Source of the DNA: Candidatus Pelagisphaera phototrophica
Lineage (GTDB): Bacteria; Verrucomicrobiota; Verrucomicrobiia; Opitutales; Opitutaceae
Direction of reading: 5' to 3'
Length of the DNA: 64,000 nucleotides
Assembly: GCF_014529625.1 (NCBI RefSeq)
Contig: NZ_CP076039.1
Span: forward strand, 1,054,001-1,118,000
Position 1 is the stretch's first letter; the number at the start of each line of letters is the position of its first letter. Positions 1 to 64,000 of the stretch are shown piece by piece. Under the pieces are notes generated by a model, which saw only the letters and a program-made list of their open reading frames with translations, did no database searches and was not told the DNA's origin. The translations under genes and the position numbers were made by a program.

Positions 1-360
1 AATTTGATAATCATAGCGACTGGAGATAAAGGACCTCAGGATATTTGGTATGATGTTGAGAGGGAGTACGATATTTGTATTGTTGATTACACAGAAGAGC
101 GAGCTCTCGAAGATGAAAATTTGTTTGACTACTATTTCGATAAAAGAAGACCGTAATGGTATCTGTTGAAGTATTCAATTATTGAATTAGGCGATACGTT
201 TAAGGAATATAAGTATGTATGTTTTCCGGATGACGATCTCTACATTACTCCAACTAACATGAGTGCTTTATTCCGTATTATGAAAGAGCAGAATTTTAAA
301 ATTGCTCAACCAGCACTCACACCAGGAAGTTATTATTCTTATGAAAGCTTCAATAAATAA
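1..360 (+). pseudogene. DUF707-like glycan-biosynthesis protein, broken by an in-frame stop
   Basis: The frame is open from the window edge to a TAA at 154-156 and continues in the same frame to a TAA at 358-360. The first part contains LIIIATGDKG and a DYYFDKRRP stretch. The second contains CFPDDDLYITP and AQPALTPGSYYSYE. Together they resemble DUF707 proteins, which are about 300 residues long and have a similar ATGDK start and a PDDDL motif reminiscent of a glycosyltransferase DxD. The stop falls inside the conserved block, probably where a lysine codon stood, and the C-terminal half is missing. The 5' end lies outside the window. Call: decayed gene; the family assignment is by motif only. 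Confidence 0.55.
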
Positions 361-483
361 GCCTTGTCAACCTTGAGAGGAAGCAAAGTTCCGGACAACT
401 CTGGAAGTCTAGTTGGAGACTTTTGCTGTCACTCAAATTGTACTGATTTTTAAAACTTTACAGAAGATTTTAAAAGTAACACC

Positions 484-1296
484 CTAATCCCATAAAATTT
501 TTTTTATGAACCTATTATTTATAATAGCAAGTCTTTTTTTTAGGATAGCAAGTCCCATAATATATATTATTTTAGAAAAACCTATTTTTTTTCCTTTAGA
601 TTCAGTTGTCGCGTGAATATCTATCCAACCAAGTTTTTCTATTGCTAATAAAATTAATAAAGAATCCCTATCATACCAATTTCCGTTTATATCATTGCCA
701 AATGGTCCAGCCGAATGAAAAGGAAAATTGTAATAAATATACCTATTCAAATATTTTGAGAAAATTTTCGTTTTCCCATAAGTATCACTAACACTACAAC
801 CTTTAACAAGTTTAAAAGACTTATATCCAAATTTCTCAGACAAGGTACAAAGAATATCTAATTGATGGCTTTCTGCAGAAATATATTTAGGCTTGTATTT
901 AGCCTCATGCAGTTGCAAAAGGAATATTTTATCAGCACCTTCAATATCAATTTTTATATAGTCAGGTTTACCATATTTTTCTAAAAGGTCATTGCATGAA
1001 ATAGTCTTTATTTTAATTTGCTCCCAGTTGTCTAAATTCTTATTACTTGGAGGAAAGATACTTGATATAACATGACTTATTTTAGAAATATAAAAATTTG
1101 TTTTTTCTTCATTAGAATCAGTAATAACTGCATTTTCAATAAATAATCTTTTATCTCTGATTTCCGATTTGAATCTTTTGGAAATTATTTCGCATAAATT
1201 AGGATTTGCCTCAACAGCAACAACTATATCAGACTTATGGAGATAATATGGAATGTCATCACCATTATTACTACCGATGTCAAAAATTAATTTCAT
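484..1296 (-). CDS. FkbM-family SAM-dependent methyltransferase
   Basis: A 270-residue protein. Residues 4-13 (IFDIGSNNGD) form the glycine-rich SAM-binding loop, AVEANP follows the second strand, and IKIDIEGAD matches the FkbM DxEG signature. FkbM proteins O-methylate sugars or polyketides and are common in capsule and O-antigen clusters. The C-terminal third is lysine- and isoleucine-rich and not recognisable. The gene is strongly AT-rich compared with the operon from 9670 onward, which fits horizontal acquisition. It appears intact and stands alone between two broken genes. Glycan substrate unknown. Confidence 0.8.
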   Translation of the reverse strand: MKLIFDIGSNNGDDIPYYLHKSDIVVAVEANPNLCEIISKRFKSEIRDKRLFIENAVITDSNEEKTNFYISKISHVISSIFPPSNKNLDNWEQIKIKTISCNDLLEKYGKPDYIKIDIEGADKIFLLQLHEAKYKPKYISAESHQLDILCTLSEKFGYKSFKLVKGCSVSDTYGKTKIFSKYLNRYIYYNFPFHSAGPFGNDINGNWYDRDSLLILLAIEKLGWIDIHATTESKGKKIGFSKIIYIMGLAILKKRLAIINNRFIKKILWD

Positions 1297-1643
1297 CTTC
1301 TCTTTTGATATATATAAGTTGGGAAAACACTCAAAACTTTTATCAAGACTATGATATGGTTACTATAATATATTGATAAATAATTAAAATATGCTTTGTG
1401 TGAGTATATTCACGAGTCTTTCTCAATAGAACCCAGAGGAGTCCATTTTCCATAGACTCGCAAGTGTTTCTCGTGGCTGTGACCAAGAAGTTAGGCTGCT
1501 GTTCTTGTATCTAATTTGCTCATATAGTCTTGGTGGGTATGCAGTCTCTAACAGTAACCATGCCTGAAAGAATAAACTTTTACATCCTTTTGCTTACTTA
1601 ATTTATTCACAATTGAATTTCCTATCAACAATTCTTGTACAAA
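1297..1643. other. AT-rich intergenic gap
   Basis: No convincing reading frame, RNA gene or hairpin terminator was seen. The right part has scattered stops in all frames and may be decayed coding sequence, but nothing is recognisable. Confidence 0.4.
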
Positions 1644-2462
1644 TTAAAATCTGTAATCAAATTTATCGAGAATAAGCCGTTCGCGACTCTCGACGATTTC
1701 AAGACACTCTTGGTCATAGTAGTATGCCAAATCTCGCCCCCGTGATGAGGTGTTTCTCCTAGACATGGAGAAAAGCTTCTCTTCAATTCCTCGGGGATCT
1801 TTTAGTTTAAGTTTTGTAATAATATCCACAAGATCGATCTCAAGAGATTCTTGCCTAATAAAGTGGTCGACATGGAGATTGTGTTTTTCAAACTCCTTGA
1901 TCTGTCTATCTGTCCTCAAAGAAGTGAACTTGTCGTTTGTATCTACCGTAGAACAGAATAGTTTTAGGTAACGAAAAGTCATCAGTCCGACGAATCCACA
2001 ACCTGGCCATTCGAAATAACCCTCACCTACATCAGCCATATATTTAGGATCACTTATCATCTTCAGCTACATTCGAAACCCTTCTGGATCATTAGCATCT
2101 TTGTAGGTACCTTCCCATTCCTTTCTTCGACTTCCCCCTCTAATATCCTCAATAAACATTAAAGCTGCTCCCCGGGGATTGCTTTTCCAACCTCTGCGGC
2201 GGAAGTTTCCTCGGTCTCTATGAGTAACGGCTTTAAATACACCTCCCATTTGGTCACAACCATATCCCCATAGAGAAACATACCAGTCATACGGATTCCT
2301 AACTGATCCGAGGATCGTTTTTCGTTGATCAATTAGCTCAGTGGTTAATTGATTGTGTTTGCCTACTGATTCGCCCTCAAACAGTTCTAAGAGGATCCTC
2401 TTTATGTGCGCGGAGGCGGTTTTATGCAACTCGACGAATATGATTTTGTCTGATATAAACAT
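1644..2462 (-). pseudogene. Sulfotransferase-family gene interrupted by an in-frame TAG
   Basis: Two minus-strand frames, 2067-2462 and 1644-2060, lie in the same phase and are separated only by a TAG (2067-2069) and two codons. The N-terminal part has FVELHKTASAHIKRILLELF, resembling the 5'-phosphosulfate-binding start of sulfotransferases, and LGSVRNPYDWYVSLW, matching the 3'-phosphate-binding RNPYDxxVS motif. The second part has GFVGLMTFRYLKLF. Read through, the joint is FRM-stop-LKMISDP, where a Trp is likely (TGG to TAG). PAPS-dependent sulfotransferases sulfate glycans. Call: a recently inactivated gene, or a sequencing error. Confidence 0.7.
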
Positions 2463-2468
2463 TTAGTT

Positions 2469-3017
2469 TTATTTTCCACCGTACTCGAGGCTGTGTTGGA
2501 AGCCGCCTTGTACGTAGTGCGCCCCATCTTCAGCGAAGGTCTCACCTAGATGGCCTACCAGTATTACCATATCATCATAGATCGAGTTGTCCAAAAAAAT
2601 TTCCCCCCATCGCTTGATCATAAGGTCACTTCCGACTGCGGCATCAATCAAATCGTCTAATTCCTCCCGAGTAGCGAAGTGCCATCCATCTAGTATTAAT
2701 CTAGAAGAGAGGGTTGCCCCAGAAGCAATCCCAGCCGAGAGCGTATCGTAGGAAAAACCAGTCGTAGAAAACATATCATTTCAATAGATACCTGTTGTGA
2801 TATCGTAAGTAAAGTCACCGTTGTCTATCAGTGCGGCTTCGGTCAACGAAGCTGAGAACAGCAAACCCATCGTTACTGCGAAGAGCTTAATTTCGTGCAG
2901 ATTAGTGGAAAGTACCATCCTATTTAGCTCGAGCATGTCTCGTGCCAAGTGAAGCAAAACACACCCTGATCGTGCTATCAGGGTTCCTTGCAAAAAAGGC
3001 AGTGGTATTGGAGCCAC
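2469..3017 (-). pseudogene. Secreted protein with PEP-CTERM-type repeat, interrupted by an in-frame TGA
   Basis: Frames 2781-3017 and 2469-2774 share one phase, separated by TGA (2781-2783). The leader KLFAVTMGLLFSASLTEAA looks like a signal peptide, so the true start is probably a later codon than the one at 3017. The domain reads ALIDNGDFTYDITTGIY-stop-NDMFSTTGFSYD and then GWHFATREELDDL. This resembles the exported-protein module with a TGLxWLD and GWRxAT pattern, in which the stop replaces the conserved Trp (TGG to TGA). No PEP-CTERM anchor is seen before the stop at 2469, so the 3' end may also be lost. Function unknown. Confidence 0.5.
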
Positions 3018-3063
3018 TTAGCTCTTCCTCTTGATGCGGCTTATTCTTATCTAGTGCCGCATT

Positions 3064-3261
3064 ATGAAAACAAGCACCTTCATCACCTCAAGCACAGCAA
3101 CTGCCAATGTCGGGGTCCTTGTAGGACTGGTCTTCTTTATCTTTGAACTAAGACAGAACTCAGCCATTGGTTTGTCTCAGATGACCCAACAACGAGCAAT
3201 TTCATTAAATTTTAATCGAAATCGTAGCCTAAGCCTGCCAATTCTTTGTGCAGGGAGTTAA
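3064..3261 (+). pseudogene. N-terminal fragment of a small membrane protein
   Basis: The first 45 or so residues contain a hydrophobic segment (VGVLVGLVFFIFELRQN). It resembles the N-terminus of a family of uncharacterised one-helix proteins with a helix followed by an ELRQN motif. The frame then runs into the antisense of the sulfotransferase 3' end, so the natural C-terminus is absent. The ATG follows a TATGAAAAC context with no clear ribosome binding site. Probably a remnant; the assignment is weak. Confidence 0.3.
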
Positions 3262-3991
3262 GAAAGATTTGGTTCTCTCTTTTTGAAAAAATGGTTTTCC
3301 ATTGTTGTGCTTTTCCCTTTCTTAGGAAGTTGGCTTTGCCAATTTCATTCTGCTCATTGAACTTCTTCTTCACATGTGAAAATGATTGGTTTTGAATGGC
3401 CTGCTTGATCTCTTGTTCCTCTTTATCTATTCCTAAAAAATCTAATATTCTCTTAGATTCTTTAACAGGTTCTTTTAACACAGATTCATATTTAACTTTT
3501 AACACGTTCTCATTTTGAAGGTAGGGTGCCAAATGCTGCTTCCAGGAAATCCTGCACCAATGATTTATATTTTTATTTCCTGATAATATCGCTCTATTCA
3601 TCATTCTTTTCATGGCCAATTTCCGATATACATGATTAATGATCTTAATACCGAGATTAAGCATTTTTCTCAGGATCGCGCCTCTTGTCCAGTTTAGCAT
3701 GGATAAAAGTTGAATGGAAAAGAAATTTCTCCCACTAACGGAAATGTCACGAGGATCTCTAATCAGATAGATCAGTTTGGAAGATTTCAAATCCGCCTCG
3801 GTTACTTCGTGAAGTTGATGGTGGCTTTTGAACACCTTAAATTCGCTGTTCCTTTGCGAACCTTCTATGGCAATTTCTTTTTTGTCCGAATACAGGAATC
3901 CTCCTACCGGACAATTAATCAATTCCGCGGTGAGTCTTGTGAGCCAGGTATTCCCACTTTTGGGGTATCCGACAATAATTACATTTTTCAT
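3212..3991 (-). CDS. Sulfotransferase domain protein
   Basis: About 259 residues from the ATG at 3991. Residues 9-18 (YPKSGNTWLT) are the classic PAPS 5'-phosphosulfate loop, and IRDPRDISVSG (about 78-88) is the 3'-phosphate-binding motif. An RKGKAQQWK segment near the C-terminus matches the RKGxxGxWK element of cytosolic-type sulfotransferases. Product: probably a cytoplasmic enzyme sulfating a glycan. A TTG at 4027 would extend the protein by 12 residues but lies inside the repeat at 4011-4031, so the ATG is preferred. Apparently intact, unlike the sulfotransferase at 1644-2462. Confidence 0.82.
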   Translation of the reverse strand: MKNVIIVGYPKSGNTWLTRLTAELINCPVGGFLYSDKKEIAIEGSQRNSEFKVFKSHHQLHEVTEADLKSSKLIYLIRDPRDISVSGRNFFSIQLLSMLNWTRGAILRKMLNLGIKIINHVYRKLAMKRMMNRAILSGNKNINHWCRISWKQHLAPYLQNENVLKVKYESVLKEPVKESKRILDFLGIDKEEQEIKQAIQNQSFSHVKKKFNEQNEIGKANFLRKGKAQQWKTIFSKRENQIFLNSLHKELAGLGYDFD

Positions 3992-4010
3992 CTTTATGAG
4001 ATTAGGTTTT

Positions 4011-4031
4011 GTTGATAGGAAATTCAATTGT
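4011..4031 (+). repeat. Partial copy of the 40-bp direct repeat
   Basis: The 21 bases from GTTGATAGG to AATTGT are identical to the first 21 bases of the repeat at 7832 and 8985, in the same orientation. After them the sequence diverges. The copy lies about 20 bases upstream of the ATG of the minus-strand sulfotransferase. Confidence 0.8.
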
Positions 4032-4132
4032 GCCCCACTTACACGGAAGTTAACGAGAGCCTTTCGCAGATGTGGAACAGAGGATCGTCTGTCGCGATGA
4101 CGACGTGCTCAGGAGCGTAAACAAGACCGATC

Positions 4133-5194
4133 CTATCTCAGCTCCTTCAGGAACTCTAGAATGAGTCGGTTCACTTCTTGCGGATTCTCCTGCTGGATCC
4201 AATGCCCTTCACCTGGAATGATGACCTTTTTGGAAAGGCGTGGCACATGTTCCTCAAGCCGCTCATAGGCGTCCCCCCTGAATTTGAGGACGCCGTCGAG
4301 TTCCCCGGCGATGAACAGGGTTGGCTGTGATATCTTGGCGTCCATGAGGAAGCCGGTGTGAAGCCAATTGAAATCAATGTTGCGATACCAATTCAGTCCG
4401 CCACGAAAACCGGACGCTTCAAATTGGAGAGTATAGAAATCCAAATCCGCTTCCGTGAGCCAATCGGGGAGTTTTGAGGGTACCGGCGATTGTGTTCTCG
4501 CTTGTCTTTGACCGGGGCTTGACCATGGATTCCATTGGCTATCGGGCGGCGCGTCCCCCGAAGCACCGATCAACGCGGAGGTGAGAAAGCTCCTGGGGTC
4601 TTGGTCAAAAATCTCCTCAGTGCGAATCGGGTCCTGAAAGGTAACTTGATAAAATTCTGTCCCGTTTGCCTCCCCAGCCGTTTTCGCAGCTTGGATGGGT
4701 GGAACCGCACCTTCGCCTCGAGGTAGAGGCGAGTAAGGCACACTCAGGAGCACCAACGCCTTGAAGATATCCGGCCGCAGGAGGGAGCTGTAGTAAGCCA
4801 CTGGAGCGCCCCAGTCATGGCCGATAATGATAGCCTCCTTCTTGTCCAAGGCATTCACTAGACCGATGATGTCACCTGTGAGCTTGAATATGTTATACGC
4901 TTCAATTTCGTGAGGCTTGTCGGTTTTACCGTAGCCGCGCTGATCCGGGGCAACGACGTGGAATCCGGCCTCGGCCAGTGCGGGAATCTGGTGCCTCCAC
5001 GAATACCAGGTTTCCGGGAAGCCATGACAGAGGATGATCAAAGGCCCCTCTCCCTGTTCGGCTACATGCATCTGGATGCCATTGGAATTCAAGTATCGAA
5101 ATGTTATGTTCTTCCTATTTGCCGCCGACATGGTCGCACATCCGACTATACCGAGCATGAAACATCCGAACCATAGTTTTTTTGAAGTTGTCAT
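4133..5194 (-). CDS. Epoxide-hydrolase-like alpha/beta-hydrolase lipoprotein
   Basis: A 353-residue protein from the ATG at 5194. The first 19 residues end in LGIVGC, a lipobox, so it is probably anchored to a membrane from the periplasmic side. HGFPE (57-61) forms the oxyanion region, GHDWGA carries the nucleophile Asp127, and GEGHW near the C-terminus carries the catalytic His. This is the signature of soluble epoxide hydrolases and related dehalogenase-type hydrolases. The frame is open further upstream to 5275, but that extension would hide the signal peptide. It stands alone; the substrate is unknown. Confidence 0.82.
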   Translation of the reverse strand: MTTSKKLWFGCFMLGIVGCATMSAANRKNITFRYLNSNGIQMHVAEQGEGPLIILCHGFPETWYSWRHQIPALAEAGFHVVAPDQRGYGKTDKPHEIEAYNIFKLTGDIIGLVNALDKKEAIIIGHDWGAPVAYYSSLLRPDIFKALVLLSVPYSPLPRGEGAVPPIQAAKTAGEANGTEFYQVTFQDPIRTEEIFDQDPRSFLTSALIGASGDAPPDSQWNPWSSPGQRQARTQSPVPSKLPDWLTEADLDFYTLQFEASGFRGGLNWYRNIDFNWLHTGFLMDAKISQPTLFIAGELDGVLKFRGDAYERLEEHVPRLSKKVIIPGEGHWIQQENPQEVNRLILEFLKELR

Positions 5195-5544
5195 ATAATT
5201 TTTATCAGAGATGAAAACGATGACCTCATGGACCTTTTGGAAAAATTTATGGAAACGAGGGAAGGACTCAAGCATTCAAAAAGAAATTGTGCGGAATGGG
5301 GTTTCACCGGAGACAGCCAAAGGGTTCTACCGAGTGCAGCGAACTATAAGTGCTTTCTGTCGTGTACCCTTTTTGTGGACTTACTGCTAGAAAATTGCTT
5401 TTCGTCCATGGGGTCAGATTCGCCGCATTGCTAGGGATAGGAGGGTGTTCAAACTTTACCTGCCGCAAGATGCAGAGGCATCATCAGCCGCAGCGAGTAA
5501 TTAAATGATAGTGTTGTTTTGGCGAAACCAAAAGAAGGAACAAA
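5195..5544. other. Intergenic gap
   Basis: Upstream region of the hydrolase and 3' flank of the next minus-strand gene. No supported gene, terminator hairpin or repeat was found. Confidence 0.4.
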
Positions 5545-5976
5545 CTAATTTTTTGGTGCTAGATCGTTAATGAAATCCCCACTGAGATAATTAGGCTTGA
5601 TAGTCTTCTGAGTAAAATCTGGCAAGACTTGGTATTTTTTAAACTTAAGCTCACTCACGTCAGGATGCTCAACCCACTCTTTGAGAATCGGAGAAGCCAG
5701 GAACGCCTCCAATGCAGCAGCATCTTCAAACAGGTGAACCCCACCGTATTCATTTTCCTCAGGATTCGCTAATGCAAGTTTAACCCCGAGCCCAGGAATC
5801 GTGCTCCAGATCTTCAGCATGTCTTCATCTTTGCTGAGTTCAATTAAGTCGTTGTCTTCTCTCAAATCATATTTGCAGCTGACCACCAAAACACTTAGCT
5901 TGGACAATCGGTCTTTCACTTCTTTATTTCTTTGGTCTATGACTCTAGGAATCTCAAACAACCATGCGGCGTTCAA
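5545..5976 (-). CDS. YdhR/antibiotic-biosynthesis-monooxygenase-like small protein
   Basis: Up to 143 residues. From about residue 25 it has a dimeric alpha-beta-barrel pattern: a strand (VLVVSCKYDL), a helix, IPGLGVKLALANPE, GGVHLFEDAAALEAFLAS and a final strand. The spacing GGxxLFxDxxALxAF resembles YdhR-type putative monooxygenases. The first 25 residues are not family-like, so translation may really begin at a TTG near LSKLSVLVV. The upstream minus-strand sequence shows coding-like pieces in other frames, so the 5' end may be rearranged. Function inferred only from the fold pattern. Confidence 0.5.
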   Translation of the reverse strand: MNAAWLFEIPRVIDQRNKEVKDRLSKLSVLVVSCKYDLREDNDLIELSKDEDMLKIWSTIPGLGVKLALANPEENEYGGVHLFEDAAALEAFLASPILKEWVEHPDVSELKFKKYQVLPDFTQKTIKPNYLSGDFINDLAPKN

Positions 5977-6023
5977 GTGGCGAAGGCCAGTCGACCACTT
6001 TGAAGAGGTTTTTGCTCATCATT

Positions 6024-6428
6024 TTACTGCGCGCTTGCTCGAGTCGTTTTTCCTGTCATCACTGTTCCATCGGATAGAACCTGACGCGTATGCACTAAGG
6101 CATCACTGATCTGGTACCCCTAAAATGTTCCAGTCACTATCTTCCCGTCGCCCTCGTGTCGCCTAAATATATCTTTCATTTTCTTACGCCCCGTGAACTC
6201 AGTAAAATTGATTTCTCCATACGTACCATTTGAACCGTAAGAATGAGACGACAAGGTTTGTGTGTCTTGACGCCAACCGACGAGCTGCGTTTCCCAAGTT
6301 CCATCTTCATGTTCCCATTTTCCGAGTAGGTAGTCCGATTTTGGGTCTGGTTTCCACCAATGCACCTTTGTCTTTTTCCCTTCACTATTTTCGATATTCC
6401 AATGACCTAGAAGCCAGTCCCATGGCAC
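6024..6428 (-). pseudogene. DUF1579-like protein with an in-frame TAG
   Basis: The minus-strand frame from 6428 reads PWDWLLGHWNIE, VHWWKPDPKSDYLLGKW and DGTWETQLVGW, a pattern like DUF1579/lipocalin-like proteins that begin with a WLLGxW motif. It meets TAG at 6120-6122 after IVTGTF but stays readable in the same phase (GYQISDALVHTRQVLSDGTV) to a TAA at 6024-6026. The internal stop may replace a Glu codon (GAG to TAG). The 5' end is unclear: the frame is open to a TAA near 6480 and no signal peptide is present. Confidence 0.4.
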
Positions 6429-6744
6429 TTTTTTATAGAGCGGTTTACTGCTTGTTGATAGATAGTCTCTTGTTTGATCTTAACCATTTGTAAGTGCCAT
6501 CGTTCCAAATAAAATGCTTACTATGCGGGTTTTTTAAAGGAACGCGCTGATGATATAAATGCAATGTTTGCTGATCCAACGTTTGATGGAACTTTGGAGT
6601 TGCGTGGTGGCTCCAGCAGCGCACTGTTATCGCCTTTATTGAATTTCCAGCTAACCAACCCTCACCTCCAGCAGCTATCGCCGCCAAAAAGCAAATTCCT
6701 ATCAGTAACGCCTCACCGATTCGGCCGCCACTCATTCAAGCATC
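6429..6744. other. Gap with unassigned open frames on both strands
   Basis: A minus-strand frame (6445-6735) starts with a signal-like segment (IGEALLIGICFLAAIAA) but then becomes His- and Gln-rich without recognisable structure. A competing plus-strand frame reads GFLKERADDINAMFADP near 6525-6580. Neither can be called; this looks like rearranged or decayed sequence. Confidence 0.25.
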
Positions 6745-7125
6745 ATGATTCAAAAAGAAAACGTCATCGTCATCGATCTGGACGGCACTCTGTGCGAGAT
6801 CAAACGCAGGGACCAGGACTACTTCGATGTCGCCCCCAAGGAAGAGATCGTCGCCAAGTTGAAAGAGTACCGGCAACAAGGCTTCTATATCATCATCCAG
6901 ACCGCACGAAACATGCGGACTTTCGAAGGCAACCTGGGGAGGATCAATGCGGTGACCCTCAAGACCATCTTTGCGTGGCTGGATCAGCACGACATTCCCT
7001 ACGACGAAGTGCTCCCGGGCCGGCCCTGGTGCGGATCCAACGGATTCTACGTCGATGACAGGACCATTCGCCCCGATGAGTTCATCAACCTGTCGCTGGA
7101 GGAGATCGAGAAGATCACCCAATGA
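6745..7125 (+). CDS. HAD-superfamily phosphatase, capsule-biosynthesis type
   Basis: A 126-residue protein. DLDGT (residues 11-15) is HAD motif I with the two catalytic aspartates. IIIQTARNM is motif II, and FYVDDRTIRPDEF near the C-terminus is motif III/IV. Short HAD proteins of this kind occur beside sugar nucleotidyltransferases in capsule and lipooligosaccharide loci. The stop overlaps the start of the next gene (ATGA at 7122-7125), so the two are translationally coupled. The pair is visibly more GC-rich than the flanking minus-strand genes, which suggests a separate origin. Confidence 0.8.
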   Translation: MIQKENVIVIDLDGTLCEIKRRDQDYFDVAPKEEIVAKLKEYRQQGFYIIIQTARNMRTFEGNLGRINAVTLKTIFAWLDQHDIPYDEVLPGRPWCGSNGFYVDDRTIRPDEFINLSLEEIEKITQ

Positions 7126-7862
7126 ACGTGATCATCGCCATGGCTGGAGAGGGAAGCCGATTCAGCGAAATCGGCATCCTCGAGCCCAAGCACCTGATTC
7201 AGGCAAGGGGAAAGACCCTCTTTGAATGGGCCCTTCTGAGCCTGGAGAACTTTTTCGATGGCCACTTCATCTTCATCACCCGCGAGCATCACGCCGCCGC
7301 GGCTTTCATCTCGGAAAAGTGCCGGGCCCATGGATTAAAGAGCTTCTCAATCCACGAGCTCGATTATCTGACCAAGGGCCAGGCCGATACCGTCCTGGCG
7401 GCCGAAGACCGGATCTCTGATCCCGACGAAGAGATCATCATCTACAACATCGACACCTACGTCGAACCGGAGCAATTGCAGCCCGGCTTAATCACGGGCG
7501 ATGGCTGGATACCGGCCTTTGAAGCCGAAGGCGACCGGTGGAGCTTCGTCAAAACGGAAGAGGATCTAAGGGTGGTGGACATCGCCGAGAAGGTGAAGAT
7601 CAGTAATCGGGGGACCATCGGCCTCTACTACTTCAAGACCTTCAATCTCTTCCGGAAACTCTACCGCGACCATCTCTTCGATCACGGCAACGAGCACTAT
7701 ATCGCCCCGATCTATCGTGGCTTGATCGATGATCCGAATGCCTCCGTATACACTCACATGATCGACACTGAAAAGGTCCACGTGCTGGGCACCCCCGAAG
7801 ATATCCGACAATTCGATCCCGAATTCGGCCGGTTGATAGGAAATTCAATTGTTCCGATTTGA
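7122..7862 (+). CDS. NTP-transferase-family sugar-phosphate nucleotidyltransferase
   Basis: A 246-residue protein. It begins NVIIAMAGEGSRF, the nucleotide-binding GxGxR loop of the RmlA/LicC-type transferase fold, followed by PKHLIQARGKTLFEW with the family's conserved Pro-Lys. YNIDTYVEP holds the metal-binding Asp. Such enzymes activate sugar phosphates or related groups with CTP, UTP or GTP in surface-glycan synthesis. The last eleven residues (GRLIGNSIVPI) are encoded by the repeat at 7832-7871, so the natural C-terminus may have been replaced. Coupled to the HAD phosphatase by an ATGA overlap. Confidence 0.8.
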   Translation: MNVIIAMAGEGSRFSEIGILEPKHLIQARGKTLFEWALLSLENFFDGHFIFITREHHAAAAFISEKCRAHGLKSFSIHELDYLTKGQADTVLAAEDRISDPDEEIIIYNIDTYVEPEQLQPGLITGDGWIPAFEAEGDRWSFVKTEEDLRVVDIAEKVKISNRGTIGLYYFKTFNLFRKLYRDHLFDHGNEHYIAPIYRGLIDDPNASVYTHMIDTEKVHVLGTPEDIRQFDPEFGRLIGNSIVPI

Positions 7863-7871
7863 TTCGGAGGG
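7832..7871 (+). repeat. 40-bp direct repeat, copy 1
   Basis: Begins GTTGATAGGAAATTCAATTG and continues to a TTCGGAGGG end. It is identical over 40 bases to 8985-9024 and shares its first 21 bases with 4011-4031. It contains a small hairpin, TCCGA/TCGGA with a six-base loop. It overlaps the 3' end of the plus-strand nucleotidyltransferase and marks the truncation point of the minus-strand cytidylyltransferase fragment. Confidence 0.9.
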
Positions 7872-8114
7872 ATTTTCCCCCATATCAAAAGTCACATCAG
7901 ACATATGTAGAAAATAATTGGCGAAGTATTCTTTAATCACATAGCCACGGTAACCCGCGCAAATGACAAACTCATTAATCCCATAGTGGGAATATAGTTT
8001 CATGATGTGCCACAAAATTGGGCGCCCCCCAATTTCCACCATAGGCTTGGGCTTCAAATGGGTCTCCTCCGAGAGTCGCGTCCCAAGACCTCCTGCAAGT
8101 ATAACTGCTTTCAT
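7845..8114 (-). pseudogene. rfbF: Glucose-1-phosphate cytidylyltransferase, N-terminal fragment
   Basis: The first 80 or so residues (MKAVILAGGLGTRLSEET, KPKPMVEIGGRPILWHIMK, EFVICAGYRGYVIKEYF) closely match the N-terminus of RfbF-type glucose-1-phosphate cytidylyltransferase, which makes CDP-glucose for dideoxysugars. The normal length is about 257 residues. Here homology ends at DMGENP and the last residues come from the 40-bp repeat, so about two thirds of the gene was lost exactly at the repeat. Not expected to be active. Confidence 0.85.
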
Positions 8115-8184
8115 AATGTTAAAAAGGTGTGTCGGGTTGTACTGCTAAATTCATTTTTTCTAATACATTTTGATTATGTGAAAA

Positions 8185-8916
8185 TCACATGCTCTCGCGC
8201 CTAGAATAAATTTCATCCCCGACTTTTGCGACGAGATCGTAGCCACATTTATCCAAATAACGTCGTAACCGACCATCATAATAATTATTTTCTACAGTAA
8301 TAAAATCGATACGTATCGTCTCAAAATCAATACTCTGTAGAATATCAAACTCGCTTCCTTCCGTATCAATATTCATATAATCGATTACCTTAAAGGGAGT
8401 ATCTCTGAGCAAAGTAGATAATCGATAACCGGGAACGGTGATCTGAGTAGCACTGCCACCATGCTTTTCGTTCTCACGCTTGATCCGAGCAATGTGCCGA
8501 TCATCATAGCGGTCAATTATACCACTAAGCATCTCCGCGTAACCATCTACTGCCATAAAATTCACCTCACCATCGACATCATTTACACAAGCGTTAACAG
8601 CTGTGCATTCGCGGTTTGCTTGCAATTTCTCAAAAGCACTAGGTAGTGGTTCAATCGCAAGCCCATCCCACTTAAGAACTTTTTCAAAAAAGACTGTATT
8701 ACTCAAAGATACCCCATCGTTAGCACCTATATCAACAAATACGCCGTTTTGTTTTCCCTTGAAGAATGTTTCGTTAATATATTTATCCTGCCCATATTGG
8801 CTAGAATACCCCTCTTCTTTAAGCCTTTCCTGGGAAATGCTCAATTGTGGTACATTACGAATTGTATGCCGATACCAAGCCCTTTTTAGTCGATGAGTAA
8901 GTTTAGACATATACAT
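8185..8916 (-). CDS. FkbM-family SAM-dependent methyltransferase
   Basis: A 243-residue protein. After SSQYGQDKYI, a motif typical of this family, come VFVDIGANDGVS (59-70, SAM-binding loop), GLAIEPLPSAF, and YMNIDTEGSEFDIL with the FkbM DTEG signature. It probably O-methylates a surface glycan sugar. It is intact and lies between the truncated rfbF and repeat copy 2, whose edge is about 70 bases upstream. With rfbF it forms the segment bracketed by the two full repeat copies. It is unrelated in detail to the FkbM protein at 484-1296, so this is not a tandem duplication. Confidence 0.85.
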   Translation of the reverse strand: MYMSKLTHRLKRAWYRHTIRNVPQLSISQERLKEEGYSSQYGQDKYINETFFKGKQNGVFVDIGANDGVSLSNTVFFEKVLKWDGLAIEPLPSAFEKLQANRECTAVNACVNDVDGEVNFMAVDGYAEMLSGIIDRYDDRHIARIKRENEKHGGSATQITVPGYRLSTLLRDTPFKVIDYMNIDTEGSEFDILQSIDFETIRIDFITVENNYYDGRLRRYLDKCGYDLVAKVGDEIYSRRESM

Positions 8917-8984
8917 ATTAATAAGTAATATTCAGCATCGAGGTAAAGCCTTTAAAATCCCAATAACCTCAATTCTTAGCAGTA

Positions 8985-9024
8985 GTTGATAGGAAATTCA
9001 ATTGTTCCGATTTGATTCGGAGGG
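8985..9024 (+). repeat. 40-bp direct repeat, copy 2
   Basis: Identical over 40 bases and in the same orientation as 7832-7871. The two copies bracket 1.1 kb holding the rfbF fragment and an FkbM methyltransferase. Confidence 0.9.
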
Positions 9025-9669
9025 GAGGGTCAGAAGTTGGTTTTGCGTTATCAAGTTATAAACTCCGTGGATTATTTAGGACAGCAAGGCTTTAACGGTA
9101 CCGTTGGTCGATTTCTATGGCTGGGAATCCTTTAAACGTATCCTAAAATTGTATGCATATTAGGTGGTTAGTCCCTGCGTTCCCTCTCGTTTGGACTCAA
9201 AAGATGCCCCATTCGTGGTTTCTTTGGCCTTTCTTGACCCTAGGGTTGATGGCCACCTTACTGGATCAATGAGTTTCGATTGTAGCCTAGGTTTTCAGAA
9301 ACGGGCGACAAGCCGCCTTGCTGAAGTCCCTTTCGGTCTCCGCCATTTGCTCATTTTGTCTCGTAGAGGGTATTAGTTGACGTCGTTCCAGCGGGGTCTT
9401 CTCAAGGATAGTTGCCAAAAAATGGAGTGTGTATCTGATGTTTTTAGAGGAATTGTCATACACGCCTTTGGTTCGGACCCTCCTAATTACGACCTAGAAT
9501 CCTGTATTCTATCGGTAGAGGGGTTGCCTTTTTGGGACAGCTCCTAACTCTACCTTGCTAAATTGGCAAAATGGTAGGTCGTTGTCTTATCGAGTAACAA
9601 TCGTTCTAAATCAAACCAATTAGAGCTAACGATAATTATTACAAACCTACGCAAACCAGTTCCCTAAAT
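9025..9669. other. Intergenic region upstream of the MoxR operon
   Basis: About 645 bases with no recognisable gene. A plus-strand frame at 9164-9376 has no family features. The region marks the change from the mosaic AT-rich area to the more GC-rich operon and must hold the operon promoter, but no confident -35/-10 pair was identified. There is no Shine-Dalgarno before the ATG at 9670. Confidence 0.4.
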
Positions 9670-10674
9670 ATGTCAGAACAAGCGAATATTGAAAAAGGAG
9701 AAGCGATCGTTGAACGGATTCATTCGGCGAGGGAGCAGATCTTTTCCGAATTGCATAAGATCATTATTGGTCAGAACGAGGTGCTTGAGCAGATGGTCAT
9801 TGGCTTGTTGACCGGAGGGCATTGCCTGCTCACGGGGGTTCCCGGTTTGGGAAAGACGCTGCTAGTGCGGAGTATCGCGGAAACGTTCTCGCTGGCCTTT
9901 AAGCGTATCCAGTTTACGCCGGATATGATGCCGGCGGATATCATCGGCTCGGAAATCGTGGACGAGAATCCGGCGACGGGGAAGCGGACGTTTCGTTTCG
10001 TCGAGGGTCCGATCTTTGCCAATATCGTGCTGGCGGATGAAATTAACCGTACGCCGCCTAAGACTCAGGCGGCGTTGCTGGAGGCGATGGAAGAACGCCA
10101 ACTGACGGCGGCCGGGGAAACTCACTCGCTGCCACCCCCGTTTTTTGTTCTGGCGACTCAGAATCCGATCGAGCTGGAGGGCACCTATCCATTACCGGAG
10201 GCACAGTTGGACCGCTTTCTCTTGAATGTTTATATGGATTACCTGCCAAAGGAGGACGAGGCCAGTATGGTCGCGTCGACTACCTCCTTGAAAAGTGAGC
10301 GTCCCCAAGCGATTTTTTCTGGGGAGGAGATTATCGAGCTGCAGAAGCTGACCCGGCAGGTGCCCGTGGCTATGGAGGTGGTAAACTACGCGGTGGATCT
10401 GGTTTCGGCGACCCGCCCTACATTAACGGATACCAGTCCCTTGGCCAAGGAGAAGATCAAGTGGGGTGCGGGCTCGCGAGCGTCCCAAGCGTTGGTACTG
10501 GCGGCGAAAGCCCGGGCCTTGCTGGAAGGGCGCTACACAGTGGCGATTGAAGATATTCAGGCTTTGGCATTACCGGTGCTGCGTCATCGAATCATCCCGA
10601 GCTTTAATGCAGTAGCCGAAGGAACCACCTCGAAAGAGATTATCGAAGAATTGCTGGAGTTAGTGAAAGCGTGA
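9670..10674 (+). CDS. MoxR-family AAA+ ATPase
   Basis: A 334-residue protein of normal MoxR length. Walker A is GVPGLGKT (56-63), Walker B VLADEIN (about 120-126) followed by RTPPKTQAALLEAMEE, and sensor 1 is ATQNPIE, all typical of MoxR. The C-terminal lid domain includes GAGSRASQALVLAAKARAL. MoxR ATPases act as chaperone-like partners of VWA-domain proteins, and the next gene encodes the usual DUF58 partner. It is the first gene of a seven-gene cluster ending at 21522, with 30 bases between it and the next gene. Confidence 0.95.
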   Translation: MSEQANIEKGEAIVERIHSAREQIFSELHKIIIGQNEVLEQMVIGLLTGGHCLLTGVPGLGKTLLVRSIAETFSLAFKRIQFTPDMMPADIIGSEIVDENPATGKRTFRFVEGPIFANIVLADEINRTPPKTQAALLEAMEERQLTAAGETHSLPPPFFVLATQNPIELEGTYPLPEAQLDRFLLNVYMDYLPKEDEASMVASTTSLKSERPQAIFSGEEIIELQKLTRQVPVAMEVVNYAVDLVSATRPTLTDTSPLAKEKIKWGAGSRASQALVLAAKARALLEGRYTVAIEDIQALALPVLRHRIIPSFNAVAEGTTSKEIIEELLELVKA

Positions 10675-10704
10675 AGAACCTCCCTTGATGCTCGTTTTAT
10701 TTGT

Positions 10705-11613
10705 ATGACGGTTTCCCAACAGGATTTGCTTGATCCCGCTTACTTGGCGTCGCTGAAAGATTTTCAGCTGATGTCACGGGTGGCCGTGGACGGGTTTATG
10801 GCGGGGATTCACCATAGCCACTCCCATGGAGCTGGCATGGAGTTCCTGCAATACCGGAACTATTCTCAAGGGGAAGACTTGAAGTACCTGGATTGGAAGG
10901 TTCTGGCGAAGTCGGATAAACTCTATACCAAGGTCTATCAAGAAGAGACCAATATGAATTGCTACTTCGTTCTGGATACGAGTGCGTCGATGCATTATCA
11001 AGGAAGTCGATCCGCGTGCTCGAAACTCCACTACGCTTGTATCGTCGCTGCTTGTATCGCGCAGTTGGCGTCACGGCAGGGGGACAATGTAGGGCTGTTC
11101 GCTTATAGTGATGAATTGCATGAAAGCGTTGAAACGGGAGGGCGTTTGGGACAGGTCGATCGTATCCTTCAGGCAATGATACGTTTGAGGCCATCAGGGG
11201 AGGCGCAGCACGAGTCGATGCTGCGGTCGTTTCTGCACCATTTCAAAACGCGCGGGACGGTGATCTATATCTCCGACATGCTGGAGGGAGAGGACGTTCT
11301 TCCAAAACTGTTGAGAAATTTTCGAATAAACAAGAGTGATTGCCTGGCCATCCAGATTTTGGATTCGGACGAATTGGACCTTCCTCAGAATCGCGTGACG
11401 CGCTATCTGGATAGCGAGGTGGAGGGGGAGGTGACGACCTATCCGGAAACGGCCCGTGCGGACTATGAGGAGCGAATGGGGACATTCCTTGAGCGTTTAA
11501 AAAAGGGCTTGGCCCAGTCGCAAGTGGATTTTCTTCAGTTGGTGAGCACGGATTCAGTGGGAGTGAGTCTGGCAAAATACTTTGATCATCGGGGTCGCAC
11601 TAGATCATGTTGA
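10705..11613 (+). CDS. DUF58/VWA-like protein
   Basis: A 302-residue protein. The DUF58 signature region is present: YRNYSQGEDLKYLDWKV followed by FVLDTSASM, a MIDAS-type DxSxS metal-binding motif. No signal peptide or transmembrane helix is seen, so it is probably cytoplasmic. In Bacteroidetes and PVC bacteria MoxR-DUF58-Bat genes form the so-called aerotolerance or stress-response operons; the exact client here is unknown. The 3' end overlaps the next gene by seven bases (ATGTTGA), indicating translational coupling. Confidence 0.9.
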   Translation: MTVSQQDLLDPAYLASLKDFQLMSRVAVDGFMAGIHHSHSHGAGMEFLQYRNYSQGEDLKYLDWKVLAKSDKLYTKVYQEETNMNCYFVLDTSASMHYQGSRSACSKLHYACIVAACIAQLASRQGDNVGLFAYSDELHESVETGGRLGQVDRILQAMIRLRPSGEAQHESMLRSFLHHFKTRGTVIYISDMLEGEDVLPKLLRNFRINKSDCLAIQILDSDELDLPQNRVTRYLDSEVEGEVTTYPETARADYEERMGTFLERLKKGLAQSQVDFLQLVSTDSVGVSLAKYFDHRGRTRSC

Positions 11614-13601
11614 GCTTTTTAAATCCAGTGCTGCTTTTTGGCTTAGCAGGCCTTGCGATCCCCATATTGATTCATCTGGTGAATCGCCAAAGGGCGGTGC
11701 CACTTCGCTTTTCCAGTATCCGGTTTATAAAGCGTACGACTTTGCAGCAGAAGAACCGCCGTTCATTGACCGATCTTTTACTGCTGCTGCTGCGTTTAGC
11801 GTTTCTGGCGGCAGTGATTATCGCCTTGGCAGGGCCTCGGTGGGAGCCGGAACCAGAAGGGCTGCAAGCGGGCAATGAGATTGAAGAGACGGTTATCTTC
11901 GTGGTCGATGCATCGAGCAGTCTTTCTGGTTGGGGAGGTTGGGAAGAGTCAATGTCGACCTTTCGAACCCAATTGGCCGCGTTTCCTGATGACACTGAGG
12001 TGGGACTAGTTGTGTTTGGAAAGGGAGTGCTGGCGGAATTGGCTCCGACTCTTAATCGGTCCCTCGTTGAGAACACGCTTCTGACGATGTATCCCGAGCA
12101 GACAGAAGGAGTCCCCGGGTTGGGAATCAAGAGAGCGTTGGAATTGCTGGGATCAGCACCAGGGCGACGAATCGTGGTCCTATCGGATTTTCAGCTTTCC
12201 ACGTGGCAATCGGATATGTTGCCGGATATCGACTCGGGCACGCGTATCGACTTTGTGGGGGTAGGAAATTTCGATCAGCCGAACTTTTCGATTTTATCGG
12301 TCGATTCCTTCGCTAGTCGCGAAGGGGGAACACGATTGGTTGCGAGGGTGAAGAACGACAGTCCGGAGCCGGCGGAGATTCCGGTTCGCTTGCAGGTGCG
12401 TGGGGCTGAATTGGAGGAAGTAACCCGATTCTCGCCCGGACAGATCCAACCGGTAGCCTTTAAAGTCGCAGAAGGGAGTGGCACGGAAGGAAGGCTTTTC
12501 TTGCCGGAGGACGCTTATCTTAAGGATAATGAATACAGGCTTTGGATGGGCCCGACTCCCTCGACCAATGTGCTCGTGGTCATCCCGTTTGAGGCGGAAC
12601 CCGAAAAACTCGATGAGGCGGATTTCGTTTCCAAGGCATTGAGTGTTGAGATACTCGGGGGCGCGAATCAATATTTCGTTAGTGGGTCGGACGTCTCGGT
12701 GGATATCGGAGCCTTGATTGGGAAGGTCGATGCACTTTATCTGGCAGGCAGTGTTCCCTATTTTAGCGAGGAGCAGATGGAAGATCTTCAGCGTTATCTG
12801 GAAGCGGGAGGTACGGCCTTTGTCACTCCCGGAAAGATGGCGGCGAAGCAGCACCAGAAACTGCGTGAACAAGGGCTGAGCGAAATGACTTATGTTGGGC
12901 GGTCGAAAAGCACGGCCGAAAGGGTTGTACCTCATCATGTTGGCTGGATAAACCCAGATTCCGATTTGGGGAAACTCTTCGATGAGGAAGCAGCTGTGGA
13001 TTTATACCAGATGGGGATTAATAGATACACCCGCTTCCGAGCCGGGGAAGGGGCTGAAGTCTTGTTGCGATCCGAGGATGGCGATCCGCTATTCGTGAGA
13101 GAGCGAGTTGGAAAAGGGACCTTGCTCACGAGCGCTTGGTCTTGGGATGCCCGTTCGAGTGACCTGCCGCTTCGCTTTTCGTTCTTGCCCTTGCTGCGGG
13201 AAAGCTTGGCGGGGGCGATGGGCGATAAGGAAGGAACGATCCGGCTAAAATGCGGGGACCTGCTGTCGCCTGAGTACCTACCGGAAGGCGCGTCTCCGTC
13301 CGATTCCGAGTACTATTTGCTCACTGTGGAGCCAAACGTGTTTGTGTTGAACAACACGCCTTTCGAGGTGAATGTTTCGCGGGTGGAATCCGTCTCGCAA
13401 CGTGCGGTTTTGAGCGATTTGCGTGCTCAGCTTTTTCAAAATGCAAAGATCGTTTCCACGTTGGAATCTGATAGTGCGCTCGATCTGAATATCCGTTCGC
13501 TTTGGCTTTATTTCGTTATGGCGGCGACGCTCCTTTATTTGATAGAAACCATATTATCTGGATACATCGACTCTCGATCCTCTCATGAAGCCCACGCCTG
13601 A
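11607..13601 (+). CDS. BatA-type membrane protein with VWA domain
   Basis: A 664-residue protein. The N-terminus (NPVLLFGLAGLAIPILIHL, then RRSLTDLLLLLLRLAFLAA) matches the BatA N-terminal domain with two membrane helices. A VWA domain follows at about residues 93-260 with the MIDAS motif VDASSSLSG. A glutamine-amidotransferase-like region and a C-terminal helix (LWLYFVMAATLLYLIETI) complete it. It is probably anchored in the inner membrane with the central part in the periplasm. It overlaps DUF58 upstream by 7 bases and the next gene downstream by 17 bases. Confidence 0.85.
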   Translation: MLSFLNPVLLFGLAGLAIPILIHLVNRQRAVPLRFSSIRFIKRTTLQQKNRRSLTDLLLLLLRLAFLAAVIIALAGPRWEPEPEGLQAGNEIEETVIFVVDASSSLSGWGGWEESMSTFRTQLAAFPDDTEVGLVVFGKGVLAELAPTLNRSLVENTLLTMYPEQTEGVPGLGIKRALELLGSAPGRRIVVLSDFQLSTWQSDMLPDIDSGTRIDFVGVGNFDQPNFSILSVDSFASREGGTRLVARVKNDSPEPAEIPVRLQVRGAELEEVTRFSPGQIQPVAFKVAEGSGTEGRLFLPEDAYLKDNEYRLWMGPTPSTNVLVVIPFEAEPEKLDEADFVSKALSVEILGGANQYFVSGSDVSVDIGALIGKVDALYLAGSVPYFSEEQMEDLQRYLEAGGTAFVTPGKMAAKQHQKLREQGLSEMTYVGRSKSTAERVVPHHVGWINPDSDLGKLFDEEAAVDLYQMGINRYTRFRAGEGAEVLLRSEDGDPLFVRERVGKGTLLTSAWSWDARSSDLPLRFSFLPLLRESLAGAMGDKEGTIRLKCGDLLSPEYLPEGASPSDSEYYLLTVEPNVFVLNNTPFEVNVSRVESVSQRAVLSDLRAQLFQNAKIVSTLESDSALDLNIRSLWLYFVMAATLLYLIETILSGYIDSRSSHEAHA

Positions 13602-16600
13602 ATTTTATAAGCGGCTTCGTCGCCAACGTTCTCTGCTGCTTCTTGCGGTTGTGGGCTGGTTTGCCCTGATCGTTTCGGGGAGTGGCGCTTTGGTGATTTT
13701 ACTTCTAGAGGGGGCCAATACATTGCAACCCTTACAAGAGCAGAGCGTTTTTTATGGGGTGGTCGGCCTGGCGATTTTATTAGTCGGTCTTTGTGCCGTG
13801 GGGATAGTTATTATTCTGCGTCGTCGGCCATCGGTAGTGGCTTTGACGCGCGTTATCGAGGTGCGGTTTCCTGACTTGATGGAAATGCTGACCTGCTCGG
13901 TGGAGATATTGGAGCGGAAGACGGATCCAGAAGGGCCGTTCGAATCGAGCCTGATCGCGAAAACCGAGGAACGCACACGCTCCATGCCGTTCTTCTCGGT
14001 AATCGTATTCCAGCGGATACATCCGGTTTGGATGGGGATATTGACCGTAGTCTGGGGAGGACTTCTTTTCTCGGCAATTCATTCAGAAGTAGCCCAAAAG
14101 GCAGGCTTCTTTTTTCGGGAGCTGCGGGGTGGGGTTGCGGTAGCGCCAGGGAATATTGAACTACCCATTGGCGCGGACTTGGTGGTTACGGCCGAGGTCG
14201 CCCGTTGGGAAAAAGATGCCTATATCGTATATAAAACAGGGGATGAGACAGAGCGTTACAGCCTGTCTATGGACAACGAAGGAGAACTGGAATTCATCTT
14301 TTACGGTTTGACAGACGCCATTGACTATCAAGTGAGGACTTCTTCACTGCAATCGGAATGGTATCGAATCGATACCTACCAACCCCCTGTGATTGAAAGT
14401 GTTTCGATCGATGTGGAGCCGCCCGCTTACACGGGGGCGGAGTCGACTCACCGGGATGTTTTGTCGGACTTGCTGGTCGAAGAGGGGAGTCGAGTTCGTT
14501 TTGAACTCGAGTTCGAACCAGACCTAAGGGTTCACCTAAAGTGGAATGGAGAAGAGATCCCCGTCGATGGCGAGGTGGTTGTCTTTCCGAGGGAGGATGG
14601 AACTTATCAATTCACTATGTCGAACCAGGAGGGGCGAAAGAACGTTACCGAGGTTTATCAGATTGAAACGATTCCTGATGAAGTGCCGGTTGTGGAGATT
14701 GTGTTTCCGAAGGAGGATATGAAGGCAACCGCATCGGATGCGGTCTTAGTTGAACTGTATTCGGGAGACGACTATCGGATTACTCGAGTTGAATTGCGTG
14801 TGTCCGTATCGGGAAAGCCGCAACCGCCGGTTCTCGTTTATGAAAAGCAAGCAGGGGATCAATCGATTCGTGAGCTTAGTAATGAAATTTTGATGACGCT
14901 TGATGAACTTCAAGTTGAGGTATCGGATGTGATTTCCTGTTATGCGACGGTGTGGGACAATAAGGAGCCCGTCCCCCAGATGGGGAGGACGGAGTTACTT
15001 TTTATCGAGGTGATCGGCGAAGATGAGGAGCCGGAGGAGAGCGAAGAGATGGAAGGTGGGCCTCCGCTCGAGAAGAGTGAAATCGATTTACGGGCGGTGA
15101 TTGTTGAGTTGAAGCGATTGATCCGCCTCAGTAACGAAAGCCTGTTTCTCGAGGGCGACGAATTTGAGCTGAACATGCAGGAGATCGGGGCGGGCCTCGC
15201 GGCCTTGCAAAAAGAGGGGGTCGGCATCCTTGAAGAGCTGAAAGCAGGGGCGAACGATCCGAGAGTGAGGGAGGCGTCTGCCGTACTTAGCGAGGCGTTC
15301 GAACGGGTTCTCGCGTCGGAGCGCGAGGTGAACGATGGGAATCTCGAAGATTCGCTGTTTAATCAGTATAAGGCCTACCGGGGGATTTTGGTAGCCGAAG
15401 AACTTTTGAAGCAGGATCAGCCCAGTGAAGGAGAGCAGGGAGAAGGAGATTCGGGCGAACCGTCAGACAGCGAGGAAGGGGAATCCGAATCGGAGAGCGA
15501 TTCGGGGTCGATGTCCTTAGCGGAGATGAAACGTGCCCTGGAAGAGCTCAATCGACTGGTGGACGAACAGTCGAATATGAATACGCGTTTTCGACGGGCG
15601 GAACGCTTGGATTCCAGTCGGGAAGAGCTGAGGGAGTTGTCGGATTTGCAGGAAGAGATTGAGAAGAAGGTGGCTCGTTTGGATCACGAGCTATTACAGA
15701 GCGAAGGACAGCAGCCGGTTCGCTCCGATTTGAAGCAGGCAGAGAAGGAGATGGATGCGGCTGCTGCCGGGGCGAGGAGCGGAGATCCAGGAAGATCGAA
15801 ACGCTCAGGAGATCGGGCTAAGCAAGCCTTGCTGAACGCATCGGATCGAATGAGTGCGGGTTTGGAGCAATTGGCTTCAGGTGCCTTGAGCTCCCTTCAA
15901 AAGTCGGCCCAAAGTTTGGCTAGCCGAGAGGCGACCGCTGCGGCCGAGAGTCGTGAACAACAAGCGAGAGGAGGAGACAGGGAATCCGCTGAAGCACTGC
16001 GGGATGAGCAAATTGCGATTTCTGAGGAGTTGAAAGCTCTGCTCTCGGAATTCGATAAGGCAGCCGTGGATTTGGAGGACTATTATTCCGAATTGAGCCA
16101 AGAGCTACTGGAGTTGGCCCAGAAAACGCGTAAGTCTCGTGTCGATAGTCAGATGAAGCGCGCGGTAAATGCCTTGTTGTACAAGCGATTTGATCGGGCA
16201 GCGAAGGAACAGGAAAGCGCTGCGAATGAGCTGGGGGCGCTGGCCCGAGATATGGGAGATATTTCAGGTAAGGTGCCGTCTATGACTCAGGAGCAGATAA
16301 ACAACTTGATGGAGCGAATCGAGGATGCGCGCCGGGAGTTAGCGGAGGCGGGAAACCCTGGCGATGGAGAAGGTCAAAGTGATGAAGGCGCTGAAGGTGA
16401 AGGAGAGGCCCAGAGTGAAGGCGAAGGATTGGCCGAAGCACAAGGAGAGGGTGAACGAGAAGGCCGGGGCGAAGGCAATGGAAGGGGGTCTTCGAATGCC
16501 GAGGGCTTAAGCGAGCAGCAGACCGAGTCGCAGGGAATTCTCGAAGGGATCGGCGGGCGTCTTCAGCGAGCAGGGGAAGCGTTGAGAAATGAGACGCTCA

Positions 16601-16830
16601 CGAAGCTCGGCCGAGAGATGCTGGCCCCTGAGGGTGGAGCAGAGGAGGCAGGTGCGGGCGTTGGCAGCGCAGCAAAATATTTGGACGAAGCTGAGCGCGT
16701 ATTGCAGGGATTGATCAATGCGGATCGGGTCTCTCGGAAAACCCGAGTCGTCAAGCAGTCCTCCCACCCCCCGGAAAAGTATAAAACGTTGGTTGAAGAG
16801 TATTTCAAGCAGCTCGCGGAAGAGCAATAG
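13585..16830 (+). CDS. Large DUF4175-like membrane protein with coiled coils
   Basis: A 1081-residue protein. Three hydrophobic segments lie near residues 14-38, 54-77 and 150-168. A beta-rich periplasmic part follows, then long charged helices with coiled-coil character (for example ELSDLQEEIEKKVARLDHEL). Two acidic Gly/Glu/Ser-rich low-complexity stretches lie near residues 615-642 and 926-972. This architecture resembles DUF4175 proteins that sit between two VWA proteins in PVC MoxR operons; the assignment is tentative. It probably acts as a scaffold with the VWA proteins. Two bases separate it from the next gene. Confidence 0.65.
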   Translation: MKPTPEFYKRLRRQRSLLLLAVVGWFALIVSGSGALVILLLEGANTLQPLQEQSVFYGVVGLAILLVGLCAVGIVIILRRRPSVVALTRVIEVRFPDLMEMLTCSVEILERKTDPEGPFESSLIAKTEERTRSMPFFSVIVFQRIHPVWMGILTVVWGGLLFSAIHSEVAQKAGFFFRELRGGVAVAPGNIELPIGADLVVTAEVARWEKDAYIVYKTGDETERYSLSMDNEGELEFIFYGLTDAIDYQVRTSSLQSEWYRIDTYQPPVIESVSIDVEPPAYTGAESTHRDVLSDLLVEEGSRVRFELEFEPDLRVHLKWNGEEIPVDGEVVVFPREDGTYQFTMSNQEGRKNVTEVYQIETIPDEVPVVEIVFPKEDMKATASDAVLVELYSGDDYRITRVELRVSVSGKPQPPVLVYEKQAGDQSIRELSNEILMTLDELQVEVSDVISCYATVWDNKEPVPQMGRTELLFIEVIGEDEEPEESEEMEGGPPLEKSEIDLRAVIVELKRLIRLSNESLFLEGDEFELNMQEIGAGLAALQKEGVGILEELKAGANDPRVREASAVLSEAFERVLASEREVNDGNLEDSLFNQYKAYRGILVAEELLKQDQPSEGEQGEGDSGEPSDSEEGESESESDSGSMSLAEMKRALEELNRLVDEQSNMNTRFRRAERLDSSREELRELSDLQEEIEKKVARLDHELLQSEGQQPVRSDLKQAEKEMDAAAAGARSGDPGRSKRSGDRAKQALLNASDRMSAGLEQLASGALSSLQKSAQSLASREATAAAESREQQARGGDRESAEALRDEQIAISEELKALLSEFDKAAVDLEDYYSELSQELLELAQKTRKSRVDSQMKRAVNALLYKRFDRAAKEQESAANELGALARDMGDISGKVPSMTQEQINNLMERIEDARRELAEAGNPGDGEGQSDEGAEGEGEAQSEGEGLAEAQGEGEREGRGEGNGRGSSNAEGLSEQQTESQGILEGIGGRLQRAGEALRNETLTKLGREMLAPEGGAEEAGAGVGSAAKYLDEAERVLQGLINADRVSRKTRVVKQSSHPPEKYKTLVEEYFKQLAEEQ

Positions 16831-16832
16831 GG

Positions 16833-19016
16833 ATGGTATCCGAAACGAATATACCAGCTATCTGGATACTAGTTGCGGCGACGGTTGGGCTGATCGTCGT
16901 CCTATGGATTTCTTTGAAGACGCGAAAATTTATCTCCGAGCGAGATCGATATGTTTTGTTGGCCCTGCGTATTCTTGCGATCGGCTTGATCGGGCTAATC
17001 GCGTGGAATCCTTCCATTGAAGAGAACTACCCCGATCGAGGCGGGTTTCAAGTGGCTCTCCTAGCTGATCTTTCGGCGAGTATGCATTTACCCGATACGA
17101 AAGACGATGTTTCGCGTGTCTCTACGGTAGAGCAAATGCTGGCGGCAGATTCTGGTGAATCGCTTGGCGATCGGCTCACGGATCTCTATGACCTTGTTCA
17201 GCGCGGGTATTCGGATGGTCTCATTCCCGGAAGACTAAATACGTTTGAGCTGAAACCCGGGGTAACGGCGATTGGCGATTCCCTGGACGAACTTTTACAG
17301 AATCACTCTGCGGGCGCGAACCGCCTTGGTGGAGTGGTGCTTTTTTCCGATGGGATATCGCTGGAAGGGCAGTCCGTTTTCGAGGTAGCAAAACGCTACC
17401 GCGGTGCTGGGGTACCCATTTCGGTCGTCGGCGTCGGTGATCCCTCAGCGGGGAAGGATCTGAAAATCGAATTTAGCCAGTCGCCTAAGGAGGCTGTGTT
17501 CGGCGAGCCCTTCGAGCTGCAAGTTTTAGTAAGCAACGAGTTCGACTTTGAGGTGGAGAATGAAATTGTGCTGCTAGATGGCGATGAGGTCTTAGATCAG
17601 AAGCCCTTTAAAATCGACGGGGGATCGGAGAAGGAGGTTGGCTTTACGGTCGTTCCAAACCGCCAGGGACTGCATTTGCTACGCGTGAAGGTTAACGCAA
17701 GGCAAGCGGGAGATCTGAACCCCAATACGGATGTAGATTATGCGGCGGTTACGGTAGCGGAGCCGGAAACCATGAAGGTGCTCTATCTCTCGGCTCGTAT
17801 GTCGCAGGAATACCGATTCCTCAAGCGTGTTGTCGAGGAAGATCCGGGACTGTCCTTTCGTGCTTTAATCAAACTGGGCCCGGGCAAGTTCTTTCAAGGG
17901 GGATTTGAAGCAGACGAAATTGATTCAGAGAAGCCTGATTTTCCTCAAGAAATGGATACGCTCTTACGCTATTCGGTCTTGCTGGTCGATGCCAGCGCGT
18001 TTGGCGAACTGAAGGAGTCGGTCAGTTTGGGCCTAAAGGAATTTTTGATGCGACGAGGGGGTGGTTTGGTCGTGATTGGCAGCTTGGATAACGTTCCCGA
18101 TCAACTGCGATCTATCCTTCCTATCCGTGAAATGGATACCCTATTCAGTAAGAGTCGACAGGGTTTGGAGGTGCAGCAAGAGCCGGCGTTTCAGGGTTTA
18201 GCGGGAGGAGTTCTTTTAAGCGCTCCTAGCCCTTTTTTGGAAGAGCAGATGCGAGTACCCTTCGCCTCGAAGCTTTCGAAAGGAGCCCGACCTGTTTTGC
18301 AGGCACGCGCTTCGACCCTACCCATTGTTGCGGCCCAGGCTTATGGAGCGGGGCGAGTGGTGTACATGGGAAGCGATCAGTCTTGGCGGTGGAAGATGGA
18401 TAGTGACCGAGGAGGAGAGCAGTATCGGCTTTATTGGCAGCATCTACTCGCTTGGCTCGGCACGGGAGGCAAACCGCGTTTGGAAGTGCCGTTGGAAGGA
18501 AGTCTACAGGATTTGAGCGAACCGCTGAATTTGAATATAATGGTGCGGAATAACGAATATCAATTGTCGGATTCCGCTGTGGTGCGGGCGGTATTGACGG
18601 GGCCAGACGGAACATCCACGCCGGAGCAATTGCTGATGCCAGATAGTAGAGAACCCGGACAATACCGCGGATCTGTCGGGCTTTCGCTACCGGGTCAATA
18701 TCGAGTGAACTACTCCGTTGAATACGAGGGGGGCGAACAGATCGATCGTTCCGCTTTCTTTGGGGGGGCGTATATCGGGGCAGAAAACTCCGATTTGCGT
18801 TTTCGGGAAAGCGAATTGAAGGACTTGGCTCGTATAACGGGTGGCGTGTATTACCACTACACTGAGGTAGACGCCATCGAGGAACTATCTTTGTCTAGCA
18901 GTGTGCCGATGTTGCAACGCTACCATTATTGGACGCGACATTTTCTTTTTATTCTCTTGTTCTTAGGGATATTGGGATACGAGTGGTTTTATCGGAGGCG
19001 AATTGGTTTGAAATGA
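16833..19016 (+). CDS. Second VWA-type membrane protein with amidotransferase-like domain
   Basis: A 727-residue protein. Two N-terminal helices (IWILVAATVGLIVVLWISL and VLLALRILAIGLIGLIAW) precede a VWA-like domain with ALLADLSASM as a DxSxS MIDAS motif and VVLFSDGISLEG. A central region with VLLVDASAFGEL and RRGGGLVVIGS resembles class I glutamine-amidotransferase-like folds. A C-terminal helix (FLFILLFLGILGYEW) ends the protein. It is related in layout to the gene at 11607, consistent with an interacting VWA pair. The stop overlaps the next ATG (ATGA, 19013-19016). Confidence 0.75.
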   Translation: MVSETNIPAIWILVAATVGLIVVLWISLKTRKFISERDRYVLLALRILAIGLIGLIAWNPSIEENYPDRGGFQVALLADLSASMHLPDTKDDVSRVSTVEQMLAADSGESLGDRLTDLYDLVQRGYSDGLIPGRLNTFELKPGVTAIGDSLDELLQNHSAGANRLGGVVLFSDGISLEGQSVFEVAKRYRGAGVPISVVGVGDPSAGKDLKIEFSQSPKEAVFGEPFELQVLVSNEFDFEVENEIVLLDGDEVLDQKPFKIDGGSEKEVGFTVVPNRQGLHLLRVKVNARQAGDLNPNTDVDYAAVTVAEPETMKVLYLSARMSQEYRFLKRVVEEDPGLSFRALIKLGPGKFFQGGFEADEIDSEKPDFPQEMDTLLRYSVLLVDASAFGELKESVSLGLKEFLMRRGGGLVVIGSLDNVPDQLRSILPIREMDTLFSKSRQGLEVQQEPAFQGLAGGVLLSAPSPFLEEQMRVPFASKLSKGARPVLQARASTLPIVAAQAYGAGRVVYMGSDQSWRWKMDSDRGGEQYRLYWQHLLAWLGTGGKPRLEVPLEGSLQDLSEPLNLNIMVRNNEYQLSDSAVVRAVLTGPDGTSTPEQLLMPDSREPGQYRGSVGLSLPGQYRVNYSVEYEGGEQIDRSAFFGGAYIGAENSDLRFRESELKDLARITGGVYYHYTEVDAIEELSLSSSVPMLQRYHYWTRHFLFILLFLGILGYEWFYRRRIGLK

Positions 19017-20536
19017 GATTTTCGATTCTAGTAGGGGTTTTGTTTTGTTTGGGCGGAGAGCTTCTCCTCCCTCTTATGGGGCAAATCGTATCCAGCCAAC
19101 CCATAAGGACCGACCAGAGTCAACAGCAAGCTACGATCGATCGCGCGCTAGTCGATTTGCAGTCGGGAAATCCTGAGATACGAAAAGGGGCAGTCATGTT
19201 GCTGGGGAAGTACGAGGCCACCGAAGCTAAGAATGGGGTTTTAGGAGCCTTGAGCGACATGGATGGTGCGGTGCGTTTTGCAGCGGTTGTATCAGTGCTG
19301 GAGCGGAGGTCCTTTGATTCAGTGACTGAGGTTGAAGCGGTGATGCATGCTCTGGACGATACGGAGGTGGATATTCGGCGATCGGTGAGCACTTCGATTG
19401 GTAGGCTGGCAGGAACCCGGTCGCAGATATTGAACCGGCAATCAATATTGGTCAACCGAGGGTTAGTGGGGCAATCGCTAATGCTACCCATCCCTATTCA
19501 GCTGAAAATAGTAAATGCTTTCTTGGATACGGATGTGGTCGTGCGTCGAAACATGATCAGCAGATACAATTATTTGGGGATCAATATTCCGCAGGAGATT
19601 TTCGTGCGACTGCTCCAGGACGAGGATTTAGAGGTGCGTTCATTGGTTTTGCCATTGGCGGCACGCCATCTTGAATTTCCATTGTTTGTGGAGAAGGCGG
19701 CAGTCGTTGCGGACGATGAAAGTCCAATTCTCCGCTTAAGCCTGATCCGGGAACTACATCCGCGAAGTGCGTTGAAACCGATCCAGTTGTTGGAAAATCT
19801 GACTCAGGATTCAGATCCTGAAGTAGCGACTGCAGCGGAGCTGCAGCTCTTCAACAACGCGCCGCATTTGCAGTTATACAAGGCTCTCGTGGAACGATTT
19901 AATAGGGGGGAATTGAATGCGAACCAAAGCGAGCGATTGGTTCAGCTAGTCGAGCGGTTGACGGAAACGGAAGAGCGGGATCGTTTTTTGCTGCAGTTCC
20001 TCGAAAGTCCGGATGAGGCGGTGCGGGTAGCGGCGGTGCGTCACTTCTTTCAACTCGGATTAGTCGAGTCCCATCGAGACAAATCCGTCGCTCTATTGGA
20101 GGATCCCTCATCGAATGTCCGTTCCCAGGCGGTCTCGTATTATCGACGCTATCGGGATAAGGTTCCGTCTCCCGATTGGGGAGTTTGGTTGGAGAGCGAA
20201 TTCAAGGATGTGCGTCTAGCTCTGGTTCGTTTAGCGACCGGGTTGCCCCGCGAAGAGGCAGGTGAGTTGTTATTCGACTTGCTATTGGATGACGAGATCG
20301 ATGTGCGGGCTGAGGCGCTGACGATGTACTCCCTGTTGCGGCTGGACGGCTTCGAGAAGATGCTGGAGATGACCTTGGGAGATGAGAGCGTGGTCATTCA
20401 AAAACGGGCCGTTCAAAATATCCTGCAATTGATGGGGGAACCCGGCCGGGCGTTGCTAGAGGATTACGTGAAAGATGAGGGCGCCGCGACTCCCTTGTCC
20501 GTATTTATAAACAGTCAATTAAAGGTGCCAAAATGA
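19013..20536 (+). CDS. Secreted HEAT-repeat protein
   Basis: A 507-residue protein from the ATG at 19013. An in-frame upstream extension exists but would bury the signal peptide (FSILVGVLFCLGGELLLPL). The mature part is built of HEAT-type helical repeats: IRKGAVMLLGKYE, VRFAAVVSVLE, VRRNMISRYNYLG, VRSLVLPLAARHL, VRVAAVRHFFQLG, VRSQAVSYYRRY and VRAEALTMYSLL. Such solenoids mediate protein binding, probably in the periplasm with the VWA proteins. ATGA overlaps join it to both the preceding and following genes. Confidence 0.8.
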   Translation: MRFSILVGVLFCLGGELLLPLMGQIVSSQPIRTDQSQQQATIDRALVDLQSGNPEIRKGAVMLLGKYEATEAKNGVLGALSDMDGAVRFAAVVSVLERRSFDSVTEVEAVMHALDDTEVDIRRSVSTSIGRLAGTRSQILNRQSILVNRGLVGQSLMLPIPIQLKIVNAFLDTDVVVRRNMISRYNYLGINIPQEIFVRLLQDEDLEVRSLVLPLAARHLEFPLFVEKAAVVADDESPILRLSLIRELHPRSALKPIQLLENLTQDSDPEVATAAELQLFNNAPHLQLYKALVERFNRGELNANQSERLVQLVERLTETEERDRFLLQFLESPDEAVRVAAVRHFFQLGLVESHRDKSVALLEDPSSNVRSQAVSYYRRYRDKVPSPDWGVWLESEFKDVRLALVRLATGLPREEAGELLFDLLLDDEIDVRAEALTMYSLLRLDGFEKMLEMTLGDESVVIQKRAVQNILQLMGEPGRALLEDYVKDEGAATPLSVFINSQLKVPK

Positions 20537-21522
20537 GTCCTAGGATTTGGCTACTTCATTTATCGATTTACTGCCTTTCAATTTTCGAGTTTGGCGGAAT
20601 TGCAGTGGCGGAAACTTCTTCCGGGCAAGAGTCGATTCGCATTGTGCAATTGATTCAGGGAAACCAGTTGAGAAGAATGTATCCAGAAGCTCTGACGGGA
20701 TTGATTGAAAGTGTTTCCACCCAAACGACCTTAAACGTGGATCCCGATCCCCTGGTGATCGAGTCTTTCGATGATCCAGCGATCTTTAAGCATCCATTCA
20801 TCTATGTTAATTATGGAGATCGACAGGACTGGCAACTGACCGAAAGCGAAAAGCAAGCGTTGAAGCGATATATCGAGCGAGGTGGATTCATTTTTATCGA
20901 TGCGGGAATTAGTGCGTCGTTTTTGGGAAACCAAACTTCTCGGGCTCAAGGGCAGAGCTTTGCAGAGTGGCGTGTGCGGCCCAACCTGGCGGAGCTCTTC
21001 AAGGAGATCGTTTCAGAAACGAGTTTTCGACCCTTGCCTCGATCGCATGGCCTATTTCGTTCTTTCCATGTTGGTTTGCCCGATAGCAGCGTCCTGCCGG
21101 ATACCGTGAGGGAATTCGTGGTCAACGAAAAATGGCCTCAGGGAAGCTACTCGGCGATGGGATTGGAGGTGGAAGGCCGTCTGGCAGTCTTGGCCATGCC
21201 AATTATCGCGATGGGTTGGGGCCGAAACGAAGTAGGAAGATGGACTCGAAGTATAGGATTTCGAATACGTGAAAGCGCGGAAGGCTTGTCGGATCGCTTG
21301 TCTGAAGCCTATGCTTCGGGGGAACCCTTTGAGGTGACCCGCGAGGATGGGCGCACGGACATCATCTACACGCAGAATGAAGGAATGGCCAGTTGGGTGC
21401 AGGAAGCAGGAGGGGATTGGCGTGTTTTTCAATATCACTACAGCCAAGAGATCAGCGATTACGCCCATGTTTTCTATACACAGTTAGGGGTAAATATATT
21501 TGTCTATGTTTTTACGCAGTAG
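20533..21522 (+). CDS. DUF4159 domain protein
   Basis: A 329-residue protein with an N-terminal signal peptide (LLHLSIYCLSIFEFGGIAVA). The DUF4159 signature is visible as NYGDRQDWQLTESEKQALKR followed by YIERGGFIFIDAG, and later RSHGLFRSFHVGLP and GRNEVGR. DUF4159 proteins close MoxR/VWA operons in PVC bacteria and have an amidotransferase-like fold; the function is unknown. Last gene of the operon, coupled to the HEAT gene by ATGA. The following 438 bases hold no clear terminator hairpin. Confidence 0.8.
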   Translation: MSPRIWLLHLSIYCLSIFEFGGIAVAETSSGQESIRIVQLIQGNQLRRMYPEALTGLIESVSTQTTLNVDPDPLVIESFDDPAIFKHPFIYVNYGDRQDWQLTESEKQALKRYIERGGFIFIDAGISASFLGNQTSRAQGQSFAEWRVRPNLAELFKEIVSETSFRPLPRSHGLFRSFHVGLPDSSVLPDTVREFVVNEKWPQGSYSAMGLEVEGRLAVLAMPIIAMGWGRNEVGRWTRSIGFRIRESAEGLSDRLSEAYASGEPFEVTREDGRTDIIYTQNEGMASWVQEAGGDWRVFQYHYSQEISDYAHVFYTQLGVNIFVYVFTQ

Positions 21523-21960
21523 ATGGTTGTTAACTACAGTACGGATTCGTTGAAAGCCACGTTCAGTTTGACCTCTTTTACTCAAAGAAATTTACTGTTC
21601 CTCAGATGGACGAAAACGGCGGAAACCTTGCGAGTTCTGACCTGGAAGGTAAGGTTCGTTAAGGTTGGCTAAGCATGCGTTCCGGAATGCTTGCTTCGCT
21701 GCTGGAACTTCTTCCGACGGCTTCAACAATTTCGATTGGTGTCCTCGGTTCCAGATTAATTCTGGGGCGCGTCGACGGCGGAAGTCAGCCGTTCGTGGAT
21801 GGTTGCTTGTGCGTCGCACTCGGTGATCCAGTTCCCATTCAGCGATGTTGCGTCCCTCAACGACCGGAGCGTTTCTTGCGTCTCTGTCCAATCCCCTTGA
21901 TCCGAAGGGTATCTTAGTAGAACTTGTTTTATCCAATTCGTTTTGAACCTGTAACTACTT
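21523..21960. other. Intergenic region between the MoxR operon and the TonB receptor
   Basis: Short open frames on both strands have no recognisable features. A weak pattern (MDENGGNLASSDLEGKVR near 21605) recalls SCO1/redoxin domains, but it is too short to call. Probably decayed sequence plus the promoter of the receptor. Confidence 0.3.
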
Positions 21961-24411
21961 TTGATTTCTCCTGAACTCATTTTCTATCGTCACCTATTTC
22001 GATTAAGCGGATTGGTACTGGTCGCGGCTGTATCAACGATTCCCTTGAGTGGAAAGGGGAATGATGACGAGGAACGCAGTGATGCAATTGTGAGTGAGAA
22101 AGACGCGGTGGACCTGGTCGATGATTCGAGCGTTCGGGAGGCACTCAGTCGACGTCCGGATTTGTCTTTCGTCAATATTACCATTGATGGGGAAGATTCG
22201 CGTCGTTCGCTGGATAGCATATCGGCTGACTCGGTGACGTCAGTCGAGGTGATGAAGGCTGTGACACCAGACCAGGATGCCGACTCGCGTGGTGGTTCGA
22301 TCAGTCTAAAGACACGTCCAGCGTACGAGCAAAAATCGATTTCGACAAAGATTGGCCTTGAGAGCAAATACGGCTCAATGGACGGACATTGGGGTCGCGA
22401 AGCGGAATTGTCTATCGGGGGGCCTATCAACAAAAAAAGAACCTTGGGAGGGCGTTTGTCGTTTCGGATCGATAATGATCACGATGATGTACAGTACAGT
22501 CTCAAGGACTGGTTTCGACGCAGAGTGGATGGCGAATCTCAAATTGTTTTAAAGGAGATGCGGCTTTACGATCTCAATGAGTGGATCGATGAAAAGGAAG
22601 CGAGCGCGGCACTGGACATGAAGGTGAGTGAGTCGTTGCGCTTTTTTTGGCGGGGAAGCTATCAAAATCTGGAAGACCTTGAAAATCGGCCGCATTTCAA
22701 GTACCGGTTTAACCAGGGAGTTTATACGTCAATTGACAGCGAGGGGGGCAATGTCGAGGGTGCTGAGATCGAACGCGGGTATCACGCCTACGGTTCTGAT
22801 CTCGAATTACTCGAAACTTCGCTTGGAGGCGAGTGGACACAGGGCAACTGGGAAGGGGATTTCAAATACACCTACCAAGACGAAAACGTAACCCCGTTTG
22901 GGCACTCGAATTTCGATTTCGTGATGTCGGATGTGGACCTTCGATACGACTTGGAGAAATCCCGGTTCCCCCGGGTTGAGATTGAAAACGAACGGGTGTT
23001 TGAGGATCTCGAGCGTTACGAATTCGAAGACGTTTCCCTTCGACAGCGGTCGATGAACGAGTCAGATGCGATTATCTCGGCAAATTTGAAGAGAATGAAC
23101 ATTCTCGGGAATGAGAACCTGAGTATCCGTTTGGGGGGGAAGAGTCGGGAGCGGGATAGCTCAGTTGATTATGATTCCAAATACTACGATACGTATTCCG
23201 GTCCCGACGTGTTCACACTCGAAAGCGTCCGATCCCAGGATGCTGGAGTTGTGTTTCTAGATGGGCGTTACACATTGGATACCGTTATCGATGGGCAGAA
23301 AGTTAATGCGTTCTTGCGGGAGAATATCGACTCTTTCCGATACGATGAGCGCCGTTCGCGCGAGCGTTCCGATCCAAGCACTTATCAAGTGGACGAGCGG
23401 GTAGACGCGATGTACGGCATGTTGGATTTCGAAGTGGGTAAATGGCGGGGCATTCTCGGCTTGCGCCAAGAGGAGACCTCGATTTCATTCCGCAGCAACG
23501 AAGTGCGTTTGGGTCCGGATACTTTAGACAAAGACTCGGATGGGAATTTTGAGGAAACGGTTTACTTAGGTACGACACCGACGGAAGGGGCGACTCAGTA
23601 TGACGATCTGTTTTCGAATGCGCATTTTCGATACAAGTGGAATGAGCGAACGACCTTTATAGCTTCCTATACGAACACGATTGATCGTCCTCAGTACGCG
23701 GAGGTCGTTCCCTACCGCCATGTGCGGCTAGAAGACCGGGAGGTCGAGGAAGGCAACCCGGAATTGAGTCCTACGCTCTACGAGAATTTCGACGTTTCGA
23801 TGGATGTTAGAGTGGGCGACTCAGGACTGGTTTCCGTGGAGCTTTTCGATCGGTCGATCGAAGACTATATTTTCATTCGAGAATCGTTCGTTGTGGGTGG
23901 AGTGTACGACGGATTTGAGTTGCAGCGGCAGGAAAATGGTTCGGACGGCAGTGCTCGAGGGGTGTCTCTTACCTGGACTCAACCGATTTCGATAGCAATT
24001 CTCCCCGATGGGTTGTCGGTGAATGTCAACTACGAGGCTCTTGACACGGAAATCGATTACCCTTCCCGTCCTGGAGAATCGCTGCCGCTAACGCGTAGTC
24101 CTGATTCGGATTTGAAGGTTGCGTTGAAATATGAAAATAAAAAGCTCTTCGCCCAATTGAAATGGGACCATGAAACAGAGAGTATCTATCGAGTCGCAAA
24201 CAGCCCCGAGAAAGACCGCTATGTCGGCCCCAACGGGGGCTTCGATGCATCGTTGAGCTACAAATTGCAGCCGAAAACGCGACTTTACATGGAGTGGCGA
24301 AATATAACCAACGAACCGGTGTTTGATTACTACGAAGGAGACCCATCTCGTTCCCGCTACTACCGTATTAGACCATGGACGCTTAACACGGGCGTTAAGT
24401 TCGAACTTTAA
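21961..24411 (+). CDS. TonB-dependent receptor with a shortened plug
   Basis: An 816-residue outer-membrane receptor. An in-frame TAA at 21952 forces a start at or after the TTG at 21961; the signal peptide is LVLVAAVSTIPLSG. The plug reads VREALSRRPDLSFVNITIDG, then ISADSVTSVEVMKAVTPDQD and GGSISLKTR. These match the second half of the TonB-Xanth-Caul-type plug, while the usual RGLGPxxN block before it is largely missing. A 22-strand-type barrel follows, rich in alternating aromatic/charged strands and ending TLNTGVKFEL. No SusD neighbour is present, as expected outside Bacteroidetes. Substrate unknown; oligosaccharides are plausible from context. Confidence 0.85.
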   Translation: MISPELIFYRHLFRLSGLVLVAAVSTIPLSGKGNDDEERSDAIVSEKDAVDLVDDSSVREALSRRPDLSFVNITIDGEDSRRSLDSISADSVTSVEVMKAVTPDQDADSRGGSISLKTRPAYEQKSISTKIGLESKYGSMDGHWGREAELSIGGPINKKRTLGGRLSFRIDNDHDDVQYSLKDWFRRRVDGESQIVLKEMRLYDLNEWIDEKEASAALDMKVSESLRFFWRGSYQNLEDLENRPHFKYRFNQGVYTSIDSEGGNVEGAEIERGYHAYGSDLELLETSLGGEWTQGNWEGDFKYTYQDENVTPFGHSNFDFVMSDVDLRYDLEKSRFPRVEIENERVFEDLERYEFEDVSLRQRSMNESDAIISANLKRMNILGNENLSIRLGGKSRERDSSVDYDSKYYDTYSGPDVFTLESVRSQDAGVVFLDGRYTLDTVIDGQKVNAFLRENIDSFRYDERRSRERSDPSTYQVDERVDAMYGMLDFEVGKWRGILGLRQEETSISFRSNEVRLGPDTLDKDSDGNFEETVYLGTTPTEGATQYDDLFSNAHFRYKWNERTTFIASYTNTIDRPQYAEVVPYRHVRLEDREVEEGNPELSPTLYENFDVSMDVRVGDSGLVSVELFDRSIEDYIFIRESFVVGGVYDGFELQRQENGSDGSARGVSLTWTQPISIAILPDGLSVNVNYEALDTEIDYPSRPGESLPLTRSPDSDLKVALKYENKKLFAQLKWDHETESIYRVANSPEKDRYVGPNGGFDASLSYKLQPKTRLYMEWRNITNEPVFDYYEGDPSRSRYYRIRPWTLNTGVKFEL

Positions 24412-24562
24412 GGGAGCTTAAGGAAGTCGATCGAAAATTCAATTGTCCCGTTCTCAGCGGCCAGTTGAAATGAAATTGCCGTTATTGAATCAAAACCTCA
24501 ATTACACCCTTGATCGTTGACCCTGTTTCCCCCCTCCTTTGGGTTCAATAGGTAAAGGGTGA

Positions 24563-25138
24563 CTTATCGATGCGACACACGCTTTGGGGGTGCGAGTCCG
24601 CTATGACGATATCTCCAATATAGGGCGTTATATTACCAACGTAAGAGAGTGCCTTTTGGCTACGAGGTTGGATGAGGTTGAAAAACTCGCTATCGGGTAT
24701 TTCCACGAAGCCCAGATTGTATGGACGGGAGCGTTTGGAACGAGTATTGGAATCAGTGGGGCTACTATGATTTTGGATTCGATAGCGGACTTGCTGGTAA
24801 TTCGGGATCTGCGGACGACTTTCTCTTATGCCCCAAAATTCAATGTTACTTATTCGTTCAACGAATCGACCGAATTGTATTAGAAAACGGGTGACGGAAT
24901 TCATAGCAATGACGCTCGTGGATCGACTATATCGGTCGATCCCATCGAGGTATCTCCTATTGAATTGGTTGATCCACTGGCTGGATCAGTGGGAAACGAA
25001 GTGGGTGTGATCTACGATTGGAATGACAAACTGAATACCTCTGTACCTCTTTGGGGTTTGGACCTAGGCTCCAGACTCCTTTACGTGGGAGATGTTGGTA
25101 ACACGGAAACCTCTCGGCCGAGCGCTTCCCTCACTTGA
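24563..25138 (+). pseudogene. Outer-membrane beta-barrel/porin-like remnant with in-frame TAG
   Basis: One reading frame runs from just after a TGA at 24560 to a TGA at 25136-25138 with a single TAG inside (24881-24883). It reads GYFHEAQIVWTGAFGTSIG, VIRDLRTTFSYAPKFNVTYS and FNESTELY-stop-KTGDGIH, then GSVGNEVGVIYDWNDKL. Alternating hydrophobic/polar strands suggest an outer-membrane barrel, perhaps of the alginate-export porin kind. No start codon or signal peptide is present. Probably the broken 3' part of a porin gene. Coding status is supported by the uniform frame; the family is a guess. Confidence 0.4.
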
Positions 25139-25466
25139 GCAAGACGTTGTTCAGGCCACCGAAACTTTGGGACCACAAAGTCCAGCTCATTATAGGCATC
25201 TACCTCGGAATCAATTAATTGTGAGATTACCAATCAGTAGACGCTCTGTGAAAAACCAGTCAAGACTGGGGCAAAATGGCTAGTAGATGTGTCGCCTCGC
25301 TCGGCAGACCCCCCGACATCGTCCCCTTCTTCACCGACCGACCAGGGTAAGCTCGACATCAACTGCTATTCCTATCTCGCAACTCTGAGGGGCGAACTTG
25401 TATTGTGTTCCTTCCCATCTTAGTCATTGTGTGAAAGTTTCCGAACGATTCCTTGGATAATCTCTT
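25139..25466. other. Intergenic region upstream of the PQQ-repeat gene
   Basis: No gene recognised; it presumably holds the promoter for the gene at 25467. No clear -35/-10 pair or operator was identified. Confidence 0.3.
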
Positions 25467-26819
25467 ATGAATTACCTCAAAATCATAGTCGCCCTCGGTT
25501 TATTCGCGAGCTTGCCCCTTTCCACGTTCGCTGATTGGCCCGCGTGGCGTGGCCCTAACGGAAATGGGATTGGTTTCGCTGAAGATTTGCCGGTCGAATG
25601 GACCGTTGATTCCAACGTTTCCTGGAAGGTGAAGCTGCCCGCTTGGAGCGGGGCTTCTCCGATCGTCGTCGGGGATAAGGTATTTGTAGTCTCGCCATCT
25701 GAGCAGGAAGCGGCGCCTTCAGCGGAACCCGCTCCGGCTGGAAGAGGGCGACGCCCCGCTCCGCCTCCGGGAATGGGGCCGGGCGGCCAGGAGATTGTCT
25801 TGTTCTGCCTTTCCAAGAGGGACGGCTCTATTCAGTGGCAAAGCAAATTGGACGAGGGCAACAAGATCGAGTTCAAGCAGAATATGAGTTCGCCATCGCC
25901 TGTATCGGATGGAGAAACCATTTGGGTCGTGACGGGAAATGGGGTCGTTTCAGCTGTGGATATGAAGGGCAAATTGCTTTGGAAGTACGACATTCAGGAA
26001 TCGCATTGGAAGTTGGGATTGCTGGCAGGGTATGCGTCGTCGCCGGCCCTGTACGAGGATAAGCTCATCATCCAGGTATTGCACGGCATGCGAACGGACG
26101 ATCCGTCCTACCTTCTGGCCTTGGATAAGAAGACCGGGAAGGAGCGTTGGTACGTAGAGCGTGAAACCGACGCGGTCCACGAATCGCCGGACGCCTACAC
26201 GACGCCCGCGCTTTCCAAGACCAAGGACGGTATCCAATTAATTATAACGGGTGGAGACTATGTGACCGGTCACGATCCCGATACGGGTAGAGAGATTTGG
26301 AGAGCTGGGGGCCTCAACCCCCAAAAAGCGCGCAACTACCGTATTGTCCCTTCACCGGTAGCTTATGATGGCATGATTTACGCGCCCACTCGGAAAAAAC
26401 CTCTACTGGCCTTGCGGGCAGGCGGAAAGGGCGATGTCACAGAAAGCCATCTGGTTTGGAAATACGAAAAGCCGGCCGGTAGTCCGGATGTGCCTACACC
26501 CATCTGCGATGGGAAATACTTTTATATGGTCGAGGACTTCGGACAAGTGACTTGTCTTGATGCCAAAACGGGTGATGTCATTTGGGGACCTGAGACCACG
26601 GGTTTAGGACGCGTCAGTTCATCCCCGGTGCTGGCGGATGAAAAAATCTATATTACGGCTGAAGATTCGGAAATTGCGGTAGTGCAAGCAGGACCTGAGT
26701 TTAAACTGTTGGGAAAGAGCGAACTCGATGGAAGTTTTACTTTGTCTACGCCCGCAGTTTCCGGAAACCAGCTCTTCATCAGAACCGGTGAATATTTGTA
26801 CAGTATCTCCAAGAGGTAA
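25467..26819 (+). CDS. Secreted PQQ-like beta-propeller protein
   Basis: A 450-residue protein. The signal peptide (IIVALGLFASLPLSTFA) is followed by DWPAWRGPNGNGIG, a start typical of secreted PQQ-repeat proteins of PVC bacteria. Propeller blades are marked by VSAVDMKGKLLWKYD, LLALDKKTGKERWYVE, GHDPDTGREIWRA, VTCLDAKTGDVIW and the final LYSIS. Residues 78-108 form a Pro/Ala/Gly-rich low-complexity insertion between blades. The fold is that of BamB and quinoprotein dehydrogenases, but no catalytic residues are evident. Its last 31 codons have a close but synonymously diverged counterpart in the chimera at 31037-31267. Confidence 0.88.
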   Translation: MNYLKIIVALGLFASLPLSTFADWPAWRGPNGNGIGFAEDLPVEWTVDSNVSWKVKLPAWSGASPIVVGDKVFVVSPSEQEAAPSAEPAPAGRGRRPAPPPGMGPGGQEIVLFCLSKRDGSIQWQSKLDEGNKIEFKQNMSSPSPVSDGETIWVVTGNGVVSAVDMKGKLLWKYDIQESHWKLGLLAGYASSPALYEDKLIIQVLHGMRTDDPSYLLALDKKTGKERWYVERETDAVHESPDAYTTPALSKTKDGIQLIITGGDYVTGHDPDTGREIWRAGGLNPQKARNYRIVPSPVAYDGMIYAPTRKKPLLALRAGGKGDVTESHLVWKYEKPAGSPDVPTPICDGKYFYMVEDFGQVTCLDAKTGDVIWGPETTGLGRVSSSPVLADEKIYITAEDSEIAVVQAGPEFKLLGKSELDGSFTLSTPAVSGNQLFIRTGEYLYSISKR

Positions 26820-26880
26820 GCTGTCTCCGAATATCTATTTATATTGTTTGCCCCGTTCTGTTCTGTTAAACTTCAAACCA

Positions 26881-27261
26881 ATGAAGCCCGACCTCATTCG
26901 CTTATCCTCTAGTTGGGCTCTGTGCGTGGGCGTATTTTCTTGGCTCGCCGCAGGTGCTGAAAACCAGGCTTTTCCGCCGCATACCTTCACCTTGCCAGAT
27001 GGCTACGAGCTGGAGCTTGCCGCGGCTCCCGGGCTCGTCGAGCGGCCGATGCATATGTATTTCGATGACGAGGGGGCCCTTTACGTCACGGATAGTTCCG
27101 GGGACAGTCGGCCTGCGCCGCTTCAGCTCGCGGAACCGAGCCATCGTATTCTGCGTCTCGTCGATAAGGACGGCGATGGCGTCTTCGCTTCTCTGCGTCG
27201 TGGGCACAAAGAACGTTATTATATTTTAGAGAATACAAAGTTAATTCCGATCACAGTATGA
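26881..27261 (+). pseudogene. Truncated PVC-type membrane-bound dehydrogenase (TIGR02604-like), N-terminal fragment
   Basis: From the ATG at 26881 there is a signal peptide (LCVGVFSWLAAGA), then FTLPDGYELELAAAPGLVER, PMHMYFDDEGALYVTD and HRILRLVDKDGDGVF. This is the start of the large sorbosone-dehydrogenase-like propeller proteins of PVC bacteria, which are many hundreds of residues long. After DGDGVF the homology stops, and 24 unrelated codons lead to a TGA that overlaps the ATG of the next gene. More than 85 percent of the gene is missing, probably through a deletion ending just upstream of 27258. Confidence 0.65.
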
Positions 27262-28847
27262 ACGAACCCTATCACGCTAAGAACGGCCTTCATCGTCGCG
27301 ATCTCATCAAAGGCGTTACCGCCGCCAGTCTAGGTCTTGCCACTGGTTCAATGGGGATCCCTGAGTTGCTAGGTCAGGCGCCTGTATCCAATTCCTCAAA
27401 ACGAAATCTAATCCAGATCGAAAATGCCAAACCCGGCACACGCGACTGGCTGCTCACGAACACGTTCACCGATCCCTTGAAGCGTAGAAGCGGCATTGGC
27501 AGCGGACGTAGCACGTATATCGAAGGCTACTGCTCAGCCAATAGCGTGCGGGCGGGCGAGAAATTGCAGATCATGGTAAGCACGGATCCGGAAACCGCGT
27601 TCAAATTGGAGATCTTTCGGACCGGTTACTACAACGGAGATGGCGCTCGACTGGTGAAACGTTTTGACGCGCTCAAAGGCGTCCCTCAACCGGTACCACC
27701 AATTGGCGAGAACTACATTCACGAATGTAGCTGGAAACCCTCGGTTGAATTTACTATTCCCGACGATTGGTTGAGCGGCGTTTATCTGGGAAAACTGACT
27801 GGAGAGTACACGGGAACGCAGAGCTACGTCATTTTCATCGTGCGCGATGACCGACCCTGCGATCTGCTGTTTCAATGCAGTGACCTGACCTGGTCTGCCT
27901 ATAATAGGTGGCCGACTGATTTCTCCATTTATTCCAGGCATGAAGGGCGTTCCAGCACTAGCGTGCCCAGCGGATCGGTGAGCTTCGATCGGCCTTATGC
28001 CTTGTTCACTCACCCGGTCAATAAGATCAAGGCGTCCGTGGGTTCCGGCGAATACTTGCCTTGGGAATTTCCCTTGGCTTTTTGGCTGGAGCAGCACGGT
28101 TACGATGTCTCCTACATTTCCAATGTCGACACGCATGCCGACCCGAAGGGCTTGCTGCGTACGAAGGGATTTATCTCGGTTGGGCACGACGAGTACTGGT
28201 CATTGCAGATGTACGACAATGTACTCAAGGCACGTGACGAAGGAGTTAGCCTAGCGTTTCTGAGCGCCAATGCCGTTCTTTGTGTCGTACCGATGCTGCC
28301 TGCTTCAGACGGTACGCCCAATCGCGCGATACGTCGGGAAGGTTGGTTCTTTCCGCCGGAATATGGGAGCGGTGACGCCAGGCGAAATGTCAATCAGGAA
28401 GGCTTCGAACCCGTCATGGGGCCGGATGGCGCTTTATTGATGGGGAACCGGACGACTCCCCCGGTCATGGGGGCTGGCGATTGGAGCTGCGCCAAACCGG
28501 AGCATTGGCTCTTTGAAGGGACCGGGATGAAGAAAGGAGACTCGATCGAAGGTATCGTTGGCTGGGAGTGGCATGGCGCCCCGATGATGGACCTGCCCGG
28601 AATGCAGATCGTAGCCGAAGGCGAAACTTCGATGAACGGCAAAAATCCAGGCCATTACACCGCCACAATCTACGACGGCCCGAAGGGCAACGTGGTCTTC
28701 AACGCCGCCACGATCTGGTGGGCCAACGGCTTGTCCAGCCCGCCCGGACACAAAACCCCGGTCAGACATGGCGTCGCTCAACAAGGCTCGGACGAGCGCG
28801 TCCAGAAAATCACCCACAACCTATTTCAACGTATAATAAAACCTTAA
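27258..28847 (+). CDS. Tat-exported N,N-dimethylformamidase-beta-like protein
   Basis: A 529-residue protein. The Tat signal is HRRDLIKG followed by a hydrophobic stretch. The body matches the large-subunit domain of N,N-dimethylformamidase: EIFRTGYYNGDGARLV, IPDDWLSGVYLGKLTG, LTWSAYNRWP, SFDRPYALF, WLEQHGYDVSYISNVD, SVGHDEYWSLQM and AFLSANAVL. The known enzyme is a metallo-amidase; no small subunit is encoded nearby, and homologues in marine bacteria are uncharacterised. The start overlaps the stop of the truncated dehydrogenase (ATGA), a by-product of the deletion rather than a true operon. Confidence 0.78.
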   Translation: MNEPYHAKNGLHRRDLIKGVTAASLGLATGSMGIPELLGQAPVSNSSKRNLIQIENAKPGTRDWLLTNTFTDPLKRRSGIGSGRSTYIEGYCSANSVRAGEKLQIMVSTDPETAFKLEIFRTGYYNGDGARLVKRFDALKGVPQPVPPIGENYIHECSWKPSVEFTIPDDWLSGVYLGKLTGEYTGTQSYVIFIVRDDRPCDLLFQCSDLTWSAYNRWPTDFSIYSRHEGRSSTSVPSGSVSFDRPYALFTHPVNKIKASVGSGEYLPWEFPLAFWLEQHGYDVSYISNVDTHADPKGLLRTKGFISVGHDEYWSLQMYDNVLKARDEGVSLAFLSANAVLCVVPMLPASDGTPNRAIRREGWFFPPEYGSGDARRNVNQEGFEPVMGPDGALLMGNRTTPPVMGAGDWSCAKPEHWLFEGTGMKKGDSIEGIVGWEWHGAPMMDLPGMQIVAEGETSMNGKNPGHYTATIYDGPKGNVVFNAATIWWANGLSSPPGHKTPVRHGVAQQGSDERVQKITHNLFQRIIKP

Positions 28848-28903
28848 ACGTGATCTCAGTATTCCCCCGACTGCGTGTCAATTTATCCGAAATAATCTAA
28901 AAA

Positions 28904-28946
28904 CCACGCCGCCTTGCTGCGTAGCTACGTCGAGACTTCGGCGTGG
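28904..28946. repeat. Palindromic hairpin element
   Basis: Perfect 8-bp arms CCACGCCG (28904-28911) and CGGCGTGG (28939-28946) enclose 27 bases that contain a 10-base palindrome CGTAGCTACG (28920-28929). No T-run follows, so it resembles a REP/BIME-type element more than a Rho-independent terminator. It lies between the dimethylformamidase-like gene and the chimeric remnant at 28985. Confidence 0.6.
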
Positions 28947-28984
28947 AATCTTATTGAACTCGTCAAAATTATCCCAAAAACCAC

Positions 28985-29274
28985 ATGAACGAATCCCAGA
29001 ACCCTCAGCGCGGCCTTCATCGTCGCGATCTCATCAAAGGCGCGACTGCGGCCAGTTTAAGCCTTGCAGCGGGCTCGATAGGGATCCCTGAATCCCTTGG
29101 GCAATCATCCGTATCCAGTTCATCGCGACAAAACCTGTTCCGAATCGGGATGTGGGACCCGACGATCGCCCGAATGTCCTCTTTGTTATTGTAGGCGATT
29201 TGAATGTGGTGCTGGGTTCATACCTTGACTCCGCCCGTCATCCGCATTATACTAACGCTAAATCGCTAAATTGA
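28985..29274 (+). pseudogene. Chimeric remnant: Tat leader of a dimethylformamidase-like gene joined to a sulfatase N-terminus
   Basis: From the ATG at 28985 the protein is a paralogue of the preceding gene's leader: GLHRRDLIKGATAASLSLAA then IGIPESLGQ. Similarity ends after about 50 residues. From 29164, in another frame, the sequence reads DRPNVLFVIVGDLNVVLGSY, then LDSARHPHYTNAK and a TGA at 29272. This is the start of a type I sulfatase (PNVLFIxxDDLN), with the second metal Asp replaced by Gly. Neither part can make a functional enzyme. It looks like a deletion joint between two former neighbours. Confidence 0.65.
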
Positions 29275-29383
29275 GGTGCAATTTTATTGAGATCTCTTAA
29301 ATTTCTAAACAGTTTTAATACGAAGACATCATGTTATCTCTTTCGAACAAATATTTCGAAGTTTTCTCGTTTCTAAATTTGGT

Positions 29384-29408
29384 AGCGGCCGATCTTCGAG
29401 CGGCCGCT
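29384..29408. repeat. Short GC-rich inverted repeat
   Basis: Arms AGCGGCCG (29384-29391) and CGGCCGCT (29401-29408) are perfect 8-bp complements with a nine-base loop in otherwise AT-rich sequence. It may be a terminator stem without a T-run or part of a repetitive element. The flanks 29275-29531 hold no gene. Confidence 0.45.
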
Positions 29409-29531
29409 GATCCCGCTAAGCGGAATTCAGACATCGCCTCGTCGGTGGCTATTAAAAAATAATGGCCGCTCGGAGTTCGGCTGCACCCAAAGAAAAGTTC
29501 GGGACTTAACCCGATAATCGTTATCCTAATC

Positions 29532-30821
29532 ATGAATAAAAAAATAAATCGCCGTAACTTCATAAAAACAACCGCCACTGCCGCTATCGGCATGCCGACC
29601 CTGATACCGGCCAGCGCACTCGGCAAAAATGGGGCCGTGGCTCCCAGCAACCGAATTATAGTGGGGGGCATTGGTTTAGGCCCGCGCGGACGAAAGGTCC
29701 TTGCGGGATTCTTCGCTCAGAAGGACTGTCAATTCGTCGCCATTGCCGATGTTCAAAAAGAGCGTCGCGAAATCATCAAACGTTTAGCGGACCGCGAATA
29801 CGGGAATACGGATTGTGCCACCTACGACGACATGTCCGGAGTCTTGGGGCGCGATGACATCGATTCGGTTATCATCGCTACCGGCGACCGCTGGCATACT
29901 ACGGCCTCCATCACCGCCGCCCGCGCAGGCAAGGATATCTATTGCGAGAAGCCTTGCGCCATGAATATCATGGAATGCCAGCAACTGGATGACACGGTTC
30001 GGAAACATAAGCGCGTCTTCCAAGCGGGAACGCAACGGCGAAGCGTGCCCAATTTCAAGCTGGCAGTCGATCTTGCCCGCAGCGGCAAATTGGGGCAGGT
30101 GACGTCCGTTCATGCGGGTATTTTGGAGTTACAGCAATACTTGGAGCCTTTGCCGGCCGAACCAGAGCCGGACCCTTCGGATGTTAATTGGGACAAGTGG
30201 CTCGGCCCGTCGCCGTGGATGGACTTTAACGCTGCCTATTGCAGAGGTCGCTGGCGCAATCACGCGGGATTGTATGCGGCATGGAGATTGCCTGAGTGGG
30301 GGTCCCATACAATTGACGTCTGCCAGTGGGCGGCCGATGCCGATGGAACGACTCCTATTGAATACGAGCCGGTATCGGATGGTGAGATAGTCGCGAAGTA
30401 TTCGAATGGCGTCAAACTGGTGATGCGCCTTTCCGGTTTTGAAGGGGAAGGCGTATGGCAGGAAGGACTCGGTACTTGCCCTGTTCGTTTCGAAGGTGAT
30501 GAAGGCTGGGTAGAAGCAGGGGATGCGAAGGCAATCGTAACCAGTAATCCCAAGATGCTAAAAAACAAAACCTACGACCAGCTCAACGGCACGGATCCAG
30601 TGTTGCATGCTCGCAACTTCCTTGATTGCGTTAAGACTCGGGAGGACCCGATTTGCAACTCGACGGCGGTTCGCTACGGACACATGGCCTGCTTCGCGGC
30701 GGCCATTAGTTGGAAGTTGGGACGCAAGGTCACCTTCGATCCAAAGAAGGAACGCTTCATCGGAGATACGGAAGCCAATCGCATGCGCACCTACAAACGC
30801 CGCAAACGGTATAAGATATAG
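29532..30821 (+). CDS. Tat-exported Gfo/Idh/MocA-family oxidoreductase
   Basis: A 429-residue protein. The leader NRRNFIKTTATAAIG is Tat-like. The NAD(P)-binding start is VGGIGLGPRGRKVL, VAIADVQKERR is the second strand, and VIIATGDRWHTTASITAARA and DIYCEKPCAMN carry the family EKP motif with its conserved Lys. The C-terminal substrate domain includes WDKWLGPSPWMDFN and RNHAGLYAAWRLPEWGSHTI with a candidate catalytic His. Exported Gfo/Idh/MocA proteins are abundant in PVC bacteria and probably act on sugars or glycosides in the periplasm. It stands as a single intact gene between two remnants. Confidence 0.9.
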   Translation: MNKKINRRNFIKTTATAAIGMPTLIPASALGKNGAVAPSNRIIVGGIGLGPRGRKVLAGFFAQKDCQFVAIADVQKERREIIKRLADREYGNTDCATYDDMSGVLGRDDIDSVIIATGDRWHTTASITAARAGKDIYCEKPCAMNIMECQQLDDTVRKHKRVFQAGTQRRSVPNFKLAVDLARSGKLGQVTSVHAGILELQQYLEPLPAEPEPDPSDVNWDKWLGPSPWMDFNAAYCRGRWRNHAGLYAAWRLPEWGSHTIDVCQWAADADGTTPIEYEPVSDGEIVAKYSNGVKLVMRLSGFEGEGVWQEGLGTCPVRFEGDEGWVEAGDAKAIVTSNPKMLKNKTYDQLNGTDPVLHARNFLDCVKTREDPICNSTAVRYGHMACFAAAISWKLGRKVTFDPKKERFIGDTEANRMRTYKRRKRYKI

Positions 30822-31036
30822 TAATTGTTAATAGGATACGACCTCGGTCGCGGGTTGCAGGATGACCAGTATTCGTAGGAGAAGACGGGAGGAGGCATCA
30901 TGTAGCTACCACTTCCTGACATGAGCCTGTCGAATGGGTCGGGGCGTATCTTGTTGATTTAAAATCTTATCGCTTTTACCATACGCTCATTCCTTTTGGT
31001 AAGTAGTATTACAATTTGTGAATACTAAGAACTTAT

Positions 31037-31267
31037 ATGAGAAACTACTTCCTCCTTACGCTTCTGGTTGTATTCGCATTCATTGCTATCGGTAACGCCG
31101 CTGCCAGTGAAGCAGAGCCGATGAACGTCGTGTTCATTCAAGCCGATGATCTCGGCTGGAGCGATACCGAGCTTGATGGAAGCTTTACGCTCTCTACGCC
31201 GGCCGTATCTGGAAATAAACTCTTCATCAGAACTGGCGAATACTTGTACAGTATCTCCAAGGGATAA
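31037..31267 (+). pseudogene. Chimeric remnant: sulfatase 5' end fused to a PQQ-propeller 3' end
   Basis: A 76-codon frame. The first 45 codons encode a signal peptide (FLLTLLVVFAFIAIGNAAAS) and MNVVFIQADDLGWSDTEL, the canonical start of a sulfatase. From there the frame continues without shift as LDGSFTLSTPAVSG and LFIRTGEYLYSIS. This differs at two of 31 residues from the C-terminus of the PQQ-repeat protein at 25467 but at many synonymous sites. The donor was therefore a second, diverged PQQ gene now lost. The joint lies at GAGCT-GATGGAAG, where short microhomology is possible. Confidence 0.75.
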
Positions 31268-31336
31268 ACTGGAAATTGTATGTCAAAAATGCTTCATTAA
31301 CCACGGAAAGAGAATCCAGAAACCCAAATCACCAAT

Positions 31337-31592
31337 ATGGACGCATCAGAATTTAAAGTCTCCGAATCCCTCGCCGCCACCGGCGGTTCGAAGGAGCTCA
31401 CAGACCGCGAAAAACACCTCATCGGTCTAGCCGTCGTATTAACCCGCGGTTGTGAACACAAAAGAGGCATTGCAAAATCTAGAGGCGGTCTCTGTAGAGA
31501 TTCCGGATCAATTCTGGAATGATCTGGAGCCATTGGTTATGGATATGTCGGATTCGAGATTCATTGTAGAAATCAAAGATGTAATCGAATAA
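31337..31592 (+). pseudogene. Chimeric remnant: carboxymuconolactone-decarboxylase-like 5' end and aldo/keto-reductase-like 3' end
   Basis: The frame from 31337 reads SESLAATGGSKELTDREKHL and IGLAVVLTRGCEH, like the start of CMD/AhpD-family proteins, which continue with CxxC chemistry that is absent here. From 31452 a different frame reads NTKEALQNLEAVSVEIPDQF and WNDLEPLVMDM to a TAA at 31590-31592. This resembles the C-terminal helix region of aldo/keto reductases (EALxNLxxVxxEIPxxxW). The joint again links the front of one gene to the back of another. Families are assigned on short stretches only. Confidence 0.5.
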
Positions 31593-31724
31593 AAATGCTA
31601 AAACTCCAGTTTTTGGCTAAAAGTCTATGAGCATCAACTGGTTAGGTTTATTATTATTACGTTTTTCTCTATCGCTTTCCATAAGCGGTTGATCAATAGG
31701 GTCTTTTGAAAACACTTTCCCGCT

Positions 31725-33248
31725 ATGAATCCCTTTTCCGATTTAAGTCTTCTCTTTGGAGACATGCACAACCATTGCGGCATCTCTTATGCCCATGGAT
31801 CTTTGGAAGATGCTTTAAGCAACGCTCGTGAGCAGCTCGATTTTGTGAGCATTACCGGCCATGCACATTGGCCTGATATGCCGGAGCCGAGCGATGACAT
31901 TCAGTACATTATTGATTTCCATAAGGAGGGTTTCGCCAAGCTAAAGGCCGGTTGGCCAAAGATGATGGAAACATTGAGGCAGTTTAACGATGAGGGAAAC
32001 TTCGTTGTCTTTCCAGGCTTTGAAGTTCACTTCGGCACCTGTGGCGATCGCAATATGCTTTACAAAGATTTGGAGGGAGAGATATTGTATCCAAAAAATT
32101 TGGAAGAATTGCACAATCAACTGCGTGCGTTGCGAGAGCAGGGTAGGGATGCCATTGCTCAGCCGCACCACCTTGGCTATCTCAAAGGCACGCGTGGCAT
32201 CGATTGGAACAGCTTCAGTCCCGAGTTTGCTCCCTTTGTTGAAATGCTTTCGATGCACGGCTGCTCTGAATCGTCGGAGAATATTAAGCCGTTCTTGCAT
32301 TCCATGGGGCCAAGCGATTGGCAGAGTACAATTCATTATGGTTTGAAGCAAGGGCATGTATTTGGATTTTCAGGCGGTACGGATCATCATAGCGCCCATC
32401 CTGGCAGCTACGGGCATGGAATGACTGGGCTTTGGGCGGAGTCGGGCAATCGCGAAGATGTCTGGGACGCATTGTTGAAGCGTCGTATGTTCGCTTTGAC
32501 CGGCGACCGAATGGATTTGCAGTTCGCGGTGAACGGCCTGCCTATGGGATCAGAGATTGCGGCGTCTAAAAAGAGACGTATCGAATTTTTCCTACAAGCC
32601 GGCGGGGCTATCGACTGCGTAGACATCTTGCGCGATGGCGAATTGGTGAAGCGTTTTTCACAGTATGAAATGGAACCCACTGGCGAAACCAATGACGATC
32701 TTGTTCATACGAAGATCTACTTGGAGCTGGGGTGGGGTGCCCGTCACAAAACCTGTAATTGGGAGGTTGAGTTGGGATTGACGGATGGCGAAATCAAATC
32801 GGTGGAGCCGCGCTTCCGCGGACGTGAAGTGGTATCGCCCGTGGAAGCGAAGGACACGGGTAGCTACTACATCAGTAAGGTGCTGGAGACAGGAGATCAG
32901 TCCGTTCGATTTGAAACCGTCACGAGCGGCAATCCGAATAATTCAACCAATCTGTCACAAGGGGTGTGTTTAGAAGTGAGTATGCCGCGAGACGCAACCG
33001 TTTGGGCAAACCTCAATGGCAAGCGGGTTGAGTGGCCGTTGACCGCATTGATGGAGGGAGCTCGCTCGGGAGTAATGAAGGACATCGACTCCCCTGCTTG
33101 GCGTTTCAATCGCGCGCCCTCGCCGAATCAGTGGAAATGGTCCGGGGAATGGGAGGACAGTGAAGGGGAAGGCAGCTCCTACTATATGCGTGTGCGACAG
33201 CGCAACGATCAGTGGGCGTGGTGCTCACCGGTATTTTTAAACCGCTAG
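31725..33248 (+). CDS. DUF3604/PHP-like metal-dependent hydrolase
   Basis: A 507-residue cytoplasmic protein without a signal peptide. FGDMHNHCGISYAHG (11-25) supplies H15 and H17, SITGHAHWPD (42-51) two more histidines, VFPGFEV an acidic ligand, AQPHHLGYLKG and GGTDHHSAHPGSYGHG further metal ligands. This matches DUF3604, a PHP-superfamily relative found beside sulfatases in marine bacteria. The beta-rich C-terminal half includes CVDILRDGELVKRF. The metal ligands suggest a phosphoesterase-like or hydrolytic role; the substrate is unknown. Monocistronic. Confidence 0.75.
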   Translation: MNPFSDLSLLFGDMHNHCGISYAHGSLEDALSNAREQLDFVSITGHAHWPDMPEPSDDIQYIIDFHKEGFAKLKAGWPKMMETLRQFNDEGNFVVFPGFEVHFGTCGDRNMLYKDLEGEILYPKNLEELHNQLRALREQGRDAIAQPHHLGYLKGTRGIDWNSFSPEFAPFVEMLSMHGCSESSENIKPFLHSMGPSDWQSTIHYGLKQGHVFGFSGGTDHHSAHPGSYGHGMTGLWAESGNREDVWDALLKRRMFALTGDRMDLQFAVNGLPMGSEIAASKKRRIEFFLQAGGAIDCVDILRDGELVKRFSQYEMEPTGETNDDLVHTKIYLELGWGARHKTCNWEVELGLTDGEIKSVEPRFRGREVVSPVEAKDTGSYYISKVLETGDQSVRFETVTSGNPNNSTNLSQGVCLEVSMPRDATVWANLNGKRVEWPLTALMEGARSGVMKDIDSPAWRFNRAPSPNQWKWSGEWEDSEGEGSSYYMRVRQRNDQWAWCSPVFLNR

Positions 33249-33314
33249 TTGGATTTTCAAGTTACGTGACTGCAGACTTCTCAACCTTGATTTTCTCAAA
33301 TCCCGTTTTAGAGT

Positions 33315-33438
33315 TTAACCACAAAAAGCACAAGAAATACAGAATGAGCAGCTTACGTTATCTTCTAATTAATTTGATCGTTCGCCCTGTCGTTCAACTG
33401 CCCTATTTTTTGTGACTCATGTGTTTTTTTGTGGTTAA
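33315..33438. repeat. Inverted repeat TTAACCACAAAAA...
   Basis: The left arm TTAACCACAAAAAGCACA (33315-33332) and right arm TGTGTTTTTTTGTGGTTAA (33420-33438) are complementary apart from about two positions and enclose about 87 bases. The arms resemble an ACCACAxAxxxCACA sequence type that recurs in intergenic DNA of environmental bacteria; a truncated ATTAACCACGGAAAG also appears at about 31298. It may be a miniature mobile element or a structure ending both convergent transcripts. Confidence 0.55.
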
Positions 33439-33577
33439 GATAAATTTTTTTTTTATATTAAAAAATAAATCTGAAGTGTAAATAAATATTGGGTACGAAA
33501 ACTTCAGCTGATGCACAAAAGTGGGAACTCGCCAAAGTCCTAAAACGGTCATTATATAAAATAGCCGAACACGCACA

Positions 33578-33733
33578 ATGAAAGGCAGTTCACGCAAAAC
33601 GGGTGCAAGCACCAACATTTACCGCCGGCATTTTGTGAGGAATCTTGCCAAAACCCTGGGTGCATTGACCCTATTGCCACTGTTGAACCTGAATGCTGCT
33701 GGGGCTCGTAGTCCTTGGATTTCTAGAATCTAA
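33578..33733 (+). pseudogene. Tat-leader remnant of a lost exported protein
   Basis: A 51-codon frame beginning MKGSSRKTGASTNIYRRHFV and continuing with RNLAKTLGALTLLPLLNL and NAAGA. It has a twin arginine, a hydrophobic core and an Ala-x-Ala-like end, so it is a complete export leader. Only about ten further codons follow before TAA. Exported DUF1501, Gfo/Idh or sulfatase-type proteins in this genome use such leaders, so this is probably the 5' stub of one of them. Confidence 0.5.
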
Positions 33734-33768
33734 TTGCAGTCGGAATTCAGAATCCGACATTGATAAAG

Positions 33769-34359
33769 CTACCCTTGACCAAGTGGCCTCAGAGGCTCGT
33801 TGACACTCTCCATCTCCTCAGGAGTAGGGAAGTGCTGCTGCAAGTCGTCCAACATCTCTCTAAGAGGCTTTCGGATTACATCACGAAAGGCCTTGTCCAT
33901 GATCTGTCGATTTCCTCCCGGAGGGGGAGTGTCTCTCTGATTGTAAGTTCCTAGTGTATTCAATTGTCCGTACTTTGAGAGCTTTGCGCTGATAACCGCA
34001 ACTAAATCACCGGAATTGTCTTGCTCGAATCGAAAGGCATGGATTTCCAGCAGTGGGCCTGGCCCCGGATCATCTCGCTCTTCTAAGATACGAATTTCGA
34101 TCGGAAGTTGATAAGCGTAGAGTAGTTTGGTTAGCACCACTCTGAAGTCTTCGCGGCGATTCTTTTCCATGGAATTCGCCACATCGGGCATGTTTACCTG
34201 ATAGATTGGGCTCGCTCTGTGCTCGAATTGCACGAACAGAGTCTCGGACTTATCCAGAAAAATATATTGGTCGGTGTCCTGTGGCCCCATACTCGCGCAT
34301 CCCGCAAGCAGAAAGACTAAGAATAGGAGGATCAGATGACTTGGATGAATACCTTTCAT
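33769..34359 (-). CDS. Lipoprotein of unknown function
   Basis: A 196-residue protein. The signal peptide ILLFLVFLLAGC has a lipobox with Cys21, so it is lipid-anchored. The mature part is weakly beta-stranded (FVQFEHRASPIYQVNM, LLEIHAFRFEQD, LVAVISAKLSKYG) and ends in a basic helix (DKAFRDVIRKPLREMLDD). The layout recalls DUF4136-type outer-membrane lipoproteins, but no diagnostic motif is visible. It is the neighbour of a sulfatase on the same strand, 143 bases downstream of that gene's stop. Confidence 0.7.
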   Translation of the reverse strand: MKGIHPSHLILLFLVFLLAGCASMGPQDTDQYIFLDKSETLFVQFEHRASPIYQVNMPDVANSMEKNRREDFRVVLTKLLYAYQLPIEIRILEERDDPGPGPLLEIHAFRFEQDNSGDLVAVISAKLSKYGQLNTLGTYNQRDTPPPGGNRQIMDKAFRDVIRKPLREMLDDLQQHFPTPEEMESVNEPLRPLGQG

Positions 34360-34502
34360 TTCAATTAAGAATCCAGCCTATTTTTCTGCGATCCAGATAT
34401 TGCGGAAGTGGCTGGGATTTCCATGGGCTTGGAGATCGGGGGTTCCTTTGGGGATAATAACCGGATAGTGCCGCTAGCAACAGGAAATAAGTCAATGGGC
34501 TA

Positions 34503-36077
34503 TTACCTGTTTTGGGCTCCCTGAGGTTGGTCCCAGAGACGGTAGGGGTCTCCCCATTTTATCATTTCGCTGAGCAGAAGGGCTTCCATTTCTTCTCGTT
34601 TGGTGGCGTAGGCTGGGTTTTCGGCGAGATTTACTTGGTGACGCTTCGGTTTGAATCCGGTCATAGCCACCACGGCACGATCGTGGTGCTGAATTAGAAA
34701 TTCGTTGGGATTGTCCTTCAAATTGAATAGCTGGGTTTCCTGGATGTACCCATCAAGCACATCGTACTTGATCAGTTTCCAGTCTCCCTTTTTGACTGAT
34801 CGCATTCCCGGTTTAGAGCCTCCGTTGTAGACTCCGTAGAGAACATCGCGAACCGTGTTTCTTTTCCCCATGAGAACGGGCTTAAAACTAATACCATCGA
34901 ATGTACTTGGCTTTTCAATACTCGCCAGATCACAGAAAGTGGGTAGCAGGTCCATGAGGTAGGTGTTCCCTTGAGCGCGGCTGCCCGCTTTGATTCCTGG
35001 TCCTCGAATGATCATAGGTACCCGCCAGGTGTGCTCGTAGAGATTCTGTTTTCCCATCAATCCGTGCCGACCCACCGCGATGCCGTGATCAGCAGAGTAA
35101 AAGATGTAGGTGTTTTCCAACTCGCCCATTGCCTCGAGTTTGTCGAGCACTCTGCCTACCTGCCGATCGATATTCTCGATACAGGCGTATTCTCGGCCCA
35201 GCTCGTTTCTAATGGTTGCTTCATCTCTCTTGAGCAAAACTCCCTGGACGGCGACCTCGTCGCGAAGTCCTGGATGACCATGATGGAAAGGGTGAGCGGG
35301 AAGGTAGTTCTCCTGGAGCGGGGGGGCTTGGGGATTGGGAGAAGTCGGAATGTCTGTATTATCAGCCCCGTATTTATCGAGCAGGTCAGGCTTCCCATGT
35401 CTAGGGTCGTGCGGATGAGTGAAGCCAAAGAATAGGAGGAAGGGGTCTTCCTTTGTCCCCTTCTCTCTCTCCTTCAGGTAGTTCATGACTTGCTCCCCGT
35501 GCCACCAACTTCCAGTCTCGTCTTCGGGGCCGTAGTTGGTTTGGTCGTTGCGTCCCAAGTACAATCGATTGGCCCCCTCGTAGGTATTGCCAATTTTGCA
35601 GGTGCGATAGGTGTCGTAGCCGGCCCGAAAGAAGAGAGCAGGCATACTTTCGTAGTCCGGATCGTTGGGAGTGAGCTCCGCGAGCAATGTCCTTGGCTGG
35701 TGCACGTAGGTTTTCGGATTCATGCGTGGGTAGCGCTTGGCGATTTCTTGCGTCCGCCACACATTGATTGACGTCTGTACCATGGTGCGGGAAGGCAGGC
35801 ATACGGCACCTACCCAGGAACCCATATGATGGGCGCTATCTAGAACCATTCCTTCACGGGCGAGGCGATCTAGATTGGGGGTCTGGCAAACTTCATTCCC
35901 ATAGGCGTTCATCGTAAGTGGCGATTGGTCGTCGACAAAAATGAAAAGAATGTTTGGTTTCGACGCGCTCGCCACATGGGGACGGTCTTGTGAGATTGCG
36001 GATTCTGTAAAGAGAATGCCGGCGAGAATTAGAATGCTGGCTTGGCGGAAAACGGAAGAGGGTAATAGAGGTTTCAT
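34503..36077 (-). CDS. Type I sulfatase (S1 family)
   Basis: About 524 residues from the ATG at 36077; a TTG at 36104 is a weaker alternative. The signal peptide is ASILILAGILFTES. KPNILFIFVDDQSP supplies the two metal aspartates, and CLPSR (Cys near residue 93) is the canonical CxPSR modification motif turned into formylglycine. ADHGIAVGRHGLMGKQNLYE is the second metal-binding region. A C-terminal WDQPQ ends the protein. It is probably periplasmic or secreted and desulfates a polysaccharide or a small sulfate ester. Formylglycine-generating enzyme is not encoded in this window. Confidence 0.92.
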   Translation of the reverse strand: MKPLLPSSVFRQASILILAGILFTESAISQDRPHVASASKPNILFIFVDDQSPLTMNAYGNEVCQTPNLDRLAREGMVLDSAHHMGSWVGAVCLPSRTMVQTSINVWRTQEIAKRYPRMNPKTYVHQPRTLLAELTPNDPDYESMPALFFRAGYDTYRTCKIGNTYEGANRLYLGRNDQTNYGPEDETGSWWHGEQVMNYLKEREKGTKEDPFLLFFGFTHPHDPRHGKPDLLDKYGADNTDIPTSPNPQAPPLQENYLPAHPFHHGHPGLRDEVAVQGVLLKRDEATIRNELGREYACIENIDRQVGRVLDKLEAMGELENTYIFYSADHGIAVGRHGLMGKQNLYEHTWRVPMIIRGPGIKAGSRAQGNTYLMDLLPTFCDLASIEKPSTFDGISFKPVLMGKRNTVRDVLYGVYNGGSKPGMRSVKKGDWKLIKYDVLDGYIQETQLFNLKDNPNEFLIQHHDRAVVAMTGFKPKRHQVNLAENPAYATKREEMEALLLSEMIKWGDPYRLWDQPQGAQNR

Positions 36078-36396
36078 GGAGGTTTTACTGGGGAGTGACT
36101 TCAAGGTTAGTGTTTAGACGATATATACCGAGCAGCGATAGCGTACTGCGAGAATTCCTTAAAGTACGAACCAAAAGGGCTGAGGCATGACCCTTACATC
36201 CTTGGTTGGTAAAAGGGTGCCCTGCTGCGATTGCAGCTCGGGGCTTCGCGATCGTAAGCGGTGGGCAATACGTAAGGAGCTATGGGACACTTTTATAGAG
36301 TCTGGCCTATTGACTGGTTAGGAGTGAAATTGGGACAAGACTCTTTAGTGGGCGAATCTAAAGCTACTGAAACTTTTAAGTCGTCGCTAGTCCAAA

Positions 36397-36729
36397 ATGA
36401 ACCCGTTGTCCCAATTGTATGAAACCACTTACCGTGCGATCGCGGGCAGGGTTTGGCCGATTGTCGTGGCACTATTGGCCCTCTATTTGGTGGTTCGGAT
36501 TTTGAAGCAGGGACATCCGAATGAGGATGTCTTTTGGTCGTGGCCACGGATCTTGGATCTAACGCAGCTCACACGCATGTTTGTGGTCAATGGTAACATC
36601 ATGATCCGCACCTTCTGTCTCCTTATCGGCTTCGGATGGTTTATCCAGCAAGGGGCTCGTTTGGGTGAGGTGACTTTGGCGGCTAATCATATCCTACTTC
36701 AGTTCGTGTCCTTTAGCGCATTTTTTTAG
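36397..36729 (+). pseudogene. MATE-family efflux transporter, internal fragment
   Basis: The frame encodes two or three membrane segments: VWPIVVALLALYLVVRIL, then a loop with FWSWPRILDLTQLTRMFVVN, IMIRTFCLLIGFGWFIQQGA and LAANHILLQFVSFSAFF. These match the middle of DinF-like MATE transporters, which are about 440 residues long. At SAFF the frame hits TAG, but a one-base shift gives FLDGG, the expected MATE continuation, so a frameshift ended it. The N-terminal and C-terminal thirds are missing. Not functional. Confidence 0.65.
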
Positions 36730-36937
36730 ATGGTGGAAGTAGGTTGCGGCAGAGATCGTTTCTGGTGAGCGATTTTAAAGTCGTTTTCAAATACCCAAGC
36801 CCAGTGATCTGGGTTTGTTAGCGTCTGCTCAATAGGTTTGAATTTTACTGTATGGCAAAGAGTTATTGCATCCTACGCTTAAGGGTTGAAAATCGAGATT
36901 GTACGGAAACGCTTTTTAACTCAATCATTAGCAAATC

Positions 36938-38359
36938 ATGAAACGACGTGACTTTGTCAGATTCGTATCAGCTGGAGCCCTTAGTACCCGTATCCTGGGT
37001 ACTTCTTCACTAACCGGAACGCGTCATTCTGGAGCAATGGATCGTTTCGGTGGTTGGACCGGAAAGAAGTTCAAGGCGACCGGCTTTTTTCGCGTAGAGA
37101 AGGATGAGCGGTGGTGGTTGGTTTCTCCCGAAGGCAATGCCTTTCTCAGCTGGGGGATCAATCACTTGTACCCGGACTTGTTCAAGCAAGAATACAATAC
37201 GCTGGCTTGGCAGAAGAAACTGGGAATTGAGAATTTAGATGGGCCGGCATTCAATGCCGCTTTGAGAACATGGTTTCTAGGACTGCGGGAAAAAATGGGA
37301 TTTAATACGGTGGGCGTGCACAATGTGCTTAGTATCGTCAACCAGCCTAAGCCGGCAATGCCCTACATGCAGCCGATTCACTTTGTCGAAATCCCTCACT
37401 GGAGAACCGAGATACCAGATAGCAACTTCAGGGACATTTTTTCTTCAGACTTTGAGGGTCATTGTGACGGTATGGCCAAGAAAATTGCTGTGCCGATTAT
37501 GGATGACCCCTTTCTGTTGGGCTATTCCATGACGGACTGCCCGCTGTTTACCGAGGAAGACTTGCGGGAGCGGCCCGATACCATTGGTGGTGCCCGCCGT
37601 CCGTCACGAATCGGTTGGCCGAGGAGACTCAGGAATTTAGGGAGCTCGGCTGCGGGGAAGGAGGCCTACGTTGATACGATGCAGGAAATTTACCGCGGTC
37701 GCATCAAAGATTTCAATACGACCTATGGTACCAAGTTCAAGTCCTTCGATGCCTTGGCGGGTGCTGAGAATTGGCGGCCAGATACACGTCTGTCCAATGC
37801 CAATGAGACGCGCGATAATATCGTATTCCTAAAACGCGTGGTGGGCAGATACTATGAAGTGACTCGCAACGCGATACGCCGGTACGACCCCAACCACATG
37901 TTTGTAGGCGACAAGCTCCATGCCAATACGGATTCGCTAGACACGGTACTTCCCGTCACCAGCAAATACACGGATATCATATTTTACCAGATGTACGCAC
38001 GGTACGAGGTCCAGAAGCCGGGACTGGATCGTTGGACCGAGAAGGTAGACAAGCCCTTTATTAATGGTGACTCGGCCTTCACCATGACGACGGATACGAT
38101 GCCTAGACCTTATGGTCCGATTGCTGATGACTTAGCCCAGCGGGCTGAGTGGACGGAAGAGTTTTTCCGCAATGCGTTCGCTCGCCCGGAGTTCGTGGGC
38201 TGGCACTATTGCGGTTTGATTGACGCCTCGCTGCTTGTTCCGAGAAAATGGAGTCGACAGCATTCCGGTTTACTTGATGGATACGGAAATCCCTATCCAG
38301 CCCTGGAGAAAGTTCTCAAGACTTGTTCGAGCGAAATCTATTCGATCGCTCAAGCTTGA
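36938..38359 (+). CDS. Tat-exported glycoside-hydrolase-like protein (TIM-barrel, agarase/GH50-like)
   Basis: A 473-residue protein. The leader KRRDFVRFVSAGALS is Tat-like. The body starts GFFRVEKDERWWLVSPEGNA followed by FLSWGINHL, a pattern found at the start of GH50 beta-agarases and related clan-A hydrolases. Further TIM-barrel features are MGFNTVGVHN, DPFLLGYSMTDCPLF, YDPNHMFVGDKLH, FYQMYARYE, FINGDSAF and EFVGWHYCGLIDAS, with candidate catalytic acids in the last segments. Probably hydrolyses a marine polysaccharide. No family number can be fixed without a search. Confidence 0.65.
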   Translation: MKRRDFVRFVSAGALSTRILGTSSLTGTRHSGAMDRFGGWTGKKFKATGFFRVEKDERWWLVSPEGNAFLSWGINHLYPDLFKQEYNTLAWQKKLGIENLDGPAFNAALRTWFLGLREKMGFNTVGVHNVLSIVNQPKPAMPYMQPIHFVEIPHWRTEIPDSNFRDIFSSDFEGHCDGMAKKIAVPIMDDPFLLGYSMTDCPLFTEEDLRERPDTIGGARRPSRIGWPRRLRNLGSSAAGKEAYVDTMQEIYRGRIKDFNTTYGTKFKSFDALAGAENWRPDTRLSNANETRDNIVFLKRVVGRYYEVTRNAIRRYDPNHMFVGDKLHANTDSLDTVLPVTSKYTDIIFYQMYARYEVQKPGLDRWTEKVDKPFINGDSAFTMTTDTMPRPYGPIADDLAQRAEWTEEFFRNAFARPEFVGWHYCGLIDASLLVPRKWSRQHSGLLDGYGNPYPALEKVLKTCSSEIYSIAQA

Positions 38360-38470
38360 TGAGAATAGGGAAATTCCCGGTAGACGATTCGAGAGGATTT
38401 ATTGGACAGTCTCTCAGATCGATCCACTACCTTGTCGCAACCGTGTCTGTGACAGTACTTCCAGATGCGA

Positions 38471-39106
38471 TTACAACGAGCTTTGGCGTTTTAGAATCGC
38501 AACGTGGCGATCGACGAACTTGCCGGGTGTTGGCAGTTCTCGGGACATCTCGTTGGCTTCGGTAACCACGAGCTCGCCTCCCTGTTCCTTTATGACTTCA
38601 AGCGCTTGTTGATGTTCGCGGTCGAAGTAACTCGTGATGATGAGCCGACCGTTTGGGGAGAGCTTCTCTAGGGCTTTGTGGTATATCTTTTCCCAATCGC
38701 TTTTACCGTTCCACAAATTCTGGTGGCGGACGAAGACGACGTCGAACTCGCTGGGCAGTTGTTGGTGGTCGTGAAGCTGGGTGGCGTCGCCTCGAAGGAA
38801 TTCAAATTCTGCATTCGGATTTCCTCTGAATCGGGCGGCGGCATCCGCGATTTCTCGGGCTCGAATATCAAGACCAACGAATTTCAGTTTTCTGTTGTTG
38901 GCAGTTTCCTTACTAAACCGCCCGAAAAAATTCGCTAGGGTACCCGCTTCGTTGCACGCTCCACAGGCCAAATTCAGCAGCTGCATATCGCCGCCACTCG
39001 CGAGGTAGCGGCTTAGCGCTTCGTCTGACTTGGTAACCCTTGACAGCATCTCATCGAGACGCTGCATATCTTCTGCGAGATATTGCTGATTCGTAGAGCG
39101 ATCCAT
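38471..39106 (-). CDS. Class I SAM-dependent methyltransferase
   Basis: A 211-residue protein. LLNLACGACNEAG (about 43-55) is motif I with the G-x-G-type loop in modified form, FVGLDIRAREI is motif II, FEFLRGDATQLHD is motif III and FDVVFVRHQNLW is motif IV, followed by LSPNGRLIITSYF. These define the Rossmann methyltransferase fold; the substrate is unknown. No signal peptide, so cytoplasmic. Convergent with the glycoside-hydrolase-like gene, with 111 bases between and no strong terminator. Confidence 0.8.
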   Translation of the reverse strand: MDRSTNQQYLAEDMQRLDEMLSRVTKSDEALSRYLASGGDMQLLNLACGACNEAGTLANFFGRFSKETANNRKLKFVGLDIRAREIADAAARFRGNPNAEFEFLRGDATQLHDHQQLPSEFDVVFVRHQNLWNGKSDWEKIYHKALEKLSPNGRLIITSYFDREHQQALEVIKEQGGELVVTEANEMSRELPTPGKFVDRHVAILKRQSSL

Positions 39107-39242
39107 AAAAGAACCACCGTTAGGGAGAAGACATAGTATGTCGATAGCTTTAGGGCTTTATGGATTTTAGGGATCTGGGATTCTATGCTGCTATTAATTT
39201 GCCTGAAGCGTATGTTGTGGGTTCACTCGTTGTTCCTCGAAA

Positions 39243-40697
39243 ATGAATAAACGTCTATTTACCCTAATTCTTCTCAATTCTTTTGGGTTCCTTGCTCTTG
39301 ATGCTTCCGATCGCCCAAATATTCTTCTGATCCTCTCAGATGATCATAGCGTACCTCACTTAGGAGCCTACGGGGACGCCAATTGTCGGCGATTTATCAT
39401 AACGCCGCATTTGGATGCCTTAGCCGATGAGGGTATGCGTTTCGATCGTGCGTACACGGCGGCTCCGCAATGCGCTCCATCGAGGACCGCTATTTTTGCG
39501 GGCCGATCTCCAGTGGGATTGTCTGCGACCCGTTTTGCCCAGCCGGCACGTTCGGAAACGACTTTCTTTACAGATGTCTTGAGAGAGAGAGGCTATTGGG
39601 TTGGGCTGGCAGGGCGGCATCAGCATTTGGATGGGAAGAACCGAGACTTGGACCACGTGACGGATACGCTTGTGGAGCTAGATGTGCGGGATCGAGCGTT
39701 TACGCAGCGATTTGATCACTTTGTGAGGGGAGCCTCTACTAAAAACGAGGCGATTCATGATACAGACGAAGTGGTGGGTGCCATCTTAGATGGTGTTCCA
39801 GACGACCAACCTTTTTTTCTCTATTTCGGGTTTAACCAGCCTCATCGGAGATGGGGAGATGATCATGAAAAGATCGATCCTTCGAAATTAGTCTTGCCGC
39901 CAGACTGGCCGGACTTGCCTGAAGTGCGTTTGGATTATGCGAAATATCTAGCGGAGGTGCGGGATCTGGATATTGGATTCGGATTGATAGAGAATGTATT
40001 GGAAGAACGGGGACTAAAGGAAAACACGTTGGTTATTTTCATGGGAGACAACGGGGAGGCACTTCTACGAGGCAAAGGAACTTTAGCTCAGCGTGGAACG
40101 CATGTCCCGCTTTTGGTTCGCTGGCCTGGCTATGTGAAACCGGGAACGGCCAGCGATTCTCTGGTTAGCGGGGTGGATCTTTCCGCGACAATTTTGGAAG
40201 CGGTAGGCTTGGAAACTGCTCCAGGCATGACCGGGGTCAGCTTTTTCGACGAATTGCGAGGCAAGCCCTTCGAAGGGCGTGAGATGGTTTTTGCTGAACG
40301 TGGCTGGCACTTCGGACCCATTGGCCGAAGCGATGGTTTCGATTTGTCCCGTTCTATTACGACCCGTCGCTATTTGTACCTATACAACGCAACTCCGGAA
40401 AAGATATTTTCCCCAGTAGACATGGGTCGGAATCCGGGATGGCTCGCCATTCAGGAAATGCATGAAGAGGGGACCTTGTCCGCTTTGCACGAAAGCATCT
40501 ACTTTCAGAATCCGCGGCCGTTGTTCGAGCTGTACGATCTACAAGAGGATCCTTTTCAGTTGGAGAACCTAGCGGGTAAGGCTAGGGTCAAAGCGGTTGA
40601 GACGAAACTTCGGACGGAGATGGATAAATGGATGGTAAGGGAAAGCGATTTTTTGCCGCTGCCCAGCCACATTCAGCAGCAAGTCAATCGAAAGTAG
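39243..40697 (+). CDS. Type I sulfatase (S1 family)
   Basis: A 484-residue protein. The signal peptide LFTLILLNSFGFLALDA is followed by RPNILLILSDDHS (Asp33, Asp34 as metal ligands). CAPSR (Cys77) is a canonical CxPSR formylglycine motif. MGDNGEALLRGKGTLAQRG is the distal metal-binding region, and YDLQEDPFQLENLAG is the typical C-terminal signature. It is most like the N-sulfoglucosamine-sulfohydrolase-type branch, judged by GRHQHLDG in place of GKWHL. Overlapped and followed by a sulfatase remnant. Confidence 0.9.
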   Translation: MNKRLFTLILLNSFGFLALDASDRPNILLILSDDHSVPHLGAYGDANCRRFIITPHLDALADEGMRFDRAYTAAPQCAPSRTAIFAGRSPVGLSATRFAQPARSETTFFTDVLRERGYWVGLAGRHQHLDGKNRDLDHVTDTLVELDVRDRAFTQRFDHFVRGASTKNEAIHDTDEVVGAILDGVPDDQPFFLYFGFNQPHRRWGDDHEKIDPSKLVLPPDWPDLPEVRLDYAKYLAEVRDLDIGFGLIENVLEERGLKENTLVIFMGDNGEALLRGKGTLAQRGTHVPLLVRWPGYVKPGTASDSLVSGVDLSATILEAVGLETAPGMTGVSFFDELRGKPFEGREMVFAERGWHFGPIGRSDGFDLSRSITTRRYLYLYNATPEKIFSPVDMGRNPGWLAIQEMHEEGTLSALHESIYFQNPRPLFELYDLQEDPFQLENLAGKARVKAVETKLRTEMDKWMVRESDFLPLPSHIQQQVNRK

Positions 40698-40702
40698 TTA
40701 GT

Positions 40703-40972
40703 GTGATTAGATTGCTGATACTATTTTGTTCAGCCATCGCTTTGATCGCGACTGGTTGCACGAGGAAAGAGTCTTATTCCAGTCGACCAGAAGCGAACGT
40801 TTCAAAAGCTCTCTTGCCGGCAAAGGGTAGACCCAATATCGTGATTATCCTAGCGGATGACCTTGGGGTGGGAAACATTCAGGCGCACTTTCCGGAAAAC
40901 AAAATCGCTACGCCTTATTTGGATAGGTTTTTGTCGTTGATATCATTGACCTCTACCGATCGTCTCATTTAA
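40703..40972 (+). pseudogene. Sulfatase lipoprotein, N-terminal fragment
   Basis: From a GTG at 40703 the frame gives a lipoprotein leader (LLILFCSAIALIATGC with lipobox IATGC) and then GRPNIVIILADDLGVGNI and ENKIATPYLDRF, the start of a type I sulfatase. Homology stops after about 70 residues, before the Cys motif, and a TAA follows at 40972. At least 400 residues are missing. The remnant follows the intact sulfatase at 39243, so a tandem sulfatase pair lost its second member. Confidence 0.75.
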
Positions 40973-40984
40973 ACCTCAAATCCG

Positions 40985-41941
40985 ATGAGAAAACACGAAG
41001 TTTTGTTAATGGGTAGGATCAGAGACATGATGAAGGCTGAGACGGATCGTCTCTTCCATACATATACAGTTCACGCACTGCATCGGAGCGAAGATCCCGA
41101 TGCCCTCGTAGAGAAGGTTAAGGATCGTATCACCGCAATAACTACGAATGGCGTCTTGGGCGCGAGTGGGGAATTTATGGCTAGATTTCCAAATCTGAAA
41201 GCCGTGATATGCTTCGGCGCCGGTATTGACAATGTAGATCTGGAATACGCGAAGCAACAGTGTATACAAGTATCAAACACTCGAGGGGTTTTAAATGACG
41301 ATGTCGCTAATTTGGCTGTGGCGCTTCTGCTTGGAATTTCTAGGGAAGTTGTGGAAGCGGACAAATACGTGCGAAGAGGTGATTGGATTAGGAAAGGGAA
41401 AATGGGCTTGCAGAAAAGCATTCGTGGTCGCCAGGTGGGTATTCTAGGCCTGGGAGGGATTGGCAGGGATTTCGCTAAAAAGCTAGAGGTGTTTGGATGC
41501 CAATTGGCCTATCATAATAGGTGCGAAAACAAAAATATTCCCTATCGCTATTATTCGAATTTAACGGAAATGGCGAGAGATTCAGAATACTTGGTCGTGA
41601 TTTGCCCGGCGACCTCGGAGACCAGAAACTTAGTAGATAGCGAAGTCATTGACGCCTTGGGACCAGATGGAACCTTGATCAATATCGCGAGGGGATCTAT
41701 TGTCGACGAGGAGGCCCTCGTTGAGGCCTTGCAAGACGGAAGACTGGGGGCATTCGCTTCGGACGTGTTTGCCCACGAGCCCCATGTGCCGGAAGCCCTC
41801 TTGGAAATGCAAAATGTCATCCTTGCACCGCATATTGGTAGTGCAACGGTAGATACTCGTACAGCTATGGGTGAATTGATGTTGAAAAACCTGGAGCGGT
41901 TTTTTGCAGGAGAGCCACTAGAGACGCCGGTACGCCTTTAG
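40985..41941 (+). CDS. D-isomer-specific 2-hydroxyacid dehydrogenase
   Basis: A 318-residue protein of normal length. GILGLGGIGRDFAKKLEVFG (152-171) is the NAD-binding Rossmann loop. The catalytic triad is present: R236 in NIARGS, E265 in FAHEP and H283 in APHIGS. The family reduces 2-oxoacids or glyoxylate/hydroxypyruvate, or oxidises D-2-hydroxyacids. In this context it may serve sugar-acid catabolism. It starts 12 bases after the stop of the truncated sulfatase and may have lost its own promoter to that deletion. Confidence 0.9.
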   Translation: MRKHEVLLMGRIRDMMKAETDRLFHTYTVHALHRSEDPDALVEKVKDRITAITTNGVLGASGEFMARFPNLKAVICFGAGIDNVDLEYAKQQCIQVSNTRGVLNDDVANLAVALLLGISREVVEADKYVRRGDWIRKGKMGLQKSIRGRQVGILGLGGIGRDFAKKLEVFGCQLAYHNRCENKNIPYRYYSNLTEMARDSEYLVVICPATSETRNLVDSEVIDALGPDGTLINIARGSIVDEEALVEALQDGRLGAFASDVFAHEPHVPEALLEMQNVILAPHIGSATVDTRTAMGELMLKNLERFFAGEPLETPVRL

Positions 41942-42023
41942 GGAAGTGTCGTGGTGGCCTCATCTTTTTGACCTAATCGTTTCAGAAGCAGCCCTACCTC
42001 CTGAAACGAATCGCCTTCTTCAT

Positions 42024-43193
42024 TCAAAAGCCTTCAAGCAGGCCGCCTTTAGCAAATAACTCAGGATACTCGGTCGCAATGCGGGCACGAAGTTCAGCGC
42101 GGTTTTTGATGACTCGAGCCAGCTTCTTCACTTTTTCCGGATCAGAAAGGCCTCCGATTTCAGCATTGGCTGGCATAATTTGGCTGTTCCAGCCAGCCAG
42201 GTCGAGTGGCTTTACGCCAGCCAGGCCGACCCCGTTGTTGTAGGCGCTGGGGGTGAATTTCCCGACGATGCTAACATTCAGGTTCTGCTTGATCTTGTTT
42301 TCCCATCCGCCAGCCCAGAGACAGCCATTGATAAGAAACCGGCGGCCGTCTTCGCTGAGCAAGTCTTCCGATGCCCCATAGGACGCGTAGACGACCCGGG
42401 CGTTCTTTTTTGCACCAGAGGGGGCGATATAGGAATCCCGGCTCCAGCCTGCGTTTACGACCGGTTTATCTGTATTCAGATCGTCACTTGCATGAAACGT
42501 ATTGAGCACCTGCACGTCTAGCAGTGGCGTAGCGTCTGCAGGAGGCTGCGACTTGTAGGCACCCGAGTAGGCGTGGATACTTTCGACTCCCATCAATATG
42601 GGATGAGCTGCCGCGGTGGCGTCTGGCGTTATGCGACAACCCATGACGTGGTTCGAGCCATAGTGCGACTGCCCCCGCTCTTTGTGCCAGGTGTTGCCAA
42701 AGATCTGCTCACCCAGACCGCCAAAATAATCATCGCCCGTGTAATTGTAATTGAGCTTCGCCCACTTTCCTTTTTGTCCATTGAATCCATGGGTAGAGGT
42801 GCGGACTCCGACCACGGGACCGCCTCGTTCGAAGTAGTCGACCAGAAATCCCACTTGCTCATCCGTTAGATTCATGAAACGGGCATAGAAAAACAGCAAA
42901 TCCGCATCCTTGAGAGCCTCCATTCCCGGCATGTTTCTGCCGCCCCCTTTGATGGCACCATTCTCGTCGAGACCAAAGATGACGGTGCAGCGAAATCCGT
43001 GTCGCTTGGCTAGGATCTTCGCGAGAGCAGGACAGGTCTCCTCCGAGCGATATTCATGGTCGTTGGCAATGAAAACGATATGCTTCCCTGTACCGATTCC
43101 CCGGGTTCCCTGGTAGACGAGCGTCTCTGCTGCGGCAGACCAAATCAATAGGATGGTGGCGGAAACCGCCGCGAGTAAGGGTGTTATTTTCAT
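42024..43193 (-). CDS. Secreted ThuA-domain protein
   Basis: About 389 residues from the ATG at 43193; an upstream extension to 43265 would mask the signal peptide (LLAAVSATILLIWSAAA). The ThuA amidotransferase-like fold is recognised by IVFIANDHEYRSEE, LLFFYARFMNLTDEQ and YFERGGPVVGVRTSTHGF. ThuA proteins are linked to trehalose and sugar-derivative metabolism, and secreted versions abound in PVC bacteria beside dehydrogenases. The C-terminal part includes VVYASYGASEDLLSEDGRRF. Exact reaction unknown. Confidence 0.8.
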   Translation of the reverse strand: MKITPLLAAVSATILLIWSAAAETLVYQGTRGIGTGKHIVFIANDHEYRSEETCPALAKILAKRHGFRCTVIFGLDENGAIKGGGRNMPGMEALKDADLLFFYARFMNLTDEQVGFLVDYFERGGPVVGVRTSTHGFNGQKGKWAKLNYNYTGDDYFGGLGEQIFGNTWHKERGQSHYGSNHVMGCRITPDATAAAHPILMGVESIHAYSGAYKSQPPADATPLLDVQVLNTFHASDDLNTDKPVVNAGWSRDSYIAPSGAKKNARVVYASYGASEDLLSEDGRRFLINGCLWAGGWENKIKQNLNVSIVGKFTPSAYNNGVGLAGVKPLDLAGWNSQIMPANAEIGGLSDPEKVKKLARVIKNRAELRARIATEYPELFAKGGLLEGF

Positions 43194-43743
43194 ACGGAGC
43201 TCTTCTACTACCTGAGAATTGAACGATTTCAGAAATGAGCGAATTGATTTGTGGGCATTCGTCAATCGGGTTCGGTTCTCTCGATCAGTATAGCAAATGA
43301 ACCCCAGTTAGGGAATAGAGTTTTTGCGGGATGCGTTGGTGAGCAGGCAGATTAGGAGCACGCGTGGGAATACGAATCACATCTTTGGAGCGGACTCGAC
43401 GAATGCGGCGACGCAAACCCAAACCAATCTGGCTGATCGTAAGTGCGTGCTGCGGTTGCTTAAATTTTTCAAGACCATTCCGGGCGGCGAAAAGGTGGCC
43501 ATCGATAGGATGATGGATGATACCGCGAGTCGCGAAACCTACCGTATTAAAAGAGAGACCGCAATCACGGTCCGCGCAAGATGCGAGGCTCAGACTGGGA
43601 AGGGCTCATGTGCATCCGCGATCTGAGACGAGACGTGTTTGGGTAGATTGACCTAGGTATTTCGAAAGCTTTATTCGCGTTGCTTGTTTGCGAATTTATC
43701 GCCAACATTCGTTCTCCTTTTATTTCAACCCAATAGTTCCCCT
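43194..43743. other. Intergenic gap between divergent genes
   Basis: About 550 bases. A plus-strand frame at 43324-43626 has no recognisable motif, unusual composition and no leader, so it is not called. Promoters of both divergent genes must lie here, but none was identified with confidence. Confidence 0.35.
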
Positions 43744-44940
43744 ATGAAAAAACGCACTCTAATAGTCTCTCTGTCGACCTTCCTCATGGTTAGTTCGATC
43801 CAAGTGAATGCAGCTGAAGTTCCTGACGGTGTGTGGGTTAGAGACGGCTACGAGTTGACGGTTGTTGAGGACACGATCAAGAAACCGCGTTTCATGGCAC
43901 TGGATAAGGATGGCGTTTTGTATGTCAGCGTGATCGCAGAGGGAAAGATACTCGCGTGCCGGGACAAGGATGGCGACGGGAGTTATGAGTCTGTAACGCC
44001 TTTCATTGAGGGCAAGGATCCCAAAAGCAGGCTTCAAGGGGTTCAGTTTCGCAATGGCTGGCTATATTTTGCCCAGCTGAACGCGATTTCCCGGGCCAAG
44101 GATACCAACGGGGATGGCAAGGCAGACAAGGTTCAGGAGATTCTGGGGGCTGGCGATCTCCCTACCGGCAAAGCAACCGGGCATCGATGGCGGGCTCTTT
44201 TGATACACAAAGGGCGGATCTACACGCACGTGGGCGACCAGGGCAATGCTACCGATGAACCAATCGACGCTTCGGAGCGGAAAAAAATCTGGTCCTTCGC
44301 CGTGGATGGGTCGGACAAGAAGCTTTTTGCCTCGGGGATTCGTAATACCGAGAAGCTAGTGGTCCGTCCGGGAACCGACGAGATCTGGGGAGTGGATCAC
44401 GACGTCGACATGATGGGTTGGGAAATGGAAGGAAAACGCGAAAGGAATTCGGAGGAAGGCCAGCCAATAACCGACCACAATCCGCCGGCCGAGTTGAACC
44501 ATTACGAGGAAGGCAAGTTTTACGGTCACCCATGGATCGTAGGGAAAATGATGCCGAATCTAATGTTCATCGACCACCCCGATTTGATGAAGTACGCCCG
44601 CATGACGACCATCCCCGAATGGACTATGGCGGCTCACTGCTCGGCCAACTCGTTGACCTTCTACAGGGGTAATAAGATTCCCAAAGGACATGGGGATGCA
44701 TTTGTCGTCCAAAAGGGAGGCTGGAACGCCACCCAGAAGGTGGGCTATTGCCTATCGCGCATTCTATTCGAAGACGGTCACCCTTACGGAGAGCAAAAGA
44801 TGGTCAACTTCCTCAAGGATGGCGAAGAAGTCCTAGGGCGCCCAACCGACTGCATTCAGGCTCCTGACGGCACCATCCTCCTTAGCGACGATACCGGCAA
44901 TAGGATCTACCGCTTGCGGTACGTAGGAAAGAAAAACTAG
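43744..44940 (+). CDS. Secreted sorbosone-dehydrogenase-like/PQQ-type propeller protein
   Basis: About 398 residues from the ATG at 43744. The signal peptide is TLIVSLSTFLMVSSIQVNA. The start (DGYELTVVEDTIKKPRFM, LDKDGVLYVSV) and CRDKDGDGSYESVTPF mark the sorbosone-dehydrogenase/TIGR02604-type beta-propeller. Later GHRWRALLIHKGRIYTHVGD, SGIRNTEKLVVRPGTDEIW, VDHDVDMMGW and CIQAPDGTILLSDDTGNRIY are standard. Probably a periplasmic quinoprotein sugar dehydrogenase. It is the intact counterpart of the family whose fragment lies at 26881. Confidence 0.82.
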   Translation: MKKRTLIVSLSTFLMVSSIQVNAAEVPDGVWVRDGYELTVVEDTIKKPRFMALDKDGVLYVSVIAEGKILACRDKDGDGSYESVTPFIEGKDPKSRLQGVQFRNGWLYFAQLNAISRAKDTNGDGKADKVQEILGAGDLPTGKATGHRWRALLIHKGRIYTHVGDQGNATDEPIDASERKKIWSFAVDGSDKKLFASGIRNTEKLVVRPGTDEIWGVDHDVDMMGWEMEGKRERNSEEGQPITDHNPPAELNHYEEGKFYGHPWIVGKMMPNLMFIDHPDLMKYARMTTIPEWTMAAHCSANSLTFYRGNKIPKGHGDAFVVQKGGWNATQKVGYCLSRILFEDGHPYGEQKMVNFLKDGEEVLGRPTDCIQAPDGTILLSDDTGNRIYRLRYVGKKN

Positions 44941-45186
44941 TTTTCGGCATGGGTCGGAGGCTGAGACGGTGGTTTCTGTGAGTCGTTTCGGTGGGGCAGT
45001 TGGCCTGTAAATTGATTGAAGGACAGGTCGCTGACATGTCGATTTGGGAGGGGTTGTCACCTTGACGAGACGGTCTACAGTTTGATTTCTCGATTGGCAG
45101 AGATGACTTTCTCGCACACTTTAGTCGAAAGCTGAAGTGCGCTTCCAAAAAGGACAAATTCTGATTGGAGGGCCAGGTCAAAGGAA

Positions 45187-46617
45187 ATGTTTCAATTGAA
45201 GTTTAAGAGTATCCGATTAGTGATGACGGTTCCGGTATTGGTTCGGGTTGCGGCTCTCGCTTTTATATTCCAAGCAGATATAACAGCTTTCGCTCAAGAG
45301 ACGCTTGCCTTCCCCTCAGCCGAAGGATTTGGAGCTTATGCGAAAGGAGGACGTGGGGGCGATGTGTATACGGTTACGAATGTCGAGGACTCGGGGCCGG
45401 GGTCGCTGCGTGAGGGAATCCGCTCGGCAAACGGACCGCGTACAATCGTGTTTGGCGTGTCGGGTTTGATTCGTCTCAAGTCGAAGTTGATCGTGGATAG
45501 CGACTACCTTACGATTGCCGGGCAAACGGCCCCAGGGGACGGTATTTGCCTGCGGGACTATTCTTTTGAAATCCGAGCGAGTCATGTGATTGTACGCTAC
45601 ATTCGTTCTCGCTTGGGGGATGAGGCGGGACAGGTTTCAGATTCTGTATCTATAAACTCAGGACAAAACATTATTGTGGACCATTGCTCGGCAAGCTGGT
45701 CGGTGGACGAAGCATTGTCCTGCCAGAGCGGCGAGGTCGATTTGCTGACGGTTCAATGGTGTATGATTTCGGAGAGCCTCCGCGATTCGATTCATGATAA
45801 AGGGCCTCATGGTTATGGAGGAATCATTGGAAGTCTTCGTCAGAGCTTTCATCACAACCTGTTTGCTCATCACAGTTCTCGAAATCCGAAAATAACAGGA
45901 CGGAGGCACTGCAAGGTCGATTTCAGAAACAACGTAATTTATAATTGGGGTTATAATAGTTGTTATGATGCGACGGCGTCGCACGTGAACTGGGTCAATA
46001 ATTATTACAAGGCGGGACCTGCGACGGAACCTAGAGTCAGCGGACGGATATTTCAGTTGAGCGACCAGGATATTGAACCCGGAGGACCGAATCGCCCGGA
46101 AGATTCCCAAGCCTACGAAACTTCATTTTTTGCGAAAGGAAATTTTGTATATGGGCATGAGAAGGTGACCGAGGATAATTGGGATGGGGGGATCGTTTTT
46201 ATGGACGGCGCGACTGAGGCGGCAAATCGAGCGGCGGTCGCGTTCGAATTTCCTGCTATAATCGAGCAAACTGCTGGGGAAGCGCTCCCATTGGTTCTAG
46301 CAGGGGCAGGGGCTTCTTTAGCCCGGGATCGAATCGATTTGCGGATCGTTCACGAGGTCTCAACCGGAGAAGCTCGATTAGGAGAAAACGGACTGATAAA
46401 CACTCACACAGATGTTGGGAGCTGGCCTCTTTATCGATCGAAAGAGGCTCCAAAGGATACGGATGATGACGGTATGCCCGATGCTTGGGAAACGGCACAA
46501 GGCCTGGATTTAAATCGTGCCTCGGATCGGAATGGGTTCGATCTATCATCAGACTACACCAACCTCGAAGTTTATTTAAATGGGATTGTGGATAACAGGA
46601 AAAACGTTGCCCAGTAG
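45187..46617 (+). CDS. Pectate-lyase-like polysaccharide lyase (PL1-like)
   Basis: A 476-residue secreted protein. The N-terminal hydrophobic segment VRVAALAFIFQADITAFA is followed by FPSAEGFGAYAKGGRGGDVY and TVTNVEDSGPGSLREGI, the characteristic start of PL1-type right-handed beta-helix lyases. Parallel-helix rungs include IVDHCSASWSVDEALS, VQWCMISESL, HHNLFAHHSSRNPKI and VDFRNNVIYNWG. The C-terminal DTDDDGMPDAWE is a thrombospondin-3-like calcium segment. Probably cleaves pectin-like uronic-acid polymers. A purine-rich AAAGGAA precedes the ATG. Monocistronic. Confidence 0.85.
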   Translation: MFQLKFKSIRLVMTVPVLVRVAALAFIFQADITAFAQETLAFPSAEGFGAYAKGGRGGDVYTVTNVEDSGPGSLREGIRSANGPRTIVFGVSGLIRLKSKLIVDSDYLTIAGQTAPGDGICLRDYSFEIRASHVIVRYIRSRLGDEAGQVSDSVSINSGQNIIVDHCSASWSVDEALSCQSGEVDLLTVQWCMISESLRDSIHDKGPHGYGGIIGSLRQSFHHNLFAHHSSRNPKITGRRHCKVDFRNNVIYNWGYNSCYDATASHVNWVNNYYKAGPATEPRVSGRIFQLSDQDIEPGGPNRPEDSQAYETSFFAKGNFVYGHEKVTEDNWDGGIVFMDGATEAANRAAVAFEFPAIIEQTAGEALPLVLAGAGASLARDRIDLRIVHEVSTGEARLGENGLINTHTDVGSWPLYRSKEAPKDTDDDGMPDAWETAQGLDLNRASDRNGFDLSSDYTNLEVYLNGIVDNRKNVAQ

Positions 46618-46886
46618 ATATTGGAATGGGCGAGACACTCGCGATCTATGTATCACGGGCTTTTTTTGATTAAGCTAATGATCGTCTAATCCTACCAAAA
46701 TAGCTTCGGTGGAATTCGGTTTCTCATATGCTCATTGGTTCAGGGATCCCGTTTCTATCCAAAGCACTAACTCATGTCCCCTTTAGCTATTCGAAAGCAA
46801 TCGTGCTGAACCGTCAAGACACACAAAAAATTCTGATTACGATACTAGACGCCGATTGAGGTTTAATATATATTGCTTACGCTTTG

Positions 46887-49800
46887 ATGAAATCTCGAAC
46901 CTTGATAGCCCTTCTCTGCGGCATCCTAGCAACCGTTTCACTGAAGTCTTCGGGCGACACATTGTCGTTCAATGAAGATATTCGTCCGATTCTCTCGGAC
47001 CGCTGCTTCAAGTGTCATGGTCCAGACGCCGACAACCAGAAATCGGAGTTTCGATTAGACACGCGGGAGCATGCCATTGCGGATTTGGGGGACGACTTTT
47101 TTGGAATCGTTCCGGGTGATATCGAGGCGAGCGACTTGCACTGGCGGATTTGGGATGAAGAAGACGAGGACCGAATGCCACCGCCAGGCTCGAACTTGTC
47201 TCTAAACGAAGCGGAGAAGAAACTCCTCGATCGTTGGATTGCGGAAGGGGCAACATATGACACTCATTGGTCCTTCAAGCCGTTGCCGAATAGCGTGGAG
47301 GTTCCGAACTCGAAATCCAATTGGGCTCGCAACGAGATTGACCGCTTTATTGAGCATGGCTTTGCGGAAGCGTCGGTGGTTCCAGCAGAGGAAATCTCGC
47401 GCGAGAAATGGATGCGTCGAGTGAGTTTTGATCTTAAGGGCCTACCTCCCTCGATTGAAGACATCGAAGGGTTTTTGGCAGACGATTCAGAAAACGCTTA
47501 CGAAACCGTGGTGGATCGGCTGCTCTCATCCGTTGCCTACGCCGAACGTATGACCAGTGAATGGCTGGATGTGGCACGGTATTCAGATTCCAATGGCTAC
47601 CAGCGCGATCACGAAAGACGGGTTTGGCCTTGGCGTGATTGGGTGATAGATGCCTTTCGCCAAAACATGTCCTATGACCAGTTTGTAACGACTCAATTGG
47701 CGGGAGACCTTTTCCCCAACGCCACTCAGGATGACATTCTCGCGACGGCTTTTAACCGATTGCATGGCCATCTCATGGAAGGCGGTATCATCCCGGAGGA
47801 GTATCGTGTCGAGTATGTGGCAGATCGGACGCATACGTTTGGTTCTGCGTTTCTTGGATTGACGATGGAATGTGCCCGGTGCCACGACCACAAATACGAT
47901 CCGCTGCCCACAAAAGACTACTATTCACTCAGCTCGTTTTTTGCCAACATTGAAGAATACGGTCTCATCGCCTTTTTCTCAGACGCGGTCCCGACACCTG
48001 CACTGTCCCTATCGAGCGAAAAGGCAAACAAAGGCTTAGCAGAGGCCGAGGAAAAGATGGATACGCTTTCCGGGAAATTGGCGTCGGTTAACACAACCTC
48101 CGAGGCTAAGGCAGCGTTTGAGAAGTGGCTGGAAACGCAGCCCAAACTCGACTGGCCAGGACGTGTGGCATGGATCTCCTTTGATGAACGAGATGGTGAG
48201 AGCATTGCGAACGCCTCCGCTCCTGATGTACCTGCTAAGACAACAAAGCTCAACGTCCTTGTTCCTGGCGTAACCGGTAAGGCAATACAATTCACTGGTG
48301 ACGATAAGATGGAGGTCTTCGATGTGGGCCACTTCCCGCGCGAGCATCCCTTTTCGGCTTCGGTATGGGTCCGTCCGAATCAGCACGCCCCTCGTGAAAG
48401 CCTTTTCAGCCGAGGAGGAGGAGCCGACGATGCGGCGAGCATGGGATACGAGTTCATGCTGATGAACGGTAGACCGACCGCGTCGCTGATTCATTTTTGG
48501 CCCGGCAACGCCATGCGTGTACAAGCGAAGCAAGCCGTGCCAGTCGGCGAATGGTCTCATCTGGTAGTGACCTATGATGGTTCCAGCAAGGCGTCGGGAG
48601 TGAAGGTTTTTCTGAATGGGGAACCGATGAAATTAGAGGTGATCAAGGATCATCTTACGAAAACAATTACGGATTGGCATACTCCAAACGGGGGACTGGT
48701 TCGTGAGCATCTAGTTTTGGGCGAGCGCTATCGGGATCGCGGTTTCGTGAAAGGGCAAATGGATGAATTCCAGATGTTCAACCGGGAAATCTCCGGACTC
48801 GAAGCGCGGCTGCTTCACAAGATGACTCCAATGTCTCCACTTTTTGAAACGGTGGCAGATGCGGCAGTGGGGAGTGGAAACGAGGAACTTTACGATCACT
48901 TTCTGGCCACCGCTTATCTTCCTTCCATGCGGTTGAGATCAGAGTTACAGTCAGCCCGGTACGACTGGAATAGTACGATGGACGGACTGACTGAGATCAG
49001 CGTGATGCGGGAAATGAAAGAACCACGACCGGCTTACGTACTGACCCGAGGTGCCTACGACTCCCGAGGGGAAGAGGTTAATGCGAATACCCCGTCAGCG
49101 CTCCCTCCCTTCCTAGACGACCAGCCACGCAATCGTCTGGGCCTGGCTCGCTGGCTAACGGACTCCGACCACCCATTGACGGCCCGCGTGGCGGTAAACC
49201 GATATTGGCAGATGATCTTTGGGGCAGGACTGGTACGAACTCCAGAGGACTTTGGCCTGCAGGGAAGTAACCCGACTCACCCAGAGTTGCTCGATTGGTT
49301 GGCCCGAGACTTCGTCGACAACGGTTGGGATTTGCATCACTTCATGCGGGGGATCGTGCTTTCTGCGACTTATCGCCAAAGCACCTTCGGTGACGCGGCG
49401 AGCGTTACCAAGGATCCCGAAAACCTCACTCTCTGTCGCAGCAACCCAAATCGTTTGGAGGCGGAAATGATTCGCGACAACGCTCTCGCGGTGAGCGGAT
49501 TGCTGGTTGACAAAGTTGGCGGTCCCCCGGTTAAGCCATATGAGGTAGCGGTATCGTTTAAGCCGATGGAGCCAGATACCGATGAGGGCTTGTATCGAAG
49601 AAGCTTGTACACACTATGGAAACGAAACTCACCCGCGCCAATGATGGTCACTTTCGATGCTCCTAAGCGCGATGTATGCAGTCTGGAGCGCGAGCCGACA
49701 TTTTCGCCCCTTCAGCCATTGGTGATTTTGAATGGGCCCCAGTTCGTAGAAGCGGCTCGTGTCCTGGGAGATAAGCTACTGGCTAAGCACAGGGGCGATC

Positions 49801-50051
49801 GAGCGGCGGTCATCGAAGAAGCGTATTATCTTCTCACCAGCCGGCAACCGGAGTCCCAGGAAGTGGCGATTCTCTCGAACCTCTACACCGCCCAGAGCAA
49901 AGAATTTGACGCTAACCCAGCCGATGCCAATGCGCTCTTAGAGGTCGGGAATTCACCTGTTTCGCTTTACGAAAACCCGAGAGAACATGCGGCGGCCGCA
50001 GTCGTTATAAATGCGATTATGAACACCAATGAATCTCTGATAAAACGATGA
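46887..50051 (+). CDS. PSCyt1-DUF1549-LamG-DUF1553 surface protein
   Basis: About 1054 residues. After a signal peptide, DIRPILSDRCFKCHGPDADN is the planctomycete-type cytochrome module with one CxxCH haem site. DUF1549 follows (DRFIEHGF, RVSFDLKGLPPSIEDIEGFL, YSDSNGYQRDHER, CARCHDHKYDPLPTKDYY). In the middle is a concanavalin-like LamG domain (PFSASVWVRPNQ to DEFQMFNREI). DUF1553 ends it (VNRYWQMIFGAGLVRTPEDF, STFGDAA, LCRSNPNRLEAEMIRDNAL). The family is nearly restricted to PVC bacteria; function unknown. It overlaps the DUF1501 gene by ATGA. Confidence 0.92.
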   Translation: MKSRTLIALLCGILATVSLKSSGDTLSFNEDIRPILSDRCFKCHGPDADNQKSEFRLDTREHAIADLGDDFFGIVPGDIEASDLHWRIWDEEDEDRMPPPGSNLSLNEAEKKLLDRWIAEGATYDTHWSFKPLPNSVEVPNSKSNWARNEIDRFIEHGFAEASVVPAEEISREKWMRRVSFDLKGLPPSIEDIEGFLADDSENAYETVVDRLLSSVAYAERMTSEWLDVARYSDSNGYQRDHERRVWPWRDWVIDAFRQNMSYDQFVTTQLAGDLFPNATQDDILATAFNRLHGHLMEGGIIPEEYRVEYVADRTHTFGSAFLGLTMECARCHDHKYDPLPTKDYYSLSSFFANIEEYGLIAFFSDAVPTPALSLSSEKANKGLAEAEEKMDTLSGKLASVNTTSEAKAAFEKWLETQPKLDWPGRVAWISFDERDGESIANASAPDVPAKTTKLNVLVPGVTGKAIQFTGDDKMEVFDVGHFPREHPFSASVWVRPNQHAPRESLFSRGGGADDAASMGYEFMLMNGRPTASLIHFWPGNAMRVQAKQAVPVGEWSHLVVTYDGSSKASGVKVFLNGEPMKLEVIKDHLTKTITDWHTPNGGLVREHLVLGERYRDRGFVKGQMDEFQMFNREISGLEARLLHKMTPMSPLFETVADAAVGSGNEELYDHFLATAYLPSMRLRSELQSARYDWNSTMDGLTEISVMREMKEPRPAYVLTRGAYDSRGEEVNANTPSALPPFLDDQPRNRLGLARWLTDSDHPLTARVAVNRYWQMIFGAGLVRTPEDFGLQGSNPTHPELLDWLARDFVDNGWDLHHFMRGIVLSATYRQSTFGDAASVTKDPENLTLCRSNPNRLEAEMIRDNALAVSGLLVDKVGGPPVKPYEVAVSFKPMEPDTDEGLYRRSLYTLWKRNSPAPMMVTFDAPKRDVCSLEREPTFSPLQPLVILNGPQFVEAARVLGDKLLAKHRGDRAAVIEEAYYLLTSRQPESQEVAILSNLYTAQSKEFDANPADANALLEVGNSPVSLYENPREHAAAAVVINAIMNTNESLIKR

Positions 50052-51496
50052 AAAATCCACTCTGTACCGGTTTTGAAAATCCGCTCGGCATGACGAGGCG
50101 CTCGTTCCTAAATCAAATGGGAATGGGCTTGGGAGGACTCGCCTTGGGTAGCATGATGAATCCTCTGCAAGGACGTATCAATGAGGGCCCGGCCTTGGCG
50201 GGCACTCACTTCCCGGCTAAAGCGAAACGGGTCATTTACCTTTTTCAATCGGGCGGACCTTCCCAGATGGATTTGTTCGACTACAAGCCGCGACTCAATG
50301 AGGAGCATGGTCAGGAGTTGCCCGATTCCGTTCGCCGGGGTCAACGTCTGACTGGCATGTCCACAAGCCAGGCTAGTTTCCCATTAGCGGGCTCTCCATT
50401 CGAGTTCAAACAACATGGGAACAGTGGGGCTTGGTTTAGCGAGACGCTGCCCCATATGGCGTCCATCGCGGACAAATTGTGCTTTGTTAAGTCGATGTAT
50501 ACAGAGGCGATCAACCACGGTCCTGCGGTGACTATGATGATGTCTGGTTCGCAGATACCGGGGCGCCCTACAGCGGGTTCTTGGTTGTCTTATGGCTTGG
50601 GGAGTGAGAATAAGGATCTCCCTTCGTATGTGGTTCTCACACCTAAAGTGGCGAAAGGACAGCCACTTACCTCCCGGTATTGGGGGAGTGGATTTCTTCC
50701 GAGTCGCCATGACGGCGTCCGATTTCGGCCAGATAAAGATGCCGTATTGTATCTAAACAATCCTGACGGTATCAGCCGTTCCAGTCGCAGTAAGACCATT
50801 GATCACTTGAAGGAGTTGCACGAGTACCAAGTGAGTCAGCAGAGTGATCCGGTTTTAGAAGGCCAGATTGAGCAGTACGAAATGGCGTTTCGCATGCAGG
50901 CTTCGGTGCCTGAGGTGTCCGATATTAGCGGCGAGTCCAAAGCAACGCTGGATCTCTATGGCGAAGGCGTAACCGAGCCGGGTACCTACGCGGCCAATTG
51001 CCTTATGGCTCGAAGACTCGCGGAACGCGGGGTGCCGTTTGTCCAGGTTTTCCATACGGGATGGGACGCCCACGGAAATTGTCCCGGCAATGTGAGAGAC
51101 AACTCTAAAAAGACCGACCAAGCTTCGGTGGCATTGGTCAAGGACTTGGAATCTCGCGGTCTTCTGGAAGACACGCTCGTTATTTGGGGAGGCGAATTTG
51201 GACGCACCAACTATTGCCAAGGCAAGATGACTAAAACGAATTTTGGTAGGGATCATCACCCTCGTTGCTTTACTACGTGGATGGCCGGCGGGGGTGTGAA
51301 CGCAGGCTACGGCCATGGCGTTACGGATGAATATGGATACAACCTAGAGCAGGACGGGGTGCATGTGCATGACTTTCACGCCACTTTGATGCATCTTCTC
51401 GGCATCGACCATAAGCGACTGACCTATAAATATCAAGGTAGGTACTTCCGACTGACCGATGTGCATGGGCACGTGGTCAAAGAGCTTATAGCTTAG
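50048..51496 (+). CDS. DUF1501 Tat-exported protein
   Basis: A 482-residue protein. The Tat signal MTRRSFLNQMGMGLGGLALG starts at residue 14. The DUF1501 signature is AKRVIYLFQSGGPSQMDLFD, with SWLSYGLGSENKDLPSYVVL, TGWDAHGNC, VIWGGEFGRTNY and GRDHHPRCFTTWMAGGGVNA, which resemble alkaline-phosphatase/sulfatase-fold metal sites. DUF1501 proteins always pair with DUF1553 partners, here coupled by an ATGA overlap. The pair's role is unproven; involvement in surface polysaccharide breakdown is commonly suggested. Confidence 0.92.
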   Translation: MKNPLCTGFENPLGMTRRSFLNQMGMGLGGLALGSMMNPLQGRINEGPALAGTHFPAKAKRVIYLFQSGGPSQMDLFDYKPRLNEEHGQELPDSVRRGQRLTGMSTSQASFPLAGSPFEFKQHGNSGAWFSETLPHMASIADKLCFVKSMYTEAINHGPAVTMMMSGSQIPGRPTAGSWLSYGLGSENKDLPSYVVLTPKVAKGQPLTSRYWGSGFLPSRHDGVRFRPDKDAVLYLNNPDGISRSSRSKTIDHLKELHEYQVSQQSDPVLEGQIEQYEMAFRMQASVPEVSDISGESKATLDLYGEGVTEPGTYAANCLMARRLAERGVPFVQVFHTGWDAHGNCPGNVRDNSKKTDQASVALVKDLESRGLLEDTLVIWGGEFGRTNYCQGKMTKTNFGRDHHPRCFTTWMAGGGVNAGYGHGVTDEYGYNLEQDGVHVHDFHATLMHLLGIDHKRLTYKYQGRYFRLTDVHGHVVKELIA

Positions 51497-51737
51497 GGTG
51501 GGAGCATTTTAGTTCAGGTCATACAAAGGATACTCGAGAACGGCGCCAACATGATGAGAAAGCTTTGGCCTGAGCAAGAGACGCGTCCAGCCCTGACCCA
51601 ATCGTGTGATGGAGCAGAGTTGTCTCCGTTTTGAAAAGCCGAGATCCTGTCTCTAAAATACGCCTTTGCTCAGAATCCCTGACGAGACTACCTATACGAT
51701 TTACGAGACGCAAATTCTTGATCTATGCACGATTCAC

Positions 51738-53762
51738 CTACGTTTTTATCGGCTGGATATTTGCCCGGGTATCAGCTTCGCGGTTCTGATATAGTATGAT
51801 GGAAAGCAGAATGACTGCGCCACAGACGTGATAGTAAATCGGCAAAGGGGTCCACATCAGCAAACTCGCACTGAGAAGCAGCAATGCTGCGATCAATGAA
51901 TTGATACGGGTTTCAAGATGCCACTCCAGCAAACCAGCTAAAGCGTAGAGTCCCATGCTCGCCCAGAGGAAAACTTCAAAACGTTCGGGCCAGGAGCCTG
52001 AAACCAATGGTGAATAGGCAAACAAGACCGGAACGAGGTACAGGCCCTTGGCGATTTTCCAACTTGTGAGTCCGGTGGGGATCGGGCGCGTACCGGCAAT
52101 TCCTGCGGCTGCGAAGGAGGCTAGGCAAACGGGTGGGGTCACGTTACTGTCCTGGGATAGCCAGAAAATTATCAAGTGCGCACTGAGCAGCATGCCAGTC
52201 AGCAATTCCGGCTCTAGCAATTCCTCCCGTAAAAGCTGCTTCATTTCCAGGGGCATCCCCTTGAGTGCCAGCACCGGATCGCCCCCGAACAGGCTCAGCG
52301 TGGCGGCTACATTGCTGGGCAGATTGCCAGCCTGCAGCACGGTTAGGAGTTGGGACTGGCTGATGAGGTCGAAAATCAAGGGAGCACATAAGGTGGCCAG
52401 TACGATATAGGAGGCAGTCACAGGTAGTCCCATCCCCAGGACGAGAGAGGCCAGTGCCACTAGGACCAGAGTTATCAGCAGGCTGCCTTGGGCCCATTCC
52501 ACAATCATTAATGAAAAGGCGTTACCGACCCCTGTGGTGGTAACGACGTTGACCACAATACCTACGGCCACGAGCAATAAGGCGGTGGCTACCATGTTCT
52601 GTACGCCATCCACAGTGGCATCGAATATATCCCTTAGGCGCATAGGCTTTGTGGATAGCCACGAGGCCGCGATCACACTGATTATAGCGAAGGCAGCTGA
52701 ACTGGTGGGGGTGCGACCGGCCACTAGGAATCCCCCGAGCGTTGCCAGTGGAATGATGAAATGCCAGCCCTCTTTTAATATGGCGGAGAATTTTTCTGCA
52801 TCCTCGGCGGTTGTCGGTTTCAGCCCAAGACGTTTGGCCTGAATGCGGACAAAGAAGGACACGGTCAAAAAGTATAGCAAGGCGGGCAGAGCCGAGGCTG
52901 CGATGACAGTGAGATAGGGTATCTGGGTGTAGCTTGCCAGCACGAACGCCCCTGCGCCCATCACCGGTGGCATCAGAGCTCCGCCGGTTGATGCAGCGGC
53001 CTCCACACCAGCAGCAAATCGACTGGAGAATCCGGACTTCTTCATCATGGGAATGGTGATGACGCCAATGGAGACTGTGTTGGCCACCGCAGAACCGGTA
53101 ACTGAACCCATCAGCCCGGAGCCGATCACTGACATCTGCCCAGCCCCGCCAGCAATGCGTCCGGTTAGGCAACGGGCTAGACGGACCATGAAATCGCCGG
53201 CTCCCGAACGCAGTAGAAAAGCTCCGAAAATAATAAACATGAATACAAAGGTCGCAGAGATATTGGCGATCATCCCAAACATGCCTTCACTGGTGAAAAA
53301 GGAGCGATAGAGTACCGTCTCGAGACTAAGTCCCGGAAATGAAAATATTCCTGAAATATATCGGCCCAGGAACAGAATATAGGACAGGCTGATCAGGATC
53401 AGTATGGGCATGAACCAGCCTGAGGTGCGGCGCGTGAATTCAATGGCCAGCCCGAGTCCCAGAATGGAAAACACATAGTCGCTGAGAATGTATTCAGTTT
53501 CTCTAGCATAAAGGGCGTTCTCAAATAGAACCAGGTAGGCAGACGTGATCGCTGCAGTGATCGCTAGCGCAATATTAACCCAATACCGCGTGGTAAATTG
53601 CCGCACTCCTCTAGACTCATTTACAGTCAGGGCACAGATAGCGCTGAACCCCCCAAAGTGTATCGCGGACAGCCACAGTTCGGAAATACTCGCAAATACG
53701 TTGGAATAGATATGAAACAGGGCGAAGATGAAAGCGGCCCATCTGAGGTATGGTGATTTCAT
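51738..53762 (-). CDS. TRAP transporter fused DctQM permease
   Basis: A 674-residue integral membrane protein with about 17-19 hydrophobic segments. The N-terminal four-helix part is DctQ-like. The following DctM-like part contains FFTSEGMFGMIANISATFVF, GAGQMSVIGSGLMGSVTGSA, MPPVMGAGAFVLASYTQIPY, GVGNAFSLMIVEWAQG and VLGMGLPVTASYIVLATLCA, the hallmarks of fused TAXI-type TRAP permeases. Such systems use ion gradients to import organic acids, typically dicarboxylates or amino acids. It overlaps the binding-protein gene by four bases (53759-53762). Confidence 0.92.
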   Translation of the reverse strand: MKSPYLRWAAFIFALFHIYSNVFASISELWLSAIHFGGFSAICALTVNESRGVRQFTTRYWVNIALAITAAITSAYLVLFENALYARETEYILSDYVFSILGLGLAIEFTRRTSGWFMPILILISLSYILFLGRYISGIFSFPGLSLETVLYRSFFTSEGMFGMIANISATFVFMFIIFGAFLLRSGAGDFMVRLARCLTGRIAGGAGQMSVIGSGLMGSVTGSAVANTVSIGVITIPMMKKSGFSSRFAAGVEAAASTGGALMPPVMGAGAFVLASYTQIPYLTVIAASALPALLYFLTVSFFVRIQAKRLGLKPTTAEDAEKFSAILKEGWHFIIPLATLGGFLVAGRTPTSSAAFAIISVIAASWLSTKPMRLRDIFDATVDGVQNMVATALLLVAVGIVVNVVTTTGVGNAFSLMIVEWAQGSLLITLVLVALASLVLGMGLPVTASYIVLATLCAPLIFDLISQSQLLTVLQAGNLPSNVAATLSLFGGDPVLALKGMPLEMKQLLREELLEPELLTGMLLSAHLIIFWLSQDSNVTPPVCLASFAAAGIAGTRPIPTGLTSWKIAKGLYLVPVLFAYSPLVSGSWPERFEVFLWASMGLYALAGLLEWHLETRINSLIAALLLLSASLLMWTPLPIYYHVCGAVILLSIILYQNREADTRANIQPIKT

Positions 53763-54805
53763 AGTCGGCTTGCGGCTCTAGCGGTTGGGTCACTGAGCGC
53801 CTCATCTATAATCAACCGGTCTGGTATTTCCAGGCCCATTTCCCGATAGTAGCGCAAGGCGCCCGCATGCAGGGGAGCTCCAAGGCCCTTCACCGCAATC
53901 TCCAGTCGCATGCTCTTGGTCGTGCCATGGATTTCCTGCAAGGTGGCAAGGTTTTCCCAGATGACTTTCGTGATTTCGTAAACCGCTTCTTCTGGAATAT
54001 CAACCCGAGTTACCAGCACATTGGGTGATGCAATGGTGTGAATCGTTTCTTTTTGGTTAGGATAAGTATTTGGAGGAAACTCGTACCAATCCCACAAGGG
54101 GTAGCGCGCGTTGAGCTTGTCCAGCGATTCTTGGGTCCAGTTGAGAATGGTCATGCGATCCCCCATCCGCGCGTAGGTCTGGGTGATGGAACTCACCGGC
54201 GCCCCAGCAGGCATGTTCATTCCGACAATATTGCCGTCTTGAAAGGCTCCAGCGCTGGCTCCGTAACCGAGGTATGCGAGCTTGAATTTCTCCTCATAAT
54301 CGATCCCTAGTGTCTCGAGAATGAAACGGCCGGTTTTCTCGGCACCGGAATTGCGCCCGCCGAGTACAAAGCGTTCCCCATCGAGATTTGAAAGGTCCAT
54401 CATAGTCCCCGTTTCTGCCAAGCGGGTTAGCAAGACGAAATGCTCGACATTTTCCCACAGGGCGCTGACGCTGCGTATATGGGTTTGCGGTTTGCTGACC
54501 GGTCCTTCGCCACTCCAGGACCAAGCGCCAAACGGTCCTTGAAGGATAGCGAACTGGGCCTGATTATCCCGCAACAGCTTAACGTTTTCCAGAGAGCCCG
54601 CGGAGCTAATGGCAGTTAGGGGAATGCCTTTGGTTTGCGAGAGTTGAGAATGGGCGATGGTAGCAATGGCCACGCCTACGGGGTAGTAAGTGCCACCCGT
54701 AGTCGCGGTTGCGAGGACATAGGGTCGGGGTCGGCTAAACTCATCGCTACAGGCACTGAGAAAAATAGTCAGGAGTATACTAAGCGCGATTTTTATCATG
54801 GGCAA
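53759..54805 (-). CDS. TAXI-family TRAP transporter solute-binding lipoprotein
   Basis: A 348-residue protein. The signal peptide has a lipobox (FLSAC, Cys19), so it is a membrane-tethered receptor. ATATTGGTYYPVGVAIATIA is the TAXI-family ligand-binding start (TGGTYYPxG), followed by ISSAGSLENVKLLRDNQAQF and AILQGPFG. Later LDGERFVLGGRNSGAEKTGR and LAYLGYGASAGAFQDGNI are typical. It delivers its ligand to the fused permease encoded downstream in the same two-gene operon. Ligand unknown; a sugar acid would suit the neighbourhood. Confidence 0.92.
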   Translation of the reverse strand: MPMIKIALSILLTIFLSACSDEFSRPRPYVLATATTGGTYYPVGVAIATIAHSQLSQTKGIPLTAISSAGSLENVKLLRDNQAQFAILQGPFGAWSWSGEGPVSKPQTHIRSVSALWENVEHFVLLTRLAETGTMMDLSNLDGERFVLGGRNSGAEKTGRFILETLGIDYEEKFKLAYLGYGASAGAFQDGNIVGMNMPAGAPVSSITQTYARMGDRMTILNWTQESLDKLNARYPLWDWYEFPPNTYPNQKETIHTIASPNVLVTRVDIPEEAVYEITKVIWENLATLQEIHGTTKSMRLEIAVKGLGAPLHAGALRYYREMGLEIPDRLIIDEALSDPTARAASRL

Positions 54806-55063
54806 TCCAGTATCGCAGTATGGGGGCTCGTCTCAATCAAGGTAGTTGTAATATTAAGTCACAGAAAATTCGTGAGGGCAGTTGCCCTGATATGATCCGA
54901 TAGAAGCATAGTTTCACTGAAACCACAATCAGCTGATAGGAATTTGCGGGAAGACTGTAGTCTCAACCACCTACTAGTCGGGATCTTTGACGAGACGACC
55001 TGCAACGTGGCCTTGTAGATTGGGTGAAAATGAATTTAACAGGGCGATTGAAAGAGGTGCATA

Positions 55064-55525
55064 ATGATTAAAATTGCTATTATTGGCGCGGGTGGGCGCG
55101 GAACTGGATTTTCCAAAATTATCGGCGATAATCCTCATTTGGCGACCGTTGTTGCGGTTGCCGAACCGCGCGACGCGTACCGCAAAGCGATACAAGAGAA
55201 GCATGGGATACCTGAGGCGAATTGCGTTTTCTAATGGAGGGAATTCGTTGCAGCGGACAGGCTCTGCAATGCGGTGTTAATAGCTACTATGGATCAGGAT
55301 CATGTCGGACCCGCTGTGGCGTGCATGGAGAAAGGGTATCATATGCTCTTGGAAAAACCGATGGCGGTCCGGTTCGAGGATTGTCAGAAAATCGCCGCGG
55401 CCCAAGCTCGCAATGGAGTTATCACCAGCGTATGTCATTCCATGCGCTATCACAAAGGATTCGCCACCGAAGCCTCTCTAAAAGAACGGCGAGTGATCGA
55501 TATTGTCTCGTTTTCGAAAATTTAG
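55064..55525 (+). pseudogene. Gfo/Idh/MocA oxidoreductase, in-frame TAA and 3' truncation
   Basis: The ATG at 55064 has a good ribosome binding site (AAAGAGG). The frame reads IKIAIIGAGGRGTGFSKII, VVAVAEPRDAYRKAI and IPEANCVF, then TAA at 55232-55234. It continues in the same phase as WREFVAADRLCNAVLIATMD, HVGPAVACMEKGYHMLLEKP and GVITSVCHSMRYHKGF. These are the NAD-binding half and EKP motif of the family. After about 150 codons it ends at 55525; the substrate domain (over 200 residues) is missing. A doubly broken gene. Confidence 0.8.
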
Positions 55526-55584
55526 AGACTTCGCCTATCTACGGTAGCCTAATATGGAATTATGGTATTGGAGTTTGCCAAAAA

Positions 55585-57156
55585 TTAGAGAGCGTCTCTC
55601 CCTCGGATTCGGTCGGACATTTGTCTGCGCCAAGATTCGTATTGTTTTTTTAGCGACGCCACTTTCTCCGGTTGACTGTAGCTAAGATTGTTGGTTTCGC
55701 CGGGGTCTTCTCGAAGGTTGTAGAGCTGCAGTCCATTGGGAATGGGGACGTTGCGAAATTCCGTTTTCACCAACCCATTGTCATCAAGCTGATACGCTTG
55801 ATAGGTCTTCGCTTCTTGTCGATAGACGAGTTTCCAATCTCCTTGTCGTGCAACCCAGTTTTTCTGTGTTTCACCAGAGTCCCAGAACAGCGTCTCGTTA
55901 TCGTGTAGTTGATCTGCGGATCCAGAAATCAGCGGCATTAGACTTTTACCATCCAGTGGTTTGCTTTGGGCGATCCCCGATATTTCTGAAAGGCTGGCGA
56001 ATATATCACGATGAGTAACGGTAGCGTCAACGTGACGGCCTTCCGGTATCTGGTCGGGCCATGACATGACCATCGGCACTTTGATTCCGCCGTCCATGAG
56101 GCAATATTTGTACGCGTTCAAGTTGCCATTGTTGGCGTATGACTGGTCGGAGCCTCCATTGTCGACGGTGAATATCACGATCGTATTTTGAGCCAATCCG
56201 TCCTCCTTCAAAGTTTGCAAGATCTTACCGATCGCTGTATCCATCAATTCAAGATGGCCCAAATAGATTCTACGGCCATAGGGGTCTGGCACGACAAGGT
56301 GGCAGGTGTCGCTATACCAGGCATTGTGGTCAGGCTGGGCTATCGGGTCCCAGTGAGGGTACTCCCAAACAGCGGCGTTTCGATCGAAGGCACGCTCGGG
56401 CACTTCGTACTTTGTGGCGAGACGTTTGGGCAGCCGGTAGAGCGGTGTGTGGACGGCATTGAATTCGAGCTGCAGGTAAAAGGGCTTCTCGCTTTTCGTT
56501 TTAATGAACTGGATAGACTCGCGACCAAAAACTTCAGTCGTAGTGGTATTTTCAAAGGACTGTTCCTGATCTATGTTTCGGGTGAGAGGTCCGATACCGA
56601 TCTTTCGGCTGGCGATGGCGATGCTTCCCTTGGATTTGCGTTCGTAGGCATCCACATCCTTTTGGCTGAGCAGATTGAAGTCCCAGGAGTGTTGCTCGAA
56701 GCCGAGATAGCCCTCGAATCCGTGCGTCATAGGGTGCTCCTTGGGACCAAAGTTGAGATGGGTCTTGCCCACCTTCATCGTACGGTACCCCGCCTCTTGC
56801 ATCATTTCAGCAATGGTGCTCTCGGAAGTCGGCAGGCCGCCATCCCCATAGTAGTAAGCTCCCCAGCGCTGCTGGTACCGTCCTGTGGAAATAGCCAAGC
56901 GAGAGTTACTGCAAATAGGAGATGAGGCGTAGGCGTTTTTGAAAATGACACCAGACTTTGCCAGTTTATCCAAGTGCGGTGTCCTTACTCCGTCAGCTAC
57001 CACGTCATGGAATCCCACATCCGCATAGCCGAGGTCGTCCGCCACGATTACAATTACGTTTGGCTTCGGGGGGTCCGCAATTGGCGAATTTTCCTGGGCA
57101 CTTGCCCAATGAGTGAAGCCCGAGCTAAAACAGAGTACTAAAAGGGTCCTTTTCAT
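55585..57156 (-). CDS. Type I sulfatase with CSNSR motif
   Basis: A 523-residue protein. The signal peptide LLVLCFSSGFTHWASA is followed by KPNVIVIVADDLGYADVGF (metal Asp pair near residues 40-41). The modification site is CSNSR (Cys82) in place of the usual CxPSR or CxASR, followed by LAISTGRYQQRWGAYYYG. KVGKTHLNFGP matches the GKWHLG position, and VDNGGSDQSYANNGNLN is the distal metal region. Everything else is normal, so it is probably an active arylsulfatase; how the Asn motif is matured is open. Divergent from the sialidase gene. Confidence 0.88.
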   Translation of the reverse strand: MKRTLLVLCFSSGFTHWASAQENSPIADPPKPNVIVIVADDLGYADVGFHDVVADGVRTPHLDKLAKSGVIFKNAYASSPICSNSRLAISTGRYQQRWGAYYYGDGGLPTSESTIAEMMQEAGYRTMKVGKTHLNFGPKEHPMTHGFEGYLGFEQHSWDFNLLSQKDVDAYERKSKGSIAIASRKIGIGPLTRNIDQEQSFENTTTTEVFGRESIQFIKTKSEKPFYLQLEFNAVHTPLYRLPKRLATKYEVPERAFDRNAAVWEYPHWDPIAQPDHNAWYSDTCHLVVPDPYGRRIYLGHLELMDTAIGKILQTLKEDGLAQNTIVIFTVDNGGSDQSYANNGNLNAYKYCLMDGGIKVPMVMSWPDQIPEGRHVDATVTHRDIFASLSEISGIAQSKPLDGKSLMPLISGSADQLHDNETLFWDSGETQKNWVARQGDWKLVYRQEAKTYQAYQLDDNGLVKTEFRNVPIPNGLQLYNLREDPGETNNLSYSQPEKVASLKKQYESWRRQMSDRIRGRDAL

Positions 57157-57589
57157 CTTTAAGGGACTATCCTTGTCTATGCGTGAATGTCTGCAAGCGG
57201 ATTAGCCACTCGGAGGAAGATTGCCAACTTTGGCCAAGCTCGAAATTGTATTTATGGACAGGCTAACGGTCTAGCTCGCCAAGAATAATGAGCTAAACAA
57301 TGTAGAAGCTCTTTTTGTCTTTCTTGCTGTTTTATAAATGAATTACCGCAATTTATTTCACAAATCTCATTATAGAGAAACCATAGAACTTTTTTTGGGA
57401 GAGAAAATTAGGGTGGGAAGCGAATACGGGCATAGAATGTAGGCGTTGATGATACGGTTACAGTTTGCTGAATTGTTTGAGTAGGCTTGTTATGCATTCG
57501 CAAATTAGTGATCGCTTTCTAGTATGATTTCAGGATGAATTTACGGTCTCTATTGCCCTCACCCTAAAAGCTTTTCCAAATTGAGCACC
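57157..57589. other. Divergent promoter region between sulfatase and sialidase
   Basis: About 430 AT-rich bases. No gene, hairpin or clear operator was recognised; it should hold promoters for both divergent genes, so joint regulation is possible. Confidence 0.35.
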
Positions 57590-59212
57590 ATGAAATCCGT
57601 TAACATAATACTCATCTGTGCATCGGCCCTTTCTTCTGTAATTGCTCCGCTGACTGCGGAGGATCAAGAACCCTTCCATTACGAGATTCGTCCGCTGTTC
57701 GAGAATGGCAAGCATCTTGGTAAGGTCTATCGATTCAGAAATGTAGGACTGATCCAATGTCCCAATGGAGACTTATTGGCGTTTGTAGAAGCACGCTATG
57801 GGGTGAGCGATCACAGTCAGAAGGATGTGCTCATGCGCCGCAGTACAGACCGTGGCATCACTTGGGGACCTTACGAAGCAGTGTGGGGACACTTGGAGGA
57901 AGACCATGCAGGATGGAAAGATCCGGCTCCAGTGGTGGACGAGACGACCGGTCGGCTGTTCTACTTCATGAATACCAACGAGAGCGAGAAACGGCTCTTT
58001 TATATAACCTCCGACGACAGCGGTTATACTTGGTCCGACCCGATCCGAATTCCGGACAGTTTGCTCCGTCCTGAGTGGAAGCGTTGGCGCAACAATCCCG
58101 GCCCAGGCATTCAACTGAAAGTCGGAACATACAAAGACCGCATGCTCATCCCCGGGCACATCGTGACTCATGAAGACCGTCATTTCTCGGTCGTTTGGTA
58201 CAGCGATGATCACGGCGAATCATGGCAAGTGAGTGAAACGGCGGTACAGGGCTCGGATGAGGTGAGCATCGTCGAGCTAAGCGATGGGCGCGTATTGATG
58301 AATATTCGTTCGCATGGGGAATTGGACCCTGGGTTGGATCCGGACTACCGGAACTTCATGTACAGTGACGATGGCGGTGAGTCCTGGTATGGGTTGGAAA
58401 CCATTCGCGATCTGCCCTGGGAATCCGGCCACGGATCCATCACGCGTATGGAAACTAAAGATGGGACCCGCCTTTTTGCCTTTCACCCGGTGGTGTTTAA
58501 ACGCAGGGACTTGACCTGCTTTGTCAGCTATGACGAAGGAAAGACCTGGCCGTTCAGGCGAGTCATCCACGAAGCGGGTGGCTATAGCTCAGTGGTTGTA
58601 ATGGACAACTACGACATCGCCCTGGCACACAATCACGGACATGCGGGTAGGGACGGAATTGATTTTGTACGCTTCAATCTAAGTTGGCTCACAGACGGAC
58701 GCGAGCATGTGAACGAACCTCTGCAAACACTGCCAAAGATTTCGACAAATGAAAAACTAAGGACAATATGGCGTGAAGACTTCGATCTGTCCGACGGAGT
58801 CATTCATGACGATGGAGCCACGGCCTGGACCACTCTTGGGACCGGAGGGGTAGCGACAAGCAACGGTAAGATTCGTGCCCTGAACACCGAAGGGGAAACC
58901 GTCTGGCAAAGTGAGAAAATCAATATCGAAAAAGTGGACCGCATATCCATCGCGGTGGACGCCATTAAGATTGGGCGCCTCGGGTCATCTGATTCTCTGG
59001 GGGTGTATTACCAATTTGGCAACGAAAGAGAAGAACTGATCGAGTCGCTGAGTTTCTCATCCGATCCACAAGAAGACTTCGAAACGTATCAAGTCCTGCA
59101 AGACGACATAGATGTTTCGGGGCAGCAGCAGGTACAGGTCGTTATTCGCGCACGGGTTGCCGGGGTCGACAAGGCTCTTTATTGGGACCGTGTTCGTGTG
59201 AGTGTACCCTAG
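57590..59212 (+). CDS. Exo-sialidase/BNR-repeat glycosidase (GH33-like)
   Basis: About 540 residues from the ATG at 57590; the TTG nine bases upstream is less likely. The signal peptide is VNIILICASALSSVIAPLTA. VYRFRNVGLIQCPNGDLLAF carries the Arg of the sialidase RIP-like motif in altered form. Five Asp boxes are visible: STDRGITW, SDDSGYTW, SDDHGESW, SDDGGESW and SYDEGKTW. A beta-sandwich domain forms the C-terminal 150 residues. The six-bladed propeller fold is clear. Cleavage of sialic acid is plausible, but other BNR-type activities are possible because the RIP motif is degenerate. Confidence 0.8.
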   Translation: MKSVNIILICASALSSVIAPLTAEDQEPFHYEIRPLFENGKHLGKVYRFRNVGLIQCPNGDLLAFVEARYGVSDHSQKDVLMRRSTDRGITWGPYEAVWGHLEEDHAGWKDPAPVVDETTGRLFYFMNTNESEKRLFYITSDDSGYTWSDPIRIPDSLLRPEWKRWRNNPGPGIQLKVGTYKDRMLIPGHIVTHEDRHFSVVWYSDDHGESWQVSETAVQGSDEVSIVELSDGRVLMNIRSHGELDPGLDPDYRNFMYSDDGGESWYGLETIRDLPWESGHGSITRMETKDGTRLFAFHPVVFKRRDLTCFVSYDEGKTWPFRRVIHEAGGYSSVVVMDNYDIALAHNHGHAGRDGIDFVRFNLSWLTDGREHVNEPLQTLPKISTNEKLRTIWREDFDLSDGVIHDDGATAWTTLGTGGVATSNGKIRALNTEGETVWQSEKINIEKVDRISIAVDAIKIGRLGSSDSLGVYYQFGNEREELIESLSFSSDPQEDFETYQVLQDDIDVSGQQQVQVVIRARVAGVDKALYWDRVRVSVP

Positions 59213-59562
59213 CTGATCCAGTATACTCCCCTAATATCATCAAAATTACCTCATAATCTGAGAATGTTTATTTGGTCCTCGGTTGGAACGTTGGCAGCGA
59301 CTAGCTTGCCGCAAGCCGAGGTGCAGGCGCCCGCTAAGACTTGCGGATGTTAGTTGGTCCAGTCCCACTGCGAGGGTTAGTCTTGCCGCTTTCGCTCGGA
59401 ACTAGGTTTTATAACTTCGGCCATCGCGTTGTCCCGTGTCTTTGTCTTGGAATGGCAATTCTTTTCTCACAGTTGCAAAATAATCATTCGGCAATAGGAA
59501 TATTGACGGAAGAAAGATTCGGATTGTGATCTCGGTTAAGATGAATTTAATTTGGTCGTTTT
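59213..59562. other. Intergenic region with a hairpin
   Basis: About 350 bases without a recognisable gene; a plus-strand frame at 59341-59529 has no family features. It contains the inverted repeat at 59277-59321. Confidence 0.35.
59277..59321. repeat. Hairpin with CCTCGG/CCGAGG arms
   Basis: Outer arms CCTCGG (59277-59282) and CCGAGG (59316-59321) enclose a second possible pairing GGCA/TGCC. GC-rich and isolated in AT-rich sequence, without a T-run; it may be a REP-type element like the one at 28904. Confidence 0.4.
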
Positions 59563-61074
59563 ATGCGGATCGGGCACAGGATAAAGCTCACTCTAATTCT
59601 AGGCTTTGGCTTGCACTTTGGTGGCTACCGAAAATCGCGAGGTAGCGTCGCTCTCGCAATTTTCGTAGGAGCTTTCTTCTTTCTAATTCAGTTCCCGGTC
59701 CTTGCCCGGCCCAATATTCTCTTCATTCTTGTCGACGATCTAGCGTGGACCGATCTTGGATCTTACGGCCACCCCTGGCACCACTCTCCTCATATTGATA
59801 GACTGGCGACGGAAGGAATGCGTTTTACCCAGGCCTATTCGCCGGCTCCCATCTGTTCTTCAGCTAGGGCAAGCATTCTTACGGGGAAAACTCCTGCCCG
59901 GCTTGGGCTGGAATTTGTAGTGAAAGCTGAACCGGGAGAACAGATCATCGAGCCTCCTCAACTACTTAAAACACCCCCGTTTACCGTGGCGCTTGAACTT
60001 CGCGAGGAGACTATTGCCGAAACGTTGCAGCAGGCAAATTACCAAACTGCCTATTTCGGCAAATGGCATCTAAATCCACATTATCAGGGACGCTATTTGG
60101 GCTGGAGTCCGAGTCACGGCCCGCAACGACAAGGCTTCGCAATCGCTGAGGAGGATTTCGGGTCCCATCCCTACAGCAAAACAAGGCTCTCAGTATTGAG
60201 CGAGGAAGGCCGGTATCATAGAGATGGAATAACCGAGCGGGCGATTCGATTTCTGGAGGAATCCCGCGATGAGCCGTTCTTCCTCATCGTTTCTCACTTT
60301 TTCGTGCATACACCGGTTCAGTCACCCTACGCATGGTTGAAAGACAAGTATGAAAACAAGATTCCCAAAGATGCACCTAATCGCGCGTTACGGATCGAAT
60401 ACGCTGCCTTCGTTGAAACGCTTGATCATCATGTGGGACAATTGCTGAAAGGACTGGACGAAAGGGGTCACAGAGAATCCACCCTGGTGGTTTTCATCTC
60501 TGACAATGGAGGCCATCCGGAATACGCCTCCCACGCTCCATTGCGCGGTTCCAAATGGAATCTATACGAAGGTGGGATTCGTGTGCCTTTGTTGGTTCGG
60601 TGGCCAAACCATATTGCTCGAGGAGCCGTGAGCGATACCCCAGTCGTTGGATACGACTTGTTTTCTACCTTTCGCGAAGTGGTCGGAGCGCCTGAGGGCT
60701 CACTTGAAAAGAGTAGAGATGGTCTTAGCCTGACGCCATTATTTGAGGATCCCGGCCAAGATTTCGATAGAGCCTTGTATTGGCATTTTCCATATTACCA
60801 TCCCGAAGGCCCCAAGTTTGGCAACGCGACTCTGGATATCGGAGTGGATGATTTTTCAGTCAGCCAGACCCGACCTCATTCCGCTATACGCAAAGGAAAC
60901 TATAAACTGTTGTATTTTCAGGAACAGGGAGACTCAGAACTTTACGAATTGAACGAAGATCCGTCTGAGCTCAACAACCTCAGCCATTTACTTCCCGCAA
61001 AAACAACCGAGCTTCGTAACGAGCTTCAATCGTATTTGACCCAGGCGAACGCCAGGCAGGCAAGACTGCCTTAA
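59563..61074 (+). CDS. Type I sulfatase with CSSAR motif
   Basis: A 503-residue protein. A long basic N-terminus precedes a membrane segment (VALAIFVGAFFFLIQFPVLA), so it is exported or anchored. RPNILFILVDDLAWTDLGSY supplies the metal aspartates (about 58-59). The modification site is CSSAR (Cys98) within CSSARASILTGKTPAR, lacking the Pro/Ala of CxPxR/CxAxR. YFGKWHLNP and ISDNGGHPEYASHAPLRGSK are canonical. It ends ELNEDPSELNNLS, the usual sulfatase signature. Probably active on a sulfated glycan; the motif deviation is noted. Confidence 0.9.
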   Translation: MRIGHRIKLTLILGFGLHFGGYRKSRGSVALAIFVGAFFFLIQFPVLARPNILFILVDDLAWTDLGSYGHPWHHSPHIDRLATEGMRFTQAYSPAPICSSARASILTGKTPARLGLEFVVKAEPGEQIIEPPQLLKTPPFTVALELREETIAETLQQANYQTAYFGKWHLNPHYQGRYLGWSPSHGPQRQGFAIAEEDFGSHPYSKTRLSVLSEEGRYHRDGITERAIRFLEESRDEPFFLIVSHFFVHTPVQSPYAWLKDKYENKIPKDAPNRALRIEYAAFVETLDHHVGQLLKGLDERGHRESTLVVFISDNGGHPEYASHAPLRGSKWNLYEGGIRVPLLVRWPNHIARGAVSDTPVVGYDLFSTFREVVGAPEGSLEKSRDGLSLTPLFEDPGQDFDRALYWHFPYYHPEGPKFGNATLDIGVDDFSVSQTRPHSAIRKGNYKLLYFQEQGDSELYELNEDPSELNNLSHLLPAKTTELRNELQSYLTQANARQARLP

Positions 61075-61123
61075 GGCTGGAGGAGACTGTAGGGCACTGC
61101 ACGCTTTCTTGACGATTCCTTTT

Positions 61124-61747
61124 TCAGTCTTCGGCGGCCTTTAGCAGTCGAAGGAATTCCTTCACCACCACTGTGTTTTCGGCGTAACCGCGTCCCGTTA
61201 CTAGGAGGCCGTCGAAGACCACGTCATCGTCCACGTAGGTAGCTCCGCCTTGTTCGGCATCCATGGCGCATTTGGGAACTGTAGTGACACGTTTGCCTTG
61301 AATACAATCGGCGGCGGTGAGAATTTCGATTCCGTGGCAGATGCAAGCGATCGGTTTACCGGCTTTCGCGATTTCCCGAACGCAGCGTTGCAGGTCCTTG
61401 TCATAGCGAATGTATTCCGGCGCCCGGCCGCCTGAGATGAAGGCACCCGCATATTCTTCGGCCCGCAAATCGCGGAAGGCGATGTCGGCTTTGAGGTGGT
61501 AGCCCGGACGCTCCTGGGTGATGTCCCACGGCACATCTGGATTGGGCGGGATCTCGTGGAGCACCGTATGGTAAAGCCTCGCTTCCGGGCCTGCGACGAC
61601 GACTTCGTAGTCATCCTCGGGAAGACGGTAATACGGATAAAAAGTGTCGAGTGCCTCGGTGGCGTCTCCGATGGGCATTAGGATCTTGGGCATGATAGGG
61701 ATCTTTAAAGTGACGTCGCTTCGCGGCATTTGGAAATTATTTGACAT
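61124..61747 (-). CDS. DJ-1/PfpI-family protein
   Basis: About 207 residues from the ATG at 61747, which overlaps the end of the symporter gene; a later ATG at 61693 ([10 protein letters not shown]) fits the family start better and cannot be excluded. The DJ-1/PfpI core is visible: [53 protein letters not shown] with the nucleophile Cys-His elbow, and [15 protein letters not shown]. Family members are glyoxalase-, deglycase- or amidase-like. It is coupled to the symporter, which suggests action on the imported compound. Confidence 0.85.
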
Positions 61748-63362
61748 TTTGATCTTCGCGGCGCTCAGAGCTACCTGTTCGCTTATCGGCAAAATGGCCT
61801 ACCAGTGCGCCGAGTAGCACGATCGAACTGGTGCCCAAAATGATTGTCATGAAGGAGTGAAGCGGATTCGCCCAACCGGATATTCTGTCAGGCCAAAGCC
61901 CGGTTTTAGAAAGCGACAGCCAGAGGATCAAAAGCGCCCCAACGACGACGGAAATAATGGCATGCGGATTCCGGGCCTTTCGCGAAATCAGGCCGAGAAG
62001 AAACAGCCCGAGCATGCCGCCGGTGAAGATGCCCTGGAGGTTCCACCAGGCGTCTAGTGCGCTCTTGACGCGCAACATCGCCAAGGCGGTCAGCGTGCCG
62101 GCTATGCCGACAATCAACGTCGCCCCATGAAGGATGCGCATCGATTCCCTGTCGCCGGCTTCGGGGCGGAAGTAGCGCTTGTGGATGTCGCAAAGATAAA
62201 GGGTCGCGGAGCTGTTCAAACTCGTGTCCATGCTGCTCATCGCGGCTGCAAAAATGGCGGCGATCAGCAGGCCCGCGAGTCCGATGGGCAGTTTATTGAC
62301 GATAAAGTGAGGCAGAACTTTGTCACCGACCTCGGCGGCCGATAGAGCAGCGGCTTTAGCGGCAATGAGGTCGTTGGTTGCCGTAAGCCCGTCCTGGGCC
62401 AATTGGGTAACCACAACCTGTGTCCTGACTTCATTCAGCATTTCAGGATTCGCTTCATAGAGACTGAACAGACCCGTTCCGATGAAGAAAAACAGGGCCG
62501 ACATGACGGGAAACAGCAGGGCGGCGAGCCAGACGCTAGACTTCGCGGCACGATCGGACTTCGCGGTGGCATAACGCTGCACGAAGCTTTGATCGATTCC
62601 GAAGTTCTGGATATTGATGAATACGCCGTAGATTAGGACAATCCAGAAAGTGGGCTGCGGTAGGGTGAAAGACCCGGGGCTGAGGCTGAAACTGCCTAGG
62701 CTGAATTTACCGTTTTCTTTAGCGATTTCGAACAACTGGCCAGAGCCCTCGGGCATTCCGGTGAGAATCAATCCGGCGCAGAGAAAGGCGCCCGCTATTA
62801 GAACAAAACTTTGCACGACATCCGTCCAGATTACGGCTTCGATTCCCCCGAGCAAAGTGTAAGCGGTCACAAGAACGCCGGTCACTAGGATGATAGTCTT
62901 AATGTCCCAGCCTGTGAGAGGCGAGAGGGCCAAAGCAACGAGATAAAGAATCGTTCCGATGCGGGCAAGCTGGGACATAAGGTAGCAGACCAAGGCATAA
63001 GTTCGTGCCCAGGGTCCGAAGCGCTTTTCTAGATGGTAGTAGGCGGAGACCTCAGAGCTGCCTCTGTAAAGCGGGATAAACCAACGGACTGCGATGACCG
63101 CCGCGATAGGTAGTGATAATCCAAATACCCATGAATTCCATGTTCCACCATAGGCCTTGCCGGTGTTGCCTAGAAACCCGATGCTGCTGACATAGGTACC
63201 GAAAATCGAAAGCCCAACCGCCCATCCCGGCAGCGAGCGTCCCGCCGCCATGAATCCCTCGGGCTTGCCGCTTTTACGCGCGAACCAACACCCCATGGCG
63301 AACACACCCGCCATGTAGACGATTAGAACAATCAGGTCTGTCGTTCGTAGTTGCGATGTCAT
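61737..63362 (-). CDS. Sodium:solute symporter (SSS family)
   Basis: A 541-residue protein with about 13-14 membrane segments. The N-terminus [20 protein letters not shown] with [20 protein letters not shown] and [16 protein letters not shown] is the family start with sodium-site residues. [20 protein letters not shown] is the SSS signature around the Na2 site with its conserved serines. Imports a sugar, sialic acid or similar solute with sodium. It shares an operon with the DJ-1 gene downstream (11-base overlap) and follows the Gfo/Idh/MocA gene upstream by 34 bases. Confidence 0.92.
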
Positions 63363-63396
63363 TCTTTAATGATTTATGATTCAACTTGAGCGGTGC

Positions 63397-64000
63397 TCAA
63401 AGTCTGCTTAAGGGATTGTCGCGCTCGGTCAAGGGGAGGGGAACCCAGGCTCCGTTTTGGAGGTGCGACTCAAAAATGCTGCAGGTCATTTCGACAGCCA
63501 TGGCTCCTTGGCGACCGTCGCAAAGGGGGTCGCGATCATCGTCAACGGCGTCGATCAAATCCTGGATCGCGAGTGTGTGATCGTGTACGCTCGCGATGAG
63601 ACCCGGCTGAATCTCCGTCTGGCTAAGCCCCGCGCTGGTAATGGGAATGCGGTCGTTACTTCGCGAGGCAGGATCGAAGGGGTTCCCGGGGCAGAGCCAG
63701 GCGATCGGGTCGCGATCGATATGGATGGCAATAGCACCTTTGGTTCCGATCAGTCGCGCTGCATATCCTTTCTTATCAGATCCGTCTTCGGCAAAGGTGG
63801 TGTAAGAAGCAGTGACACCACTGTTGAGTCGCCAGCGGGCGTGGATTTCGTTTCCGGCCAGGAGTCCAAGCCCTTCGGCTCCGTTTACCACGTCTTTGCG
63901 CGTCACCGGTTTACCGTTTTGCAGAATCGTGCCCGAACATGATTCTGGCTCGCCACCAAAGCGCTGAAACAGGTTGAAAACGTGGCCACCGAGCACCCAC
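63397..64000 (-). CDS. Gfo/Idh/MocA-family oxidoreductase, C-terminal part (cut by window edge)
   Basis: About 200 codons of the 3' end; the frame is open through position 64000, so the gene continues outside. VLGGHVFNLFQRFGGEPES carries the conserved His of the substrate domain, followed by GLGLLAGNEIHARWRLNSG and GYAARLIGTKGAIAIHID. The end, QDLIDAVDDDRDPLCDGRQG with AMAVEMTCSIFESH, is the standard C-terminal helix of the family. It probably oxidises a sugar or polyol brought in by the symporter 34 bases downstream. Confidence 0.85.
   Translation of the reverse strand, partial: WVLGGHVFNLFQRFGGEPESCSGTILQNGKPVTRKDVVNGAEGLGLLAGNEIHARWRLNSGVTASYTTFAEDGSDKKGYAARLIGTKGAIAIHIDRDPIAWLCPGNPFDPASRSNDRIPITSAGLSQTEIQPGLIASVHDHTLAIQDLIDAVDDDRDPLCDGRQGAMAVEMTCSIFESHLQNGAWVPLPLTERDNPLSRL

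Follow-up and report, generated by a model that had tools for sequence, protein, structure and literature searches.

The window analysed here is a stretch of 64,000 nucleotides from the chromosome of Candidatus Pelagisphaera phototrophica (G000, assembled as one contig of 4.09 Mb), and it includes what appears to be an accessory block of genes for sulfatases, sugar oxidoreductases and haem proteins. An initial annotation, made from the letters alone, had marked seven positions in this block as gene remnants, and all seven do hold a truncated or chimeric gene (Table 1). For six of the seven a full-length version exists in another genome of the genus, while the stub at 28985 is a cut copy of an intact neighbour within the window. 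The remnants were identified by tblastn of full-length proteins, which have no internal stops, against positions 24400-41100, and the family names are those of Pfam. Gene order is common to the window and the related genome G006 (UBA5694), with a DNA identity of about 91-96%, so that many of the breaks can be followed at single-base resolution. Rfam at gathering score gave no match in the window and thus no RNA element. A literature search under the genus name returned nothing on this locus, though we do not claim its absence from print.

Table 1. Remnant genes and deletion junctions in the window (positions in the window; G and L numbers denote relatives)
Feature	Position	Strand	Remarks
S1, PVC-type haem-binding (DUF7133) remnant	26881..27261	+	full length in G007, G008 and G001
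S2, second DMFase-like gene, residues 1-54 of 529 kept	28985..29194	+	compared with intact window copy at 27258
Weak sulfatase trace 3' of S2, different frame	29161..29268	+	31% identity, E 0.008
S3, sulfatase 5' end and PQQ-repeat protein tail, in-frame fusion	31037..31267	+	junction 31167-31174
S4, CMD gene, residues 1-44 of 105 kept	31337..31522	+	junction 31458
S5, 3-keto-disaccharide hydrolase leader stub, inherited	33578..33733	+	same form in G006 and L033
S6, MATE gene, internal deletion and 3' end lost	36397..36729	+	lacks residues 26-203 (about 560 bp)
S7, sulfatase, residues 1-76 of 540 kept	40703..40972	+	junction 40931; G006 +1634 bp
J1, deletion junction	25122..25124	.	G006 +3563 bp: sulfatase and sodium:solute symporter
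J6, deletion junction	34447..34455	.	G006 +886 bp (3-keto-disaccharide hydrolase)
S3a, junction 3' of intact Gfo/Idh gene	30908..30917	.	parents G006 (left) and G002 (right)

S1 corresponds to residues 27-147 of a 796-residue PVC/DUF7133 protein of G007 (69.6% identity by tblastn); its homology to the intact gene ends at 27187, about residue 147, and with parents 73-81% identical the junction is placed approximately. S2 represents residues 1-54 of the window's own DMFase-like protein (66.7%, tblastn) and carries a twin-arginine signal that is above the cut-off in NCBIfam and not in Pfam. No full-length orthologue of S2 was found in the congeners, the matching copy in G007 running off a contig end, and collinearity with G006 and G002 picks up again at 29268. 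In S3, approximately the first 46 residues of a 502-residue sulfatase of G009, a gene retained in both G009 and G002, are joined to residues 418-449, the last 32, of a 450-residue PQQ-repeat protein (93.75%). S4 holds residues 1-44 of a CMD protein whose gene is retained in G002, and S7 residues 1-76 of a sulfatase of G006. S6 combines residues 1-25 and 204-291 of a 452-residue MATE protein, full length in G005; on its 3' side the window matches G003 from 36735, beginning within the final 8 bases of a sulfatase ORF of that genome. The weakest of the seven assignments is S5, which matches residues 1-49 of the 239-residue 3-keto-disaccharide hydrolase of G007 (51%, E 0.011), with a DNA match of 80% over 65 bp. 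The initial annotation had reasoned that the same short forms in relatives would speak against its reading; such a form is indeed shared at 33578, and in the slot of S2 another short leader-bearing ORF is common to G006 and G002. The short form of S5 is frameshifted in both G006 and L033, and the stub is therefore not maintained there.

Two further deletions, J1 and J6, leave no stub and were absent from the earlier list of sites. Missing sequence with collinear flanks is plain at J1, J6 and S7, where G006 carries whole genes; the other sites were pieced together from several congeners. The direction of change follows from third genomes: together with G006, G003 extends about 126 bp beyond the break at J1 and about 500 bp beyond that at S7, and across J6 G005 is collinear with G006, with G006, L033 and G005 each about 0.88 kb longer than the window. 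The order of sequence at 30893-31174, where a spacer that lies 3' of the sulfatase in G002 stands before the sulfatase in the window, also requires a rearrangement or a lost paralogue.

Short homology at the breaks had been proposed as the cause of the losses. Among the seven window junctions tested, a set without S1, S2 and S6b, a clear repeat is present at three, 2 bp (CG, at J1) at one and none at two (S4 and S7), the seventh being equivocal. At J6 the repeat reads TTTGGGGAT / TTTGCGGAT (8/9), the parents of S3a share ACTTCC within an ambiguous interval of 9 bp, and the S3b junction of the chimera has a 7-bp overlap, 12/14 between the parents. Because the parents at S3a, S3b and S4 belong to different genomes, the repeats there are cross-species reconstructions. 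A survey of gaps between G000 and G006 covering 449 of the 4086 kb of the chromosome gave a broader view. A junction score of at least 4 was reached by 7 of the 14 well-fitting junctions and by 12 of all 26, and a score of at least 6 by 5 of the 14, against 2.3% and 0.13%, respectively, of 4000 simulated breaks, which did not go through the alignment step and fit filter applied to the real junctions. The main test leaves out the 12 of 26 junctions with a fit below 0.85, which the figures for all 26 include; the set itself omits three junctions at which G006 has runs of N, and gaps with unaligned sequence in both genomes. Direct repeats thus occur at clean junctions above chance across the 449 kb, but as a general rule for the window microhomology has weak support at best.

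The view that this region is a hot spot, in which some feature of these 14-16 kb raises breakage or deletion in the G000 lineage, draws on a lowered ORF coverage (0.72 in 24400-41000 vs 0.83 across the surrounding 320 kb, for ORFs of at least 120 residues) and on the gap survey. The gaps, of which 26 shorten G006 and 9 shorten G000, are spread throughout the 449 kb, and some of those outside the remnant block may be insertions. Four of the nine that shorten G000 lie inside one 16-kb span (scan P 0.0165), but this marginal significance fades to 0.032 at 20 kb and 0.17 at 40 kb, the region was picked after its stubs had already been noticed, and the 26 that shorten G006 do not cluster. Tolerated loss in redundant genes would give the same picture, with at least 94 or 95 sulfatase matches per genome in the 11 genomes of the genus, and we consider a true local hot spot unlikely. 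A further possibility is that insertion sequences or transposons made the deletions and were later lost. About 3 kb ahead of the window is an rve match that exceeds the family cut-off and contains an internal stop (one of four in the genome, three of them with a stop codon), the 85-bp repeat at 43567-43651 has further copies in G003, G004 and G007, and a 66-bp repeat at 45015-45079, the sole match of up to 250 bp in the repeat search, lies 43 bp from a G006 break at 45122. That break is not one of the window's own, which showed no match to repeats of up to 250 bp against 520 kb of sampled chromosome (20001-50000 masked). DDE_Tnp_1, with rve one of the two transposase families searched, has no match in the whole genome, and neither an insertion sequence nor a remnant was found at the window junctions on these searches, as the initial annotation had stated. 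Compared by eye, the junction repeats differ from one another, a point that also bears on site-specific recombination, for which a motif shared among junctions would be the sign. Congeners with intact genes show, by gene content, no element at the ancestral sites of J1, J6 and S7. An origin in mobile elements is accordingly very improbable. Internal repeats were also rejected as the cause: positions 20000-46000 hold four repeat pairs, two of paralogues and two short and weak, and among these a break is bridged only by the S2 paralogues and by the S3/PQQ pair, which is the chimera itself. So, too, was a dispersed element in the 21 bases at 30920-30940, which have exact matches at 3 of 155 loci (one on a G002 contig, the other two in the window itself).

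False joins in the assembly deserve equally little credence. The junctions other than S5 are seen in G000 only, but the genome is a single contig, the short form of S5 is present in two other assemblies and similar microhomology junctions shorten G006. Least probable of all is that the short ORFs encode working small proteins or represent alternative forms; several still have a start codon together with a signal-like leader, and the S3 fusion is in frame, but the cut points vary between genes and the frameshifts of S5 tell against a function. Survival of the 5' part, claimed earlier as a tendency, describes the visible stubs but not deletion ends generally. Cut genes kept their 5' part 10 times and their 3' part 12 times (three genes cut on both sides being counted once per side), which gives no sign of a bias toward keeping gene starts, and 30 of 52 deletion ends are intergenic. 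The apparent survival of 5' ends looks like detection bias.

We therefore favour, with a probability of roughly 0.86, the reading that several separate deletions, each on the kilobase scale and independent of RecA and Ku, left the stubs and chimeras behind as debris. Each deletion would have arisen by replication slippage or by alternative end joining of broken DNA, with endpoints often at direct repeats some 6-12 bp long and in other cases at no repeat, and those in dispensable genes would have been retained, presumably as neutral losses; the same process would operate elsewhere on the chromosome and in sister species. Independence of RecA is suggested by repeats shorter than 25 bp, a yardstick taken from PMC3386194. 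Gene loss of this kind, driven by deletion, is commonplace and its mechanism well known; what is unusual is how legible it is here. A guess made from sequence alone, of microhomology-mediated deletion and no mobile element, was thus checkable and upheld in part: the stubs stem from deletions, while microhomology as a rule is weakly supported, and two apparent over-readings are corrected, one on a hot spot and one on gene starts surviving preferentially. The genus could be a clean natural data set on bacterial genome shrinkage by deletion. Tentatively, it may form a natural genome-reduction series with very few insertion sequences and no Ku, in which collinear sister genomes of about 3.0 to 6.1 Mb keep short-homology deletions readable at base level and dispensable sulfatase blocks erode fastest in some lineages.

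Non-homologous end joining by Ku and LigD also yields deletions with little homology. Here Ku (PF02735) was detected in none of the 11 genomes of the genus and, among 14 control genomes, in B. subtilis only. Closer parallels come from Salmonella. In 'Selection-Driven Gene Loss in Bacteria' (PMC3386194), 19 of 30 sequenced spontaneous deletions have 6-15 bp of homology and 11 of 30 have 4 bp or less; they are likewise kilobase-sized, with a similar mix of repeats, but were isolated in the laboratory, whereas ours separate species of an uncultured genus as fixed differences and are seen through a divergence of about 7%. According to 'The Extinction Dynamics of Bacterial Pseudogenes' (PMC2916853), Salmonella genes that selection does not maintain become inactivated and are lost, probably for the most part through large deletions. 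That loss of pseudogenes under deletional bias is the same removal of genes not kept by selection, there among Salmonella strains and here in a sulfatase-rich genus of the Opitutales, in a genome with no detected DDE_Tnp_1.

All seven places at which the initial annotation had set gene stubs or chimeras do hold gene remnants, and for six of these (S1 and S3-S7) a congener carries the full-length gene without internal stops; no full-length congener orthologue of S2 was found among the genus genomes searched. Two further deletions, J1 and J6, left no stub. The window genome, a single contig of 4.09 Mb of which the window covers bases 1,054,001-1,118,000, was compared with 10 further genomes of the genus (3.0 to 6.1 Mb, most of the outgroups being drafts), and the principal reference is G006 (Opitutales bacterium UBA5694), in which an inverted copy of the locus lies on a contig of 228,452 bases at roughly 91-96% identity. 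Its structure across window 29332-39874 is repeated by PBDH01000003.1 (L033), a 17-kb contig that is labelled Gammaproteobacteria, yet is collinear with this Opitutales locus; as its marker protein is 94% identical, the contig is probably misbinned.

Gene remnants, deletions without a stub and the collinear relative at the locus
Feature	Window position	Description	Parents compared at junction
J1	25122-25124	deletion of 3563 bp	2 bp
S1	26881	start of PVC-type protein, 796 aa	
S2	28985	start only of second DMFase-like gene, weak sulfatase trace behind; identified against the window's intact copy	
S3	31037	sulfatase start joined to last 32 residues of PQQ-repeat protein	S3a: ACTTCC shared; S3b: CGAGCTT shared, 12/14 overall
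S4	31337	CMD protein, 44 of 105 residues	no microhomology
S5	33578	3-keto-disaccharide hydrolase, 49 of 239 residues (E 0.011, weakest assignment)	
J6	34447-34455	deletion of 886 bp	8/9 match
S6	36397	MATE transporter without residues 26-203 and all past 291	S6a: ambiguous, fit 0.72
S7	40703	sulfatase, 76 of 540 residues	no microhomology
G006 contig 3, 88000-126335	21861-56924	collinear relative, inverted	

The direction of change can be read at several of these points. G003 and G006 continue together beyond the window's jump for about 126 bp at J1 and about 500 bp at S7, and G005 is collinear with G006 throughout J6; all three are losses in the window's lineage. Full-length counterparts of S1, S3, S4 and S6 come from the more distant congeners G001, G002, G005, G007, G008 and G009, which means that the window's lineage lost these genes either itself or already through an ancestor; some of the losses may thus predate that lineage. 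G006, too, has apparently lost its MATE gene, but by a cut at a different point. On its contig 3, at about 106041-106200 (opposite window 36470), the similarity to the MATE gene of G005 stops about 160 bp past where the window breaks off, and the reading frames listed there include no long one for MATE. By the terms of the initial annotation, identical short forms in relatives would count against its reading, and one was found, at S5, where G006 and L033 share the short form and a one-base deletion shifts the frame in both, which argues against a function of the stub; S5 is an older loss, shared with relatives. Where the window has S2, another short reading frame is common to G006 and G002, its leader being twin-arginine-like by eye. 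The reverse case also occurs, 6.2 kb of window 45122-51369 being absent from G006 while G003 contigs match across both points, and deletion alone does not explain the order at 30893-31174, for which a paralogue must also have been lost or a rearrangement have taken place. The PQQ-repeat gene is apparently broken in G008 too (joined stretch 17494-20958 of L018/L019), where the ELDGSFTLST tail enters a different open frame. Window 24500-25450, which has no clear genes, is found in G006 too and, up to the 25124 break, in G003, and is for that reason taken as older debris.

Microhomology had been proposed as the driver of the deletions. Parents and product were compared at seven window junctions (J1, S3a, S3b, S4, J6, S6a and S7), with the two parents of S3a, S3b and S4 taken from different genomes; the result is mixed, for S4 and S7 give no support and J1 very little, but the wider chromosome favours the proposal. 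Comparison of the window genome with G006 over 449 kb (281 kb + 168 kb) gave 26 clean junctions with N runs excluded, 21 shortening G006 and 5 the window genome, each scored by matching one end of the long form with the other (match +1, mismatch -2). Of the 14 junctions that fit at 0.85 or better, 7 reached a score of at least 4, a level attained by 2.3% of 4000 simulated breaks; when all clean junctions are taken, 12 of 26 reached it; a prior run on the first region had given 8 of 16 against 2.2%. By eye, the repeats differ between junctions.

Survival of the 5' part, noted for most of the stubs, is not borne out as a general feature by this wider count. At the 52 ends of the 26 clean gaps on the long form, 30 are intergenic, and the cut genes kept the 5' part in 10 cases and the 3' part in 12 (three genes being counted on both sides); gene starts probably seem favoured because a visible open reading frame requires one.

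Nor is a hot spot of loss firmly upheld. Under a uniform definition (lengths differing by 500 bp or more, the shorter side no longer than 600 bp), the window genome is the shorter one at 9 gaps and G006 at 26; these counts are length differences, and some of the gaps outside this locus may be insertions. A 16-kb stretch here contains four of the 9 (the scan P is 0.0165 for that size and 0.032 for 20 kb), but P rises to 0.17 at 40 kb, the 26 G006-short gaps show no clustering over the 449 kb, and the clustering is at best suggestive because the place was chosen after the stubs had been noticed. Local tolerance of loss is the simpler reading. Sulfatase matches number 94 or 95 in each of the 11 genomes, which is the ceiling of the search and so a lower bound; with at least 94 per genome, single sulfatase genes are probably dispensable.

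No insertion sequence had been visible at the locus, and the searches agree: among repeats of 250 bp or less, none at the window's breaks recurs in the 520 kb of chromosome sampled, and of the two transposase families searched, DDE_Tnp_1 has no match in the whole window genome and rve has four, three with an internal stop. Some 3 kb ahead of the window, at G000:C1:1050975-1051262, lies the sole rve match above the family cut-off, itself with an internal stop. The G+C content of window 1-4000 (0.32 for the first 2 kb, 0.42 for the second) is below that of the remainder (0.43-0.56). A 66-bp repeat lies 43 bp from one G006 break. Elsewhere, an 85-bp sequence (window 43567-43651), single-copy in the window genome and inside a 270-bp stretch differing from G006, has copies of 74-94% identity in G003 (1), G004 (4) and G007 (2), with an unremarkable RNA fold (z -1.04); about 200 bp at 43375-43576 match sites in several congeners at 73-78% identity, and the reading frame over them (43324-43623) matched no NCBIfam family and no plasmid record. 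A sequence of about 86 bp at G000:C1:992178-992263 (L124 18178-18263) matches at least 9 G007 contigs at 76-90% identity, as if it were a dispersed repeat family there.

None of the 11 genus genomes, of which 7 have a completeness of 90% or more and a contamination of no more than 5%, gave a match to Ku. The losses would best be accounted for by short-homology deletion independent of both RecA and Ku, and no observation here calls for a new mechanism. Removal of pseudogenes via large deletions under deletional bias has already been described (PMC2916853), and the mix of junctions resembles that of spontaneous Salmonella deletions, for which PMC3386194 gives 6-15 bp of homology in 19 of 30 and at most 4 bp in 11 of 30.
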